Shown in pieces: positions 1 through 64,000 of a stretch of 64,000 nt of DNA. The first letter of the stretch is position 1, and each line of letters begins with the position of its first letter. The translations under genes were made by a program, and so were the position numbers. The notes beneath the pieces are model-generated. The model had not been told where the DNA came from. It ran no database searches and saw nothing but the letters and a program-made list of their open reading frames with translations. The stretch spans positions 299,485 through 363,484 of the forward strand of contig PASF01000001.1 of the NCBI GenBank assembly GCA_002711845.1, written 5' to 3'. Origin of the DNA: Gammaproteobacteria bacterium. GTDB taxonomy: Bacteria; Pseudomonadota; Gammaproteobacteria; Pseudomonadales; Pseudohongiellaceae.

Positions 1-65
1 GAGGGGGGCTGAGGAGAAGTCTGAAGAGAGGGGCATAGAACAGTTCTGATTATTGAGATAATCAA

Positions 66-98
66 CTGCCAGGGGCGCGGCAAGCGCGCCACCGGCAG
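66..98 (-). terminator. Hairpin after the redoxin/cytochrome fusion gene
   Basis: A nested inverted repeat is visible: CTGCC (66-70) pairs with GGCAG (94-98), and GGCGCG (74-79) pairs with CGCGCC (85-90) around a five-base loop. It lies just beyond the stop codon of the minus-strand gene ending at 114. There is no clean run of T after it on the minus strand, so it may be a weak or Rho-assisted terminator or an mRNA 3' stabiliser. Bases 1-65 hold no gene I can support. Confidence 0.45.
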
Positions 99-113
99 TC
101 ATCATCGATGCGG

Positions 114-1949
114 TCAGTTGTTCTGGCTGACCAGTTTCCACTCATAGAACCCCATGAACATCTCTTCCCAGCTCTGCTCGCCCCAGTTCACTTCGACTGA
201 CGGGTCCGGGTTAAAACGGTTCTGGGATGAATTGTCAAAAGCACCGCGGGCAATGATCTTGGTGCCCGCCGGCACGCGCACGGGTTCTGCCAGTTCATGA
301 GACAGCTGCCAGTTGAAGGAGTAGGCCGGTACCGACAACAGCAGCTCCTGTGAGCCATCCGGATACTCGGCGATAAACTTCATACGCTTGCCGCGGAAGT
401 GCATGTGCGGCATCAGGCTGCGGATCTCCGCTTCTTCCGGCACATAGGTGACCAGCTCCATCTCATGATCCTTAGCGTTTGCTGGGATGGCAAGGGTAAA
501 GGCGTTACCCACGCCGCCTGACATACGCTCGGCAGGCACTTCGCCCTCCGGATAAAAGTAGATGCCGATTTCAGTGGCATCGGTCATTTCCTTACCGGTG
601 GTGGTGTAATGCATCTGCAGGCTCAGGCCAGAGCCGGCGCGCAGCAGGCCACCGACGCCCTCCGGGTTCCAGGACACGCTGTTGCCCGGTGCATAACCGG
701 CCACCGAGGCCTGGTCGGCATCACCGCCGCCCAGCAGCACACCCACATCAATGTCCGGGTTCTCACGGAAGATGCGGTCAATATCCGGCTGCTCGCCGGC
801 GGCAATGGAGGCAAACATCTGCGCACGGATCGCCCGGGCACGCTCTTCGGGCAGGCTGTTGATGGCCGCCATGAATGCCGTCTGCGGGTCCGAGCGACCT
901 TCCGGGGGTACCACGGTGGTGATGATGTGGTGCAGCACTTCCGGGCTGCCCGGCGCCACTTCGCTGCCCTTGACCCAGCGATCTTCGGTCAGGCCCAGAT
1001 CGATGGGGATATCCATGTAGTCCACCACACCGGTGGCCGGGATGACCTGTGGCGGTACCTTGACGATCAGATCGGGCTCACCCATCTTCCACTTGGTGTC
1101 CGACCACACCAGCTCGGTCAGCGGATCCCGGTCGGCATCCTGCACGGGAGAGCCGGCATCAATCCAGCGCACCAGCGTCTGCATGTCTGCATCGCTGAGG
1201 TTCATTTCATTTTCGATTTTGTGGCCGACCTTGTTGTCGATCTGGCCCGGCGGCATGCGCTTGGTCATCACTACTTCGCGGATCATCGGCGACCAGCCCT
1301 GCACAGCCAGGTTGCTGTCCATAGCAAAGGGCGCGATACCGCCAGCGCGGTGACACTCGGCGCAGTTTTCGGCAATGATCGGCGCAATCTCGTCCTGGTA
1401 GGAGACCGCCGCGCCATCGACGCCGCCGTACTGAATACGCTCTCCCTGGCTGGCAACCTGCATCAGCGCCACCGACTCACCTGCCTTCAGGCTGAGCAGA
1501 GCCTCTTCCAGTTGCGGCTGTACAGGACCGCGGTACACCACCTCGAAGGTCGCCGGGTCATACACCACCGCCTGGTCCATATGGGTCAGCCCCAGTGCTT
1601 CCGACACCAGCTGGGCGTCATCCATCAACACCGGAATCGGCACATTGGGGATGGCCTGTGCCACGGCCTGGCGGTCGCTCTGCAGGCCCGGATTGATCAG
1701 GAAGAAGGCGACATCCTGATCCGCATAGTCATTGTAGAGCGCCTGCAGCGCGCTCAGTGACGCCTGATCAGTGGCACCCACCGCCTGTGGCAGAATCACC
1801 ACCGCATCGTGGTCGTCGTACCAGGACATGTGGTGCTGGTAGCCTTCGTGGTCGATCAGCGCGAAGTCACCGACGCGCTCACCGGCATGGAGAAACGACG
1901 ACGCAGCGGCCGTCAGGGTCAATAACGTGAGGCGGAACAAGGGTCTCAT
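114..1949 (-). CDS. Redoxin-like / cytochrome c / copper monooxygenase-like fusion protein
   Basis: Probably exported: residues 1-22 form a signal peptide. Residues ~24-165 look like a thioredoxin-fold redoxin domain but have no CxxC pair. A haem c site (CAECH, 196-200) follows, with a possible axial Met at 232 in TKRMPPG. The C-terminal half carries His motifs (HH 340-341, MHY 446-448, PHMH 514-517) as in copper type II ascorbate-dependent monooxygenase folds. Proteins of this layout are often labelled only as thiol-disulfide isomerase or ascorbate-dependent monooxygenase in marine Gammaproteobacteria. The loss of the redox cysteines suggests the first domain is structural. The substrate is unknown. 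It is a single gene with no obvious operon partner. Confidence 0.7.
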   Translation of the reverse strand: MRPLFRLTLLTLTAAASSFLHAGERVGDFALIDHEGYQHHMSWYDDHDAVVILPQAVGATDQASLSALQALYNDYADQDVAFFLINPGLQSDRQAVAQAIPNVPIPVLMDDAQLVSEALGLTHMDQAVVYDPATFEVVYRGPVQPQLEEALLSLKAGESVALMQVASQGERIQYGGVDGAAVSYQDEIAPIIAENCAECHRAGGIAPFAMDSNLAVQGWSPMIREVVMTKRMPPGQIDNKVGHKIENEMNLSDADMQTLVRWIDAGSPVQDADRDPLTELVWSDTKWKMGEPDLIVKVPPQVIPATGVVDYMDIPIDLGLTEDRWVKGSEVAPGSPEVLHHIITTVVPPEGRSDPQTAFMAAINSLPEERARAIRAQMFASIAAGEQPDIDRIFRENPDIDVGVLLGGGDADQASVAGYAPGNSVSWNPEGVGGLLRAGSGLSLQMHYTTTGKEMTDATEIGIYFYPEGEVPAERMSGGVGNAFTLAIPANAKDHEMELVTYVPEEAEIRSLMPHMHFRGKRMKFIAEYPDGSQELLLSVPAYSFNWQLSHELAEPVRVPAGTKIIARGAFDNSSQNRFNPDPSVEVNWGEQSWEEMFMGFYEWKLVSQNN

Positions 1950-2106
1950 AACGTGATCCTCTAAATTCAGGCACTGAGTCGCTTTTCAACTATCTGTTAC
2001 AGAAATACACAGACTAGACCCAAAAACCAGCGAGTTCAAGGCATTGTTCAAAAACCGGGGATTCGATTCGGTTGCAGGAATCGCGGTGTCCGGCTGGACG
2101 GGTGCA

Positions 2107-2280
2107 TCAGGGCGCCTTGTTCAGCGCCTCCAGCTTGGCATAGATGGCCTCGGCCTCTTCCTGAAAGGCGGAGTAGCCGCGGATATCGCCGTTGCGCTGT
2201 GCCTGCAGGGCCTGGGCAAGTTTGTCTTCGTAGGCTTTTTGCAGTTTTTCCTGGGGATTGGACTTAAACAGATTAAACAT
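2107..2280 (-). CDS. Small DUF6435 (Lacal_2735-type) protein
   Basis: A 57-residue, charged, helical protein beginning MFNLFKSNPQEKLQ. I chose the start at 2280, not the longer frame to 2328, because the family begins with MFxLFK and is about 55-60 residues long. The function of the family is unknown. The protein is soluble, with no signal peptide, and probably forms a short coiled coil (KAYEDKLAQALQAQ). It stands alone between the larger flanking genes. Confidence 0.65.
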   Translation of the reverse strand: MFNLFKSNPQEKLQKAYEDKLAQALQAQRNGDIRGYSAFQEEAEAIYAKLEALNKAP

Positions 2281-2439
2281 GTCGGTTCCGTCGTGAGAGA
2301 AAATCAGAGGATTCAGTGGCAAAGTCAATGCCGGTAAGGGTTACGGCGGAAAGGCACAGACAGATGACATTATGGGGATGCAGCCAGATTAAACCACGCC
2401 CCGTAGCCATGTTCGCGCCGACATTCACCCTAACGCTGG

Positions 2440-3018
2440 CTATGACCAGCGCCATGAATACACCAGCAGCCAAAGCGTATTCACCATGATCTGTAGTTTT
2501 TGCGCCATGGCGGTGGTGCCCAGGTTGTAGTCGGTCTCGCCGTTCCACACCAGCAATAGCAGGAAGGCCGCACTTGTCAGTGCACACACCAGCGTGAAAC
2601 GGCGCAGTGGGTCATCACGGCGCCACACCCAATGCAGCAGCAGGAATGCGGGGAACAGGCCCAGCTGCAGCGCCGCGCCGGTGTTGTGCGGCAGCCGGAT
2701 CGGGTAGGGGTATATCGCCACCAGCACAATGCCAATGGCAGCCAATACCAGCACCGCCGCGGTCAGCGCATCGCCCACTGAGCGCCGCAGCTGATACAGG
2801 CGACATGCGATCAGGCACTGCGTCAGGGCAATGGCGTAGAAACCCAGCGTCAGCACCCAGCCGGCCGGACCGACGGCATAGATGCTCAGCGTCCGGTGCC
2901 ACATCGACAAGTCATCGCGGACAAGATGCACGACAATAACGGCCACGCAGAACGACAGCGCGCAGGCGAATGCCAGGTTTTTGAAACGTGTACTTGGTTC
3001 GGTCGTACTCTCAGACAT
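2440..3018 (-). CDS. DUF998-type integral membrane protein
   Basis: 192 residues with about six hydrophobic segments (~14-32, 45-70, 82-105, 115-130, 141-157, 172-190). The layout and the conserved style (WHRTLSIYAVGPAGW near the start of helix 2, IYPYP after helix 3) fit the DUF998 family of inner-membrane proteins of unknown function. Its start lies 68 bases from that of the divergent double-glycine-leader peptide gene, so the two promoters must share this short spacer. No active-site residues can be named. Confidence 0.6.
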   Translation of the reverse strand: MSESTTEPSTRFKNLAFACALSFCVAVIVVHLVRDDLSMWHRTLSIYAVGPAGWVLTLGFYAIALTQCLIACRLYQLRRSVGDALTAAVLVLAAIGIVLVAIYPYPIRLPHNTGAALQLGLFPAFLLLHWVWRRDDPLRRFTLVCALTSAAFLLLLVWNGETDYNLGTTAMAQKLQIMVNTLWLLVYSWRWS

Positions 3019-3038
3019 TTTTTGTGCTAAGTATCCAT

Positions 3039-3054
3039 TGAGATGTCTATCTCA
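3039..3054. promoter_or_regulatory. Small inverted repeat in a divergent promoter region
   Basis: TGAGAT and ATCTCA form a perfect 6-bp inverted repeat with a 4-base spacer, in the 68-base gap between the DUF998 gene and the leader-peptide gene. The position suits an operator for either promoter. An arm this short can occur by chance. Confidence 0.25.
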
Positions 3055-3086
3055 CATCAAATCTAACCAACAAACAAGGAGTTGTT

Positions 3087-3356
3087 ATGAGGGAACTAAC
3101 AGACGTTGAAACTCACATGGTCGCCGGCGGGGTGCCTTTGATTGGCGTTCCCATCGTTATCGGTGCGCTGACTGGCGGTGCTTCCCAAGCCATTCAGTCG
3201 GAAGGCAATATCGGACACACCGTGATGGGCGCCGCCGTGGGTGCAGCTGCCGGGTTCTTTGGGGCAGTTGCCGCGGCCACAACGGGCGTGGCTCGCGCTG
3301 TATACGGGACATATGCTGTTGGGGCAGGTATCGCCACGACGTGGAACGATAGCTAA
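3087..3356 (+). CDS. Double-glycine-leader peptide, candidate class II microcin/bacteriocin
   Basis: 89 residues starting MRELTDVETHMVAGG, a leader ending in Gly-Gly at 14-15 of the kind cleaved by peptidase-containing ABC exporters. The ~74-residue core is rich in Gly and Ala and hydrophobic (IVIGALTGGAS, AAVGAAAGFFGAV), as in pore-forming class II microcins and bacteriocins. A good ribosome site (AAGGAG) precedes the ATG. The next gene, 26 bases on, encodes a small membrane protein that could be its immunity partner. A second gene with a near-identical leader lies at 18976-19203. No dedicated exporter or membrane-fusion gene is in this window, so export would depend on one elsewhere. Secretion and toxicity are inference. 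Confidence 0.6.
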   Translation: MRELTDVETHMVAGGVPLIGVPIVIGALTGGASQAIQSEGNIGHTVMGAAVGAAAGFFGAVAAATTGVARAVYGTYAVGAGIATTWNDS

Positions 3357-3382
3357 GTGCTATCTGAAATGGAGGATGAGAA

Positions 3383-3673
3383 GTGCCAGCTCTTGAGTTT
3401 GTAGTCGTATTGAATACGTTTATCAATGTCGTTATCGGACTGTGGTTCTTACCGTCAGCGATTGATCTGAATCTGCGGGGCAGGCTCAAGGGTGTGGCAC
3501 CTTTCAAGTTTGCTGCTTATGCAGTTGCATTGATTTTTCTGAACAGTCTGGCTGTGTTGCACAGCGTTGCCTGGTCGATGAGTTCATTGGGTAAAATAGT
3601 GCTCATGTCTCTATTGCCGTTTGTTGCGGCCTATTTGATGAAACGTTTCTACTTCGCCAGGCTTTCTGCTTAG
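3383..3673 (+). CDS. Small membrane protein, possible immunity protein
   Basis: 96 residues from a GTG start, preceded by GGAGGA at a normal distance. It has three probable membrane helices (~5-25, 43-65, 69-90) joined by short basic loops (RGRLKG, KRFYFAR). It sits directly behind the double-glycine-leader peptide gene, with only 26 bases between them, so co-transcription is likely. Small multi-helix membrane proteins in this position commonly give self-immunity to class II microcins. That role is inferred from position alone; I recognise no family. Confidence 0.5.
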   Translation: MPALEFVVVLNTFINVVIGLWFLPSAIDLNLRGRLKGVAPFKFAAYAVALIFLNSLAVLHSVAWSMSSLGKIVLMSLLPFVAAYLMKRFYFARLSA

Positions 3674-3722
3674 CAACTTATCTGCCCCTACGACCTTTGA
3701 CGTTGACTTAGTATATGTATCG

Positions 3723-3762
3723 AACATCATCATGGTTGTCGCTTGACAACCATGATGATGTT
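3723..3762. promoter_or_regulatory. 18-bp perfect inverted repeat, likely operator
   Basis: AACATCATCATGGTTGTC (3723-3740) is repeated exactly as its reverse complement at 3745-3762, around the four-base loop GCTT. A consensus -35 hexamer TTGACA (3743-3748) lies across the loop and right arm, about 40 bases before the ATG at 3785. This arrangement fits an autoregulated operator for the downstream HTH-containing pair. The T-richness after the right arm is weak, so a terminator for the preceding gene is the less likely reading. Confidence 0.5.
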
Positions 3763-3784
3763 TGTCATTCTTCGGAGCCAAGGA

Positions 3785-4045
3785 ATGGCCAGACCCAGAC
3801 ATCCCAGAAAGGAAATTGAGAATGTTCTCCGCTTTGCCGAGCAGCATGAGTGGTTGGTAAAAGTTGGCGGCGCTCATGCCTGGGGAAAAATCTACTGTCC
3901 GTATAATGATAGTGAGTGTCGTTGCGGCGAGTTCTGTATAACGTGCGTCTGGAGTACACCACGGAATCCGGTTGGTCATGCCCGGGCACTGAGAAGGGTT
4001 GTTGAGAAATGTGCCCGTCAAGCGGGTCTAAATGATTACCCCTGA
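3785..4045 (+). CDS. HicA-like small protein of a toxin-antitoxin-like pair
   Basis: 86 residues starting MARPRHPRKEIENVL. The N-terminal part (EIENVLRFAEQHEWLVKVGGAHAWGKIYC) resembles a HicA-type double-stranded-RNA-binding fold: a helix, then a strand with a Gly-x-His turn. It is followed by a Cys-rich segment (C39, C46, C48, C53, C56) that may bind metal. I chose the internal ATG because the longer frame would start on a TTG inside the palindrome. It is followed 11 bases later by an HTH-domain gene. The pairing suggests toxin first, antitoxin second. Toxicity has not been shown and the family is uncharacterised as far as I know. Confidence 0.5.
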   Translation: MARPRHPRKEIENVLRFAEQHEWLVKVGGAHAWGKIYCPYNDSECRCGEFCITCVWSTPRNPVGHARALRRVVEKCARQAGLNDYP

Positions 4046-4056
4046 GAGGGTTTTTT

Positions 4057-4554
4057 GTGGAATATACGTTTACCCTGAAGTATCAATTGTCAGCACAGGA
4101 CATTGATCCGGACATTTTGCTGGAAAGGTTGGGCGCGGCGGGCTGTGATGACGCCCTGGCAGGTATTGGGCTGCCTGGACGGCTGGCCCTTGAGTTCTCC
4201 AGGGAGGCACAGAGCGCTGAAGAGGCAATAAAGTCTGCGCTGTCAGATGTCGAAACAGCGGTGCCATCTGCAAGGTTGATTGAGGCAGCGCCGGATCTGG
4301 TTGGCTTGACCGACGTAGCTGATCTGGTTGGCATGTCACGCCAGGCGATGCGGAAGCTGATGTTGACTCACTCGGTGACCTTCCCCGGGCCGGTTCACGA
4401 AGGAAGTTCGTCAATCTGGCATCTGGCCGATGTGCTCGATTGGCTGAAGGCGCGTGGCAGCTACACATTTGATGAACGGGTACTGGAGATAGCGCACGTT
4501 GCCTTTAGCGTGAATATAACGAAGGAACTTGGTAGGCTGGCCTCCAGACAATAA
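4057..4554 (+). CDS. HTH protein, candidate antitoxin/autoregulator
   Basis: 165 residues from a GTG start, with GAGAGG upstream overlapping the stop of the preceding gene. The N-terminal ~75 residues form an alpha/beta segment resembling a HicB-like partial RNase H fold only loosely. Residues ~88-135 hold a helix-turn-helix (LTDVADLVGMSRQAMRKLM) followed by a winged part (IWHLADVLDWLKARG), as in AlpA/MerR-like DNA binders. It probably binds the 18-bp inverted repeat upstream of its operon. The pair could be a type II toxin-antitoxin module; a plain regulator with an accessory protein is the alternative. Confidence 0.5.
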   Translation: MEYTFTLKYQLSAQDIDPDILLERLGAAGCDDALAGIGLPGRLALEFSREAQSAEEAIKSALSDVETAVPSARLIEAAPDLVGLTDVADLVGMSRQAMRKLMLTHSVTFPGPVHEGSSSIWHLADVLDWLKARGSYTFDERVLEIAHVAFSVNITKELGRLASRQ

Positions 4555-4616
4555 CGCGCAGACACTAGAGCAACGATAGACATCCAAGTCATCCTGCGTT
4601 AACACGGAGCCCCCCC

Positions 4617-5837
4617 ATGAAAAAACCGCTTATTGTGTTTGGTGCCACCAGTTTTGTCGGGCAGATCCTGTGCCGTTATCTGCACGAGCTCAATCACGAT
4701 GGCTCCGTTAACTGGCTGATGGCCGCACGCTCTGAAGAGAAGCTTAAACGCCTGCAGCAGGAGTTGGGCGGCCCCCACACCCCGGAATACCGCCTGGCCG
4801 ATGCTGGCAACGAGTCGCAGCTGCGTGCCCTGTGCGAGGAAGCCGGGGTGATTATCTCCACCGTTGGCCCCTACGCGCTGTATGGAGAACCGCTGATCAA
4901 AGTCTGTGTGGAAACCGGCACCGACTATTGTGACCTGACCGGGGAAACCCAGTGGATCCGGCGCATGATCGATCGCTACGACGCGCAGGCGCGGGACAGT
5001 GGCGCCCGCATCGTGCACTGCTGCGGTTTCGACTCCATCCCTTCGGACCTGGGCGTGTGGTTTCTGCAGCAGCAGGCGCAGGCGAAACTGGGCAGCCACT
5101 GCCAGCATGTCAAAATGCGGGTGCGCAACTTCAAGGGCGGCTTCTCCGGCGGCACCGTTGCAAGCATGATGAATGTCGCCAAAGAAGCGGCCAGCGATTC
5201 AGCTCTGCGCCGCGAACTGGCCGATCCCTACTCGCTGTGTCCGGCGGACAGCAAACCCCGGGTCAAACAGCCCAAAATTACCGCCACCCTGGATGACGAT
5301 GTCGACAGCTGGATTGCTCCATTTGTCATGGAGGCGATCAACACCCGCGTGGTGCACCGCTCCAACGCACTGCTGGGTCAGCCCTGGGGCGCGGACTTTA
5401 TGTATGACGAGGCGGTGATGACGGGGGCGGAGAACAAGGGCCGCACCCGCGCCAAACTCACGGCGCTGGGTCAGCCGCTGATGATGCTGGGCTTTGCCGT
5501 GCCACCGGCGCGCTGGCTGATGAGCCGCTTCCTGCCCAAACCCGGCGAGGGCCCGAGCCCGGAGATCCAGCGCAAGGGCTTTTTTGATCTGGTGTTTGTC
5601 GGGCACACGCCAGATAACCGGACGATTAAGACCACCCTGTACGGCGAACGCGACCCGGGTTACGGCGCCACTGCCCGAATGCTGGGGCAAGCAGCGCTGT
5701 GCCTGCGCGATGATGTCAGCCGGGATGACAAACCGGGCGGATTCTGGACTCCGGCTTCGGCGCTGGCGCAACCGCTGATTCCCCGGCTCGAAGCGTTCGC
5801 CGGGTTGGCATTTACCACCGAGCTATTCAAGCAATAA
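4617..5837 (+). CDS. Saccharopine dehydrogenase family NAD(P)-binding oxidoreductase
   Basis: 406 residues. The N-terminus is a Rossmann fold with the dinucleotide-binding turn GATSFVGQ (9-16), followed by TVGPYALYG (~82-90) and DYCDLTGE (~104-111), hallmarks of the saccharopine dehydrogenase NADP-binding family and of trans-acting enoyl reductases. Members of this type act as reductases on lipid or amino-acid intermediates; the substrate here cannot be read from sequence. A C-terminal hydrophobic stretch (PLMMLGFAVPPARWLM) could contact membrane. Its 3' end overlaps the convergent amidohydrolase gene by 15 bases. The ribosome site GGAG precedes the ATG. Confidence 0.75.
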   Translation: MKKPLIVFGATSFVGQILCRYLHELNHDGSVNWLMAARSEEKLKRLQQELGGPHTPEYRLADAGNESQLRALCEEAGVIISTVGPYALYGEPLIKVCVETGTDYCDLTGETQWIRRMIDRYDAQARDSGARIVHCCGFDSIPSDLGVWFLQQQAQAKLGSHCQHVKMRVRNFKGGFSGGTVASMMNVAKEAASDSALRRELADPYSLCPADSKPRVKQPKITATLDDDVDSWIAPFVMEAINTRVVHRSNALLGQPWGADFMYDEAVMTGAENKGRTRAKLTALGQPLMMLGFAVPPARWLMSRFLPKPGEGPSPEIQRKGFFDLVFVGHTPDNRTIKTTLYGERDPGYGATARMLGQAALCLRDDVSRDDKPGGFWTPASALAQPLIPRLEAFAGLAFTTELFKQ

Positions 5838-7925
5838 GCGTGGCGCGTCGGTAAACGGTCGAATGCCAAACTCAGGATAAATATCGCTGGGAAAATAGAA
5901 GTTGCCATCTTTCACAACCAGTGAAATCGTTTTGATGGCTTTCAGATCAGCCGTCGGATCACCGGGCACCAGGAAAAAATCAGCCAGTTTTCCCTGTTCA
6001 ATCGAACCCAGTTTATCGTCCTGCCCCAGGTAACTGGCCATATCCAGCGTCGCCATTTTCAGCACTTCAGCGGCTGTCATGCCAATCTCCTGGTAAAGCT
6101 CCAGCTCGCGGTGATAACTAAACGAGCCGCCCAGGTCGGTGCCCGGAATAATCACCACACCCTGATCGCGCATTGCCCGCACCGTTTCCAGGATTTTGGC
6201 AAAACCCTGCCGGTAAGCGATGTCATCCTCGGGTGAGGCGATTTCAGAACGCGCAGTTCTGGCATTGCGCTGGATGCCCACGGGCATATTGTCGATGTAG
6301 TCCACCATGCCGGGCGCCACTTCGCCATTGCGAGACAGCATCAGGTTCTCATGAATGGCCAGCGTCGGGTCAATGCCCATGCCGCGCTCACCCATGCTGG
6401 AAATGGTAGCTTGCACCGCGTCGGAATTGATATCGATGGCGGGGAATCGCTTCATGGCGGTCAGCCGCAACAAGGTGCGGGTATCTTCGTCAGGCGCCAA
6501 TACCCAGCCCAACATCACCTGATTAATGTGCGTCAGCTCATCGTACCCTGCCGCAATCATGGCATCGGCATTACTGAAAGCGGGCACATGTCCGGCAACA
6601 CGCAGGCCGCGAGCGTGGGCTTCAGTCACCATGGCCGGCACCCATGCCGGATTCATGCTGTTGTAGATTTTGATCTGATGGAAATCGCCCTGATCGGCAT
6701 ACCAGCGCACGGCATCCAGTGCTTCCTCCTGTGTCGACACCAGGATGCCACTGTTGGAATTGAACGGGCTTCGGCCCTCGATAAAGCCGCTGCGGTGAAT
6801 ACGCGGCCCGACCAATCGGCCCGATTCAATTTTGTTAATCAGGTCATCGAGCACCTCATTGTTGTTGCCCATGTCACGGAAACTGGTGACCCCAGCGGCA
6901 ATATTAAGCAGCGCACTGCCCTGGCCCGCATGCGCATGCATCTCAAACATCCCGGCAACCAGGGTGCCGCCCGCGCCATCGATCAGAATCTCATCGGCAT
7001 CAGGCGCTTGTGTCACGTCGTCAATTGATGCGATCCGATTTTCTGCCACCAGCACGGATACCGGGTCAGACAGATTCAGGCTGTCCGGATCAAATACCCT
7101 GACGTTATTGATGCGCACGGGTCTATCAAACACGCGGGTGACTTGTTCCTGGATGGTTTCAAAGCGGCGGGTGGCGTATTCGGCAGCCAGATCACGCAGA
7201 CGCTGCTCTTCAGCCTCGAAGCCGGAGCGCACCAGCGCAAATCTCTCCGTCATGGAGGCAAACAGCAGGCCGGACTCATCCAGCGCAAAGTAACTCGGAT
7301 TCAGGTCAATGCCCGATAACGCATAGGTGGTGACAGGCATTGCAGCGCCATCGCTGCCGGTGACCTGCAGAGTCTCAATAGCGTCCAGTTTCAGCTCGCC
7401 GGCTGGCAGCACCGCCAGGGTATTTCCCTCGGCCGCCAATAACAGTCGTGCATAGACCCACAAGGCATAGGGACTGGACTCCTGTGCGACATATAAATTG
7501 GCCTCCGCCAACTCTGCTGCGCTGGACCCGGTGGTATCTGTCCAGGCCGCTCTGCCGCCTTCAACCTCAAACTGCTCTGCGATGATATTGCCAAAGGTTG
7601 TTGCGCCCGTAATCCGCCAGCTACTTGGTAATCCGTCATCATTAAACTCAATGACTTCTTCAACGGATGGGCCCCGACCGTTGTTACGGTATTCATAACC
7701 CACATTGGTGACGTCGCCGTGCTGCACCTCCATCTGCCCAACCCGCGTCCCCGAGATAAGCGCGGTAAACGTTTCAGACCCGGCAGGCCGCGCCAACGTG
7801 GTTTCCGTTGCCTCAGACGACACCGCAGCGGCAGGTGGCGTGGGTTCCTGCTGGCTACAGGCTGCCAGTGACAGGGCGGCGACGATCATCACGAGTAATG
7901 CGCGGCTTCGGCGTTGAGATTTCAT
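5823..7925 (-). CDS. Amidohydrolase family lipoprotein
   Basis: About 700 residues from the chosen start at 7925, which gives a lipoprotein signal peptide with lipobox LAAC and a GGAG ribosome site. The N-terminal ~270 residues are a beta-rich extension. The C-terminal amidohydrolase domain has the metal-binding HxH (MHAHAG, ~330-332), GHVPAF, ELTHIN and the metal Asp in GTDLGG. Imidazolonepropionase-like and prolidase-like members of this group hydrolyse cyclic amides or dipeptides, so a role in periplasmic peptide or amide breakdown is plausible, next to the divergent M24 peptidase. The substrate is not known. It is anchored to a membrane, probably facing the periplasm. Confidence 0.75.
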   Translation of the reverse strand: MKSQRRSRALLVMIVAALSLAACSQQEPTPPAAAVSSEATETTLARPAGSETFTALISGTRVGQMEVQHGDVTNVGYEYRNNGRGPSVEEVIEFNDDGLPSSWRITGATTFGNIIAEQFEVEGGRAAWTDTTGSSAAELAEANLYVAQESSPYALWVYARLLLAAEGNTLAVLPAGELKLDAIETLQVTGSDGAAMPVTTYALSGIDLNPSYFALDESGLLFASMTERFALVRSGFEAEEQRLRDLAAEYATRRFETIQEQVTRVFDRPVRINNVRVFDPDSLNLSDPVSVLVAENRIASIDDVTQAPDADEILIDGAGGTLVAGMFEMHAHAGQGSALLNIAAGVTSFRDMGNNNEVLDDLINKIESGRLVGPRIHRSGFIEGRSPFNSNSGILVSTQEEALDAVRWYADQGDFHQIKIYNSMNPAWVPAMVTEAHARGLRVAGHVPAFSNADAMIAAGYDELTHINQVMLGWVLAPDEDTRTLLRLTAMKRFPAIDINSDAVQATISSMGERGMGIDPTLAIHENLMLSRNGEVAPGMVDYIDNMPVGIQRNARTARSEIASPEDDIAYRQGFAKILETVRAMRDQGVVIIPGTDLGGSFSYHRELELYQEIGMTAAEVLKMATLDMASYLGQDDKLGSIEQGKLADFFLVPGDPTADLKAIKTISLVVKDGNFYFPSDIYPEFGIRPFTDAPRLLLE

Positions 7926-8135
7926 TGGGGGCTCCGTGAATGGGTGTTTTTCAGCAGCTGTGCGTCGGCGGCAGCCACGGCATGTGCTGCCGAGCTTAGC
8001 GTAACTTCGCCTGCACACCAACGCTTATCAAACTTACGTCGTTGCCAGAACCAATCGGTATTGGCGGCATCCCTGGACGCTGCGCTGGACAACTCCCTGA
8101 TCTCGCGATACTTTCTGTTGTACTGTTGTACACAT

Positions 8136-9563
8136 ATGCCGACGGACCACCCTATGAAACACCCTATGAAACACCCGATGAAACCAGCCACCGCGTTAGC
8201 CACACTCCTGCTCACCCTCGTAGTCACCGCCCCGGCGCTCACGCCCGCGCAGGCACAGCCGCCGCTTCAGGTTCCTGCAACAGCCCCGGCACACGTGCAT
8301 CCACTGCCCACGCTGCGTGATCAGGCCACCGAACAGCAGGCCTGGCTGGAAGCACGTGTGGATCGTGTACTGCCGGCCCTGATGAGCGAGTACAACGTCG
8401 ACATGTGGATCCTGTCCATGCGCGAGTACGCCGAAGACCCCGTATTCTGGTCCATCACCGCACCCACCACCTTCGCCGCGCGTCGCCGGTCGATCTATGT
8501 CTTCACCCTGCAGCCGGACGGCTCCGTCGAGCGACTGGCGCTAGGCGGCGGCGATCAGGGCGGGGTGTTTGAAGCCTACCGTTCCACCCGACCGGCACCG
8601 ACGCAGGAAACCGGCGAACTGGTCGGTGATGAGCAGTGGCAGCTGCTACGCGAACTGATCGAAGACCGCGATCCGGCCAACATTGCGCTGAACATCGACG
8701 CCGAATGGGCATTCTCGGACGGCCTGCATGCCGGCGAGCGTGAAGTGCTGGAGGAGGCGCTCGGCCCGTATCTGGATCGCGTGGTGCGCGAACCGCGCCT
8801 GGCGATGAATTACATCGCACTGCGCATCCCGGAGATGATGCCGCGCTACCGCAAGATCATGGAAACGGTGCATGCGGTGATCTCCGAAGCCTTCTCCAAT
8901 GCCGTGATCACCCCCGGCGAGACCACCACGGATGATGTCCGCTGGTGGCTGCGCCAGCGCGTGCAGGGCCTGGGCTATCAGGTGTGGTTCCAGCCTTCCG
9001 TGGACGTCACGCGCCAGGGCAGCGGCCGCATCAGCGGCGACACCGTCATCCAGCCCGGTGATCTGCTGTGGACTGATTTTGGTGTGGTGGCGATGAACCT
9101 GCACACCGACACCCAGCACCTGGGTTACGTGCTCAAGCCCGGTGAGACTGAAGCCCCGGCCGGCCTGCAGCGCTGCCTGGCCGACTCCAACCGCATGCAG
9201 GACCTGCTGCTGGAGGAGATGCAACCCGGGCGAACCGGCAATGACATCCTCGCCTCAACACTGGCGCGCATCAGCGCCGCAGGCATCACCGGCACCGTCT
9301 ACACCCACCCCATCGGTGACCACGGTCATGGCGCCGGTCCGGTGATCGGCCGCTGGGACGGGCAGGAAGGCGTGCCGATCAGGGGAGACGCAGTGTTATT
9401 GCCGTCGACCTGGCACTCCATTGAGCTGCAGGCAACGCGTGCGATCCCGGAGTGGGGTGGCGAAGAGGCGAACTGCCGGCAGGAGGAAGAGGCATATCTG
9501 GATGCCGAGGGGGAGCGGCATTGGGTGTTTCGGCGGCAGGATGAGTTTCATCTGGTTTGGTGA
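8136..9563 (+). CDS. M24 family metallopeptidase (Xaa-Pro peptidase-like), exported
   Basis: About 475 residues with a signal peptide after a short basic repeat (ATGAAACACCC occurs twice in tandem, so the exact start among 8136, 8154 and 8166 is open). The pita-bread fold ligands are visible: Asp in LLWTDFG and HTDTQH, His in DHGHGAG, Glu in SIELQAT and a later Glu near EWGGEE. It probably cleaves N-terminal Xaa-Pro bonds in the periplasm. It is divergent from the amidohydrolase lipoprotein. A decayed partial copy of this gene lies at 23179-23511. Confidence 0.75.
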   Translation: MPTDHPMKHPMKHPMKPATALATLLLTLVVTAPALTPAQAQPPLQVPATAPAHVHPLPTLRDQATEQQAWLEARVDRVLPALMSEYNVDMWILSMREYAEDPVFWSITAPTTFAARRRSIYVFTLQPDGSVERLALGGGDQGGVFEAYRSTRPAPTQETGELVGDEQWQLLRELIEDRDPANIALNIDAEWAFSDGLHAGEREVLEEALGPYLDRVVREPRLAMNYIALRIPEMMPRYRKIMETVHAVISEAFSNAVITPGETTTDDVRWWLRQRVQGLGYQVWFQPSVDVTRQGSGRISGDTVIQPGDLLWTDFGVVAMNLHTDTQHLGYVLKPGETEAPAGLQRCLADSNRMQDLLLEEMQPGRTGNDILASTLARISAAGITGTVYTHPIGDHGHGAGPVIGRWDGQEGVPIRGDAVLLPSTWHSIELQATRAIPEWGGEEANCRQEEEAYLDAEGERHWVFRRQDEFHLVW

Positions 9564-9648
9564 GCAGTATGGTCGGATCGGGAGAAAAATACCCGCTATG
9601 CTCGGTGCTTGTTTAAAGTGCGGCCATATGAGCCGCGCCGGTAATTCT

Positions 9649-11157
9649 TTATAACTGCAGCTCCCCCTGCGCATCATTTCTGCTACCTTTTTTGACCGCT
9701 GTCCTTGAGCGCCCCGGTTTGCGACTGCCATGTTTGGTGACGATTTTCCGGGCTGCTGCCTTGTGCGCGACATTGTTTTTTCTAAGGCCGTATAGTTTGT
9801 CGGCGGCGGCTTTCCTTGCCAGTTTTTCATCAACAACAGGCATGGGGTAGCCATTCATTTGGGATGCTGCCTGCCATGGCGTATGGATAACGGATGTGTC
9901 CATCGAACGTAACTCGGGAATCCATTGGCGAATAAAAACCCCTTCAGGATCCTGGTCAAACCCTTGTTTGGTCGGATTGTAAATCCGCAGCGCATTGATG
10001 CCCGTTGTGCCCGATTGCATTTGCACCTGGCTGTAATGAATGCCCGGCTCATAGTCGGTAAATTGCCTGGCAAGGTACAGGGCCGGTTTTCGCCAGTGCA
10101 GCCAAAGATGGTAACTGGCAAAACTCATCACCATGGCTCGCATGCGAAAATTCAGCCAGCCCGTTGCCTTCAATGCACGCATGCAGGCATCCACCATGGG
10201 ATAACCCGTCATGCCGTCTTTCCAGGCGGTGAAATAGTCCTCATTGAAGTCATTCGCGCGTAAGCCATCATAGGCCGCGTGCATATTCTCAAACTCGATA
10301 CGGGGCTCATCCTCAAGCTTTTGCATGAAGTGGCAGTGCCAGCGTAGCCTGCCCGAGAAGGAGCGCAAGGCGCCCGGCCACTTGCCTTTTTCGCCGCGAG
10401 GCAGTTGTTTCAGTTCCTGGCTGCGCGTCTGGCAGGCCTGGAACACCTCACGAATGGACAAGGTGCCAAAGGCCAGATGACAGGAGAGCCGCGAGCAGCT
10501 ATCAAACGCGGTAACCGGCGATGACATTTCTTTGGTATAGCCTTCGCCACGTTCCGTCAGGAAGCTACGCAGCAGTGTTAGCCCTTGCGAGCGTCCACCA
10601 GGTTGCAAAGCGACAGAGCCATCGTCTTGCAGGCCAAGTGTTGTATGAGGGGGCAAGGCGTCAGATTTCTCGTCTATCTTGGTGAGGCCTGACGCAGGCT
10701 GCACGGTGGGTTTGCTCATTTGCAGATACCAGCGCGCCGCCCAGCCGTCGCGGTTTGCAAGGCGCCGTATCACCCCGTTTTGAGCTGGCTCATGCCATGG
10801 AATGTTGTGTTGCTGGCACCAGCGTTTGACGGCCTTGTCGCGCTCATAGGTCCAGCCATTCCATGTCTCCTGGTGCGACCACAGCGCTTGAATGGCGTGT
10901 CGTTTTTTCAGGTCGTCGAGAACGTCAACGGCATGGCCGACTTTTATGATCAGCCGCTGGCCACCTAACTGCAGCGCCTGGTCCAGCTCGCGCAGGCATG
11001 CCTGCAAGAATGCATAATGCCGGTAGCTCATGTCAGGCTGTTGCCATAACTCTGGCTCGAGAATATACAGTGGCAAGACGGCACCATGGCTAGCTGCCTC
11101 GGTGAACGCAGCATGATCCTCGATGCGCAAATCTCGCTTGAACCAGACAACGTTCAC
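9649..11157 (-). CDS. Deoxyribodipyrimidine photolyase / cryptochrome family protein
   Basis: 502 residues. The N-terminal alpha/beta domain starts VVWFKRDLRIEDH, typical of photolyases. The C-terminal FAD-binding helical domain contains the conserved stretches RLRWHCHF, PMVDACMRAL, NFRMRAMVMSF and NALRIYNPTKQGFDQDP. It uses light to split pyrimidine dimers or acts as a cryptochrome; the INALRIYNP region is the FAD/adenine-contact segment. The C-terminal ~45 residues are lysine/arginine rich and could help DNA binding. It may be co-transcribed with the fasciclin gene, which starts upstream and ends 29 bases before it, but the products are unrelated. I use no symbol because photolyase and cryptochrome cannot be separated by eye. 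Confidence 0.85.
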   Translation of the reverse strand: MNVVWFKRDLRIEDHAAFTEAASHGAVLPLYILEPELWQQPDMSYRHYAFLQACLRELDQALQLGGQRLIIKVGHAVDVLDDLKKRHAIQALWSHQETWNGWTYERDKAVKRWCQQHNIPWHEPAQNGVIRRLANRDGWAARWYLQMSKPTVQPASGLTKIDEKSDALPPHTTLGLQDDGSVALQPGGRSQGLTLLRSFLTERGEGYTKEMSSPVTAFDSCSRLSCHLAFGTLSIREVFQACQTRSQELKQLPRGEKGKWPGALRSFSGRLRWHCHFMQKLEDEPRIEFENMHAAYDGLRANDFNEDYFTAWKDGMTGYPMVDACMRALKATGWLNFRMRAMVMSFASYHLWLHWRKPALYLARQFTDYEPGIHYSQVQMQSGTTGINALRIYNPTKQGFDQDPEGVFIRQWIPELRSMDTSVIHTPWQAASQMNGYPMPVVDEKLARKAAADKLYGLRKNNVAHKAAARKIVTKHGSRKPGRSRTAVKKGSRNDAQGELQL

Positions 11158-11186
11158 GGACTCACCCCGGTCTGCGCACGCTGTTA

Positions 11187-11672
11187 TTACGGCAGCAGCA
11201 CAGTATCGATGACGTGAATGATGCCGTTGTCGGTGACGATGTCGGCAGCGATGACGGTTGAATCATTGATGCTAAGTCCGTCTCTTGTCCGGGCCAGCAA
11301 CAAGCCGCCCTGAACCGTTGTAACACTCATCATGGCCCCGGAGATGTCCGCTGACCCTATTCTGCCAGGCGATACATGATAGGTCAGCAGGGCAGCCAGC
11401 TGCTCACGGTTCTCTGGCAGCAGCAGATTCTCCAGGGTGCCGTCCGGTAATTTGGCAAAGGCCGCATCATTGGGCGCAAACACCGTGAACGGACCCTCAT
11501 TCCGGAGTGTGTCCTCCAGACCGGCGGCCTGTATCGCCGCGATCAGTGTATTGAATTCGCCGGCAGCGGCCGCTGTATCAACGATGTCATCGGCACTTGC
11601 CGTCATCGCGCTGACACTCAAACCGCTGGCAAGTAGCAGACTGGAAACGACTTTTCGACATGACGCAAACAT
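11187..11672 (-). CDS. Exported fasciclin-domain protein
   Basis: 161 residues from the start at 11672, which gives a signal peptide ([18 protein letters not shown]). One complete FAS1 domain follows, with the two conserved boxes: FTVFAPNDAAFAKLP (H1) and VIAADIVTDNGIIHVID (H2). Bacterial single-domain fasciclins are secreted or periplasmic adhesion-like proteins of unclear role. A damaged copy, including matching upstream DNA, is found at 17871-18165, so this gene was duplicated locally. The longer frame to 11705 is less likely because it breaks the signal peptide. Confidence 0.8.
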   Translation of the reverse strand: MFASCRKVVSSLLLASGLSVSAMTASADDIVDTAAAAGEFNTLIAAIQAAGLEDTLRNEGPFTVFAPNDAAFAKLPDGTLENLLLPENREQLAALLTYHVSPGRIGSADISGAMMSVTTVQGGLLLARTRDGLSINDSTVIAADIVTDNGIIHVIDTVLLP

Positions 11673-11769
11673 GGCGGTACCTCTGTATGAAGTTGGATTA
11701 CGCAAGGGATACGAGGCAGGAGGTGATCACGGATCATGGAAAGTCAAATGATGTATCCTAAAGCTTACC

Positions 11770-11810
11770 CGCCACCGGACGCAGTCTGGCCTCCGGTGGC
11801 GAGTATTTTT
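11770..11810. terminator. Strong inverted repeat with T tract
   Basis: CGCCACCGGA (11770-11779) pairs perfectly with TCCGGTGGCG (11792-11801), followed on the plus strand by AGTATTTTT. It lies between the end of the ATP-grasp gene (minus strand) and the start of the fasciclin gene. The T tract favours the plus orientation, yet the position suits termination of minus-strand transcription, so it may be bidirectional. Confidence 0.5.
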
Positions 11811-11852
11811 AGGCCCGGTGTCAGGAACCGGTTTGAAACGCAGTCTTCGCCG

Positions 11853-13181
11853 CTAAACGTAAAAGTCCAGCTCTTCCTGGGCTTTGAGCAGATCCCGCAT
11901 CTTGATCGGGTCGTCACCGAAGAAGAAGATCAGGCCCCAGTGCGTGCCAAAGGCCGAGCGATCAGGAACCGTCTCCTCTGCCGGCGCCACCAATTCGTGA
12001 GACTCGAAATAGGGATGCTCTGTCGTTTCCCTGGGCATGTCCAGTTTGCTGACCACCCGACGTCGTGGGTACACGCCGAAGCAGCCTGCGTAGCCCTTGG
12101 CGTCGACCACTTCGCGAGGGAAGAATTTATCCACTTCCTCTTGGGTACTTTTAGGGTCGAATACCAGCATGGACGCCTGGTAGGCATTGAAGCCATAGGC
12201 GCGCTCGATCAACTCGAACGCCTTGAACCCGGGCGGACGATAGGCAATTTCGCCAAAGTACATTTCCCCGTCAGCAGTCACAAAATACTCAGGGTGGATC
12301 ATGCCGAACTTGATGTCGAAGGTCTTGATCAGCAGTTCAATCTGCTTGGTGATCGCGTTGCGCCAGCTCTCAAGCTCCCTGGTTGCGGGGACAAACACGG
12401 AATAGCCCAGCGTTACGTACTCGGAGATGTTAAGGAACTTGATCTTGCCGTCGTGGATCCAGGCCTCAACAGCAAACTCCCAGCCGTCCAGATGACTTTC
12501 CATCAGCAGGGGGTATTCTTCCTGCGGAATGTTGTCAATTTCTTCCAGCTTACGAATCATTCGATGACCCAGGCACCCGGCCTTGTCGAATGCCTTGACG
12601 TGAATCGGGTCATCCGGGTCGCCATCAAGTTTAAGCAGTGTCTGGTTGACGCGCTTCATGAAGCGGATGATGTCGTCTTTCTCGTGCGCCTCCTCGAAAA
12701 TACCCACGCGGATACCGCCAAGCTGCGCGCGCCGCTTCATCAGCGCCTTGTCGCGAAACAGAATCGACTGGCCGTACATCCGGGGACTGTCCATCAGCAC
12801 TGAATTGATGGCACCGGACCATTCCACGGTTTCCTCGAACAGGGGTATCGCGACATCGACACCTTCCTCTTTCAGCCTTTCAGCAATCTCCATGGAGCGA
12901 TCATTGAGGCGAATAAAGTCCCATGGAATGAAAGGTATTTTATTGGCAGTGCAGAAATCTGCAGCCCAGTCGGGTGCGACCACGATGTAACGGCGATCAA
13001 ATTTTTGCGCGGCCTTGATCGCGTTGACGCTCCAGCCAAGCAGAGCGATGTACCCTTTATTAGGATCCTTCGGCGTTTCGGTTCCTTTAACGGAATCCAT
13101 GTTCGGATCGAGCCAGGCGGCCACCCCTTCTGATAGTTCCGTGTCCGGTGTGGATAATTGAGCTTCCGACGATGTCGACAT
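11853..13181 (-). CDS. ATP-grasp carboxylate-amine ligase-like protein
   Basis: 442 residues. The ATP-grasp core is recognisable: a pre-ATP-grasp Rossmann-like part (YIALLGWSVNAI, ~44-55), an ATP-contacting segment (FRDKALMKRRAQLGG, ~142-156), PIHVKAFDKAG (~192-202), and the Mg-binding stretch YFGEIAYRPPG (~308-318). Such enzymes activate a carboxylate as acyl phosphate and join it to an amine or thiol. The partners cannot be read from sequence. It is transcribed away from two tandem papain-like paralogues across a 504-base spacer, which suggests a shared pathway of amide-bond formation and cleavage. It has no signal peptide and is cytoplasmic. It is not one of the standard housekeeping ATP-grasp enzymes I know. 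Confidence 0.7.
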   Translation of the reverse strand: MSTSSEAQLSTPDTELSEGVAAWLDPNMDSVKGTETPKDPNKGYIALLGWSVNAIKAAQKFDRRYIVVAPDWAADFCTANKIPFIPWDFIRLNDRSMEIAERLKEEGVDVAIPLFEETVEWSGAINSVLMDSPRMYGQSILFRDKALMKRRAQLGGIRVGIFEEAHEKDDIIRFMKRVNQTLLKLDGDPDDPIHVKAFDKAGCLGHRMIRKLEEIDNIPQEEYPLLMESHLDGWEFAVEAWIHDGKIKFLNISEYVTLGYSVFVPATRELESWRNAITKQIELLIKTFDIKFGMIHPEYFVTADGEMYFGEIAYRPPGFKAFELIERAYGFNAYQASMLVFDPKSTQEEVDKFFPREVVDAKGYAGCFGVYPRRRVVSKLDMPRETTEHPYFESHELVAPAEETVPDRSAFGTHWGLIFFFGDDPIKMRDLLKAQEELDFYV

Positions 13182-13685
13182 TTACGGTACTCCTTGCTGG
13201 GTTGCCCAGCGGCCTGCCCCTCATAGAGGCAGTATGAACGGAGCCGTTCGGTAGTCTCGTTGACAGATGATCGGGTGACCAATCGCGAGGCGAGACATGA
13301 CGGCTCGTAGCAGCTCACATATGGCAAATTCAGCGGGTCATTGCACCCCAATCAAGTCACTACCATAACGGATCTGGAGGCAAATTGGAAATGCGCTCAT
13401 CGGAACACGGCAGGATAAGTAGAATGTACGGTATATAAAAAGCCCCGCGTTTTAGGTCGCCCAGGTTGCAGCGAGCGGTCGACAAGGCCGAAAAAAAGCC
13501 AAAAAAAAGGCCAAAAAAAAGCCCAAAAAAACGCCGAAAAAGCCAAAAAGGCCAAGAACGCCAAAAAGGGCCAAATAAGAGAGTGCCTGCAATCATTGAA
13601 CTTCAACACCGGTTTTCTGTAGGCTATCCTGTGATCCGTTAGATCAGGGTGGAATCTCCTGACGCGGGCTGGAGGATAAAATTGT
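13182..13685. other. 504-base divergent spacer with an A-rich lysine-codon-like tract
   Basis: No supported gene. At 13488-13577 there is a run of GCC/CCC triplets alternating with A6-A8 tracts. Read on the plus strand in one frame it would encode a Lys/Pro/Ala-rich tail like that of histone-H1-like proteins and end in TAA, but a stop codon lies a few codons upstream and no start is present. It may be a remnant of a basic protein tail or simply a curved A-tract region upstream of the tandem genes. Phe-rich minus-strand frames through it are shadows. Confidence 0.4.
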
Positions 13686-15689
13686 ATGCCCAGAGATCGT
13701 ATGCCCAGAGACAAACAAGAACCCGAAGACCAGACTGCAAGCGCGACAGCAGAGCTCTTGCCGTCACTTGATGCGGCCATCGACCGCCTTGCTGAAATCA
13801 ATGCCATTGAAGGCGTCTCGCCCGTATTCGAGGTGATCGATGCGGCACGGCCGCTGATGTTCAGCGCCGAAGGCCTGGAAGCGCTCTACCAGCGCGTGCC
13901 CGCCCTTGAGATGGCCGGGTTTTTTGGGGGCAGTGATTGGGACTATCCACAGACACTGGTGCCGTCCCTGGCCGCACGCACGATCCGTCACGGCGAACCG
14001 GCCACCACGATGGTTGAAAGTCTCAGCCAGATTCGCCTGCTGGCGGTAGCAAAAGGCGACTACATCCACCCTTCCATATCAGCAGAACACGCCCATCACT
14101 TCCTCACCCAGGCACTGGCGTTAAATCTCGATCTGGTGGTCAGCAATCTGCAGGAAAGCGACCGGCTGCGGCCAGATCAGCTCGGTTACGCCGTGCAAAA
14201 CCTTTATTCTTACCTGCTCCGGCATCTGGGCTACGAGAATCTTCTGGCGCATCTGGTGGCCGAAGTCTGGCGAATTCTGGCGCAACGCCCGGTTCAGGTA
14301 GACGGTGTCAAACAGATGGTGACCCAGATTGCGGTCTATCTGGAAAAGCCGGGCGTGCTGGGTGGCGACGTTGGCGAGGACGCCCTGCAACTGGTCAACG
14401 CCGTGTTCAGTCCCACCCAAGGCTGCCGCGAAGATCCCGGCTTTGATGTCTACACTGAACGACTGGCCGACATGGACGATGCCGCACTGCTGGAGGAGGC
14501 CATCGCTTTTGCCCAGGCCATGCACAGCACCGGCCTGGTGTCCGCCTACATGCCGGTTTTTCTGCGCTACCTGCGAGGCCGCTGGAACGCGCTTATTCCC
14601 ACGGCTCTGGGCCTGAGCAACACAGGTGCCGACGCGTTTCAATGCTACCCCGCCCTGATTCACACCTTGATAGACGAGGCCATTTTTCCCGAGACCAGCC
14701 AGTGTGCCTATGGCCTGGCCATGATGCTTGAGCGCGGCGTACTCTACTCGCCGCCGGTGGCGCCTTCGCTGTGGCGGCAGATACGCCTGTCGCTGTGCGA
14801 GGTTGCGGCCGGCAAGATTGTGGCCGTTTTCGGCAGCAGCCGCTCCCCTGAATGTTTTTTGCTCGCCGACGTACTCAATGTGCTCGGACGACCGCTGGGC
14901 GTAGGACAGGGAAACTACCCAACCTGCCAGTCGACGCGCGCCCTGTCGATGTGGGCCTACAACATGCCAGCGGAACTGCTTCGCATCCTGGCGTGGGCGG
15001 CGCGAGACGATGAAATCGTGATGCGCTTTGAAGGTAGCAGTATTTCCTCGCGGGAACTCGCCACCGGACTGGCAAGCGAGCCGCCGGTGGATGTGGATGC
15101 CGTGTCTCTGCTGACTGTGCCGCACCTGGATCGCATCTACTTTGAAATGGGCCGGCGCAGTATCGGGCGCGGGGAAGATCCGCACAAATGGGTCAACGCC
15201 GAATTCCACGGCGATCATGTTGGCCACGGATTTCGCATCGCCGTCGATGTAGCCACCGGGGGCCTGAAAGACTTTGAAGGTTTTGTCCGGGACTTTTACG
15301 CCGCTTATCATCCGTTTTACAACGGCAATATCCCGGTCATCAATCCACAGCCGGCCGGTATTGCGGTAACCGACAGCGCCACGCGCTTTCTGGGCTGGCA
15401 CGCCATCACCATCCAGCGGCTGGCGCTGGATGCGGACAAGACCATGCGCGTCTACTTTTTTAATCCCAACAACGACAGCGGCCAAAACTGGGGCCAGGGC
15501 ATCGTCACCTCAACCCAGGGCCACGGCGAGCTTTACGGTGAAGCCTCGTTGCCGGTGGCCGAGTTCGCCTCCAGGCTGTATGTGTTTCACTATGACCCGA
15601 TCGAAAAGGGGGAGCCAGGCGATATCCCCAGTGAAGACGTCAATCGGGCCATGCAGCTGGCAAAAAGCAGCTGGGCCTCGGGGCGTTAA
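13686..15689 (+). CDS. Papain-like predicted cysteine hydrolase, tandem copy 1
   Basis: 667 residues, soluble, no signal peptide. I do not recognise a named family. Residues 1-400 are mostly helical. The C-terminal part shows a papain-like signature: Q408 and C414 in GQGNYPTCQS (the Gln-Cys spacing of six equals that of papain), H572 in WHAIT and N593 in FFNPNNDSGQ. All are conserved in the next gene. This predicts a cysteine peptidase, amidase or transglutaminase-type enzyme. Ribosome site GGAGG; the first of two near-identical ATG contexts (ATGCCCAGAGA repeated at 13686 and 13701) is used. It is divergent from the ATP-grasp ligase gene. Confidence 0.65.
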   Translation: MPRDRMPRDKQEPEDQTASATAELLPSLDAAIDRLAEINAIEGVSPVFEVIDAARPLMFSAEGLEALYQRVPALEMAGFFGGSDWDYPQTLVPSLAARTIRHGEPATTMVESLSQIRLLAVAKGDYIHPSISAEHAHHFLTQALALNLDLVVSNLQESDRLRPDQLGYAVQNLYSYLLRHLGYENLLAHLVAEVWRILAQRPVQVDGVKQMVTQIAVYLEKPGVLGGDVGEDALQLVNAVFSPTQGCREDPGFDVYTERLADMDDAALLEEAIAFAQAMHSTGLVSAYMPVFLRYLRGRWNALIPTALGLSNTGADAFQCYPALIHTLIDEAIFPETSQCAYGLAMMLERGVLYSPPVAPSLWRQIRLSLCEVAAGKIVAVFGSSRSPECFLLADVLNVLGRPLGVGQGNYPTCQSTRALSMWAYNMPAELLRILAWAARDDEIVMRFEGSSISSRELATGLASEPPVDVDAVSLLTVPHLDRIYFEMGRRSIGRGEDPHKWVNAEFHGDHVGHGFRIAVDVATGGLKDFEGFVRDFYAAYHPFYNGNIPVINPQPAGIAVTDSATRFLGWHAITIQRLALDADKTMRVYFFNPNNDSGQNWGQGIVTSTQGHGELYGEASLPVAEFASRLYVFHYDPIEKGEPGDIPSEDVNRAMQLAKSSWASGR

Positions 15690-15761
15690 TCAGACCACGA
15701 TGCCAACGCCGCCACTGTTCGTATTTACAGGAAAAGAAAAAGGAAAAGGAACCCCGACGCC

Positions 15762-17729
15762 ATGAACATGAAGTACCCAGCCGGCAGCATCGATCCGGCA
15801 ATTGCTGAGTTCGATGCCACGCTGGCACGATTTGCCCAGGCGCGCAAAGCCGATCCGACAGCGTCCAGTGCCGACGTGCTGGAAGCGGCGCGCGTGGCGA
15901 TGACCATGCCCGGCGGTCTGGACGCCCTTTATGAGCGAGTCGCAGCCGTGGAAACAGCTGGCGTGTTCGCCGGCCGCGACTGGGCGCAGCCGGCCATCCT
16001 GCAGCCGGGGCTGGCGGTGCACTCATTACGCCGGAGCAAAGCCGACATCACGGTCATCGAAGCCCTCAGTGAGATCCGCATGCTGGCCATTGCCTCGCGT
16101 GACTATTTCCACCCCGGCATCGCCGCCGAACAGGCCCGCAACTTCCTGACCCAGGTCATGGCGCTGAACCTTGACCTGCTGTCTGGCCAAATGCACGAAG
16201 CCGACCGCGAACGCCCGCAGGCGCTGGGCACTATTGTGCTGTCGCTGTACCAGTTTCTGCTGGAACACCTGGGCTACGAGAGCATTCTCGCCAGTCTGGT
16301 AGGCGAGGTCGAACGCCTGCTGGCGCAGCGGCCGATCCAGACCGACAGCATCAAGAAAATGATCAGCCAGATCGCCAAATGCCTGTTGGATCCCGAGCTG
16401 CATACCGCCGCCAGCGACGACGCCGCACGCCTGGTCACGGCCCTGTTTGGTCCCACCGAGGGCTGTCGGGAAGATCCCGGCCTGGAGGTTTACAACCAGC
16501 GGCTTGCCAGCATGGACGAGGCCGCTCTCAAGGCCGAAGCCACCGACTTTGGCGCGGCCATGGGCGCCACCGGGCTGGTCTCTGCTTACCAGCCCGCCTT
16601 TTTGCGTTTTATCCGCAAGCGCCGGGACGATCTGATTCCGATTGCGCTGGGGCTGAGCATCACCGGCGTTGATGCCTTGAACTGCTACAGTCATCTGGTC
16701 TACCGGCTGATAGACGACGCCATCTTTCCGGAAACCAGTCAGGCCGCCTATGGTCTGGCCATGCTGCTTGAACGGGGTACGCTGCTGCACCCGTCGGTGG
16801 CCGCTGGCCTGTGGCGCCAGATAGAATTGAAGCTATCGGTCGAGACCACGGACTTGCTGATCTCGGTGTTTGGTGAGGCACAGTCCCCCCGGGTCTTTCT
16901 GCTGGCCGGGGTCATAAGCATACTGGGCCTGCCGCTGGGGGTGGGTCAAGGCAACAACCCGACCTGCCAGTCGGTTATCGGGCTGTCGATGTGGGCCGGT
17001 AACGATGCCGACTACCTCTTGCAGTTGTTAGCCTGGGCCGCCCGTGACAACGAGATTGTGACCCGCTTTGAAGGTGAGCAGATATCATCAAAAGGGCTGG
17101 AGCAGGGCCTTGCCAAAGAGCTGCCGCTGGATGTGGATGCCGTCTCGCTGATGCTGGTGCCGCACCTTGACCGCATTTATGTGGAAATGGGCCGCCTGTG
17201 CGGTGAACGCGATGATGATTTGCACCGCTGGATCAATCCGGAACTCTATGGCTGGTGGGTAGGCCATGGTTTCCGGGTGGTGACTGATATCCATACAGGC
17301 AAGCTTGATGACTACGAAGGCTTCATCCGGCAGTTCTATGCCAGTTATCATCCTTATTACAACAACCACATGCCGGTGATCCACCCACAACCGGCGGGCA
17401 TCGCCTCTACCGATAGCGGCGGGCGCTATGTGGGCCGGCATGCCATCACCATCTTGCGGGTGGTCCTGGACGCCAATAACCAGATGCGGGTGTATTTCTA
17501 CAATCCCAACAACGACAGCGGCCAGGATTGGGGCCAGGGCATCGTCTGCTCCATTCGGGGCAATGACGAACTGAACGGGGAAGCGTCCCTGCCGTTTGCC
17601 GAGTTTGCATCACGGATGTACGTGTATCACTACGACCCGCTGGAGCTGGGTGATATCGACGCGGTACCAGACGAGGAAGTGGCGCTGGTCATGCAGCTCG
17701 GGCGCACCAGCTGGGCGAAGGATCTGTGA
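15762..17729 (+). CDS. Papain-like predicted cysteine hydrolase, tandem copy 2
   Basis: 655 residues, colinear with the preceding gene over its whole length and highly similar (for example GCREDPG, IFPETSQ, FNPNN/YNPNN blocks). The predicted catalytic set is retained: Q396, C402 (NPTCQS), H560 (RHAIT) and N581 (YNPNNDSGQ). The spacer from copy 1 is 72 bases and purine rich, ending in a ribosome site AGGA, so the two genes likely form one transcript. Retention of all four residues in both copies argues that both are active, perhaps as a heteromer or with two substrates. The N-terminal ~50 residues are the least conserved part. Confidence 0.65.
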   Translation: MNMKYPAGSIDPAIAEFDATLARFAQARKADPTASSADVLEAARVAMTMPGGLDALYERVAAVETAGVFAGRDWAQPAILQPGLAVHSLRRSKADITVIEALSEIRMLAIASRDYFHPGIAAEQARNFLTQVMALNLDLLSGQMHEADRERPQALGTIVLSLYQFLLEHLGYESILASLVGEVERLLAQRPIQTDSIKKMISQIAKCLLDPELHTAASDDAARLVTALFGPTEGCREDPGLEVYNQRLASMDEAALKAEATDFGAAMGATGLVSAYQPAFLRFIRKRRDDLIPIALGLSITGVDALNCYSHLVYRLIDDAIFPETSQAAYGLAMLLERGTLLHPSVAAGLWRQIELKLSVETTDLLISVFGEAQSPRVFLLAGVISILGLPLGVGQGNNPTCQSVIGLSMWAGNDADYLLQLLAWAARDNEIVTRFEGEQISSKGLEQGLAKELPLDVDAVSLMLVPHLDRIYVEMGRLCGERDDDLHRWINPELYGWWVGHGFRVVTDIHTGKLDDYEGFIRQFYASYHPYYNNHMPVIHPQPAGIASTDSGGRYVGRHAITILRVVLDANNQMRVYFYNPNNDSGQDWGQGIVCSIRGNDELNGEASLPFAEFASRMYVYHYDPLELGDIDAVPDEEVALVMQLGRTSWAKDL

Positions 17730-17870
17730 CGGCGAGTCAGTATCAATCGCTGGCCAACGTCAGTTTGGCGACCGTGACGCGGGATCTGACAGAGCGTCTG
17801 GAAAAAAGGTGCTTGCGCACATTACCCGGTGGTGGGCGCGGTACGGGCACGCCATCTCTTGGGCCAGGCA

Positions 17871-18165
17871 GCAGCAGGTTCTCCAGGGTGCCATCCGGTA
17901 ATTTGGCAGAGGCCGCATCTTTAGGCGCAAATACCGTGAATGGCCCGTCCCCTCTGAGTGTGTCCTCCAGGCCGGCAGCCACCGCGGCATTAACGATGTC
18001 AGCGGCACTTGCGAGCATCGCGCTTAAACTCAAACCGCTGGCAAGCAACAGGCTGGAAGCGACTTTTCGACATGACGTAAACACGTCGGTGCTTCTGGAA
18101 TAAGGTTGTTTTCGCAAGGGATACGAGGCAAGTGACGAATTCGGCTCATGGGGAGTCGAATTCAG
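17871..18165 (-). pseudogene. Truncated copy of the fasciclin gene
   Basis: The minus strand encodes a signal peptide nearly identical to the fasciclin protein at 11187-11672 ([14 protein letters not shown]), then jumps past ~20 residues to [21 protein letters not shown] and continues to NLLLPG, after which similarity ends. The second half of the FAS1 domain is missing. Similarity continues upstream of the start (CGCAAGGGATACGAGGCA in both copies), so promoter DNA was duplicated too. The start codon is altered (ACG in place of ATG at the matching position). A dead duplicate is the simplest reading. Confidence 0.8.
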
Positions 18166-18351
18166 GCCTGCTGGGCGCCAGTTCGCCTATTCTCCGCCAC
18201 AAAAGATCTTGTCGCGCTCAGAGTGGCGTTGGCATCCGCCACGTAGGAATCGGGCATGCTGCGCTGGGTGGTTTACGCAGGCATCACTGAGCAACTAGCA
18301 TTAAGATCGGGGTTTGATGACATAGCTGGTATGGCTGGCACTGTCTGCCGG

Positions 18352-18882
18352 CTATTTCTTGCCAATTTTGAACCTCAAAATTCGGTGTGATGCTAACAAA
18401 GTGACGATGATGAATAAGCCCACCGGCGGCACAACAGACAATGGTAAATACCATCCATCGCCCCAAGGTGCACTGATAAATACGACGAACAAATTAAAGC
18501 CAGAGAGCGCATAGAAGCGATAGAAGATTGATGTCGACGCAGCCTGAAAATCGACACTGGAAAGTGAAAATGTCGATACACCTTCTCTGAGGACCAGCGT
18601 GCTTAGCCATGCAATAAAAACAGGCGATGATATTAGTGCAGCAAGGACACTGATTATTTCGAATGATGCTGGATCGAAATTCAATTTTCGAATAAACGCA
18701 TACCCGATCGCAGGTGCAACGAGCACGCACTGAGCGGCGATTGCATATCGGTAGATCTGCAAAAGGATGAGTAATTTTTGGTGCCTGAATTCGTGACCCG
18801 CGAGAACTTGCTGCTTCTCCAACGACAACGGGTTTGCCACGCCGTTCAGGTAAAAGCTTTCGCCATTTTTGTATATCGCCAT
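18352..18882 (-). CDS. Membrane protein beside second leader peptide, possible immunity protein
   Basis: 176 residues with about four hydrophobic segments (~44-65, 78-97, 127-140, 150-166) and a charged N-terminus (HEFRHQK). No family is recognised. It starts 93 bases downstream of the end of the double-glycine-leader peptide gene on the same strand, mirroring the arrangement at 3087-3673. An immunity or processing role is inferred from this repeated context only. The DNA is visibly richer in AT than the papain-like genes to its left, consistent with separate acquisition. The 186 bases beyond its end (18166-18351) hold nothing I can name. Confidence 0.5.
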   Translation of the reverse strand: MAIYKNGESFYLNGVANPLSLEKQQVLAGHEFRHQKLLILLQIYRYAIAAQCVLVAPAIGYAFIRKLNFDPASFEIISVLAALISSPVFIAWLSTLVLREGVSTFSLSSVDFQAASTSIFYRFYALSGFNLFVVFISAPWGDGWYLPLSVVPPVGLFIIVTLLASHRILRFKIGKK

Positions 18883-18975
18883 TCCCTATGAGACCTTGTG
18901 TTGGTTAATGAACAGCACATTGGTTGGATGGCGATAGCGTGTCTAGAAGCTATCGCCACCCAATCAGCAGTTGAC

Positions 18976-19203
18976 TCACGAAGTCTCTGCGGTACTTAGA
19001 CCCATCAACGCGCCACCGCCTGTCACCAGAACGCCAGCACTAGCTGTTAAGCCAAACGCAGCTACGGCGCCCACTCCCAGGAAAGGTACCGCGGCCGCGG
19101 TGATAGCGCCGCCCACAGCATAGCCAAGGCCTTGCATAAAAGTTTTGCCGTCAAAATCACCGCCTGCGACAGCGGCAACTTCACTTTCTGTCAATTCACG
19201 CAT
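18976..19203 (-). CDS. Second double-glycine-leader peptide, candidate microcin/bacteriocin
   Basis: 75 residues beginning MRELTESEVAAVAGG; eight of the first 15 positions, including MRELT, the Glu and VAGG, match the peptide at 3087. The ~60-residue core (GLGYAVGGAITAAAV, VTGGGALMGL) is Gly/Ala rich and hydrophobic. I chose the start at 19203 because it gives a classic leader and has a strong ribosome site, GGAGG, seven bases upstream. The Glu at leader position -8 is typical of class II microcin leaders. The core differs from the first peptide, so this is a second product, not a duplicate. Confidence 0.6.
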   Translation of the reverse strand: MRELTESEVAAVAGGDFDGKTFMQGLGYAVGGAITAAAVPFLGVGAVAAFGLTASAGVLVTGGGALMGLSTAETS

Positions 19204-19572
19204 CTTACACCTCCAATGTGTTGATCGATTCATAAGGGCGTTTATCAGTGCCGACCTTAATAGTCACCATTGATAATAAGGTTATAGTTAGCCATGAGCT
19301 GCATTGCCAATAATCTAATCGCGGAGAATCGACCTACCGGAGGTACGAAGGTCAAACTAGATTTTGTCGCTTCTGGATGGACTAACTGCCCTTTTCGGTA
19401 TATGAGAATCATAGTCGATTATAGCTATTTGGCTAGTATCGCCACAGGCCTTGATGCTATAGACTCGCCTCGCCGTTTTCTAGGCGCTAAGGATGAACCG
19501 ATCTGGGATGAGCTCCTAGTTTGAAGCTCGCTCCAGACGAAGTTCGAATTGTAGGACTAACAAGGTAAATAT
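19204..19572. other. Divergent intergenic region without a supported gene
   Basis: Contains the start regions of the leader-peptide gene (minus) and the DUF3015 gene (plus). A 76-codon frame at 19294-19524 has no ribosome site and no recognisable features, so I do not accept it. The region is AT rich and may hold promoters for both genes, but I see no convincing -35/-10 pair. Confidence 0.35.
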
Positions 19573-20067
19573 ATGAAAATTAATAAGAAAGGTTTCGCTA
19601 TTGGGGTTGCTTTAGTAGGGACGCTTGCATTTGCTGGTGTAGCACAAGCTCAGAATTCAACCGGTACTGGCCCTAACCCGTATCGAGATTGTGGTATTGG
19701 CGCGGCATTGTTCCCCACGGTGAACTGGGCTGCTGTTACATCAAACGTAATTTGGGATGTCGGCACCACCGCCGTCATTTCCGCCACTGCAAGTCCTCAA
19801 ACCTGCCAAGGTCAGTACGTGGCTGCCGCTGCATTCATCTTCGAAACTTACGACGCCCTGACTGAAGAGGCGGCAAAAGGCAGCGGTGAACACATCGTTT
19901 CCCTGATGAATATCCTAAATGTAGAGCAAGATATTCGAGCTGATCTCATCAGTGCTGTTCGCTCTGAGATGGCGGGGCAGGTGTCCCAAGCTGGTTTCAA
20001 CTCGTTGGAAAAAGTACAGAAGGCCGAAACTTTCTATTTCGCTGTTGTGAATTCTTTGAAGTCATAA
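19573..20067 (+). CDS. DUF3015 family exported protein
   Basis: 164 residues with a signal peptide (1-26, ending VAQAQ). The mature protein opens with NPYRDCGIGAALFPTVNWAAVTSN-type sequence, diagnostic of DUF3015, and has two conserved cysteines (C40, C77) likely to form a disulfide in the periplasm. The family's function is unknown, but members often sit beside DUF4105 genes, as here. Ribosome site AAGG precedes the ATG. A hairpin separates it from the next gene, which may be read at a lower level. Confidence 0.8.
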   Translation: MKINKKGFAIGVALVGTLAFAGVAQAQNSTGTGPNPYRDCGIGAALFPTVNWAAVTSNVIWDVGTTAVISATASPQTCQGQYVAAAAFIFETYDALTEEAAKGSGEHIVSLMNILNVEQDIRADLISAVRSEMAGQVSQAGFNSLEKVQKAETFYFAVVNSLKS

Positions 20068-20088
20068 TCAGCTAAACTTTTGTCTTGA

Positions 20089-20127
20089 ACAAGCAAGGAG
20101 GCATGCGATGCGCGCCTTTTTGCTTGT
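20089..20127 (+). terminator. Long hairpin between DUF3015 and DUF4105 genes
   Basis: ACAAGCAAGGAGGC (20089-20102) can pair with GCCTTTTTGCTTGT (20114-20127) over 14 bp including two G-U pairs, with an 11-base loop. The T run is inside the right arm, not after it. It is probably a partial terminator or processing site that lowers expression of the downstream gene. Confidence 0.5.
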
Positions 20128-20166
20128 GCCTACAAAACTACCCCCACACGCACGCAGAATCCATCA

Positions 20167-22077
20167 ATGTTCCTATTCTCCAACTTTCTGGCTAACCTAT
20201 TGGTTGTTACAGTCATTTGTTGCTACGCAACGTCAGCCCAGTCAGATGAGGCTGCGGCGAATAGTTATATGAAGGCCGTTGAGCTTGGACTTGAAAATGA
20301 CCCTGTGTGGTTAACGATACTAGGCTACGAAGAAAAGGGATTCGTTAGTTCCCGACGCGAGAGTGCGTTTCGGTCGTCATCAGCTTTTTTGCATATTGAC
20401 GGAAAATCAAACCCCTCTTCCGAATTGCTCGCTACGTTGTCGGCTTTCTTCGAACCTGTAGGAAGCGGTAGCAATGAGCATGCTCAATGCAAATACCGAG
20501 CTAGATACATCTGGCTAGATGCTGAGTTGGTCTTCAAAAAGTACGGTATTGAGGAACAAACTTGCGATGCCTATGAGGAATGGAAGAAACATGAGTCGGT
20601 AAACAGTATCAGTGTACTTATGGTGGGCGGTTTCCTTGAGAATCCAGCCTCCTACTTTGGTCACAATATGATCAAGCTGAATACCTCTCGACACAACAGC
20701 AATAACCTGCAGAACGAAAGTGTTAATTTTGGCGCTGATATTCCTCAAACAGATGGGATTTTCAAATATATCTACAGTGGCATAACAGGGAAGTATCGAG
20801 GCGTTTTCAGTTCATCCGATTATTTCCATTTCGCCAACAATTACGGCGAAACGGAACACAGAGACATTTGGGAATACCAATTAAATCTAACAGACCACGA
20901 AGTCTCACTTTTGCTGAGCCTCGTCTGGGAGCTGATGCAGACAGACTTCACCTACTATTTTTTTGATAAAAACTGCGCGTATCGTATGGCGAGGTTATTC
21001 AGTATTTTGCGCGGTATTGATCTGACGACGGGGCATAACATCTGGTATGCCCCCCAGACCTTTGTTCAACGGATGGCTAGCCAGTCAGGTGATAAGCAGA
21101 TCTTTGATGGTTCACCCATCTATCATCCTTCGCGCCAGAGCCGATTCTACAACCGTTACTATGATCTGAGCTCTGACGAGCAAAACACCGTCAAAGCGCT
21201 GATTCAGACCCCGTCGCGTTTGGCCGCGAACGACTATCAGGCGATCAAGTTGGAGTCGAAATACAGAGTTCTGGACGTTCTGCTGGATTACTATCAGTAC
21301 ACATCCAGCGATGGCCAGGGCTACATCACCGATGACAATAGTCCGTACACCCAGGTGCTGGCTGAACGGTACCGATTGCCGGCAGCAGACGCAGCGTTTA
21401 CCGACAGCCCTACGTCTTCTCCTCACCAAAGTAGAGACATTAGTTATAGCGCAATTGCGTACTCGGATAACTCAACCATTGGTTCTACGTGGCGATTCAG
21501 GATTCGTCCGGCATATTACGATACTCTTGATCATGGTGCCGGTCATGTAGCGAATGCAGCCCTGTCGATGGCGGAGCTTGAATTAGTTGGTGACGGCAAC
21601 AAAGTGAATGTAAGGCGTTTTAGTTTCATCAAGATCGAGAGAGTCAATCTGCAAGCCACCGGTTTGCCCGGTGATAGCCGCCGAACGTGGTTGCTGGAAG
21701 TAGGGGCTGCCCAAGACAGGTACGATGACATGGGCTCAACAGTAGGGATTGCGCGTGCGCAGATCGGTCGCGCCTATCCGGTACTCGCCGTGAATGGTGT
21801 CATTACGGCCAGGCTAGGTGGGGCGCTTCAAAGCAGCTATCATGGCAGCGGCTATGGCTACCTGTCTGCCGGTCTGACTGCCAGTGGCAGTTTTTCGGAG
21901 CTGCTGCGATTTGAAGTAAGCTCCGAGTTTCGCGAGGGCCTGAGTACAACTCACGAGGACAGATTGGTGAACAGTGCTGCTCTGCGCTATGAAGTGTCGC
22001 GGAACCTGGATATTCGACTGCTTTATGAGAGAAATGTGGTTAACGAGCTCGGTCTGAGCGTTGGTGCGTATTGGTGA
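20167..22077 (+). CDS. DUF4105 (Lnb-like) periplasmic/envelope protein
   Basis: 636 residues with an N-terminal signal segment (1-26). Residues ~150-330 match the DUF4105 domain: GGFLENPASYFGHNMIKLN, then FFDKNCAYRMARL with a Cys that is the expected nucleophile of this NlpC/P60-like fold, and the His in FGHN as partner. The C-terminal ~250 residues alternate short polar/hydrophobic strands and may form a beta-barrel or surface domain. A role in lipid or peptidoglycan amide hydrolysis at the outer membrane is possible; the true substrate is unknown. It is paired with the DUF3015 gene upstream. Confidence 0.7.
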   Translation: MFLFSNFLANLLVVTVICCYATSAQSDEAAANSYMKAVELGLENDPVWLTILGYEEKGFVSSRRESAFRSSSAFLHIDGKSNPSSELLATLSAFFEPVGSGSNEHAQCKYRARYIWLDAELVFKKYGIEEQTCDAYEEWKKHESVNSISVLMVGGFLENPASYFGHNMIKLNTSRHNSNNLQNESVNFGADIPQTDGIFKYIYSGITGKYRGVFSSSDYFHFANNYGETEHRDIWEYQLNLTDHEVSLLLSLVWELMQTDFTYYFFDKNCAYRMARLFSILRGIDLTTGHNIWYAPQTFVQRMASQSGDKQIFDGSPIYHPSRQSRFYNRYYDLSSDEQNTVKALIQTPSRLAANDYQAIKLESKYRVLDVLLDYYQYTSSDGQGYITDDNSPYTQVLAERYRLPAADAAFTDSPTSSPHQSRDISYSAIAYSDNSTIGSTWRFRIRPAYYDTLDHGAGHVANAALSMAELELVGDGNKVNVRRFSFIKIERVNLQATGLPGDSRRTWLLEVGAAQDRYDDMGSTVGIARAQIGRAYPVLAVNGVITARLGGALQSSYHGSGYGYLSAGLTASGSFSELLRFEVSSEFREGLSTTHEDRLVNSAALRYEVSRNLDIRLLYERNVVNELGLSVGAYW

Positions 22078-22322
22078 CCAGCAGTCGCTGGATGTCTGCT
22101 TCAAAAGGGCTTTCACTCGCGACACTTAAGCGACACAAATTGTCGTTGGACCAGCTAGTATGGCTATTATGAAACAGCAGAAACAGGAATTTTCACCCAT
22201 GTACGAGCTGATCGGCGATAACCAAGGATATACAGGCTTTCTGAAGGCACTCCTCCGTCTACGGGCGTATATCGCTTACCACTTGCGCAGCAAAACACCG
22301 GGGCAGTGCGCGGTAGACGCCA

Positions 22323-22730
22323 TCACATGGGCGGATGGGTATTGAGCTCCTGGCAGGAATAGCCGTGCTGCTCCAGCCCGTCGCGCAAGTAGTCGGCGAG
22401 CAGCGGGTGGTCAATCAGGTACTGTGCCGTGTCGGGCGTCCACTGTTCCTTCGCCTGTTGAACCACGCTGTCCCATTCTTCCACGGTGTAATCTCCCCTG
22501 CCGACCCAGAGCAGGGCTACCACTTCCTGCTGCTGGTCCTCGTCGATTTCATTGATGATCGATGCGAACTCGTCATAGCCGGAGCTGTCCTTGTTATCCG
22601 CCAGCATCTGCTGCGACCAGTCATCCACCGCATTGCCGCCGTCCTCGGGGAAGCTCGTTTGCTCCTTCACATGGTAGCTCTGCGCCAGTTCAATCAGTCG
22701 ACAAACGGTTTCCGGATTTACCTGCAACAT
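22323..22730 (-). CDS. DUF3775 family protein
   Basis: 135 residues, acidic and soluble. It opens LQVNPETVCRLIELAQ and contains ELLWVGRGDY-type sequence (VALLWVGRGDYT, ~75-86), the recognisable core of DUF3775. Function is unknown. The DNA between the DUF4105 stop and this gene (22078-22322) holds only a doubtful 61-codon frame. The gene is a lone unit on the minus strand between plus-strand genes. Confidence 0.65.
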   Translation of the reverse strand: MLQVNPETVCRLIELAQSYHVKEQTSFPEDGGNAVDDWSQQMLADNKDSSGYDEFASIINEIDEDQQQEVVALLWVGRGDYTVEEWDSVVQQAKEQWTPDTAQYLIDHPLLADYLRDGLEQHGYSCQELNTHPPM

Positions 22731-22859
22731 AGATTATCCCTCAATACTCATCAGGATGTCTTATTCACGCTACCATAGACGTTTATTGAGCTCAATATCG
22801 TGGCCAGCAACATATAGTTTAAGGAGAACCGGGCTGGACCGGGTAAAGGAGGCAACATC

Positions 22860-23177
22860 ATGTCAGGATCTGACAGTTCGAAAGATGGGGAGCAATGGTC
22901 ACAGCAGGTGACCCGTCATAGTGATGCTCTGGATCTGAAGGACGGAGTATTCTCTCTGGATGATCCGCGCGAGATTGCCCGTTCGCTAAAAAAGTCGGCG
23001 GAAGACAGTAACCGGCGCAAGTCGGATCCCTTCCAGTCCGCCATGTCGATGCTGACTTTTTATATGAATCGGGCGGGTAGCCAACTCTCCGAAAGCCGGA
23101 AGGAATGCCTTGAGCAGGCCAAGGATGAGCTGCGCGAGTTGTGCGGCAGGCCCTGCAAGGATGGCGGAGACAGCTGA
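22860..23177 (+). CDS. DUF3175 family protein
   Basis: 105 residues, soluble. WSQQVTRHSDALDLKDGVFSLDDP followed by RSLKKSAEDSNRRK and SMLTFYMNRAG are the signature of DUF3175, a small family of unknown function often found near stress genes. A strong ribosome site (AAAGGAGG) precedes the ATG. The remnant of the M24 peptidase gene starts right at its end, so an old recombination junction touches the stop codon. Confidence 0.7.
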   Translation: MSGSDSSKDGEQWSQQVTRHSDALDLKDGVFSLDDPREIARSLKKSAEDSNRRKSDPFQSAMSMLTFYMNRAGSQLSESRKECLEQAKDELRELCGRPCKDGGDS

Positions 23178-23178
23178 T

Positions 23179-23511
23179 GGAATGGAGACCGTGCACGCGG
23201 TGATCTCCGAAGCCTTCTCCAACGCCGTGATCATTCCCCGCGAAACCACCACGGACGATGTCATCTGGTGGATGCGCCAGCGCGTGCAGGAACTCGGTTA
23301 CCAGGTCTGGTTCCAGCCCTCCCTGGACATGACCCGCCAGGGCGCCGACCGGGGGAGAACACTGTCATCCAGCTGCAGGCCACAAGGGCAATCCCAGAGT
23401 GGGGCGGCGAAGAGGCGAACTGCCGGCAGGGAGGAAGAGGCGTATCTGGATGCGGATGGGGAGCGGCATTGGGTGTTTAGGCGGCAGCAGGGGTTTCATT
23501 TGGTTTGGTGA
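23179..23511 (+). pseudogene. Internally deleted remnant of the M24 peptidase gene
   Basis: Closely matches the peptidase gene at 8136-9563: METVHAVISEAFSNAV, WMRQRVQELGYQVWFQPS and the extreme end ERHWVFRRQ-GFHLVW. Everything before the equivalent of base ~8863 is absent. A further ~370 bases are deleted, joining sequence equal to ~9051 with ~9424, so the metal ligands are lost. Small insertions shift the frame between the two blocks and restore it near the end. No start fits. It is a dead partial duplicate. Confidence 0.8.
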
Positions 23512-23564
23512 CTAGGATAGATTATGCTCTTACTGCAAGCCGGGGTTAATAAGGAATCCAATTG

Positions 23565-23888
23565 ATGGCGCTTACTAAATGCAAGGAGTGCGAGGCAAGA
23601 GTAGCCGTGTCTGCCCTGCAATGCCCACAGTGCGGGGTTCTGGCCCCTGGGTATAGCGATTCACAGATAAAGAAAGGTACCAGCAATTTTGTGATCTCGC
23701 AGGTAAGGTTCGGGCTGTGGTTTGTGCTCTTTTTGGGTCTCTTGTTTCGCTTTGCGCTCGCGGGAATGATGCCGCATCCTATTTTTTATCAATCAGTAGT
23801 TACTGTCGGCGCTTGGACAGTCCTTGCTGGGCTCTTGGGGTTGATACTGTTTGAATCTCTGTTATTCATTCGGCGGAGGTGGGTCTGA
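23565..23888 (+). CDS. Zinc-ribbon membrane protein
   Basis: 107 residues. The N-terminus has a zinc ribbon with two CxxC pairs (CKEC and CPQC, ~5-24). Two membrane helices follow (~47-70, 80-102). The layout fits small zinc-ribbon membrane proteins of unknown role. The start follows AAGGAATCC. The 169 bases to the next gene hold no feature I can name. Confidence 0.55.
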   Translation: MALTKCKECEARVAVSALQCPQCGVLAPGYSDSQIKKGTSNFVISQVRFGLWFVLFLGLLFRFALAGMMPHPIFYQSVVTVGAWTVLAGLLGLILFESLLFIRRRWV

Positions 23889-24057
23889 AGCGAATGTCAT
23901 CAGTTGTTTTTGGCATGACCTTGACCGGGATATGCTCTGAGTAAGTGCCTCTAGTTTCTATCATGCAGATGAGAGTTTCTCAGGCTTCGATTGGGTTTGC
24001 ATGTGATAGCGCGACCAGACTTCTCTGGCCGGTTGGCTTAGGCTGTAAAAGGGAGCG

Positions 24058-24930
24058 GTGGAGATGGTCAGAAGAAGACGAACCAAGTTAGTTGAAGATT
24101 TGATTATTGTTGTATCCAAGTTCCCCTGGTGGCTTGGATTGGCCCTGGCAGCTGTAGTGTATATATTTTTAAGTAACTATGTTGCCAGATTAAATTCTAC
24201 TATGGACGCTAACGTTGGGCTTTCGACGGATTTTCTGGAAACTCAACTCCTGCATACCCTTGCACAGTTCGGCCAGTACCTGCTGCCAGCCATATTTCTA
24301 ATGGGCGCTATTGCCTCGCTGATAAATCAAGTTAAACGCAAGTCATTGTTCCAAAATGTAGTGACTTCAGCATCTGGCTCAGAGCTGCGTGAAATGAGCT
24401 GGAGGGAATTTGAAATGCTGGTGGGCGAACTCTTCCGTCGGCGTGGGTATGTGGTTGCGGAAAACGTTGGAATGGGTGCCGATGGTGGGGTCGATCTAAA
24501 ATTGCGTAATGGCTCCGAAACCTTTCTCGTGCAATGCAAACACTGGCGAGCTTACAAAGTATCGGTAAATATAGTGCGCGAACTCTACGGTGTGATGGCT
24601 TCAGAAGGCGTCACAGGCGGGTTCGTTGTTACCTCAGGCGTATTCACGTCCGACGCAAAAGCGTTTGCTATGCATAAAAATATCGAGCTAATTGACGGTC
24701 CGCAGCTGAGTCATCTTCTGCAAGAAACGCATTTGGACAGCACCACAGGTATGAGGCAGACCGTCGACGAATTGGAAGAGACGACGTTTAGAGCAGAGGT
24801 TTTGTTGCCGTCGTGCCCTCGGTGTGGCGGTGTTATGGTCAGGCGCACTGCCAGAAGAGGGCAAAATGCGGGGCGTGAATTTTGGGGGTGTATGGGCTAT
24901 CCAGGTTGTCGTGGGGTTGTTAATGTTTGA
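24058..24930 (+). CDS. Membrane-anchored Mrr-type restriction endonuclease with zinc ribbon
   Basis: 290 residues from GTG (an ATG two codons later is also possible). Two N-terminal membrane helices (~24-42, 70-92) are followed by an Mrr-cat PD-(D/E)xK domain, ~110-240: GADGGVDLKL gives the catalytic Asp and FLVQCKHW the Q-x-K. The C-terminal ~40 residues form a topoisomerase-type Zn ribbon (CPRCGG ... CMGYPGC). Mrr-family enzymes usually cut modified DNA (type IV restriction). The membrane anchor suggests action on incoming DNA at the inner membrane. It marks the left part of the defence island. Confidence 0.75.
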   Translation: MEMVRRRRTKLVEDLIIVVSKFPWWLGLALAAVVYIFLSNYVARLNSTMDANVGLSTDFLETQLLHTLAQFGQYLLPAIFLMGAIASLINQVKRKSLFQNVVTSASGSELREMSWREFEMLVGELFRRRGYVVAENVGMGADGGVDLKLRNGSETFLVQCKHWRAYKVSVNIVRELYGVMASEGVTGGFVVTSGVFTSDAKAFAMHKNIELIDGPQLSHLLQETHLDSTTGMRQTVDELEETTFRAEVLLPSCPRCGGVMVRRTARRGQNAGREFWGCMGYPGCRGVVNV

Positions 24931-25016
24931 TGAGTGTGAGTTGGAGAATAGTTTCTATATTAGTTGATTGTAGGGGGTATTACACGGGGAGTTGGGGGTG
25001 AAGTTTGGGGCGTGGA

Positions 25017-26363
25017 TTAATAGTCATTGAAACTGGCTTTGTAAAGCTCCGCTTCAAGACTGACATGCTGATCAATCGCGCCAGGTAATCGGAATATTCG
25101 ACCACGCTTATTGAGTTCATATACTCGGTAAAGACTGTATTGCTCGAAGGCATCCCTTGAAAAATCGAGCTCATTTGGCGTGACAAAGAATGGCTGGTAT
25201 TTGCCGTTGTTTGTCGTTTTTACTTCAATAAAATGCTCTGCTACCTGTTCGTTTCTACTGTCTACTCTGAATGAGCGAACGTCGTACCCGAGGCCATCCC
25301 CACGATCCTTGCTGCTCCATTCGATCTCCTTCGCCAAGTCTTCTCTGCCGATCTGGGTTAGCATATGCCTTTCAAAGGCAATCACGAACTCTTCGCCGGA
25401 TGCGCCGAGACTGCGATTAGCCGCCTCAAGCTGAGGATAATTACGCATCCTCGCAAGATACTTGCGCGGGGGCCTGGCAATGGCGGGTATTCGTTCGGGT
25501 AACTCGGTATCCAGCACGTTTGTCCAGTTGGTTACGTAGGCGGGTTGTTCGATGTAACTGGTTGCCGAGGCCAGCGTGTCGACGCTGTCCTGATTCGCAG
25601 CAATATGGGCCAGCACCACTTCACGTAGTTGCGACTGGTAGTTGAATCTGGGTTTGTAGCCAGGGATGTAGGGGAAACCCATCTCCACCAGAATGGCGCT
25701 GATATTCTGGTGTTTAAACTCTATTGAGCCGTTGCTTCGGTTGTTCAGTTTTGCCGCTAGCAGCTTGCGGTGTTCGGTTTTGCTGTAGGGCTGGTTCAGC
25801 AGGTCCTGGTTGAGCATGTAGAAGTAGTCAGTCACGCACGTTTCGCATTCCAGCCAATCCCAAGGGCCGGAACCCCTTTTGTCAGCGCTGTCACCTCCCA
25901 ATACTCGTCTTCGGTGTTCGTCAGTAATTGTCAGGTTTAGGGAGAGCGCGTTTTTCAATAGCTCACGCACTGCGTAATTCCCCATCAGCTCAAACAGCTC
26001 GTCATCCAGATACGCGCACTCAACATGATTCCGGATGACGTTGGCGGTACTGGCCGTAGAAAGTTTGGCCCACGCCTCTGCTTTGCCCGGTAGGGTTCTG
26101 ATTTTCCAGAAGCCCTCGGATTGCAGATGAAAAAACGGTAGATGTGGATTGTCTTTGTCGGAGTCGGTCGCCAGCTTGCTGAACTGCCGGGTGAAGGCCT
26201 GCGTGAGAGGCAGATCGAAGTGAATGCAGTTATCGGTGATAACCTCGCTTTCGATCAGCTCCATGACCGCTAACAACATAGCGATCTTATGGGGACTAGT
26301 GTGACCGCGCGCCCGGTTGGGGTTGAGCTGCGAAAAGCGCTTCTCGTAGTCCAGCACGCTCAT
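25017..26363 (-). CDS. DUF3883 nuclease-like protein
   Basis: 448 residues. The N-terminal part (RARGHTSPHKIAMLLAVMELIE, ~18-39) resembles the domain found in front of some HNH-type restriction proteins. Residues ~330-430 form a DUF3883 domain with a PD-(D/E)xK-like pattern: GYDVRSF followed by FIEVKTTN. DUF3883 domains are common in restriction and other defence proteins. The start overlaps the stop of the methyltransferase gene by four bases (ATGA), showing translational coupling. A restriction role paired with that methyltransferase is plausible, but the latter does not look like a DNA methylase. Confidence 0.6.
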   Translation of the reverse strand: MSVLDYEKRFSQLNPNRARGHTSPHKIAMLLAVMELIESEVITDNCIHFDLPLTQAFTRQFSKLATDSDKDNPHLPFFHLQSEGFWKIRTLPGKAEAWAKLSTASTANVIRNHVECAYLDDELFELMGNYAVRELLKNALSLNLTITDEHRRRVLGGDSADKRGSGPWDWLECETCVTDYFYMLNQDLLNQPYSKTEHRKLLAAKLNNRSNGSIEFKHQNISAILVEMGFPYIPGYKPRFNYQSQLREVVLAHIAANQDSVDTLASATSYIEQPAYVTNWTNVLDTELPERIPAIARPPRKYLARMRNYPQLEAANRSLGASGEEFVIAFERHMLTQIGREDLAKEIEWSSKDRGDGLGYDVRSFRVDSRNEQVAEHFIEVKTTNNGKYQPFFVTPNELDFSRDAFEQYSLYRVYELNKRGRIFRLPGAIDQHVSLEAELYKASFNDY

Positions 26364-26983
26364 GTGGTTGTCTGCTTGGTTTCTGATGTAGGGGCATTAA
26401 ACACCAGATAGTCCCAAGAGACCAATTCCCGTGACTTATCGGCGATGCCGCGAATGTCTCGGGTCACCGTCAGGCCGCGGTGTTGGGCCAGTGCAATAAT
26501 CTCATCGGTGGTAAATGGATGGAAACGCCCTGCATCATCAGGCCCGTGTCGTAAGGAGATCACCAACAAACCGGCCGGTGCCAGCAGTTCACTGACGTTG
26601 CGCATGGCGTGCTGGTGCTCGCTGGGCTGCAAGTGCATCCAGACGGCGCTGATAAGGACCAACTGGAAACGTTGGCCCTGAGAGCGCAAGCGATTCAATT
26701 CCGGTAATTGGTCGTCAATCCAGCTGATTGAGCCGTTTTCGCGTGGTTGAGTCAGTGTGAACTGTTCGCCTAGCTTGCGCAGCTCATGGGCAGGCTCAAC
26801 CGCGATGACATCCCAGCCTTTGTTGGCCAGCCAGGCCGCATCGCGCCCGGAGCCGGCGCCGATGTCGCACGCTAGGCTCGCTGCGTTTGGCAGTAAATCT
26901 ATCCAGCAATCATGAACTTGGGCCGGATCGGCGCCTTGATAAAAGATGAATAGCTCGCTGGCGTGGTCGGAGTAGTGGTTCAT
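26360..26983 (-). CDS. Class I SAM-dependent methyltransferase
   Basis: 207 residues. The SAM-binding motif I is CDIGAGSGRDAAWLA (~38-52) and the acidic end of strand 2 is VIAVEPA. A WMHLQPSEHQHAMRN segment is typical of small-molecule or protein methyltransferases. There is no NPPY-type DNA methylase motif. It is the first gene of a two-gene operon with the DUF3883 protein. In that setting it may act as a self-protection or signal-modifying enzyme, but that is inference. Confidence 0.65.
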   Translation of the reverse strand: MNHYSDHASELFIFYQGADPAQVHDCWIDLLPNAASLACDIGAGSGRDAAWLANKGWDVIAVEPAHELRKLGEQFTLTQPRENGSISWIDDQLPELNRLRSQGQRFQLVLISAVWMHLQPSEHQHAMRNVSELLAPAGLLVISLRHGPDDAGRFHPFTTDEIIALAQHRGLTVTRDIRGIADKSRELVSWDYLVFNAPTSETKQTTT

Positions 26984-27320
26984 GACGGGGGCTATTAAGG
27001 ATTTGAGACCATTGACCTTTATATATTAACCCGTCGATGTCAACTTCTTGGGGAGGCTCGGTGGCCGCTACGATCGGCTGAAAGAAGAGTCAGAACGCCA
27101 TTACCCAATCGGGTACGTGCGTCGAGTATGTATTGACGGTACTATCCACAGTTGGTTAATACCGGCCGTTGCCGAATCGGCCGCCGCTGATTCCCGTCGA
27201 TCATGGCTTTCCGCGCCCGCTCATCACGTTTTATCTCGAGTTCTACCACTTTTCTAAGGTACCATTCGCAACGGTAAAAAATAGATACAAAACAAGAAGA
27301 AGGTTGAATTCAAGCTAAAA
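26984..27320. other. Divergent intergenic region in the defence island
   Basis: Lies between the methyltransferase gene (minus) and the SNF2 helicase gene (plus). On the minus strand TTGACA (27038-27043) precedes an AT-rich box with a short 14-base spacing, a weak promoter candidate. A 69-codon frame at 27048-27257 has no family resemblance and is not accepted. An A-rich leader with AAGAAGG precedes the helicase ATG. Confidence 0.35.
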
Positions 27321-30209
27321 ATGACAACAGCCAAATCAAACTACGCCCCAGGCCAACGCGTCGAAATCCGCGACGCTGAGTGGCGCATTAAGCGGACTGA
27401 CTTCAGTTCCGACGGCGGTCACATTCTAAGCTGTGAAGGCCTGTCAGAACTCGTCCAGGGGCGTGAAGGTCTGTTTCTCACAGAGTTGGAAAAGATCAGG
27501 ATCCTTGATCCCGCCGAAACCGAGCTTATCGAAGACCTCTCCGGCAATTTCGATGCCAGTCTGCTTTATATCGACTCTCTTCTGCGCAAAACAGCACCTG
27601 CCGATGGCCGTCTGCATCTTGGTCACCGTGCAGCACTCGATCCACTGCAATTTCAGTTGGAACCGGCACTGCAAGCCCTGCAGCAGCCCCGCCAGCGCAT
27701 TTTGATTGCCGACAGTGTTGGCCTGGGTAAAACGCTGGAAGCGGGGATTCTCACTAGCGAGCTGATTGCCCGTGGTCGGGGTAAACGTATTCTGGTGCTG
27801 GCAGTCAAATCTATGCTCACCCAGTTTCAGCAGGAGTTCTGGACACGCTTCACCATCCCGCTGGTGCGCTTGGATTCCACTGGCCTGCAGCGTGTACGGC
27901 ATCGCATTCCAGCCAACCACAACCCTTTCCATTACTTTGACCGCGCTATCATCTCGATAGACACGCTAAAGCAGGACATCGAATACCGTCATCATCTGGA
28001 GCAGGCTTACTGGGACATCATCATTATTGATGAGGCACATAATGTTGCCGAGCGCGGCAGCAACTCGCAGCGCTCCAAACTGGCTAAATTGCTTGCCACC
28101 CGCTCGGATACGCTGATCATGCTCTCTGCCACGCCGCACGACGGTAGGGCGGAGAGTTTTGCCAGTCTGGTGAACATGCTCGACCCAACAGCCATTGCCA
28201 ATTCTAAAGATTACGCGCAGGAAGACTATCGCGACAAAGGGTTGGTCATTCGCCGTTTCAAAAAAGATGTCAAAGAACAGTTGCAGGGCAATTTCCCTGA
28301 ACGTGAGATTGCCGTGATCAAAACGTCGGCCACTCTCGCCGAGGAGGCGGCCTATGATCGACTAATGGCCGTCAGCTTACACAATCTGGATGGCAGAGGG
28401 CAGGGCGCCGGGCAACTGTTTCGTACAACCTTGGAAAAGGCCTTGTTCTCCAGTCCACAAGCCTGCTTGTCGACGGTGAACAACCGCAAGAGGCGCCTGC
28501 AGCAACGATTTGAGCGAGAGCGTGATGATGAGCGGCGCACCACAATCCTCGAAGATCTAGACACCTTGCAGGGGCTAGCTTCTGCGCTCGAGGCCATCAC
28601 GTCAGATCAGTTCAGCAAATACCAATTACTGAAACAGACCATTCAACAGACGCTGGCATGGTCGCCCAAAGAGGCTGACGATCGGCTGGTGATCTTCACC
28701 GAAAGCCTGGTGACCCTGAAGTTCCTTGAGGACCAGTTGCCCAGCGACCTCAAGCTTAAAGAAAAACAAGTGGCCGTCATGCGCGGCGACATGCGCGATA
28801 AAGATCTCATGGAGACCGTTGAGGCATTTAACAGAAAAGAGTCACCTGTGCGCCTGCTGATCTGTTCAGACGTGGCGTCCGAGGGTATCAATTTGCACCA
28901 TCTGAGCCATCGCATGATCCATTTTGACATCCCCTGGTCGCTGATGGTGTTTCAGCAGCGTAATGGGCGTATCGACCGTTACGGCCAGACGCAACAGCCG
29001 CAAATTCGCTATCTGCTGACCGAAAGCGCAAACGAGCGAGTCCGTGGCGATCAACGCATCCTCGAAGTGTTGGTGGCAAAAGACGAGCAGGCCAGTAAAA
29101 ACATCGGTGATCCGTCGGAATTCCTTGCCGTGTACGATCAACAGGAAGAAATTGACACCGTTGCCGACTTCATCGAACAGGATCAAAACGGTGACAGTGA
29201 TGCCTGGAAGCTGTTTGAAGCTTTGCTCGATGGCAACGTCAAAAACAGTGAAAATCCGCTGGACAATTTTATTCCCGGCACACGGTTGAGCGAGCAGAAC
29301 GACACCATCGGCCCACTCAACCGCGTGTTTCCCTCCGGGCTTGATTATGCCAAAGCCGCTATACGCTGGTTCAAGTCGCGCGGTGAAACGTTGGATGCCG
29401 GCATTGAAGGCGATGTGTTCTGGCTCACCGCACCTGCTGATCTCCGACAACGGCTCAATTACCTGCCTAGCGAAATTCGCCCCGACCATGACCAGTTCAC
29501 ACTGAGCGCAGATGTCGCGCGTATCAGTGAGGAAATCAATCGCGCGCGCCAGGAAGAAGATGCCGCCTGGCCCGCGTTGCATTTTTTATGGCCCATACAC
29601 CCGGTGATGGAATGGCTGTCCGATCGAGCCTTAAATGCCTTCGGTCGTCACGCAGCGCCGGTACTACGCTTAACTGGCAAGTTGGCGAAGGATGAGCATA
29701 TTGTGCTGGTGCATGGTGGCTATCCCAATCGCCGCGGACATGTGTTGATACAGGGCTGGATGGGGGTCAGCATCAAAGACGGGGCAGTTAGGGAGATTCT
29801 GGATTGGCAGCAACTGCAGAAGGCACTGGGCCTGCATCCTGCGAGCCTGCCCAATCCCGCGCGGCAGGGTGATACATCTCCATTAAGCAAACTATTGCCC
29901 GTGTCAATCAGCGCTGCGCAGGCGCATCTTGTCGCGTTGAAAGCCCAGCTGGACCAAAGCCGTCATCAGTCATTGAGCGAACAACGCCAACGCCTGGCTG
30001 ATCTGAAGGCCAAACACATGGGGCAGTTAACGCTGGCTCTGGGGCAGTCCGACCAGCCAGAGGCGTTTAAATCCCGTAAGCGCGAGGAAGGTCGGCAGCA
30101 CATCGACCGCGTTTTTCAGGACTACGAGGACTGGCTGGACAACACCCAAATCACCGAGGATCAGCCTTATCTGCAAGTCGCAGCCGTTTTTACAGGAATG
30201 TCGACATGA
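27321..30209 (+). CDS. SNF2/DEAH helicase, DISARM DrmD-like
   Basis: 962 residues. A helicase with Walker A in DSVGLGKTLEAG (~131-142), DEAH at ~237-240, SATPHDGRAE (motif III), and a C-terminal RecA lobe ending in QRNGRIDRYGQ (~545-555). The small N-terminal region with PGQRVEIRDAEWRI resembles DISARM DrmD proteins. It translocates on double-stranded DNA with ATP. Next comes a giant N6-adenine methylase, the usual neighbour of DrmD in class 1 DISARM. The 175-base gap to it contains a small hairpin (GCCTGC/GCAGGC, 30300-30320). DISARM membership is likely but not proven; stand-alone RapA/HepA-like helicases are the alternative. Confidence 0.7.
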   Translation: MTTAKSNYAPGQRVEIRDAEWRIKRTDFSSDGGHILSCEGLSELVQGREGLFLTELEKIRILDPAETELIEDLSGNFDASLLYIDSLLRKTAPADGRLHLGHRAALDPLQFQLEPALQALQQPRQRILIADSVGLGKTLEAGILTSELIARGRGKRILVLAVKSMLTQFQQEFWTRFTIPLVRLDSTGLQRVRHRIPANHNPFHYFDRAIISIDTLKQDIEYRHHLEQAYWDIIIIDEAHNVAERGSNSQRSKLAKLLATRSDTLIMLSATPHDGRAESFASLVNMLDPTAIANSKDYAQEDYRDKGLVIRRFKKDVKEQLQGNFPEREIAVIKTSATLAEEAAYDRLMAVSLHNLDGRGQGAGQLFRTTLEKALFSSPQACLSTVNNRKRRLQQRFERERDDERRTTILEDLDTLQGLASALEAITSDQFSKYQLLKQTIQQTLAWSPKEADDRLVIFTESLVTLKFLEDQLPSDLKLKEKQVAVMRGDMRDKDLMETVEAFNRKESPVRLLICSDVASEGINLHHLSHRMIHFDIPWSLMVFQQRNGRIDRYGQTQQPQIRYLLTESANERVRGDQRILEVLVAKDEQASKNIGDPSEFLAVYDQQEEIDTVADFIEQDQNGDSDAWKLFEALLDGNVKNSENPLDNFIPGTRLSEQNDTIGPLNRVFPSGLDYAKAAIRWFKSRGETLDAGIEGDVFWLTAPADLRQRLNYLPSEIRPDHDQFTLSADVARISEEINRARQEEDAAWPALHFLWPIHPVMEWLSDRALNAFGRHAAPVLRLTGKLAKDEHIVLVHGGYPNRRGHVLIQGWMGVSIKDGAVREILDWQQLQKALGLHPASLPNPARQGDTSPLSKLLPVSISAAQAHLVALKAQLDQSRHQSLSEQRQRLADLKAKHMGQLTLALGQSDQPEAFKSRKREEGRQHIDRVFQDYEDWLDNTQITEDQPYLQVAAVFTGMST

Positions 30210-30384
30210 ACGCCTGTATGGAATATAGTTTCGGTCAACATACCCGCCAAGCCTATGGGGACTTCGGTTTCTACGCTCAAATCGTGCGGGTTTTTTATTG
30301 CCTGCAAATAGCGGGCAGGCCTGTAATGACTGCATTAGCCATAGCCGGGCGGGGCGTACTCGAGCAACAAACAGGTGCCCCCGC

Positions 30385-33300
30385 ATGATCCACGTCGGCC
30401 TGATCAACGAAAACGAATTCTACTCCGACCACTACCTGGCCGAGATCTTCAGTGGCGACATCCGCGAAGTGCTCTCCACCTGGCAGCAACACGAAGATGA
30501 AGCCCGCGAGATATCCAGAAACCGGGGCGAACCTGCTACCCAATACCGCGGCTATCGCACACCGCCCAACCGGCTTGCTTCCATGGCGCGCGAAATCCTG
30601 CAAGGCATCGAAGAAGCCGAGCGTCAGCGCCAGCCCAAAGAACGCCTGCTGCTCAGCCGCGCCTTGACCAAAAACCTGCTGGCAGCATTCGAGCTGCCCT
30701 GCGAACCTCGAACCCTGACCCTGGACGATGACACGGCACTGCCGGTACTCGCCGCCCTGAATGACGCGGCCGGTGATCCCCTGTTGTGGATACTGGAAGC
30801 CATCGCCCCCATGGGTGAAGAGTCCGATCAGGATCCGTTGTCATTGGCCGTGCAAGCCGAACAATGGGATGACGCCACTGTCGCCACACAGGGTGCCAAC
30901 AAAGCCCTGGCCGATGCCGACTGGCAAAAGCGCCTGTCCCAGCAAGTGTTCAGCCAAAGCAAGCCGCCACGCTGGGTGTTGCTCACCAGCCCCCGGCAGT
31001 GGTTGCTGCTGGATCGCACCAAGTTTGCCCAACACCGACTGTTGCGTTTTGACTGGGTAGAGCTGTTCAGCCGCCGCGAGACCGATACCTTCAAAGCTGT
31101 AAGCGTGTTGCTGCACCGCGATTCCCTGTTCGACAGCCAAGGTCAGGCCCTGCTTGATACGCTGGATGAAAACGCGCATAAACATGCTTATGGGGTCTCC
31201 GAAGACCTCAAGTACGCCCTGCGCGAATGTATCGAACTGCTTGGCAACGAAGCCGCCCGGCAACTCGAAGAGCGCGCTCGTCGTCACAACAAAAGCATTT
31301 ACACGCAAGGGGATTACGAACTCGACGCTGGCGAGCTGAGTCTGGAATGTCTGCGCTACATGTACCGGTTGTTGTTTCTGTTTTATATCGAGGCGCGCCC
31401 GGAACTGGGTTACGCGCCAGTCGGCAGCCAGACCTACCTGAAAAGTTATTCACTGGAACACCTGCGCGAGCTGGAGCTGGTGCCGCTGACCAGCGAAGCC
31501 GAGCGCCAGGGTCGTTACCTGCACGACTCGCTCACGCAGTTATTCCGTCTGGTTAACGAAGGCTACATCCCCAAGGACGACATGCTGGCCGCACACAGCC
31601 AGCAAAGCGGGCGCGACGCCTTCCGTATGCAGGCCTTAAAAAGCCATTTGTTTGACCCGGAGCGCACCCGCAATCTCAACCGCGTGGTGTTTCCCAATAT
31701 CCTGCTGCAGCAGATTATCCAGTTGATGTCGCTGTCGCGCGAAGCCAATGGCAGAAAGCGCCGTGGCCGTATCTCTTATGCGCAGTTGGGCATCAACCAA
31801 TTAGGCGCCGTGTACGAGGCGCTGCTCAGTTATCGTGGATTTTTTGCGCACGAAGAGTTGTACGAGGTCAAACCCGCCGATGCCAACTGGGATCCCTTGG
31901 GCACCGGGTTTTTTGTGAGCGCCAATGCCATTGCCGACTACAAAGAAGACGAAAAGGTCTACACCAAGAACGAGGCCGGCCACAAAGCACTGCGTAAATA
32001 CCCTAAAGGCGGATTTATTTATCGGCTGGCCGGTCGTGACCGGCAAAAGTCAGCGTCGTATTACACCCCGGAGGTGCTCACCCGCAGTCTGGTGAAGTAT
32101 GCGCTGAAAGAAGTCTGGAAAGAGCAGCTCGATCCCTTGCCTGATAACAAGGCGCGTGCCGAACGCTTATTGCAGCTCACCGTGTGCGAGCCAGCCATGG
32201 GCAGCGCGGCGTTCCTGAACGAAGCCATCAACCAGATTGCCGACAAGTATCTGGAGCTGGCGCAGCAATCGCGCAATGAACGCATTCCGCAACAGGATTA
32301 CCTGCGCGAAAAACAGAAAGTCAAAATGTACCTGGCCGATCACAGCGTCTTTGGTGTTGATCTGAACCCGGTAGCGGTGGAGCTGGCAGAGGTATCGCTG
32401 TGGCTGAACGCCTTGTCGGAAGACCGTTTTGTGCCGTGGTTTGGCCTGCAGCTTTACAACGGCAACTCCCTGGTGGGTGCGCGCCGCGAAGTCTACAACG
32501 CCAGTCAATTGACGCATACCGGCGAGGACAGTTGGTTAAAATCGGCACCCATCCGGCAGCCAATATCACAGCCCCGCGACATGGGTCAGATCTGGCACTT
32601 TCTATTACCTGACAGCGGCATGGCCAACTATGCCGACAAAGATGTCAAACAACTGTACCCAGAGCAGATCAAACGCATCAATGACTGGCGCAAACACTTC
32701 ACCAAAGCATTCGACAGAACCGATGCGCAGCGGCTGGAAGTACTCAGCAACCGTATTGCCGAACTCTGGCAGGATCACGCCGATGCGCTGCAGCGCCTGC
32801 GTCAGCGCACCACCGATCCGTACAGCATTTACGGTTTTCACTCACAGGGCAGCGCCACCAGTCTGCGCTTTAAAGATCAGGCATTGGATGAGGAATTGTT
32901 GGCCAGTCAACTGGCCAACGCCAGTGCCTACCGTCGCCTTAAACTGGCCATGGATTACTGGTGCGCGTTGTGGTTCTGGCCCATTGATCAGGCCGATGCC
33001 TTGCCGGATCGTGATGAATGGTTGCTGGACCTGGAGAACCTGCTGCTGGGCGACACCGTGATGACCGAGCGCCCCGGCGAGCAGCATCAGCTGTTTGCCA
33101 GCACCAACCCGGAACAGGGCAAACAATTTGTGGACAAATACGGTGTGGTGAACTTCAAGGTGCTGTTTGCCGCGTTTCCTCGCCTGGCCATGGCTAATCG
33201 TATTGCTGAAAAGCGGCGCTTCTTCCATTGGGAGCTGGCCTATGCCGATATCTTCAAATACCGCGGCGGTTTTGACCTGATTCTGGGTAACCCGCCGTGG

Positions 33301-35316
33301 TTAAAAGTGGAGTGGAACAGCGGCGATGTGCTGGGTGATTTTGAACCGCGTTTTGTGATTCGTAAGATGACAGCGCCGCAGTTGGCAAAACTGCGGGAAG
33401 AAACCTTCGAGCGAATTCCGGTATTGAAAAAAGCCTGGACGCGGGAGTTTGAAGAAAGCGAAGGGATGCAGAATTTTTTGAATGCGCAGAGTAATTATCC
33501 TTTGCTTGCAGGCCAGAAGGCCAATCTTTACAAGTGCTTTTTGCCGCGAGCCTGGGCAAATAGCAGCGACAAAGGCGTGAGTGGCTTTCTGCATCCTGAA
33601 GGCGTGTATGATGATCCAAACGGCGGGAGCTTTCGACGAGCGCTATATCCGCGCCTACGGGCGCATTTTCAGTATGCCAACGAAGTAAAGTTATTTGCGG
33701 AAGTTGATAATCATACGCGCTATAGCACCAATATCTACGGTCCATCCAACTCGCAATCCGCTTTTGTGACGATGGCCAATTTGCTGGTGCCGCAGACAAT
33801 TGATTACAGTTTTGGACACGATGGCAACGGAGGCGTACCAGGCATCAAAGAGGAAATTGAACTGCCGAATGGGCGTACTAAGGTGAAATGGTGCTTTGAG
33901 GGCCACCGTGATCGTGTTGTCCAGGTTACGACCGCCGAACTTGGTTTGTTCGCCAAGCTTTATGACGAAGCAGATACCGATGTCATTGAGGCACGACTGC
34001 CTGCATTGCATGCCCGACAGCTTCTCGCTGTGCTGGAGAAGTTCGCTGCCCAGCCGCGTCGATTGGGTGATTTGAAAGGAGAGTATTTCTCAACTCAACA
34101 CTGGAATGAAGTCAACGCACAGAACGATGGCACCATCAAGCGCGAGACCAGCTTTCCGGCCTCGTCTGAGCAATGGATACTGTCCGGCCCGCATTTCTTT
34201 GTAGGTAACCCGTTTTACAACACGCCCAGAGCAATTTGTAGTAGCAATAAGGCGTACGACAGTCTCGACCTGCAAACCCTGCCGGACGACTACCTGCCAC
34301 GCACAAACTACCTACCGGCATGCTCCCCGGATGAGTACCGTGTCCGTACGCCAAAAGTGCCGTGGATTGAGCCTGGGCTGAGTGAGCCTAAGCGGGTAAC
34401 GGAGTATTACCGTGTATGCGCAAGCAGGGGATTGAGTGTGTCCGGTGAACGCACACTCCAAGGGTCCATCATGTCAAAACAAGCTGCACACATTGATGGA
34501 GTCTTCAGCGTTGCGTTAAAGGATCAGCAATTGATTCCCGTAGTGACGGCACTCTGGTCGTCAGTCCCATTGGATTTTTTCGTTAAGTCTACTGGTAAGG
34601 GGGATCTTAGAAGTGATCTAGCCAAGCGGCTAGTCATTCCTCCCGAGTTGGTCAAGTCAAGAAGATGCTCGGTTAGAATACTGATTTCTTGTTGTCTGAC
34701 TGATGCATATAAGGATCTCTGGCAGTCTTCCTGGCAACCTGAGTTTTGTGAACAAAGCTGGTCCATTGCCGCTAGTAGCGACCATACTGGCGCCTGCGTC
34801 CTACCAAAGCAGTTTTTCACCGAACTCACCCCGGAATGGCAACGCAACTGTGCTCTGCGCAGCGACTACGCCCGCCGCCAAGCCTTGCTTGAAATCGACG
34901 TGCTCGTCGCACAGGCCCTTGGCCTTACCCTCGACGAGCTGCTCACCATCTACCGCGTGCAGTTCCCGGTCATGCGCCAATACGAAGCCGACACCTGGTA
35001 CGACCAGAACGCTCGCATCATCTTCACCCCCAGCAAAGGCCTCGTGGGTGTCGGTCTGCCTCGCAATGCCCGGAAGAGCGATCTTGCGGAAGGAACCAGT
35101 TATGCGATTATCAGTGGTTCTAAAATCGAATCCGGCATCGCACTCGGCTGGGAAGACATCAAGGACCTCAAATCCGGCAGTGTCCAAAAAACCTTCATGG
35201 ACGATACGCTGCCAGGCGGGCCCACCGAACGCACCATCGAATACAAAGCGCCATTCTTTAAACCTGACCGCGAGCAGGATTACCGAACTGCATGGCAGTT
35301 CTTTGAGAGGCTATGA
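30385..35316 (+). CDS. Large N6-adenine DNA methyltransferase, DrmMI-like
   Basis: 1643 residues from the ATG at 30385 (MIHVGLINENEFY). SAM motif I is CEPAMGSAAFLNEA (~601-614) and the catalytic motif IV is NPPW (~968), the pattern of gamma-class N6-adenine methylases of the Eco57I/PglX/DrmMI type. Long N- and C-terminal parts probably read the target site. In DISARM and BREX such enzymes mark host DNA as self. No PD-(D/E)xK site is evident in it. The two reverse transcriptase genes follow after only 16 bases, so they are likely read through from this gene. Confidence 0.75.
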   Translation: MIHVGLINENEFYSDHYLAEIFSGDIREVLSTWQQHEDEAREISRNRGEPATQYRGYRTPPNRLASMAREILQGIEEAERQRQPKERLLLSRALTKNLLAAFELPCEPRTLTLDDDTALPVLAALNDAAGDPLLWILEAIAPMGEESDQDPLSLAVQAEQWDDATVATQGANKALADADWQKRLSQQVFSQSKPPRWVLLTSPRQWLLLDRTKFAQHRLLRFDWVELFSRRETDTFKAVSVLLHRDSLFDSQGQALLDTLDENAHKHAYGVSEDLKYALRECIELLGNEAARQLEERARRHNKSIYTQGDYELDAGELSLECLRYMYRLLFLFYIEARPELGYAPVGSQTYLKSYSLEHLRELELVPLTSEAERQGRYLHDSLTQLFRLVNEGYIPKDDMLAAHSQQSGRDAFRMQALKSHLFDPERTRNLNRVVFPNILLQQIIQLMSLSREANGRKRRGRISYAQLGINQLGAVYEALLSYRGFFAHEELYEVKPADANWDPLGTGFFVSANAIADYKEDEKVYTKNEAGHKALRKYPKGGFIYRLAGRDRQKSASYYTPEVLTRSLVKYALKEVWKEQLDPLPDNKARAERLLQLTVCEPAMGSAAFLNEAINQIADKYLELAQQSRNERIPQQDYLREKQKVKMYLADHSVFGVDLNPVAVELAEVSLWLNALSEDRFVPWFGLQLYNGNSLVGARREVYNASQLTHTGEDSWLKSAPIRQPISQPRDMGQIWHFLLPDSGMANYADKDVKQLYPEQIKRINDWRKHFTKAFDRTDAQRLEVLSNRIAELWQDHADALQRLRQRTTDPYSIYGFHSQGSATSLRFKDQALDEELLASQLANASAYRRLKLAMDYWCALWFWPIDQADALPDRDEWLLDLENLLLGDTVMTERPGEQHQLFASTNPEQGKQFVDKYGVVNFKVLFAAFPRLAMANRIAEKRRFFHWELAYADIFKYRGGFDLILGNPPWLKVEWNSGDVLGDFEPRFVIRKMTAPQLAKLREETFERIPVLKKAWTREFEESEGMQNFLNAQSNYPLLAGQKANLYKCFLPRAWANSSDKGVSGFLHPEGVYDDPNGGSFRRALYPRLRAHFQYANEVKLFAEVDNHTRYSTNIYGPSNSQSAFVTMANLLVPQTIDYSFGHDGNGGVPGIKEEIELPNGRTKVKWCFEGHRDRVVQVTTAELGLFAKLYDEADTDVIEARLPALHARQLLAVLEKFAAQPRRLGDLKGEYFSTQHWNEVNAQNDGTIKRETSFPASSEQWILSGPHFFVGNPFYNTPRAICSSNKAYDSLDLQTLPDDYLPRTNYLPACSPDEYRVRTPKVPWIEPGLSEPKRVTEYYRVCASRGLSVSGERTLQGSIMSKQAAHIDGVFSVALKDQQLIPVVTALWSSVPLDFFVKSTGKGDLRSDLAKRLVIPPELVKSRRCSVRILISCCLTDAYKDLWQSSWQPEFCEQSWSIAASSDHTGACVLPKQFFTELTPEWQRNCALRSDYARRQALLEIDVLVAQALGLTLDELLTIYRVQFPVMRQYEADTWYDQNARIIFTPSKGLVGVGLPRNARKSDLAEGTSYAIISGSKIESGIALGWEDIKDLKSGSVQKTFMDDTLPGGPTERTIEYKAPFFKPDREQDYRTAWQFFERL

Positions 35317-35332
35317 AATTCATGGACGATGC

Positions 35333-36589
35333 ATGATGTACGATCAATCCTACAATAGAAACTCCCTCAATAAGTTAATCCGACGAGGAGATTTCAGAGA
35401 TACCAAAGGTATGCCCCATGAAGTCTTCAGGGAGCAATTGATACAGCTTGCCATCAGAACAGCATCGGATGGGTTTGAGACAATCAATCCATTAGAGAAG
35501 ATCCATCTGAAGAAAAAGCCTGCTTATAAGGCTGCGAATCTGCATGATCAGTTAGTACTTCGCAAGATGGGAGCTAATCTAAAAAGGCATTTGACTAAAA
35601 CGCCTACTAACAGAAGTCGGGTGACGTCTAGCTTGCGGAGCTTGTTGGAGGAAGCGGTTCCCTACACGATAGTGCGATTGGATATCAGCGCATTTTATGA
35701 ATCAATTAATAGCGCGATTTTGACTGAGAACATTGAATCACTTACCACCCTTAATCCATACACGAAATTGCAGCTTAGAAATTTACTAAAACATTACGAG
35801 AATTTGGGTGGAACTGGTGTCCCAAGAGGTGTTGGGCTAAGCTCGATACTGTCTGACTTATACATGCAGAATTTTGATTCAGAAGTCTCAAGCCTGGATC
35901 AAGTTTACTACTATGCGCGGTATGTCGATGACATGATACTCGTTGTTAATCCGAAGAAAAGTGCGGTTATTGTTTCAGAAATTGAGAATATATTGCCCAC
36001 AGGATTGAGGCTTAACGAAAAGAAAACTAGATGCTGCTCAGCCTGTTCGGGCATTAATACATCTGACAAAATGTGTTATCGAAATTTAACTTTGGTAGTT
36101 GAGTTTTTGGGCTATGAATTTCTAGTCGAGAATCCTGAAAAAGCGCCTGATCGAGGCCAAAGAAGAAGCGTTCATATAGAAATATCCAGAGCAAAAATAG
36201 CTCGCATTAAAAAAAGAATGATGCTCTCACTGCTATCGTTTGCTCGGAATGGAGACTTTGAGCTCATCACAGATAGATTTAAGTATCTTTCATCAAATTT
36301 TGGTATCACAGATAAAAATACAGGAAAGAGGGTTCTGGCGGGAATTTTTTATGGCTATCCATTGCTGGATGATAATGCTGAATCATTGCGTGAACTGGAT
36401 GCTTTTCTAAGAGCGCTGATCTTCCATCAACATGGGAGATTCAGTGGCGCGAATGCAGTGGCTTTTAGTAGCAAGCAGCGCCGGAAATTATTAGCCGTTA
36501 GCTTCGTTAAAGGGCATCGGGAGAGGAATTATGTAAATTTCTCGACGAGACGCATAGGGAAAATTCAGGAGTGCTGGCGCCATGGCTAA
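35333..36589 (+). CDS. drt3a: Antiviral reverse transcriptase Drt3a (UG3 type)
   Basis: 418 residues. Reverse transcriptase palm motifs are clear: VRLDISAFYESIN (~112-124), GVPRGVGLSSILSDL, and the active site YARYVDDMILV with YVDD at ~196-199. There is no maturase, endonuclease or msr/msd context, so it is neither a group II intron nor a retron enzyme. Size, the N-terminal RRGDF segment and the pairing with a larger second reverse transcriptase match DRT type 3, where Drt3a and Drt3b act with a noncoding RNA against phage. Its coding sequence is visibly AT rich compared with the methylase gene 16 bases upstream. The start is one of two adjacent ATGs. Confidence 0.75.
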   Translation: MMYDQSYNRNSLNKLIRRGDFRDTKGMPHEVFREQLIQLAIRTASDGFETINPLEKIHLKKKPAYKAANLHDQLVLRKMGANLKRHLTKTPTNRSRVTSSLRSLLEEAVPYTIVRLDISAFYESINSAILTENIESLTTLNPYTKLQLRNLLKHYENLGGTGVPRGVGLSSILSDLYMQNFDSEVSSLDQVYYYARYVDDMILVVNPKKSAVIVSEIENILPTGLRLNEKKTRCCSACSGINTSDKMCYRNLTLVVEFLGYEFLVENPEKAPDRGQRRSVHIEISRAKIARIKKRMMLSLLSFARNGDFELITDRFKYLSSNFGITDKNTGKRVLAGIFYGYPLLDDNAESLRELDAFLRALIFHQHGRFSGANAVAFSSKQRRKLLAVSFVKGHRERNYVNFSTRRIGKIQECWRHG

Positions 36590-38603
36590 CCATAAAATTA
36601 AAAGTAGAATTAAAGTCAGAAAAGGCGATTACTCCCGTGTATTAATTACAGAAACTCAACCGTATGAACTTCCATTACAGATATCCAATGATGGTTTTTA
36701 CGAAATAGTTAATAAGCGAAGTGTGTCGGGTTTTGATCCAATATTGGGGCTTCTGATTGATAAAATAGTATTTATTGATGAAACGAAAGAGCTTTTCAAA
36801 GAGACAGTAAGATCAGCTGCGGTACCCTTCAGCTATAAAATCAATAAAGGAGCTGATGATTACCGAAGATTATCCTTGATGCATCAAAGGTCTCAATGGA
36901 GAGTTGCGCGTTTTTATGAAGAGTACGCCGATTTGATACTTGATTATTGTGCTGAAAGTCCAGCCAGTATTCGAGCACCCTCCAAAATTGCTGGGAGCTT
37001 CTATGTAAAGAAAGGAGCTGCTGCATACTTTTACGATCTTAAAGATTCTGAAAAAAGACAATCATCGGATGACGAGCATGCGGCTCAGAGATGTTCATCA
37101 TTTTTCTCTTATCGTGGAGTGGACAGGCTCTATAAATTCTTCTTGAGTAGGGAATATTTGTTGCTCGAGAAGAAATTCAGAGTGCTGAGGACATTGGATG
37201 TGTCGAAGTGTTTCGATAGCATTTACACGCACTCAATTTCTTGGGCTGTGAAGGATAAGCAGATAAGCAAGGAGAATACAGCCAGGTATGCATTCGGTGG
37301 GAATTTCGACGAATTGATGCAGGGGGCAAATCATCAAGAAACAAACGGGATACTTATAGGGCCTGAGCTGAGTCGCATTTTCGCAGAGGTCTTGCTTCAG
37401 AAAGTCGATCTACTGGTTATCAGAGAGCTGAGTCAGTCTTCCAGATTTGGGGGTCAAGGACTTGCTTATGGTAAGGACTATATATTCAAGAGATATGTCG
37501 ATGATATATTTGTCTTTGCGAACACTCAGGATGTCGCAAAGTTCGTGTGCGATGTTGTTTCAGAGAAGTTGCTGGGATTTAATCTGCACGTAAACAAGCA
37601 TAAATCACTTGTTTTTGAGCGGCCTTTTGTTACTACGAAATCAAAAGTAATAAACTCTGCAAAACGCTTATCAGATCGTTTTTTTGAAAAATTATGTAGA
37701 ATTGACGACGAAAATCTGGTTCCCGTGAAGATCTACAACACTTGGGCAGTGTCCAGAGATTTCATAGAACAGGTTAAGGGATTGTGTGCGGAAAACCAGA
37801 TATCCTACGATGAAGTTTCAGGTTTTCTCACTGCATACCTAACCGAGCGTGTGAAGAGAACTGTCTTGTCAGAACCATCAGAACTACCAGGAAACGAAGC
37901 CGAATATTGTGACTTTCTGTCTGTCATGATGGAGGTCATGGTTTTTTTGTATCAAGTTGCGCCTTCGGTCAGTTCTTCGTACAAGTTAAGTACCTCCATG
38001 ATTTTGATTATACGGTTTTCAAAGAACAAGCTACCTGATTGTTATGGCTTCATGTCTCAGAAAATTTTTGAGCTAATGCATGAGGCTCTTGAGAGCTTGA
38101 GTGCAAAAGACGCGCCAGGAGTTAAGCGTTTTTTACATCTGGAGGCTGTCAATCTATTGCTTGCTTCTAGGGAATTGCCTCCACCTTACGAGGTAAGCTC
38201 TGAAGTTTTAAAAGACATTTTTAACATTGACACCGGAATGTCTTATTTTGATATCGTAAGTTTTCTGTTTTACGCGAGGGACGATAGGAAGTATAAGCTG
38301 CTTCGGAATCAGGTGATAAAGTATACAAATGACTATCTTTCGGAACAGAAGGATGCATGTACCGACAGTGAAATATCGCATCTTCTTTTTGACATGTTAT
38401 GCTGCCCATACGTATCAGTAGCACTCCGTGCAAAATGGCTCAGGCGCTTTTGCAAATCAACAGATGTGGGTCGGCAGTCCGTTGTCGATTCCGAGAAATC
38501 AATTAATTATGTTGACGCTCATGGGTTATATTTTCACTGCAATTGGTCTGAACTAAACTTGCTATTGTCTCTCGAGAAAAAGGAGTTGAAGAGGGTTTAC
38601 TGA
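36582..38603 (+). CDS. drt3b: Antiviral reverse transcriptase Drt3b (UG8 type)
   Basis: 673 residues; its ATG overlaps the drt3a stop by eight bases, implying coupling. The palm has LDVSKCFDSIYTHSISWA (~206-223), NGILIGPELSRIFAE and the active site RYVDDIFVF with YVDD at ~305-308. The ~300-residue C-terminal region is helical and not a known nuclease. The SKCFDSIYTHS block is characteristic of the second DRT3 enzyme. In described DRT3 systems, as I recall them, Drt3a copies an ACACAC template in the noncoding RNA and Drt3b makes the complementary repeat strand. The gene is AT rich, consistent with recent transfer. Confidence 0.75.
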   Translation: MANHKIKSRIKVRKGDYSRVLITETQPYELPLQISNDGFYEIVNKRSVSGFDPILGLLIDKIVFIDETKELFKETVRSAAVPFSYKINKGADDYRRLSLMHQRSQWRVARFYEEYADLILDYCAESPASIRAPSKIAGSFYVKKGAAAYFYDLKDSEKRQSSDDEHAAQRCSSFFSYRGVDRLYKFFLSREYLLLEKKFRVLRTLDVSKCFDSIYTHSISWAVKDKQISKENTARYAFGGNFDELMQGANHQETNGILIGPELSRIFAEVLLQKVDLLVIRELSQSSRFGGQGLAYGKDYIFKRYVDDIFVFANTQDVAKFVCDVVSEKLLGFNLHVNKHKSLVFERPFVTTKSKVINSAKRLSDRFFEKLCRIDDENLVPVKIYNTWAVSRDFIEQVKGLCAENQISYDEVSGFLTAYLTERVKRTVLSEPSELPGNEAEYCDFLSVMMEVMVFLYQVAPSVSSSYKLSTSMILIIRFSKNKLPDCYGFMSQKIFELMHEALESLSAKDAPGVKRFLHLEAVNLLLASRELPPPYEVSSEVLKDIFNIDTGMSYFDIVSFLFYARDDRKYKLLRNQVIKYTNDYLSEQKDACTDSEISHLLFDMLCCPYVSVALRAKWLRRFCKSTDVGRQSVVDSEKSINYVDAHGLYFHCNWSELNLLLSLEKKELKRVY

Positions 38604-38790
38604 TTCCGTACACTAGTGGCGGGAAGGTCAGGGGTCTTACCCTACTCAAGCTTCAAAACTTGCAACCAAGAGATTAGCGATAGCGTGATTTTGCGGTTTT
38701 CTGCAGATAGCTTACACCTGTGAACGTTGACGGGTTGCCAGCGTTTTGCATGAGCTTCTTCGGAAGCACACACTCAGGGGCTCTTGATCT
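38604..38790 (+). ncRNA. Candidate DRT3 noncoding RNA
   Basis: Non-coding DNA directly after drt3b with several hairpins. GCTTC-TTCG-GAAGC (38754-38767) is a textbook UUCG tetraloop stem, and the very next bases are ACACAC (38768-38773). Just upstream AACGTTG (38723-38729) pairs with CAGCGTT (38739-38745), with one G-U pair. DRT3 systems use a structured RNA carrying an ACACAC template, so this is a good positional and sequence candidate. The exact ends are unknown, and I am not certain on which side of the genes the RNA lies in characterised systems. Confidence 0.5.
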
Positions 38791-38798
38791 TCCACCCT

Positions 38799-40037
38799 TC
38801 AATCCCACAGTTTGCTGACGGGGCAAGCAAAACAATTCTCAACCCCCAGCGGCAACACATGGCTGCCGCCATACAGCAGCACGCCACCCCTGAAATCCTT
38901 GCCAGCCCGTTCCGCCAGCCGCTTCAGTCCCGCGCCATCTTTTTGAGTATCAACGGTCACGGCCTTTTTGACTTCCACACCCCAGACTTCGCGTCCCCGC
39001 TCGATAACAATATCGACCTCTACCTGATCTTTGTCCCGATAGTGCGTCAGCCGCAACTCGTCATCCAGCGCACTGGCCTGACAGACGATCTGTTGCAGCA
39101 CAAAACTTTCTAGCAGATGGCCAAACGCGGTGCTCTGGGTCAGCCACTCAGCCGGTGTCAATTTGCTGAGCGTGGCAGCAAGGCCTGAATCAACCACGTG
39201 AGTTTTGGGCGACTTGATCAGTCGCTTTGCGTGGTTGCGGTGCCACGCAGGCAAGCGGCGGATCAGAAATAGTCGCTCCAGTATGCTGAGATACTTCTCG
39301 GTGGTTTCCCGTTGCACGCCAAGGTCCTGGGCCAGGCTGTTGACGTTGAGCAGCGATGCAGTGCGGTAGGCCAGCAATTCAATCAGGCGGGACATCGTGG
39401 CCTCGTCGTTGATATTGGCAATGTCGTGCACGTCGCGTTGAATGATGGCGTTCACATATTGTCGGTGCCACTGACGTGCCCGCACCAGTGTGCGTTGTAC
39501 GGGCTCCGGATAGCCGCCTTTACACAGCAATTCTGCCAGAACGGGTATGTCAGGGCTGAATTCGGCAATCTGTATGCTGAAGCGGCCGTCCAGCAAAGTG
39601 GTCAGAAACGTCGGCGGCCTGCGGTGCAGTTCGGCCATGGAAAGCGGGTGCAGGTGCAGCACTTCCATACGACCGGCCAGCGAGTCCTGTATTTTGGGCA
39701 GCAACAGCAGGTTGGCTGACCCGGTCAGCAGAAAGCGCCCCGGCGTTCGTTGCTGATCTACCGCGCTCTTGATGGCGATCAGCAGGCCCGGCGCGCGCTG
39801 AACTTCATCCAGCGTCACTTGTGCAGGCAGGCTTTGCACAAACCCCTCGGGGTCGTCGTTGGCCAGTTGGCAGATGGCGCTGTCATCCAGAGTGATATAG
39901 GCTCGATTGGGTGCCAGACTGCGTGCCAAGGTTGTTTTACCAGACTGCCGTGGTCCTAACAGGCAAACTACGGGTGTGTCCGCCAGTGCTATTTGCAGTC
40001 GGCTCTTCAGGGCTCTGGGGTAGAGGTCGCTGGTCAC
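38799..40037 (-). CDS. AAA ATPase with DUF4143 domain
   Basis: 412 residues. Walker A is GPRQSGKTTLA (~28-38), Walker B-like TLDEVQRAP (~94-102), sensor LLTGSANLLLLP (~118-129). The C-terminal DUF4143 part ends in a PD-(D/E)xK-like segment (VDIVIERGREVWGVEVKKA). Such AAA_14/DUF4143 proteins are widespread accessory ATPases, sometimes in toxin or defence loci, without a settled function. It converges on the DRT3 region and diverges from the large helicase gene; both starts flank the 23-bp repeat array, so its transcription may be co-regulated with the helicase operon. Confidence 0.75.
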   Translation of the reverse strand: MTSDLYPRALKSRLQIALADTPVVCLLGPRQSGKTTLARSLAPNRAYITLDDSAICQLANDDPEGFVQSLPAQVTLDEVQRAPGLLIAIKSAVDQQRTPGRFLLTGSANLLLLPKIQDSLAGRMEVLHLHPLSMAELHRRPPTFLTTLLDGRFSIQIAEFSPDIPVLAELLCKGGYPEPVQRTLVRARQWHRQYVNAIIQRDVHDIANINDEATMSRLIELLAYRTASLLNVNSLAQDLGVQRETTEKYLSILERLFLIRRLPAWHRNHAKRLIKSPKTHVVDSGLAATLSKLTPAEWLTQSTAFGHLLESFVLQQIVCQASALDDELRLTHYRDKDQVEVDIVIERGREVWGVEVKKAVTVDTQKDGAGLKRLAERAGKDFRGGVLLYGGSHVLPLGVENCFACPVSKLWD

Positions 40038-40058
40038 TTGCTTAGCCTTCTATTTTAT

Positions 40059-40150
40059 CGTCCAATTGCGGCTTATCATAGCGTCCATTTGTTGGTTTTC
40101 CTAGCGTCTATTTGCATGATGGCAAGCCGTCTATTTGATGGTAGCATACG
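40059..40150. repeat. Four direct repeats at exact 23-bp period
   Basis: The core CGTCYAWTTG starts at 40059, 40082, 40105 and 40128: CGTCCAATTG, CGTCCATTTG, CGTCTATTTG, CGTCTATTTG. The 13 bases between cores are not conserved. The array fills most of the 152-base spacer between the divergent ATPase and helicase genes. Regular spacing of about two helical turns on one face suggests cooperative binding of a regulator, as with iterons or operator arrays. There are no flanking cas genes, and the conserved unit is too short for CRISPR. Confidence 0.75.
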
Positions 40151-40189
40151 GTGCGGGAAGGACATAAATGATTACAAAAAGGACACCCA

Positions 40190-43100
40190 ATGCTCCCCAG
40201 CATAGTCGCTTCAGAACTTAAAGATGCCGTGGCCCAATACCTGCGTACGGCCTTCCCCATCGCGACGTCGTATTTCCAGGGCGAAAGCTCAGTTCAGGGT
40301 GCATCGGCCGATCCACATGCGCTGATTGATGCCTTGATCGCGCGACCTGGCGAGCTGTTCAAAGGTCCGTATTTGGACATCAAGCTGCCGTTTCGCCTTG
40401 CTGACAATGCTACATTGCCCTTCCGTCATCTCAGCCTGCCGTTCACACCCTATCGGCACCAGCAATTGGCCTTTCAGCGCCTGTGTGGTGACGCACCGGA
40501 GTCAACCGTTGTTGCTACCGGTACCGGATCGGGCAAGACCGAGTGCTTTATGTTGCCTGTGCTGGATGATTGCCTGCACCGGCGGGAGCGGGGCATCAAG
40601 ACGATTATTGTCTACCCGATGAACGCCCTGGCTACCGACCAGGCAAGGCGTTTTGCCAAAGAAGTGGCAGCGTTGGAGACCAAACTGACAGTAGGGTTGT
40701 TTGTTGGCGGCGAGGGTAGCAAGCCGCATCAAAGCATGGGGCCAGAGAATGTTATCACCTGCCAGAAAACCCTGCGCCAGAACCCACCGGATGTGCTGCT
40801 GACCAACTATAAAATGCTGGACTTCCTGCTTATCCGCCCCAAGGATCAGCCGCTGTGGCGATACAACACGCCCGGCACGCTACGTTATTTGGTGGTGGAT
40901 GAGCTCCACTCATTTGATGGCGCACAGGGCACGGATCTGGCCTGCCTCATTCGACGTCTGCGGGATCGTCTTGAGGCTGGCCAAGAGCTGGCGTGTGTCG
41001 GAACATCAGCCACGATGGGCAGTGATGATGCGCCAGCATTGCTGGATTATGCCAGTGAAGTCTTTGCTGCCACGTTTACGCCCGACGGCATCATCGGTGA
41101 GGATCGTGTCACGCCACAGGAGTACCTGCACGCTGGCTTCGACCCCAATGACGGCAAAGACCCTGTTCGTTTCTATAACTGGCCAACGGAAGATTTGCGC
41201 CGTCTTGACCCTGCCCAATACGACGATGCCAATGACTATCTGTTTCATCAGGCCCGGCTGTGGTTTGCTGACCTGCCGTTATCTGAGGTGCCGCAGCTTA
41301 ATGCCAGTCAACCGCGCCGTCGAGCAGAGGAAGCGGTTCGCTTGGGCGAATTGCTGCATGCGCATCATGCCTTTCATCAGTTGATTCATTTGTGCTCGCG
41401 ATTGCAGCCGATGGATGAGCTGGCCAGCGCGTGGGCACCTGAAGGTGGTGCCGACAATGTGAAGGTGTCACGGTTACTGTTGCTCAGCATAAGTTCCCTG
41501 ATAGCGGCTGCGCGCTTATGGGATAAAAAAGATCATGTCGATCCACGAAAGTGGTGCCAACCCTTGTTGCAGGTTCGCCAGCAGTTGTGGCTTCGTGAGC
41601 TACGGCGTCTGGTGTGTTCGGTGCCGGCAGACGATGCATTGCCGGTTATCCGTTTTGCCGATGACTTGCGTGACCCCCTGAACCCGTTGCATTTGCCATT
41701 GATGCACTGCCGTGAGTGTCACCTTGCGGCGTGGGGTGCGGTGGCCAGGCGTTCAGACCCCCATCTTAATGGCGATTTACAGGATTTTTATCAGGCCTGG
41801 TTTGGTTATTCCTCACAGGTGCGGTTGCTGGTGCCAGTCTGCGAAACTCAGGAAATAGCAGAGCCCACGCAGACGTTTTGTCCGGTGTGCTTACGCTTGC
41901 AGGCGGACCAAGGCAATGGATCGTGCAGTGAATGCGAGAAAGCCACGCTGCGACGTGTCTGGGTGCCGGACATGTTACGGCCAAACAACAACCAACAGGA
42001 TAAAGGTCCGCAAAGCCACCATAACTGCCCCGACTGCGGCGCGCGTGATGCCATGGTTGTGATGGGCTATCGCGCGGCGACGCTCACTGGCGTGATGACC
42101 GGCAAATTGTTTGCTACGCCCTACAATGATGATTACAAACTGATCGCGTTTTCTGACTCAGTGCAAGATGCCGCACATCGGGCAGGTTTTCTGGGTGCCA
42201 ATACCTGGCGTCAGGTGGTTCGTCAGACTATTGCCATCTGGCTGAAGCAGAAAAATGTACCCCTGCCATTGAGCGAAGTGAAGGAGTTGCTGCCCATGTT
42301 CTGGCGTGACCAGATTGGGCACGATGGGCGCTTTTGTGGTCTGTTTATTCCGCCCAATCTGGAGTATCACCGCGACTACGATTACCTACAGCGGCACAAT
42401 CGGCTGCCGGAGCGAACTGAGCTCACCAGTATGATCAGCAAGCGGCTGGCCTGGGAGTGTGTGGCTGAGTTTGGGCGCCGTTCGGGGGTTGGGCGTTCAC
42501 TTGAACGCACGCAGGCGGCGTCAGTCGCCTGGGATACCGCCGTGCTCGAGCCGGTTGTTGCAATGGCTGCCAGCCAGCTCAGGGAAGAAATTGGCAGTCT
42601 TCGTGAGGTGAGCGATGACAGTTTTATGCAGTTTATACTTGGTTTGCTGCATCATTGGCGAGTTATTGGTGCGATCTACGATCCGGTGCTTGAGGGTTAT
42701 CTTGCGGCGCGCGGTAAGGAATTCCAGATTAACCGAATCCCCTGGATGCCCGGTTTTGGCAAATCCCAGCGGCCGCCTGCTGCGATTTCTTTGCAGCACC
42801 TGAGTAACAATTTCGAAGCGCTCACTGTTGCCAATAGAGATACCTGGGCTGTGCGTTGGTTGAAAAAGACGTTGGGGTCACAAGCACTGTTTGCCGCTGC
42901 CGATGCACGACAAGTATTCAGTATTTTGATAAATGCGCTGAGTCGCAAAAACTGCTTGAAAGAAATTATCGTAAACGATCAGTCAGTCTGGATGCTTAAC
43001 CCTGACAAGTTGTTGATTGAGGCCGCCGCTGCGCAGGTAGCCTGTGATGGGTGCCGCCATCGCTACACCGTCAGCCCAGCCATGTTGTCGCTTTATGAGC

Positions 43101-46100
43101 GAATGCCATGCTTGCGCTCTAACTGCGCCGGTTACCTGCATCCGTTCAGTGAGAGCCCATCCACGGTCCGTGACTTTGTGCTGACCGCACCGCGGCGACT
43201 GGTGCCTCATGAGCACACGGGTTTGCTGCTGCGCGAAGAGCGGGAGGCCGTTGAGCGGTCCTTTATCGGCGGCACAGAACCCTGGGACATCAACTTGTTG
43301 TCTGCGACGCCTACGCTGGAAATGGGTATTGATATCGGCGATCTGTCGTCGGTATTTCTGTGTTCCGTCCCGCCAGCGCAAGCCAACTATTTACAGCGTA
43401 TCGGTCGCGCCGGGCGCAAAGATGGAAACGCGCTAGCCGTGACGGTCGCCAACGGTCAGAACCACGATCTGTTTTTCTACAGTGACCCCACGGAGATGAT
43501 GATTGGCGCGGTACAAACGCCCGGCGTCTTTCTCAACGCGGTTGCCGTGCTGGAGCGACAGCTGATTGCCTATTGTTTTGATCGATGGGTGATCACGGGT
43601 ATCGACGAATCAGCTATTCCGGGGCAGCTACGCAAAGTGTTGGATGCGGTAGAAAAGCAACATACAGATCGATTTCCGTATAACTTGATTGCTTTTGTAG
43701 CTGCCAACAAGCAGGCACTGTTGGCCGGCTTCCTGGCCATGTTTACCCATCTGGATGAGGATGCTACGGGCTATCTGGATAATTTTATCAGTGAAGCTGG
43801 CGAAGGCTCCTTGAGCTGGCGATTGGTCAACCGCTTGCAGGGACTGGTTGATGAGCGCGTTGCGTTGGTCAAAAAGACCCGTATGTTGAAACTGGAACGT
43901 GAGCGGTTAAGTCAACAGCCCGAGGATGAAGCGCAGCAGGAAGCACTAAATGAGCTGGACAGGGAGCGTAATGCATTTCTGTCGCTGCTATTCAGTCTGA
44001 ACGCTCAGCTCACGCTCAACTTCTTTACCGATGAAGGCCTGCTACCCAATTACGCGTTCCCGGAAGAAGGCGTCACCTTGCGCTCGGTGATTCTGCGCCG
44101 CAAGTCAGAAACCGCGAGTGAAGACGAATCACCATACGAGAAAATTTCCTATTCCTTCCAGCGACCCGCCCAGGCAGCGCTGAGTGAGTTAGCACCTAGC
44201 AGCACGTTCTACGCCATCAGTCGGGAGATGGAAATCGAGCAAATCGATCTGCAACTTTCCAGGCCTGAAGACTGGCGGTTCTGCAATCGCTGCCAACACA
44301 CCGAGCGTGTTGATCCTGAAGACAGGCATAGTGCCTGTCCGAAATGCGGCAGTGCACAGTGGGCCGACAGCAAGCAGCGCCACACGGTGCTAAAACTGCG
44401 CCAGGTCTACGCGACGGTGGATGACCGCAGCAGTCGCATCAGCGATGAGGCTGAGCAACGCGAACCCGTCTTCTTCAATAGACAGATGCTGGTGGATATT
44501 CCGGACCAAAACAGTATCGCCGGATTCCGCTTAAAAAGTGATGAGTTGCCGTTTGGTTTTGAGTTTCTGCGCCGAGCAGTATTTAGGGAAGTAAATTTTG
44601 GTCAACGCGGCGGTGAGTCCAATGTTTTCTCAGTAGCTGGTGATGACTGCTCGAGACAAGGGTTTAGAATCTGCCGACATTGCGGCAAAGTGCAGAAGAA
44701 TTTTTACCGTCGGCACGAACACCCGCACGCCTATACTTGCAAGCTACGCAAGCAGCCGGAACTGGATGGTCCGGAAGAATATTTTGAGAGTCTCTACCTG
44801 TATCGTGAGCTGCAGTCGGAAGCCATTCGTATCCTGCTACCTCTGAGCGAGGTGGCTTATTCGGATGAGAAGCTGCATTCATTTGTGGCGGCACTGAATC
44901 TTGGCTTGCGCGCTTACTTCAAGGGCAGCGTTCAGCACCTGGAAGTGACCGATATGCGAGAGCCCGGCAGTTCCAGCAGTGGTGAGCGTATTTTCCTGGT
45001 TGTGTATGACAAAATTCCCGGCGGCACAGGCTTTTTGAAAGAGCTGATGCGCTCGCCAGATAATCTGCTCAAGGTCCTGGAATTGGCGCGCGACAAGCTG
45101 ATGAGCTGCGCGTGTGCGGATCAGGAACATCTGGACGGTTGTTATCGGTGTATTCTGGCCTACCGCAACGCGCGCAATATGGCCAGTATCTCGCGCCAGG
45201 GGGCGGCGCAACTAATGGGCGATATTCTGGCGTTGCGCGAGCAGATTGAACCGGTGGCGTCCTTGAGTGATATCGACACCAATGTGCTGATCGAAAGCAA
45301 ACTGGAGCAGCGCTTTGTTGATGCCTTGGGTATGTTGCCGGGTGCGCATGTCTCGCGTATTTTGTTAAACGGCAAGAAGGCCAGCCTGCTGACTTTACCG
45401 GGCGCTGACGGGCGGCCCATTGCCTGGCATGTTGAGCATCAAGTGAAGATGGGGCCGTTAGAAGGTGTACTGCTCAATACCCAGATTGATGTGGTATTGA
45501 CTCCAGCACGCGAGGAGCAGGCTTCCCAGTATCGACCCATCGCGGTGTATGTTGACGGTCTGCAGTATCACCATGACATTGTGGAAGATGATGTCGCCAA
45601 ACGATCGGCATTACTGTGCAGCAAAAAATTCTGGGTGTTTTCCCTAAACTGGGATGATCTACCTGAACCTGGCAAGCTCCCCGTGCCGCTGGACAGTAAT
45701 ATCATGCGTTTGCCAGGGACAGTCCAGCGTCCATTGAGTGATCTTTATGATCAGCTTGCCACTACGGCGGGCGCAGAGAGCACCGCGCAGCTCGCTGGTA
45801 CAACAGCCTGGGGCAGCCTGGAGCTGCTATCGCGCATCCTGCGTGACCCGGCATTGACGCGCGTTGAATTGCCCAATAGAGCAGCACACAGGGCATTGAC
45901 GACCTTGTTGCCACAAAGGGCGAATGATATGGAGCTGCGCGCTGGGCTGGCTTCCGCAATGCAGATGTTAGCACCGCTCTCTATGGCTCAGCGGCTAGCA
46001 GCAGATGACATTGATCAGGTGCCCGGCGGCTTCAGCGAGGTACTTGTTAACGCCGAGCCGCTTATTGAACTGCTAACGGCGGTGCCCATAGCGACGATGC

Positions 46101-46645
46101 GACAGCCATCGATAGAGCTGCTGAAAGATACACTGGTGATGCATCTATGCTTCGATGATCGAGAGCAGCAATTGAATGAGGCATTTAAGGCCGGCTGGCG
46201 AACGTTCTGGCACGCGGTTAATCAGCTTCAGTTTTTGCCACAATTCTCCATGGCCACGCGCAAGCTGGTTGATAGCGGCATCGCTGAGCAGATATGGCAG
46301 GCTGCGGTCTATAATTCTGGCGACACGCCGCAATCTCAGCAAATAGCATTGGGTGTTACATCGGATTCAGCCTGGACCGAGGTGTATGAATTGACCGCGC
46401 TTGATCATGCTGCAATAACAAAAATGCAGGCAATGGGTTTGCCTGCCCCTGAGGTTGGTGTTGACCTTATGGATGATCATGGCGAAATTGTGCTGTCTGG
46501 AAACGTAGTTGAACTTTGTTGGACACAGTCACGTGTGGCGGTGGTAACTGATGCAGCAGCAGAATTGCAGGGTTGGCATTTTATTGTCGCGGATGAAGGC
46601 ATGCTGGATAAATTAACGGCATTAAAAGAGCAGGGAGTGATTTGA
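40190..46645 (+). CDS. Giant DEAD/DEAH helicase with DUF1998, DruE-like or DrmA/DrmB fusion
   Basis: 2151 residues. Walker A GTGSGKTEC (~108-116), DExH-type DELHS (~235-239), GTSATMG (motif III), and QRIGRAGRKDG (motif VI, ~1067-1077) define an Hrq1-like helicase. Several zinc-ribbon-like Cys pairs follow (CRECH, CPVC, CNRC, CRHCG). The DUF1998 domain has GGTGFLKEL and CSCAC-type Cys with CYRCILAYRNARN (~1610-1670). A later segment, IDVVL then VYVDGLQYH, resembles a VSR-like PD-(D/E)xK nuclease. Druantia DruE is a comparable huge DUF1998 helicase; in DISARM the same parts are split as DrmA and DrmB. Ribosome site AAGGA. It is coupled to the next gene. Confidence 0.75.
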   Translation: MLPSIVASELKDAVAQYLRTAFPIATSYFQGESSVQGASADPHALIDALIARPGELFKGPYLDIKLPFRLADNATLPFRHLSLPFTPYRHQQLAFQRLCGDAPESTVVATGTGSGKTECFMLPVLDDCLHRRERGIKTIIVYPMNALATDQARRFAKEVAALETKLTVGLFVGGEGSKPHQSMGPENVITCQKTLRQNPPDVLLTNYKMLDFLLIRPKDQPLWRYNTPGTLRYLVVDELHSFDGAQGTDLACLIRRLRDRLEAGQELACVGTSATMGSDDAPALLDYASEVFAATFTPDGIIGEDRVTPQEYLHAGFDPNDGKDPVRFYNWPTEDLRRLDPAQYDDANDYLFHQARLWFADLPLSEVPQLNASQPRRRAEEAVRLGELLHAHHAFHQLIHLCSRLQPMDELASAWAPEGGADNVKVSRLLLLSISSLIAAARLWDKKDHVDPRKWCQPLLQVRQQLWLRELRRLVCSVPADDALPVIRFADDLRDPLNPLHLPLMHCRECHLAAWGAVARRSDPHLNGDLQDFYQAWFGYSSQVRLLVPVCETQEIAEPTQTFCPVCLRLQADQGNGSCSECEKATLRRVWVPDMLRPNNNQQDKGPQSHHNCPDCGARDAMVVMGYRAATLTGVMTGKLFATPYNDDYKLIAFSDSVQDAAHRAGFLGANTWRQVVRQTIAIWLKQKNVPLPLSEVKELLPMFWRDQIGHDGRFCGLFIPPNLEYHRDYDYLQRHNRLPERTELTSMISKRLAWECVAEFGRRSGVGRSLERTQAASVAWDTAVLEPVVAMAASQLREEIGSLREVSDDSFMQFILGLLHHWRVIGAIYDPVLEGYLAARGKEFQINRIPWMPGFGKSQRPPAAISLQHLSNNFEALTVANRDTWAVRWLKKTLGSQALFAAADARQVFSILINALSRKNCLKEIIVNDQSVWMLNPDKLLIEAAAAQVACDGCRHRYTVSPAMLSLYERMPCLRSNCAGYLHPFSESPSTVRDFVLTAPRRLVPHEHTGLLLREEREAVERSFIGGTEPWDINLLSATPTLEMGIDIGDLSSVFLCSVPPAQANYLQRIGRAGRKDGNALAVTVANGQNHDLFFYSDPTEMMIGAVQTPGVFLNAVAVLERQLIAYCFDRWVITGIDESAIPGQLRKVLDAVEKQHTDRFPYNLIAFVAANKQALLAGFLAMFTHLDEDATGYLDNFISEAGEGSLSWRLVNRLQGLVDERVALVKKTRMLKLERERLSQQPEDEAQQEALNELDRERNAFLSLLFSLNAQLTLNFFTDEGLLPNYAFPEEGVTLRSVILRRKSETASEDESPYEKISYSFQRPAQAALSELAPSSTFYAISREMEIEQIDLQLSRPEDWRFCNRCQHTERVDPEDRHSACPKCGSAQWADSKQRHTVLKLRQVYATVDDRSSRISDEAEQREPVFFNRQMLVDIPDQNSIAGFRLKSDELPFGFEFLRRAVFREVNFGQRGGESNVFSVAGDDCSRQGFRICRHCGKVQKNFYRRHEHPHAYTCKLRKQPELDGPEEYFESLYLYRELQSEAIRILLPLSEVAYSDEKLHSFVAALNLGLRAYFKGSVQHLEVTDMREPGSSSSGERIFLVVYDKIPGGTGFLKELMRSPDNLLKVLELARDKLMSCACADQEHLDGCYRCILAYRNARNMASISRQGAAQLMGDILALREQIEPVASLSDIDTNVLIESKLEQRFVDALGMLPGAHVSRILLNGKKASLLTLPGADGRPIAWHVEHQVKMGPLEGVLLNTQIDVVLTPAREEQASQYRPIAVYVDGLQYHHDIVEDDVAKRSALLCSKKFWVFSLNWDDLPEPGKLPVPLDSNIMRLPGTVQRPLSDLYDQLATTAGAESTAQLAGTTAWGSLELLSRILRDPALTRVELPNRAAHRALTTLLPQRANDMELRAGLASAMQMLAPLSMAQRLAADDIDQVPGGFSEVLVNAEPLIELLTAVPIATMRQPSIELLKDTLVMHLCFDDREQQLNEAFKAGWRTFWHAVNQLQFLPQFSMATRKLVDSGIAEQIWQAAVYNSGDTPQSQQIALGVTSDSAWTEVYELTALDHAAITKMQAMGLPAPEVGVDLMDDHGEIVLSGNVVELCWTQSRVAVVTDAAAELQGWHFIVADEGMLDKLTALKEQGVI

Positions 46646-48789
46646 TGGCCGCAATACAGGTAGCTATATCTCAGGATTTTTTTACTGCTTTTGCCAGGGT
46701 GCCACGTGCACAGCAAAAAAAGATCAATGAATTTGTCAGCAAGTTTCGAGCAAATCCGCAGGCTTCCGGTATTAACTATGAAAAGATAAATGATGCCGCT
46801 AACGATGGCTATCGCTCCGTACGCATTGATCAGAACTATCGCGGCATTGTCATGAAACCTGAGACCGGTAACGTCTATCTGTTGCTTTGGGTAGACAAGC
46901 ATGACGATGCCTACGATTGGGCGAGACGCCACAAGATTCAGGTCAATCCAGAGACGGGCAGTCTACAGCTTTATGAGGCTGTTCATGCGGATCCCGACAT
47001 CATTACTGGAGCCGTTGAAGTGCCGGAGCAAGTAGCAACGGAACCGCTGATTCAGGTACGTGATCGCGAATTGCTAAGGCTCGGCGTGCCAGAGGACAGG
47101 TTGGCGAACGTGCAGGCGTTGAAGTCACAGCTTGAACTGGACCTGCTTGAGTCAAAACTTCCGGTCGAGGTGTTTGAGGCTTTATGCTTTCTGGCCGAAG
47201 GCCTACCTCTTGATGAGGTATTGGAAGAGTACGCCCTTCCAGATGGTCCGGCGAAGGTTGATACAACTGATTTTGATGCTGCGCTGGCACGCACACAAAG
47301 CCAACGACGTTTCCGTGTTATTGAAGATGATCAAGAGCTGCAGCGGATGCTAGATGCTCCACTTGAGCAGTGGCGCGTGTTTTTGCACCCGACGCAGCGT
47401 AAGTTGGTAGAGCGTCACTGGAATGGACCGGTCAGAGTATTGGGCGGCGCAGGAACCGGCAAGACGGTGGTGGCCATGCACCGTGCCCGCTGGCTGGTAA
47501 AGCACGTCCTGCAGCCTGGCGAAAAACTGTTGTTTACCACGTTTACCCGCAACCTTGCCGCAGACATCGAAGTGAACCTGCGCAAGATTTGCTCATCCGA
47601 GCAAATGCAGCAGATTGAGGTGACTAATATTGACGCCTGGGTCAGCCGTTTCCTCAAGCGCGAGAAGCACCCTGCAAATATCGTCTATTCGGGTATGGAT
47701 CTCTACGAACGCTGTTGGTCCCGCGCTATGCAACTGGCAGATCCGGAACTGACATTGCCAGATACCTTTTATGAGGAAGAGTGGCAACGGGTCGTTTTGC
47801 CTCAGCGCATCATAACACGCCAGGACTATTTCAAGGCCAGCCGTATAGGCCGAGGCGTGGCATTGTCTCGCAAGCAACGTGCAATGTTATGGCCCGTGTT
47901 TGAAGAGATGCGCCTGCAACTTCACCAGGCGGGTGCCATGTGCTCCGAGGATGCCGTGTTTACGGTGCTGGATATGCTCGATGATGGCACTGCCGTTCGT
48001 CCCTACCGGGCAGCAGTTGTGGATGAGGCGCAGGACTTTGGTGCCGAGTCATTGCAATTGATACGAGCCCTGGTGCCAGACGGCAAGCAGGATGACTTAA
48101 TGGTTGTTGGTGATGGTCACCAGCGTATTTATGGTCGCAAAGCAGTGCTGGGCCAATGTGGCATCAACATACGCGGGCGTGGGCGAAAATTACGTATCAA
48201 TTATCGCACCACTGAGCAAATTCGTCGCTTCGCAACCGCTGTGCTTGAGGGTATCGATGTCGATGATTTGGATGATGGTACTGATCCCATTACCGGCTAT
48301 CGCTCACTGATCATGGGTGAGTCACCTGTTCTGCGCGGTTTTTCAGATGATGCAGAGGAGGCCGAATGGGTCGTCAATGAAATTCAGCAACTGGTTACAA
48401 ATGGTGTTTCAGCAAACGAAATCTGCGTGGTGGGTAGAACGCAGATTCAGTTGCGGTCCGTCATAGAGAAGCTTAAGTCCGCAGGCGTGGAAAATTACGC
48501 CATCAGCCGAGACTCCACTGATAAAGCGTCCATACCGGGTGTTCGGTTGGCCAATATGCACCGCATCAAGGGATTGGAGTTCCGTATCATGTTTCTGGTT
48601 GGGATTAATGCTGGGGTTGTGCCGCTTGAGCTATCACTCGACGGCACTGAGGACCCTGTGGAGAAACGTGCGAGAGAGTTCAATGAACGGGCCCTGTTGC
48701 ATGTTGCTGGCACGCGAGCAGTCAATGGCTTGTATGTCACTTGGCATGGGGAGTTGAGCAGATTGATCTCAAACCCAGAGAGCATCTAA
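46645..48789 (+). CDS. UvrD-like helicase with N-terminal RelE-like domain
   Basis: About 714 residues; its ATG overlaps the previous stop (TGATG), with GGGAG just upstream. Residues ~1-95 look like a RelE/ParE-type fold (SQDFFTAFARVPRAQQKKINEF, YRSVRIDQNYRGIV, YLLLWVDKHDDAYDWA). After a linker come superfamily 1 helicase motifs: GGAGTGKTVVAMHRA (~265-279), VDEAQDF (~457-463) and MHRIKGLEF (~636-644). The toxin-like domain may be an RNA-binding or interaction module, or an RNase held in check. Tight coupling indicates that it works with the giant DUF1998 helicase. Confidence 0.75.
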   Translation: MAAIQVAISQDFFTAFARVPRAQQKKINEFVSKFRANPQASGINYEKINDAANDGYRSVRIDQNYRGIVMKPETGNVYLLLWVDKHDDAYDWARRHKIQVNPETGSLQLYEAVHADPDIITGAVEVPEQVATEPLIQVRDRELLRLGVPEDRLANVQALKSQLELDLLESKLPVEVFEALCFLAEGLPLDEVLEEYALPDGPAKVDTTDFDAALARTQSQRRFRVIEDDQELQRMLDAPLEQWRVFLHPTQRKLVERHWNGPVRVLGGAGTGKTVVAMHRARWLVKHVLQPGEKLLFTTFTRNLAADIEVNLRKICSSEQMQQIEVTNIDAWVSRFLKREKHPANIVYSGMDLYERCWSRAMQLADPELTLPDTFYEEEWQRVVLPQRIITRQDYFKASRIGRGVALSRKQRAMLWPVFEEMRLQLHQAGAMCSEDAVFTVLDMLDDGTAVRPYRAAVVDEAQDFGAESLQLIRALVPDGKQDDLMVVGDGHQRIYGRKAVLGQCGINIRGRGRKLRINYRTTEQIRRFATAVLEGIDVDDLDDGTDPITGYRSLIMGESPVLRGFSDDAEEAEWVVNEIQQLVTNGVSANEICVVGRTQIQLRSVIEKLKSAGVENYAISRDSTDKASIPGVRLANMHRIKGLEFRIMFLVGINAGVVPLELSLDGTEDPVEKRAREFNERALLHVAGTRAVNGLYVTWHGELSRLISNPESI

Positions 48790-48840
48790 GAACAGATGAA
48801 ACGATTTTATGGCTACAAGAGTTTTGGTCTATCGAGTAGA

Positions 48841-48927
48841 TGGTGCCCAGGAGAGGACTTGAACCTCCACGACCTTTCGATCACTAGCACCTGAAGCTAG
48901 CGTGTCTACCAATTCCACCACCTGGGC
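48841..48927 (-). tRNA. tRNA-Leu(CAG)
   Basis: Reading the minus strand: acceptor arms GCCCAGG (48921-48927) and CCTGGGC (48845-48851) pair perfectly, with an encoded CCA (48841-48843). The anticodon arm CTAGC-TTCAGGT-GCTAG gives anticodon CAG (complement at 48891-48893). A long variable arm and the T arm GGAGGTTCAAGTCCTC follow, as expected for a class II tRNA. The 3' end points toward the defence island, the usual side for integration by tyrosine-recombinase elements. Confidence 0.95.
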
Positions 48928-49073
48928 ATTGCGGGGTGAAGCTTTTCAGAGCGCGCATTTTGCCCATCTGCACCCATGCTGTCAATGGGGTGGACACAAA
49001 ATCTTCAACAAATAAGCTGTCCGGGCGTGTATACTGGCCGCAAATAGCGATGAAACGAGAATATAGAGAGAAT

Positions 49074-51854
49074 ATGGCCACACGCAAACCAGATAACGCC
49101 CAAGGCAGTGCTCCCGTCAAAGACCCCTTCGCCAACCGCGAAGCTGAAAAGTACGAAAACCCCATCCCCAGCCGCGAATTCATCATGGAATACATGGAGA
49201 AAGTCGGCGAGCCGGTCAGTTACGAGCATCTGTGTGAACACCTGGGCTTGACGGACGATGAGGATCAGCTGGAGGCGCTGCGCCGCCGCCTGATCGCCAT
49301 GGCCCGCGATGGCCAGCTGATCAGCAACCGCCGCGGTGTGTATGGTCTGGCGGACAAGATGGAGCTGATCAAGGGCCGTATCCAGGGTAATAAGGAAGGC
49401 ATGGGCTTCTTTATTCCGCAGGATGGTTCGGGTGATCTGTTCCTCAGCCCGGGTGAGATGGTCAAGGTGTTTGACGGTGATGTCGTGCTGGCGCGGGTGT
49501 CGGGTGTGGATCGCCGTGGCCGCCGTGAGGGCATGATTGTGGAGGTGCTGGAGCGTCGCACCACGCAGGTGGTCGGGCGTTTCTACCATGAGAGTGGCTT
49601 CGGCCTGGTGGTGCCGGATAATCGGCGTATCAGCCAGGAAATCCTGATTCCGGAAAAAGACATCGGCAAAGCAAAAGACGGTCAGTTTGTGGTGGCGGAG
49701 ATCCGCAGCTATGCCGACAGTCGCCGCAAGGCCGTGGGTGCGATCACCGAGATTCTGGGTGATCACATGGCGCCGGGCATGGAGATTGATGTTGCCCTGC
49801 GTGGCCATGGCATCCCCTTTGAGTGGCCGGCCGATGTTGACCGCGCGGTTGAGGGGCTGACCGAAGAAGTCGCCGAGGCCGATCTGGTCAATCGTATCGA
49901 TTTGCGTCACCTGCCGTTTGTCACCATCGACGGTGAAGACGCCAAAGACTTTGATGATGCGGTGTTCTGTGAGCCCATGGAAAACGGTGGCTCGCGGCTG
50001 TACGTGGCCATTGCCGATGTGTCGCATTATGTAAAACCCGGCTCGCCGCTGGACGATGAGGCGCAGAAGCGTGGCAACTCGGTGTACTTCCCCGGTCACG
50101 TGGTGCCGATGTTGCCGGAGGTGCTGTCCAACGGCCTGTGCTCGCTCAAGCCCAAGGTCAATCGTCTGACCATGGTGTGTGAGATGGAGCTGAGCCCGGC
50201 GGGCAAGGTGACGCATTACCGCTTTTATGAAGGCGTGATTTTCTCCCATGCCCGCCTGACCTACACCGAAGTGGCGGACATGCTGGAAGACTCAGACAGC
50301 GATGTGCGGGCCCGCTCGCGTGAGCGCCTGCGTGAACGCCATGCCAATGTGCTGCCGCATCTGGAAACGCTGTACGACACCTACCTGAAGCTGGCCGAGG
50401 CGCGGCGCCAGGCCGGTGCCCTGGATTTCTCCAGCACCGAAACCCGTATTGTGTTTGGCGAGACCCGCAAGATCGCCGAGATCGTGCCGGTGATTCGCAA
50501 CAATGCTCACAGATTAGTAGAGGAGTGCATGCTGGCGGCCAACGTCTGCACCGCGCGTTTCCTGGAAGACTCCGATTTGCCGGTGCTGTACCGCATACAT
50601 GAAGGCCCCAACCCGGAGAAGCTGGACAACCTGAGCGCCTTCCTGCGTGAGTTGGGCCTGGTGCTGACACGCAAGGACAAGCCTGAGCCCAAGGACTATC
50701 AGCGTATTCTGGAAAGCGTGGGTGATCGCCCGGATGCACACCTGATCCAGACCATGCTGGTGCGCTCGATGCTGCAGGCGGTGTATTCGCCGGAGAACAT
50801 CGGTCACTTTGGCCTGGGTTTTGAGGCCTACACCCACTTTACCTCGCCGATCCGCCGTTACCCGGACCTGTTGGTGCACCGGGCGCTGCGTTTCCTGATT
50901 CGCGAAGGCAAGAAGAAGCAGCAGATTCGTCAGGTAGACGGCGCGCCGGTGCTGACGCGCAAGGAAATCTATCCTTACCAGCTGAAGGACATGCAGCATT
51001 TTGGCGAGATCTGCTCCACCTATGAGCGCCGCGCCGATGCCGCCAGTTACGACGTGCAGGACTGGCTGAAGTGCGAGTATGTGCAGGATCGCGTCGGTGA
51101 TGACTTTGAGGGCACCGTCAGCTCGGTGACCGGCTTTGGCCTGTTTGTCACGCTCAACGATATTTATGTCGAGGGCCTGGTGCATATCACCGCGCTGGCC
51201 AACGACTATTACAAGTTTGACCCGGTACACCAGATGCTGGTCGGTGAGCACAGTGGCACCACGTTCCACCTGGGTGACTCGGTGCGGGTGCGGGTCGCGC
51301 GCGTGGACCTGGATGACCGCAAGATTGATCTGCAGCTGCTGGACTCCAGCGGCAACGTCGCGGCGGACAAGGCGCGCAAGGGCAGGGGTGCCAAAGATAG
51401 CGCCAAGGGCGGCGGCAAAGGCAAGGGGGCCGGAAAGGGCGCCGGCGCCAGAACTGCTGACCGGGATGATGCCAAGCCCAAGCGTGCGCGCGGTGGCAAG
51501 GCCAAAGACAAGGCGGTGGATGACGCGCCCAAGCCCAAGGCGCGTGGTGGTGCTGCTAAAGCGGGTGCGAAAACCGGCACCAAAGCTGGCGTGGCCAAAA
51601 AAGCGCCTGCTACTGGCAAAAAGGCTGCGCCAAAGACTGAACAAAAGTCAGGTCAAAAGCCCGGACAGAAGTCGGAGCAAAAGCCCGCTCAGAAGCGTAC
51701 ACGCAAACCGGCCAAGACCGCCGCGCAGCGACGCGCCCAGCAGCCGGCCAAGGAATACTCGCAAAAGCCAGGCGACAAGTCGTCGGCCAAGCCGGCGGCC
51801 AAGAAGCAGAGCATGTTCAAGCGCTTTATGAAAAAGCTTGGGGTGTCTGATTAA
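49074..51854 (+). CDS. rnr: Ribonuclease R with long basic tail
   Basis: 926 residues from the start at 49074 (MATRKPDN), which has GAGAG upstream; a longer frame begins inside the intergenic region. Order: N-terminal winged-helix (~20-85), cold-shock domains, RNB catalytic domain with DAKDFDDAVF supplying the Mg-binding aspartates, S1 domain (GTVSSVTGFGLFV, ~680-770), then a ~155-residue tail rich in Lys, Ala and Gln. It degrades structured RNA 3' to 5'. The tail is longer than in E. coli RNase R and has histone-H1-like KKA/KPA repeats. It forms an operon with rlmB. Confidence 0.95.
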   Translation: MATRKPDNAQGSAPVKDPFANREAEKYENPIPSREFIMEYMEKVGEPVSYEHLCEHLGLTDDEDQLEALRRRLIAMARDGQLISNRRGVYGLADKMELIKGRIQGNKEGMGFFIPQDGSGDLFLSPGEMVKVFDGDVVLARVSGVDRRGRREGMIVEVLERRTTQVVGRFYHESGFGLVVPDNRRISQEILIPEKDIGKAKDGQFVVAEIRSYADSRRKAVGAITEILGDHMAPGMEIDVALRGHGIPFEWPADVDRAVEGLTEEVAEADLVNRIDLRHLPFVTIDGEDAKDFDDAVFCEPMENGGSRLYVAIADVSHYVKPGSPLDDEAQKRGNSVYFPGHVVPMLPEVLSNGLCSLKPKVNRLTMVCEMELSPAGKVTHYRFYEGVIFSHARLTYTEVADMLEDSDSDVRARSRERLRERHANVLPHLETLYDTYLKLAEARRQAGALDFSSTETRIVFGETRKIAEIVPVIRNNAHRLVEECMLAANVCTARFLEDSDLPVLYRIHEGPNPEKLDNLSAFLRELGLVLTRKDKPEPKDYQRILESVGDRPDAHLIQTMLVRSMLQAVYSPENIGHFGLGFEAYTHFTSPIRRYPDLLVHRALRFLIREGKKKQQIRQVDGAPVLTRKEIYPYQLKDMQHFGEICSTYERRADAASYDVQDWLKCEYVQDRVGDDFEGTVSSVTGFGLFVTLNDIYVEGLVHITALANDYYKFDPVHQMLVGEHSGTTFHLGDSVRVRVARVDLDDRKIDLQLLDSSGNVAADKARKGRGAKDSAKGGGKGKGAGKGAGARTADRDDAKPKRARGGKAKDKAVDDAPKPKARGGAAKAGAKTGTKAGVAKKAPATGKKAAPKTEQKSGQKPGQKSEQKPAQKRTRKPAKTAAQRRAQQPAKEYSQKPGDKSSAKPAAKKQSMFKRFMKKLGVSD

Positions 51855-52657
51855 TGTCCGCTCGCGAGTGGATTGTCGGCATTCACGCGGTCAGCGAACT
51901 GCTGCGGCGCCATCCGGAAGATGTGCACGAGTTGTTGCTGCAGCAGGAGCGCAGTGACCAGCGCATCGATGAGGTGCGCGAGCTGGCCAAAGAGCTGGGG
52001 CTGGTGTTCAAGGTGGTGCCACGCGCCGAGCTGGAGAAGCGCATTGCCGGCGACAGTAAGTCGTCGGGCAAGAGCGGCGCTGATAGAAGGCAGGGCAAGA
52101 CCGGCCCGGTGCATCAGGGCGTGGCCGCGCTGTGCCAGTGGCGCGACACGGTCAAGGATGAGGCGTTTCTCACCGCCTTGCTGGACAAACTGCCGCACCC
52201 GCCTTTATTGCTGATTCTGGACGAAGTCACTGATCCGCACAACCTGGGCGCCTGCCTGCGTACCGCGGATGCGGCCGGGGTGGATGCGGTGATTGTGCCC
52301 AAGGACAATTCGGCAACGCTGAACCTGACCGTGCGCAAGGTCGCCAGCGGCGCTGCGGAAAAGGTCAACCTGGTGGCAGTCACCAACCTCAGTCGCACCA
52401 TGGCGGCCTTGCAGCAGCGCGGTATCTGGATCAGCGGCGCGGCGGGTGAAGCCACGCAAAGCCTGTACGAGGCCGACCTGACCGGCCCGCGCGCCATCGC
52501 CATGGGCTCCGAAGGCAAGGGCCTGCGCCGCCTGACCCGCGAGCACTGTGATTTCCTGATTTCCATCCCGATGGCAGGGGCGGTCAGCAGCCTCAACGTC
52601 TCTGTCGCAACAGGCGTTTTCTTGTTCGAAGCCATTCGCCAACGCTCAGGCAACTGA
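51854..52657 (+). CDS. rlmB: 23S rRNA (guanosine-2'-O)-methyltransferase RlmB
   Basis: 267 residues. The N-terminal substrate-binding domain starts WIVGIHAVSELL; the SPOUT domain has the three motifs NLGACLRTADAAGVDAV, AIAMGSEGKGL and IPMAGAVSSLNVSVA, which form the trefoil knot and SAM site. It methylates G2251 of 23S rRNA. The ATG shares one base with the rnr stop (TAATG), so translation is coupled. A small basic insertion (GDSKSSGKSGADRRQGK) is seen in the linker. Confidence 0.95.
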   Translation: MSAREWIVGIHAVSELLRRHPEDVHELLLQQERSDQRIDEVRELAKELGLVFKVVPRAELEKRIAGDSKSSGKSGADRRQGKTGPVHQGVAALCQWRDTVKDEAFLTALLDKLPHPPLLLILDEVTDPHNLGACLRTADAAGVDAVIVPKDNSATLNLTVRKVASGAAEKVNLVAVTNLSRTMAALQQRGIWISGAAGEATQSLYEADLTGPRAIAMGSEGKGLRRLTREHCDFLISIPMAGAVSSLNVSVATGVFLFEAIRQRSGN

Positions 52658-52980
52658 AAAGCTATCATCGTTGCCATTGCGTCGTTAAAAACAGACTTAA
52701 AATGCTCATTTACTATTCGTAAACTCCGCTTTTGCGCCTGTTTTTGCCTCGCACTGGCTGCCTCGACTACGCTTTTCAGTCGCCTGAGGGGGAAATAAGA
52801 TTGCATCTCCACCCAAAGTTCATTAAACTTCGCGGTCCCTGAATTCCTGCCGGAAGGCACGTCTGCAGCCACGTGAAGGCTGAACAGCAGATTGAAGCAG
52901 GGTTAAGTTCACTCCTTGTCTTACCGACATTCGCCACAGTGACTGTGCATGCGGAAGACTTATTGCCAGAAGGAGTCTCT
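52658..52980 (+). promoter_or_regulatory. Leader region of the rpsF operon with a long imperfect hairpin
   Basis: No gene. Around 52700-52735 an AAAATGC...TTTAC / GTAAA...GCTTTT arrangement forms a long imperfect hairpin with the look of a dispersed intergenic repeat. The remaining ~200 bases before rpsF should contain the promoter and possibly the S6:S18 leader element known from many bacteria, but I cannot place its conserved bulge with confidence. The ribosome site AAGGAG is at the end. Confidence 0.35.
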
Positions 52981-53469
52981 ATGAGACATTACGAGATTGT
53001 ATTTGTAGTACACCCTGATCAAAGCGATCAGGTCCCTGCGATGGTTGAGCGTTACAAGCAGATGATCACCGAGAGCGGCGGTCAGATCCACCGTGAAGAA
53101 GACTGGGGCCGTCGTCAGCTTGCTTACCCGATCAACAAGATTCACAAAGCGCATTATGTGCTGATGAACGTTGAGTGCAACCAGGACGTCCTGGACGAGA
53201 TCGTGACGCTGTTCCGCTACAACGACGCCATCCTGCGTAACCTCGTCATCAAGACTGACGAAGCGGTGACCGAAGAGTCGCTGATCCTGAAAGGTGAGCG
53301 TGAGAGCCGCGAGCGTCGTGCCCGCGCCGAGCAGAAGCGCCGTCTGGAAGATGAAGCCGCTGAGCGTCAGGCAGCCCGTGAAGAAGCCGAAAGCGAAAAC
53401 GACGACAGCAATGACGACGATTACGATGGCGACGACTCCGACGACGACAGCGACGAAGACGACAAATAA
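52981..53469 (+). CDS. rpsF: 30S ribosomal protein S6
   Basis: 162 residues from the ATG at 52981 ([15 protein letters not shown]), the standard start, with AAGGAG upstream. The ferredoxin-like core ends near residue 100. It is followed by a basic helix ([12 protein letters not shown]) and a very acidic tail of Asp, Glu, Ser and Asn, longer than in E. coli, where S6 is modified with glutamates. It binds S18 on the 30S platform. First gene of the rpsF-rpsR-DUF2232-rplI operon. Confidence 0.95.
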
Positions 53470-53496
53470 TCACCGATTTTTTAAAGGATATTGACT

Positions 53497-53727
53497 ATGT
53501 CACGTTTTTTCCGTCGCCGTAAGTTCTGCAAATTTACGGCTGAAGGCACCAAGCAGATCGACTACAAGGATCTGGAAACACTGAAGGCCTACATCTCCGA
53601 GACAGGCAAGATTGTTCCCAGCCGTATTACCGGCACCAAGGCACGTTACCAGCGTCAGCTGTCAACCGCGGTCAAGCGCGCGCGTCACCTGGCCCTGATT
53701 CCTTACACGGACAGCCACAACGTTTGA
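53497..53727 (+). CDS. rpsR: 30S ribosomal protein S18
   Basis: 76 residues from ATG 53497 ([15 protein letters not shown]), the normal length and start for gammaproteobacterial S18. It contains the conserved [17 protein letters not shown] and [17 protein letters not shown] segments. Pairs with S6 in the 30S platform. The ribosome site AAGGA lies within the 27-base gap after rpsF. Confidence 0.97.
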
Positions 53728-53766
53728 TCCTGCGTTAGCGCGGGCTCTTGCTGAAACGAGAGTGAT

Positions 53767-54600
53767 ATGCGGGGTTTAGCACAATACGCAATGAACGGCC
53801 GCCGTCAGGCGATCACGGCAGCGTTTTTGTGTGGTCTGATCCCGCTGGCCAACATGCTGACCCCGGCCATTGTGGGGTTGGTAGGTTTACGACACGGGCC
53901 GCGAGAGGCCTTGGTGGTGGCAGCCTGGGCGGCATTACCGCTGCTGGGCTGGGCGATGGCCGGGGATATTACCCCGATCATCCTGCTGGTGGGTGTGCTG
54001 GTGCTGGCAGCGGTGCTGCGGCGCACCGCTTCCTGGCAACCCACCATGCTGGTGGCCATCCTGGTTGGGGTCGGTGCTGAGCTGACACTGCGGCTGCGAC
54101 CGGAGTTCCTGGTGTTGCTGACTGAGCAGGTTGAACTGTTCATGGCCAGCAGCACAGCGGAAATGCCGGATGTACCGCCGGGCCTGATGCAGGGTGTCCT
54201 GGTCAGCCTGTTTGGTGTCATGCACATGTTCCTGGCGATATGCCTGGTGATGCTGGCACGCTGGTGGCAGGCACTGCTGTTCAACCCGGGTGGGTTTCAG
54301 CAGGAGTTTCACCAGTTCCGCCTGCAGCCCTCGGTTGCGGTGGCACTGATGGCGCTGTTTGTGCTGTCCAGTTTTGGCATTACCGTGCTGTCGGGTTGGA
54401 CGATGTATTTTGTAATGCCCCTGTTTTTTGCCGGTGTCGCGCTGGTGCACGGGCTGGTAGGTATCAAAAAATTGTCGCGGCTTTGGCTGTTTGCATTTTA
54501 CATGCTCATGCTGAATCCGCCGCTGGCTCAGTTGTTGGCCGTGTTCGCGCTTGCGGACAGCTGGTACGACTTCCGGGGCCGGATTCAGAAGCAGACTTGA
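53767..54600 (+). CDS. DUF2232 (YybS-like) membrane protein
   Basis: 277 residues with about eight hydrophobic segments and few charged loops. Location between rpsR and rplI is the conserved place of the DUF2232/YybS-type gene in Pseudomonas and relatives. The function is not established. The N-terminal half is a string of Leu/Val/Gly helices ([20 protein letters not shown]); the C-terminal [14 protein letters not shown] helix ends close to the stop. Co-transcribed with the ribosomal genes. Confidence 0.8.
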
Positions 54601-54632
54601 CGAAATTAAGCGCTAACATTGAGGAAAAAAAC

Positions 54633-55094
54633 ATGAACGTAATATTACTGGAAAAAGTAGGTCGTCTTGGCGGCGTCGGTGACACAGCCGCGGTGAAAGC
54701 AGGTTACGCACGTAACTTCCTGTTCCCGACAGGTAAAGCCATTCCGGCCACCAAGTCTAACCTGACTGACTTTGAAGCCCGTCGTGCCGAGCTGATGGCT
54801 GCGCACAACGAGAAAGTGGCCGCTGCCCAGGCGCGTGCTGCCAAGATCAAGGGCCTGCGCGTCGAGATCGAAGTGAACGCCGGTGATGAAGGCAAGCTGT
54901 TCGGTTCTGTCGGCACCAAGGACATTGCTGATGCCGCCAACGCCGCTGCTGGCAGCGACCTGGTGAAAGCAGAAGTGCGTCTGCCGATCGGCGCGATCCG
55001 CGAAATCGGCGACTACGAGATCAGCGTTGATCTGGGTTCTGAAGTGGAAGAAACCATTACTGTTGCGGTTGTTCCTGCCAAACAGCAGGCGTAA
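54633..55094 (+). CDS. rplI: 50S ribosomal protein L9
   Basis: 153 residues starting [13 protein letters not shown], with the conserved N-domain [15 protein letters not shown], the long connecting helix rich in Ala/Glu/Lys, and the C-domain [14 protein letters not shown]. It binds the L1-stalk base of 23S rRNA. GAGG precedes the start. The longer upstream frame is a shadow of the DUF2232 gene. Followed by a clear intrinsic terminator. Confidence 0.97.
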
Positions 55095-55169
55095 ACAGAC
55101 GCCGGTAAGGCATGCCCGCACGGGCCCCAACTGCAGGTTGTGAAGACAACCGGGTAGTGGGAGAATAGA

Positions 55170-55203
55170 GCACCGCCGCCTTCGGGTCGCGGTGCTTTTT
55201 TTT
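55170..55203 (+). terminator. Intrinsic terminator after rplI
   Basis: GCACCGC (55170-55176) pairs with GCGGTGC (55189-55195), followed by eight T. A standard Rho-independent terminator closing the rpsF-rplI operon; dnaB starts 38 bases later and needs its own promoter or read-through. Confidence 0.9.
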
Positions 55204-55241
55204 GCCTTCTATTTTTCAGTACCTGCCGGAAGCTCAGCTCT

Positions 55242-56696
55242 ATGTCCGAATCCAAGGAATCATCATCGCCTCGCGCGTCAGGGGGTAGCGCCAGCGGCGG
55301 GCAAAGCGCCAGCGGCGGGCAGAGTGCCAGCGGCAGCTCCAGTGTCCTGTCATTGAAGGTGCCACCGAATTCGGTGGAAGCCGAGCAGGCTGTGCTGGGC
55401 GGACTGATGCAGGACAACACCGCCTGGGATGATGTCGCCGAGGTGCTGCAGGCTGAGGATTTCTATCGCCACGAGCATCAGCTGATCTTCAACGTCATGC
55501 TCAAGCAGGTGGAGACCAGCAAACCCATTGATGTGGTCACGCTGGTGGAGGCGCTGGACAGCCTCAACGAGCTGGAAACCGCCGGCGGCCTGGAGTACCT
55601 GACCGACCTGGTCAGCCATGCCCGCGGCACCGCCAACATCCGCGCCTATGCGCAGATCATCCGTGAGCGCGCCACGCTGCGCACGCTGATCCGGGTGTCC
55701 AACGAAATTTCCGACAATGCCTTCAACCCGGCCGGTCGCCCGGCCGCCGAAGTGCTGGATCTGGCCGAGCAGAAAGTCTTCCAGATTGCCGACAACCGCG
55801 CCCAGGACGGCGGTCCGCAGCAGGTCAATCCGCTACTGACCAGGGCCGTGGAAAAGATCGATGAACTGATCAAGTCCAAGGGCGGCATCACCGGGCTGTC
55901 CACCGGCTACAAGGATCTGGACAAGAAAACCTCCGGCCTGCAGAAGTCTGACCTGATCATTGTCGCGGGCCGGCCGTCCATGGGTAAGACCACCTTCGCC
56001 ATGAACCTGGCCGAGCATGTGGGCCTGAGCCAGGACCAGCCGGTGCTGATCTTCAGCCTGGAGATGCCGGCGGAAAGCCTGATCTTTCGTATGCTCAGCT
56101 CCATCGGCCGTATCGACCAGAGCCGGTTGCGCAGCGGGCAGCTGGAAGATGAGGACTGGCCCAAGCTGACCTCGGCCATCGCCAAATTGAAAGACCGGCC
56201 CATTCTGATTGATGACGCCGTGGGCCTGAGCCCGACCGAGATGCGGGCCCGGGCGCGGCGTACTGCGCGCGAATACGGCGGTGTGGGGCTGATCGTGGTC
56301 GACTACCTGCAGCTGATGCAGATCAAGGGGTTTGGCGACAACCGGGTGGGTGAGATCTCCGAAATTTCCCGCTCGCTGAAAACCATGGCGCGTGAATTTG
56401 AATGTCCGGTTATTGCCCTGTCGCAGCTGAACCGGGGCCTGGAGCAACGCCCCAACAAACGGCCGGTGATGTCGGATCTGCGTGAATCGGGTGCCATCGA
56501 GCAGGACGCGGATATCATTGCCTTTGTCTACCGGGACGAAGTCTATAACGAGGACACGCAGGACAAGGGCGTGGCGGAAATCATCATCGGCAAGCAGCGT
56601 AACGGGCCCATCGGCACTGTGAAGCTGGGCTTTATCGGTCATCTGCTGCGCTTTGAAAACCTGGCGCTGCCCGACTACGACGACAACTATGGTTGA
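55242..56696 (+). CDS. dnaB: Replicative DNA helicase DnaB
   Basis: 484 residues. After a Ser/Gly-rich start with an imperfect triple repeat (SASGGQ-type, ~15-33) come the N-terminal DnaB domain (PNSVEAEQAVLGGLM) and the RecA-like motor: Walker A GRPSMGKTTFA (~246-256), FSLEMPAE, IVVDYLQLM (Walker B) and LRESGAIEQDADI. It is the hexameric 5'-3' helicase of the replication fork. Its end overlaps alr by eight bases. Confidence 0.97.
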   Translation: MSESKESSSPRASGGSASGGQSASGGQSASGSSSVLSLKVPPNSVEAEQAVLGGLMQDNTAWDDVAEVLQAEDFYRHEHQLIFNVMLKQVETSKPIDVVTLVEALDSLNELETAGGLEYLTDLVSHARGTANIRAYAQIIRERATLRTLIRVSNEISDNAFNPAGRPAAEVLDLAEQKVFQIADNRAQDGGPQQVNPLLTRAVEKIDELIKSKGGITGLSTGYKDLDKKTSGLQKSDLIIVAGRPSMGKTTFAMNLAEHVGLSQDQPVLIFSLEMPAESLIFRMLSSIGRIDQSRLRSGQLEDEDWPKLTSAIAKLKDRPILIDDAVGLSPTEMRARARRTAREYGGVGLIVVDYLQLMQIKGFGDNRVGEISEISRSLKTMAREFECPVIALSQLNRGLEQRPNKRPVMSDLRESGAIEQDADIIAFVYRDEVYNEDTQDKGVAEIIIGKQRNGPIGTVKLGFIGHLLRFENLALPDYDDNYG

Positions 56697-57861
56697 TACC
56701 CTCCAGACCCAGACCCAGAACCAGCCAGTTGATGCACACAGCTGGGCGGAGATTGATCTGGCCGCCGTTCAGCACAACTTCCGGCGCGCCCGACATTATG
56801 CGCCCGACAGCCGTCTGTGCGCGGTGATCAAGGCCAATGCCTATGGGCATGGCGTGGAACCGATTGCCCGTGCGCTGGGCAACGAGTTTCAGGGTGGTGA
56901 CTGTTTTGCGGTGGCGACGCTGCCCGAAGCACGGCGCGTGTATCAGGCACTGGGCCTGCGCGATATTCTGATTATGCGCGGCCCGGTCAATGCCGCCGAG
57001 CTGACCGAGATCCTGGCCACCGGCTTTATGTGGGTGCTGCATTCACCGTGGCAGGCTGACCTGCTCAGGCAGGAGCTGGCGAAGGGAATGCTGTTCCAGC
57101 CGCTGCGTATCTGGGTGAAAACCAACACCGGCATGAACCGGCTGGGCATGTCGCCGCAGGCGTTTGCCGAGATCTGGCCCTGGCTGAAAAGTCTGCCGCA
57201 GCAAAAGTCGCTGCTGCTGATGTCGCATTTTGCCACCGCCGATGAACCGGACAAACCGCTGGCGGCGCAGCAACTGGAAAATTTCACGGCGCTGGCCGAC
57301 AGCGTGGCGCTGGACCGGGACAGTGATGGCATGAGCCTGTCGGCGTCGGCCGGCATCCTGGCCTGGCCGTCAGCGCAGTTCAGCATGTGCCGCCCGGGTA
57401 TCATGCTGTACGGTGCCTCGCCCATGGTCGGTGAGCACGGGCCGGCGTTCGGGCTGCTGCCGGTGATGAATCTGAAATCGCGCCTGGTGACCATCAATGA
57501 GGTCAAGGCTGGCGACACCGTCGGTTATGGTGCCACGTATCACTGTCAGCAGGACATGCGGGTGGGCGTCATTGGTATTGGTTATGGCGATGGTTATCCG
57601 CGCCATGCGCCGTCAGGCACGCCGGTGCTGATCCACGCAGCTGGCAAGGTCTACGAGGCGCCGCTGGCCGGCCGGGTGTCCATGGACATGCTGACCGTGG
57701 ACCTGACCGGCGTCCCGGCGGTGCCCGGTGATGAGGTGTTGCTGTGGGGGCAGGCCTGGGGCAGCCAGTTGCCGGCCGAACGGATTGCCGAGCGGTGTCA
57801 GACCATTGCCTACGAGCTATTCTGCCAGATCACCTCACGCGTTAAATTCGTGTATAACTAG
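56689..57861 (+). CDS. alr: Alanine racemase
   Basis: 390 residues from the ATG at 56689, inside the dnaB end. The PLP lysine is K48 in AVIKANAYGHG; the second catalytic residue is the Tyr in VGYGATY (~280). KTNTGMNRLG and CRPGIMLYG are further family marks. It makes D-alanine for peptidoglycan. The N-terminus has a short Thr/Gln-rich run (TLQTQTQNQ) not found in most relatives. Confidence 0.95.
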   Translation: MVDTLQTQTQNQPVDAHSWAEIDLAAVQHNFRRARHYAPDSRLCAVIKANAYGHGVEPIARALGNEFQGGDCFAVATLPEARRVYQALGLRDILIMRGPVNAAELTEILATGFMWVLHSPWQADLLRQELAKGMLFQPLRIWVKTNTGMNRLGMSPQAFAEIWPWLKSLPQQKSLLLMSHFATADEPDKPLAAQQLENFTALADSVALDRDSDGMSLSASAGILAWPSAQFSMCRPGIMLYGASPMVGEHGPAFGLLPVMNLKSRLVTINEVKAGDTVGYGATYHCQQDMRVGVIGIGYGDGYPRHAPSGTPVLIHAAGKVYEAPLAGRVSMDMLTVDLTGVPAVPGDEVLLWGQAWGSQLPAERIAERCQTIAYELFCQITSRVKFVYN

Positions 57862-57870
57862 TCGACGTTT

Positions 57871-59256
57871 ATGGCCAAAACCACAAAAACCAAAACCGCC
57901 TATGTGTGCAGCGACTGCGGCACCGAGCATGGCAAATGGCAGGGCCAGTGTGTGGCCTGCAAAGCGTGGAATACCCTCACGCGAATAAGTCTGGGCGCTA
58001 GCAATCAGTCGCCTTCGGTGCAGGCGGATTTTCGGCGTCAGGGTTATGCCGGCGAACTGTCCGCTGCCGTGCAGGATCTGTCGGAAATTGACGTGGCCGC
58101 GGTGCCACGGTTCTCCTCCACGATGCAGGAGCTGGATCGGGTGCTGGGCGGCGGGCTGGTGCCCGGCTCGGCGATTCTGATTGGCGGCAATCCCGGCGCG
58201 GGCAAAAGTACGCTGTTATTGCAGGTGATGTGTATGCTGGCGCAGCAGATGCCGGCCATGTATGTCACCGGTGAGGAATCCCTGCAGCAGGTGGGCATGC
58301 GTGCCAAGCGCCTGGGCCTGCCGGAAAAGAATCTGAAAATGCTCGCGGAAACCCAGGTGGAAACCATCTGTGAGCTGGCCTCGCAGGTGCAGCCCCGACT
58401 GTTGGTCGTCGACTCCATTCAGGTCATGCACAGCGGCGAGGTGCCCTCGGCGCCGGGCAGTGTGTCGCAGGTGCGTGAGTGCGCCGCCTACCTGATCCGG
58501 TACGCCAAACAGACCGGTACCGTGCTGTTTCTGGTCGGGCATGTGACCAAAGATGGTACGCTGGCTGGGCCCAAGGTGCTGGAGCACATGATTGACTGTT
58601 TCATCATGCTGGAAGGCGGCAGTGATACCCGTTATCGCACGCTGCGGGGGCAGAAAAACCGTTTTGGCGCCGTCAACGAGCTGGGCGTGTTTGCCATGAC
58701 CGAAAAAGGCCTGAAGGAAGTGAAGAATCCGTCCGCGATTTTCCTCGCGCGCACCGACGAAGAAAGCCCCGGCTCACTGGTGATGGTATTGTGGGAAGGC
58801 ACCCGGCCGCTGCTGGTGGAAATACAGGCGCTGGTCGATGGCGGCCAGGGCGGCAACCCGCGCCGTCTGGCGGTGGGGCTGGATCAGAACCGGCTGGGCA
58901 TGTTGCTGGCGGTGCTGCATCGCCATGGCGGCCTGTACATGGCCGACCAGGATGTGTTTGTTAACGTGGTCGGGGGTGTCAAGGTCTCCGAAACCGGCGC
59001 CGATCTGGCGCTGCTGCTGGCCATTGTCTCCAGCTTCCGCGACCGCGCCCTGCCGCACGAGCTGGTGGTCTTTGGTGAGGTGGGGCTGGCCGGTGAGATC
59101 CGCCCGGTACCCAGCGGCCAGGAACGTCTTCAGGAAGCGGCCAAGCACGGCTTCCGCAAAGCCATTGTGCCCAAGGCCAATTGTCCGAAATCGCCGATCG
59201 CCGGGATGGAAATCATCGGCGTGAGTAAACTCTCCGAAGCACTGGCGGCCCTGTAA
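57871..59256 (+). CDS. radA: DNA repair protein RadA
   Basis: 461 residues. An N-terminal zinc finger (CSDC ... CVAC, ~13-31), a RecA-like ATPase with Walker A GGNPGAGKST (~108-117), the RadA hallmark KNRFG (~262) and a Lon-protease-like C-terminal domain. It is a branch-migration helicase in recombinational repair. Nine bases separate it from alr, suggesting co-transcription. Confidence 0.95.
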   Translation: MAKTTKTKTAYVCSDCGTEHGKWQGQCVACKAWNTLTRISLGASNQSPSVQADFRRQGYAGELSAAVQDLSEIDVAAVPRFSSTMQELDRVLGGGLVPGSAILIGGNPGAGKSTLLLQVMCMLAQQMPAMYVTGEESLQQVGMRAKRLGLPEKNLKMLAETQVETICELASQVQPRLLVVDSIQVMHSGEVPSAPGSVSQVRECAAYLIRYAKQTGTVLFLVGHVTKDGTLAGPKVLEHMIDCFIMLEGGSDTRYRTLRGQKNRFGAVNELGVFAMTEKGLKEVKNPSAIFLARTDEESPGSLVMVLWEGTRPLLVEIQALVDGGQGGNPRRLAVGLDQNRLGMLLAVLHRHGGLYMADQDVFVNVVGGVKVSETGADLALLLAIVSSFRDRALPHELVVFGEVGLAGEIRPVPSGQERLQEAAKHGFRKAIVPKANCPKSPIAGMEIIGVSKLSEALAAL

Positions 59257-59280
59257 GCGGGCTGCCGAACGGAATGACAC

Positions 59281-60204
<924 letters not shown>

Positions 60205-60217
60205 GGGAGTTGCTCTG

Positions 60218-60979
60218 ATGAATCTGCATGCTGTTAACGCAATCTATCGTTTTGAAATGGCGCGTACGCGCCGCACGCTGCTGCAAAGCGTGGTGGCGCC
60301 GGTGATCACCACGTCGCTGTATTTTGTGGTGTTTGGCGCCGCCATCGGTTCGCGCATCAACCAGGTCGATGGCATCAGCTACGGTGCCTTTATTGTGCCG
60401 GGCCTGATCATGCTGTCGCTGCTCACGCAAAGTATTTCCAACGCGGCCTTTGGTATTTATTTCCCGAAGTTCACCGGCACCATTTATGAACTGCTGTCGG
60501 CGCCGGTGTCCATGCTGGAGGTGGTGCTGGGTTATGTCGGCGCCGCCGCGACCAAGGCCCTGGTGCTGGGGCTGATCATTCTGGGCACGGCCACCTTTTT
60601 TGTTGACTTGCACATTCAGCATCCGCTGGTGATGCTGATGTTCCTGGTGCTGACCGCCATCAGTTTCAGCCTGTTCGGGTTCATCATTGGCATCTGGGCC
60701 GACAATTTCGAGAAACTGCAGATGATTCCGTTGCTGGTGGTGACGCCGCTGGTGTTTCTGGGGGGGACGTTCTATTCGGTCAGCATGCTGTCACCGGTCT
60801 GGCAGATGGTGACGCTGTTCAACCCGGTGTTTTATCTGGTGAGCGGGCTGCGCTGGAGTTTTTACGGTCAGTCCGACATCAGTGTGTGGATCAGCATCGG
60901 CATTATTGTGTTCTTCCTGGCCGCCTGCATGGCAGCGGTGGCCTGGATCTTCAAAACTGGCTATCACCTGCGCAACTGA
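60218..60979 (+). CDS. ABC-2 type permease (YadH-like)
   Basis: 253 residues from ATG 60218, six membrane helices. The ABC-2 family pattern [17 protein letters not shown] (~188-204) and [14 protein letters not shown] precede the last helices. It pairs with the ATPase just upstream. Its stop codon lies in the first unit of a 15-bp tandem repeat, so any slippage there would leave a stop in every unit. Confidence 0.85.
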
Positions 60980-61009
60980 CACCTGCGTAACTGACACCTG
61001 CGCAGCTGA
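60965..61009. repeat. Three tandem 15-bp repeats spanning a stop codon
   Basis: CACCTGCGCAACTGA, CACCTGCGTAACTGA and CACCTGCGCAGCTGA follow each other without gaps at 60965, 60980 and 60995. The first contains the permease's last codons and stop. The last ends exactly where the convergent FkbM gene stops. It is probably a small slippage expansion. Confidence 0.9.
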
Positions 61010-61786
61010 CTATTGCGGGTGACGGCGTGCCAGCACATCGTAGTGTGAATCCTTCCCACTGCGGACAAAGTGGTTGAAACCGCAGGCCGTCAATTGCAGT
61101 TCGATGGCCACCGGGTCTGTCCACTTTTCGTTCACTTCGTAGAACACTGCCTGCGTGCGCGCCAGGATGCCGGCGTCGGCCAGCTGGGCAATGACGGTGG
61201 TCTCGACGCCCTCGACATCGATCTTGATGATGCAGTGCCGGGCGGCGGCCAGCAGGGTCTGCAGTCCGGCGGCATTGACGGTGTTGATGGTGGTGCTGGC
61301 GCTGAGCTTCAGCTGCGCATTATGGCGCAAGGTGGCGGCGCCACTGTGGCCGATCTGCACGGCGATCTGTGCGCTGCCGTCGGTGTCGGAAACGGCGGCG
61401 TTGACCGGTGTCACCTGGCGGGTTTGGTTGATCAGTAAATTGTCCAGCAAGTAGGCATAGGTCGAGGCCACTGGTTCGAAAGCGAACACCCGACGGCAGG
61501 CCGGGTTACGCGCCGCAATCAGGCTGTACAGTCCCTGGTTGGCACCAATGTCGATAAAGGTGAAATCTGCGCGCTGTTGATCCAGCAGATCGGAGAGCAC
61601 ACGTCCATAACGCCCAAACACACAGAAGTGAAACGTGGCGTCGGTCCACCGGGCGCGCAAATACACGCCGTAGCGGCTCCTGACACACCGCATGCCGTTG
61701 AGGGTTTTCGTTTCGATCTCACCTGGCTGGTCTGCTGCTGGCGCCTGTGTAACGGCAGCCTCGTCGTCGATTCCGTGGATAGACAT
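61010..61786 (-). CDS. FkbM family methyltransferase
   Basis: 258 residues. The SAM site is FTFIDIGANQGLYSLIA (~76-92), with the second acidic strand VFAFEPV, and the FkbM pattern CIIKIDVEGVETTVI near the middle. Family members O-methylate sugars or small products. A ~35-residue N-terminal extension precedes the domain. It converges on the ABC exporter genes; no sugar-synthesis genes are near, so the acceptor is unknown. Confidence 0.8.
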   Translation of the reverse strand: MSIHGIDDEAAVTQAPAADQPGEIETKTLNGMRCVRSRYGVYLRARWTDATFHFCVFGRYGRVLSDLLDQQRADFTFIDIGANQGLYSLIAARNPACRRVFAFEPVASTYAYLLDNLLINQTRQVTPVNAAVSDTDGSAQIAVQIGHSGAATLRHNAQLKLSASTTINTVNAAGLQTLLAAARHCIIKIDVEGVETTVIAQLADAGILARTQAVFYEVNEKWTDPVAIELQLTACGFNHFVRSGKDSHYDVLARRHPQ

Positions 61787-61858
61787 CTATGGGCCCCTGT
61801 GGTTGGGCGGCATAGTACGACACCGGCATGACAAAGGTATGACCGCTGACCGTGCGTG

Positions 61859-63301
61859 CTAGCGTGCCCGCACCACCTGGTCGCGGCCGCCTTCCTTGGC
61901 CTGATACAGGGCGGCGTCAGCGCGGGCGAGCAGGGGCTCAAGTTCCTCACCGGGGACCCATTCCGTGACCCCCATGCTCAAGGTAACGCGAATCTGATTG
62001 CGGCCGAAAGCCACGGACTGCTCCTTGATGGCCTGCCGGATGATGTCAGCGCGGTTCACGGCCTCATCCAGTGGACAGTTGTCCAGCAGCAGAATGAATT
62101 CCTCGCCGCCCCAGCGACACAGGGTATCGCTTTGCCGGGTGTGCTGCAGGATGGCGCGTGACACCGCCTGCAGCACCAGGTCGCCAGCGTGATGGCCGTG
62201 GCTGTCGTTGATACGCTTGAAGTGGTCAATATCAATACTGACCAGCGCCACCGGGCGCGGGTAACGTTGTGTGCTGCGCGACAGATGCTCAAAAATCATG
62301 TCAAACAGGTGCCGGTTGGCAATGCCGGTGAGCCGGTCGCGGGTCGCCATTTCTTCCAGGCGGCGCTGGTAGGAGCGCAGGGTAAAATGCGCAATGATCA
62401 GCACCAGCACCATGATGGCCGCGGACAGGCTGAGATTCAGCAGCAGGGTGTTGTCCAGGCGTTGCTCGGAGACGGTGGCATCCTGTTCGACGATCAGGTA
62501 CCAGTCGAATTCCGGTACCAGACGGCTGTTGAGGAACACCTTGTGACCCTGTCTGTCGACATATTCCAGGGCGGCACTGGGTGTGCTCAGAATCTGTGTG
62601 GCGATCGCGCCCAGTGCGGCGCGATCCTGCAGCCGGGCACTGCGATCATCGCCGCGTCCGGTCAGCGTCACATTGCCCTGCCGGTCGACAAAGTAGATGG
62701 TCCGGTCGTAGCGCTGCTGATAGATGTCAATCAGCTCGGTGACGGCCTCCACTGACAGGCCAACTCCAGTGGCGCCCATGTACTGGCCGTTGTAGTCACT
62801 GACGCGGTAGTTGATGAAGATACTGACGCGGCTGCGATCGGCCGTGTCGGTATCGACATTGACCTCGTAGGGATCACGCATGCTGCGCACGCGGAAATAC
62901 CAGTCGTCGGCAGGATCCTGTTCGCTGACGGTTTTCAGCACACCGGTGGGGTGGTAATACTGGCGGCTCTGCTCGGAGACATAGAACGCCGTGATGGTGT
63001 CGTATTCCTGCTGGATTTCGTTGAGGTAGGCAATGATGCGGTTGGGATCTTCCTCACCGGTCAGCGCCCAGTCACGCACAAAGGTATCGGTGGCCATGAC
63101 CGAGGAGATCAGAATCGGGCGCAGCAGGTCGCGCTGGATCTCGGAATAGATGTTGTCGCTGGTCAGCGGCAGCATCTGCTCGGTGATATTGCGTGACAGC
63201 GAGTCGCGGGCGACAAAATAGCTGGTCAGGCTGGTGGCCATGAAACCAATGACCATCAGGGCCGTCAGCGCGCTGACAAATAACAGTTTTCGCTTGTACA
63301 T
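61859..63301 (-). CDS. Membrane diguanylate cyclase with dCACHE sensor
   Basis: 480 residues. A membrane helix at ~8-30, a periplasmic dCACHE-type sensor ~35-280 (MRDPYEVNVDTDTADRS), a second helix ~286-307, then the GGDEF domain with RDRLTGIANR at its start and active site GGEEF (398-402). An inhibitory RxxD site (R389-D392) lies five residues before it, so product feedback is expected. It makes cyclic di-GMP in response to an extracellular ligand. No EAL domain. Confidence 0.9.
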   Translation of the reverse strand: MYKRKLLFVSALTALMVIGFMATSLTSYFVARDSLSRNITEQMLPLTSDNIYSEIQRDLLRPILISSVMATDTFVRDWALTGEEDPNRIIAYLNEIQQEYDTITAFYVSEQSRQYYHPTGVLKTVSEQDPADDWYFRVRSMRDPYEVNVDTDTADRSRVSIFINYRVSDYNGQYMGATGVGLSVEAVTELIDIYQQRYDRTIYFVDRQGNVTLTGRGDDRSARLQDRAALGAIATQILSTPSAALEYVDRQGHKVFLNSRLVPEFDWYLIVEQDATVSEQRLDNTLLLNLSLSAAIMVLVLIIAHFTLRSYQRRLEEMATRDRLTGIANRHLFDMIFEHLSRSTQRYPRPVALVSIDIDHFKRINDSHGHHAGDLVLQAVSRAILQHTRQSDTLCRWGGEEFILLLDNCPLDEAVNRADIIRQAIKEQSVAFGRNQIRVTLSMGVTEWVPGEELEPLLARADAALYQAKEGGRDQVVRAR

Positions 63302-63487
63302 CGCTTCCTGATGGAGATTTCCGTATTGTTTTACTGTCGAGCCTCAACCGATCACCGATTCTAGCATCATATTGGGGCAACGGGCAGTGATTGCCCCGGG
63401 CACCGTCAATCTGTGTGCCGAAACGCTTGTCAGCCTGTTGCGTGTGGTTTACTGTCGACCTGTTAATGTTTATCAGACGATCGATTC

Positions 63488-64000
63488 ATGATTCCATCCA
63501 TTATGACCTACCTGCAGGAGAACCAGCTCAGTGTGCTGGCGCTGGTCTTTTTCCTGAGCTGCTTTCGCGGTTATCTGTATTACACCTCGCTGCGTGCAGT
63601 GGATACGCCGTGTCTGGCCTATGCGATGCATCGCTTCCGCAAACAGTGGATCCGCATGGCGCTGACCCGCGAGAACCGGATAGCCGACACCAACATCGTT
63701 GCCAACCTGGAGCGCAATGTGTCGTTCTTTGCCTCGGCCTCGCTGCTGGTGCTGGCGGGTCTGCTGACACTGCTGAACTCGTCCGATGCGGTGATGGGCA
63801 TGCTGGCCGATTTTCCTTTCTCCGACCAGAGCACCCGGGGGGAATGGGAAGTCAAGGTGATGCTGCTGGTGTTCCTGTTTGTCTACGCCTTTTTCAAGTT
63901 TACCTGGAGCCTGCGCCAGTACGGCCTGGTGTCGGTGATGATCGGCGGGGCGCCCGAGCTCAAGTTGTTGCCCAGCGAAGAAGAAATGGCGCGGCACGTT
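63488..64000 (+). CDS. DUF599 family membrane protein, 3' end outside the window
   Basis: 171 codons are visible from ATG 63488 (MIPSIMTYLQENQ) and the frame is open at the window edge. Three hydrophobic segments (~14-30, 79-100, 122-140) and the conserved MHRFRKQW / IADTNIVANLERN pattern mark DUF599, inner-membrane proteins of unknown function. The 186 bases between it and the divergent diguanylate cyclase gene carry the promoters of both; I see no defined sites. Confidence 0.75.
   Translation, partial: MIPSIMTYLQENQLSVLALVFFLSCFRGYLYYTSLRAVDTPCLAYAMHRFRKQWIRMALTRENRIADTNIVANLERNVSFFASASLLVLAGLLTLLNSSDAVMGMLADFPFSDQSTRGEWEVKVMLLVFLFVYAFFKFTWSLRQYGLVSVMIGGAPELKLLPSEEEMARHV

Follow-up and report, generated by a model that had tools for sequence, protein, structure and literature searches.

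A probable DRT3 noncoding RNA with a candidate ACACAC template downstream of drt3b in a gammaproteobacterial defence region

According to PMC13174585, the noncoding RNA (ncRNA) of DRT3 lies downstream of drt3b and carries an ACACAC template that is copied by DRT3a; mutants of this hexamer lost both defence and poly-(dTdG), and the stem-loop adjoining the template was subject to read-through. The stretch analysed here, a window of 64,000 nucleotides from a member of the Pseudohongiellaceae, holds a drt3a/drt3b pair followed by a short non-coding segment with the same hexamer, which raises the question of whether this segment encodes the DRT3 ncRNA. The initial annotation had suggested so from the sequence, together with the ACACAC template copied by Drt3a that PMC13174585 reports. 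With high confidence, the best explanation is that the segment is the ncRNA of a complete DRT3 anti-phage system, for which the single steps of an E. coli-type mechanism are presumed. Gene content, gate and primer residues, RNA homology, conserved structure and a near-invariant hexamer predicted to be unpaired were observed or computed in this work.

The drt3 pair and its non-coding flank

The features discussed below are, in order of position:

35336–36589, + strand: drt3a, Class 2 (UG3) reverse transcriptase, 417 aa (PADLOC Drt3a, E 2.9e-130; RVT_1)
36582–38603, + strand: drt3b, Class 1 (UG8) reverse transcriptase, 673 aa (PADLOC Drt3b, E 8.3e-202)
38604–38796, + strand: very probable DRT3 ncRNA (extent as given by covariance model R2, built without the window)
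38622–38635, extended by 38640–38643, + strand: 5′ strand of the closing helix P1 (predicted fold; P1 covariation)
38700–38753, + strand: long inner hairpin (predicted fold; its base covaries in the closest relatives)
38754–38767, + strand: hairpin GCTTC-UUCG-GAAGC abutting the putative template (sequence; predicted fold)
38768–38773, + strand: ACACAC, putative Drt3a template for poly(dTdG) (predicted unpaired, 0.95; hexamer conservation)
38774–38777, + strand: TCAG, nearly invariant in the closest relatives (15-locus alignment A3)
38776–38793, + strand: 3′ strand of P1, beginning 2 nt past the hexamer (predicted fold; covariation)

Both reverse transcriptase genes are open and overlap by 8 bases, and their PADLOC matches identify the pair as a complete DRT3. 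Among solved structures, the top matches are the Drt3a and Drt3b chains of PDB 9z6y (E 1.3e-71 for Drt3a against 9z6y_A and E 2.7e-122 for Drt3b against 9z6y_H) and, for Drt3b, also 26cz (26cz_A, E 3.6e-88). The YVDD catalytic motif is present in both enzymes, at residues 305–308 in Drt3b. In the characterised Drt3b, E22 (or D) is reported as the adenosine gate, R241 as the cytidine switch and Y666 as the primer (PMC13174585); as read from an alignment, with the residue-number offset set from the terminal tyrosine, these align to E29, R265 and Y673 of the window protein. Among 90 aligned Drt3b rows, which take in L003, L056 and the wrong-frame row L071 and whose genome rows are the best 80 of 493 relatives, 58 had E in the E29 column, 28 had D and four a gap, R265 was R in 89 (the exception being L071), and the last tyrosine was present in 88 (exceptions L071 and the truncated L062).

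Two observations concern variant Drt3b proteins. The second Asp of YVDD is replaced by Asn in seven of the 90 rows (L086, L093, L098, L099, L102, L106 and L109), and ACACAC is nonetheless found downstream in all seven. On the E. coli plasmid CP083496.1 (L037), the Drt3b match spans two ORFs annotated as hypothetical, and the gene appears to be split; ACACAC still follows 43 nt downstream.

The DRT3 pair sits inside a dense defence region (window 27321–35316 and 38799–46645), with a DrmD-like helicase, a type IIG/DrmMI-like methylase, a 2151-aa DruE-like helicase gene and a convergent AAA_14/DUF4143 gene ending at 38799, the last being the PADLOC candidate PDC-S01. Within the genus, and its own genome apart, the 2151-aa gene gave weak partial matches only, in 13 of 14 other genomes.

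The non-coding DNA 3′ of drt3b spans 38604–38798 (195 nt), from the end of drt3b at 38603 to the end of the convergent ORF at 38799. It is the sole sizeable non-coding DNA adjoining drt3a/drt3b, as the initial annotation had stated; 5′ of drt3a only 19 nt are free, between the end of the preceding ORF at 35316 and the start of drt3a at 35336. The coordinates proposed for the hairpin and the abutting hexamer were likewise confirmed, with GCTTC (38754–38758), TTCG (38759–38762), GAAGC (38763–38767) and ACACAC (38768–38773) all exact in the sequence. From base composition, approximately 0.03 copies of ACACAC would be expected in the 195-nt stretch. A promoter and terminator scan, which returned fewer sites than the shuffle means, found no promoter-like or terminator-like site in 38604–38798, and the nearest + strand promoter-like match was at 38221–38249, within drt3b. 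Rfam at gathering thresholds returned only a tRNA in the 64-kb window and no family in the ncRNA stretch.

Predicted fold and homology of the RNA

The interval 38604–38796 (+) very probably encodes a small, structured DRT3 ncRNA. The predicted RNA measures approximately 190 nt and is closed by a long helix that had been missed initially. The predicted order is the 5′ strand of P1, the inner hairpins, the hairpin 38754–38767, eight unpaired nucleotides beginning with ACACAC, and the 3′ arm of P1. The fold energy was −68.2 kcal/mol (z −3.21 against dinucleotide shuffles), and one of 200 shuffles was as good. The predicted probability of the hexamer being unpaired was 0.95 in the window; over 98 unique of 105 loci (viral loci included; genome loci the best 80 of 493 relatives) its mean was 0.79 vs. 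0.40 for all hexamers, exceeding 0.8 in 58 loci and not in the remainder.

A second stem named in the initial annotation, at 38723–38745, is readable in the sequence (AACGTTG/CAGCGTT, seven pairs, one of them G-U) but absent from the predicted fold, the minimum-energy structure placing its bases in the larger hairpin 38700–38753. A pairing of TGA (38751–38753) with TCA, by which the hexamer would become a bulge, was considered and rejected; it competes with the minimum-energy fold. As three of the four pairs of this helix (helix 6) never vary in the closest relatives, the substitution counts are no test of the pairing.

In a MAFFT alignment of 15 loci, changes on both sides were observed in 20 of 26 pairs, and each of five covariation measures was reached by 0–1 of 500 shuffles. 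Pairing amounted to 89.8% vs. 76.0% in shuffles and 37.8–51.4% with slid partner columns, a comparison that favours the structure over its slid versions, since these 15 sequences had also served to predict it. Double changes occurred in seven of the eight pairs of P1 alone (15 loci), and both-side changes in all five pairs of helix 3, the base of the hairpin 38700–38753. P1 was also assessed by an alignment-free test on the 80 of 85 loci left after removal of near-duplicates and short arms (genome loci the best 80 of 493 relatives): pairing with the locus's own arm averaged −27.5 kcal/mol vs. −17.7 kcal/mol with arms of other loci, none of 5000 permutations was as good, and the own partner was best in 30 loci and among the top five in 61, the window's ranking sixth.

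Homology was assessed with two covariance models, R1, whose training set includes the window, and R2, built from 15 relatives without it. R2 gave a single match in the window, at 38604–38796 (+) with 34.6 bits and E 4.9e-8, and a single match at E up to 1 in the whole 3.59-Mb genome, at the same place (E 2.7e-6). Because this model was built without the window, the window RNA can be called a homologue without circularity; the covariance-model search suggested initially as a check thus came out in favour of the RNA, with a model of our own. The 15 rows of alignments A3 and A5 were picked as the closest loci, and L052 joined A5 after R1 had found it, so that R2 is independent of the window but no random sample. 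The window breaks some of the model pairs in the R2 alignment, including three that continue P1 inwards. Searching R1 over 91 sources yielded 21 matches at E up to 1, of which 15 were training rows; among the others, three were new with E < 1e-4 (L052, L057 and L083), two were weak although correctly placed (L084 and L063), and L112 was out of place. Both models are clade-bound and recover close relatives only.

The hexamer among DRT3 loci

A scan of genome contigs with the window Drt3b alone found no relative, and an alignment was therefore used as the query. The sampled loci comprised eight from plasmids, one from an E. coli chromosome and 80 from genomes (the best 80 of 493 relatives). Dropped before counting were L003 (judged to be the genome of L056, its contig being equal in length and its surroundings the same), L062 (with 15 nt of sequence past the gene) and L101 (whose contig contains no stop). 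In the 88 assessable bacterial and plasmid loci, window included and genome loci the best 80 of 493 relatives, ACACAC occurred within 300 nt 3′ of drt3b in 85, at a distance of 43–235 nt (median 149), and was absent from three. Where 600 nt were available, and with the same best 80 of 493 genome relatives, it was found in 79 of 82 loci within bases 1–300 vs. 2 of 82 within bases 301–600. The 82 loci of this position test and the 81 deduplicated loci of the hairpin test below exclude L003 and L071; of the two ACACAC copies of L057 the second was used, and the first elsewhere. The comparison of homologous loci called for at the outset thus shows the motif to be kept, and the initial judgement that chance was an improbable source agrees with the roughly 0.03 copies expected, the fold outperforming shuffles and the recurrence in 85 of 88 loci (genome relatives the best 80 of 493).

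Viral contigs carried ACACAC in 20 of 23 loci with long Drt3b matches; the remaining three, whose drt3b frame runs into an early stop, have ACACAC 225–243 nt past the end of the match. Viral loci L152–L159, which match part of the protein only, were left out. By record title, hexamer-bearing loci belong to Alpha- and Gammaproteobacteria, Bacteroidota, Planctomycetota, Verrucomicrobia and Gemmatimonadota, several being MAGs. In a sample of the class, 30 of 369 genomes had a DRT3b match (E up to 0.001), full-length in two, the window's own genome and G202. Among 56 relatives, a Drt3b match was found in two, the window's own genome and L122. The latter, from the same genus, carries a second, strongly diverged DRT3 (Drt3b 34% identical, ACACAC 41 nt 3′ of drt3b), a degree of divergence that suggests a separate acquisition within the genus.

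The abutting hairpin is conserved less strictly than the hexamer. With genome loci again the best 80 of 493 relatives, a strict 5-bp stem ending 0–1 nt before ACACAC was present in 24 of 81 loci vs. 5.3% of control positions, leaving 57 loci that fail the rule; the 24 comprise 19 different stems, among them GCTTC/GAAGC, GCGAC/GTCGC, GCGGT/ACCGC and GCAAC/GTTGC. Under a looser rule, five of 85 rows (L003 and L056 included; genome loci the best 80 of 493) had no stem at all. Elsewhere the abutting hairpin has GAAA, GCAA, GTAA or longer loops; the UUCG loop first described is not conserved. A near-invariant template beside rapidly evolving stems agrees with the published proposal that what Drt3a makes has to match an unvarying product of Drt3b, poly(dCdA). 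Conservation of the hexamer appears to reach well outside E. coli, and the window contributes a further clear DRT3, RNA included, to those already known.

Exceptions were found in Snodgrassella, the genus of L059, where four of 14 genomes gave a Drt3b match, full-length in three (L059, L060 and L125). These three have open reverse transcriptases that carry YVDD, and tyrosine is the last residue of their Drt3b; the gate residues were checked in L059 and L060. All three lack ACACAC on the + strand from drt3b up to the following gene or to the limit of the retrieved sequence. Searches upstream and downstream of these loci, and of two of the genomes with R1, revealed no convincing RNA, the one weak match (E 0.23) leaving the template part uncovered. 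Over the 1.5 kb past drt3b, L060 and L125 are 95% identical, and L059 and L060 share no significant similarity; an 11-base match of the latter two, GGACTTGCTGA, was rejected as no better than chance (BLAST E 0.43). In L117, at approximately 5990–6190, the place of the template is taken by TCACACGC, whose CACAC is flanked by a hairpin and a strong P1 and is perhaps a shortened template.

For the three Snodgrassella loci, the template RNA may have been lost, relocated or replaced. That this branch of DRT3 lost or replaced its cis ACACAC RNA, with L117 working with CACAC, is a tentative proposal that we hold to be rather doubtful. If these systems are active, the RNA would lie elsewhere with another template, or Drt3b would act without a partner strand from Drt3a. 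The exceptions offer natural tests of the matching between the Drt3a product and poly(dCdA); they concern relatives, the RNA of the window being canonical. No prior report on the Snodgrassella case was among the papers listed by the literature searches.

The CACAC of L117 also bears on the boundaries of the template. The RNA could be correctly identified and yet be copied over a longer stretch or within other bounds, such as CACACAC with the hairpin-closing C; a C precedes the hexamer in 79 of 98 unique loci (genome loci the best 80 of 493 relatives). In the window, however, that C is predicted to be paired as the base of the hairpin, and the template given in PMC13174585 is ACACAC; different bounds appear unlikely. 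Much less probable still is that the RNA has decayed or is unused in this strain, for instance in an inactive system. In its favour, the window comes sixth rather than first among 80 loci in P1 pairing (genome loci the best 80 of 493), and some R2 model pairs are broken; against this, both reverse transcriptases are open, YVDD is present in Drt3a, the catalytic, gate and primer residues are present in Drt3b, and hairpin and hexamer are intact in a fold with z −3.21. That the stretch serves drt3b only as a terminator or 3′ untranslated region, with ACACAC there by chance, is scarcely credible: it lies directly 3′ of drt3b and is stem-rich, but the scan found no terminator-like site in it, the hexamer recurs in 85 of 88 loci (genome relatives the best 80 of 493), the covariance-model match is unique and P1 covaries across loci.

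Presumed mechanism and comparison with characterised systems

With the stretch read as the DRT3 ncRNA, ACACAC is likely the Drt3a template in the window RNA. By analogy with the E. coli systems, we infer transcription, template use, product and defence in the window's organism. The hexamer would be copied repeatedly by Drt3a, with resetting, to give poly(dTdG), and the hairpin on its 5′ side, which is likely the counterpart of published stem-loop 4, would mark the end of the template. Drt3b, needing no nucleic-acid template, would synthesise poly(dCdA) primed from its own tyrosine Y673, and the products of both enzymes would anneal into repeat DNA taking part in abortive infection.

EcoDRT3, as presented in PMC13174585, resembles the window in having its RNA 3′ of drt3b, with a hairpin, ACACAC and then the 3′ arm of a closing helix. 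The Drt3b of viral contig L139 is identical to PDB 26cz_A at 664 of 666 residues (alignment reading), and length and residue numbering suggest that 26cz belongs to that paper. The Drt3b of viral contig L133 is nearly equal to 9z6y_H. The RNAs predicted downstream of drt3b in both contigs share the topology of the window: hairpin, ACACAC, 3′ arm of P1. In L139 the hexamer lies 129 nt past drt3b vs. 165 nt in the window, the minimum-energy fold pairs the first A of ACACAC and leaves the other five bases free, and a terminator-like hairpin follows P1, whereas the window has none. In L133, of the PDB 9z6y/9z6z type, the hairpin abuts ACACAC and eight unpaired nucleotides precede P1 as in the window, although the hairpin is short, the hexamer lies at 125 nt, and the 9z6y Drt3b is far diverged from that of the window (E 2.7e-122). 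PDB entries 9z6y and 9z6z each contain six Drt3a and six Drt3b chains.

Among the best 80 of 493 relatives, the closest RNAs were those of Burkholderiales and other loci (Uliginosibacterium, Polaromonas, Acidovorax, Caballeronia and Acinetobacter). Their Drt3b proteins are 38–43% identical to that of the window and their stem sequences differ, whereas ACACACTCA is invariant in 15 of 15 aligned loci, window included. The ncRNAs of DRT9 and DRT10, likened here by their published description, resemble that of DRT3 in that repeat DNA is made from a short template in an ncRNA loop, and differ in their products (PMC13174585). The window locus is a further example of the system already described in E. 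coli, the mechanism of which was published in 2026.
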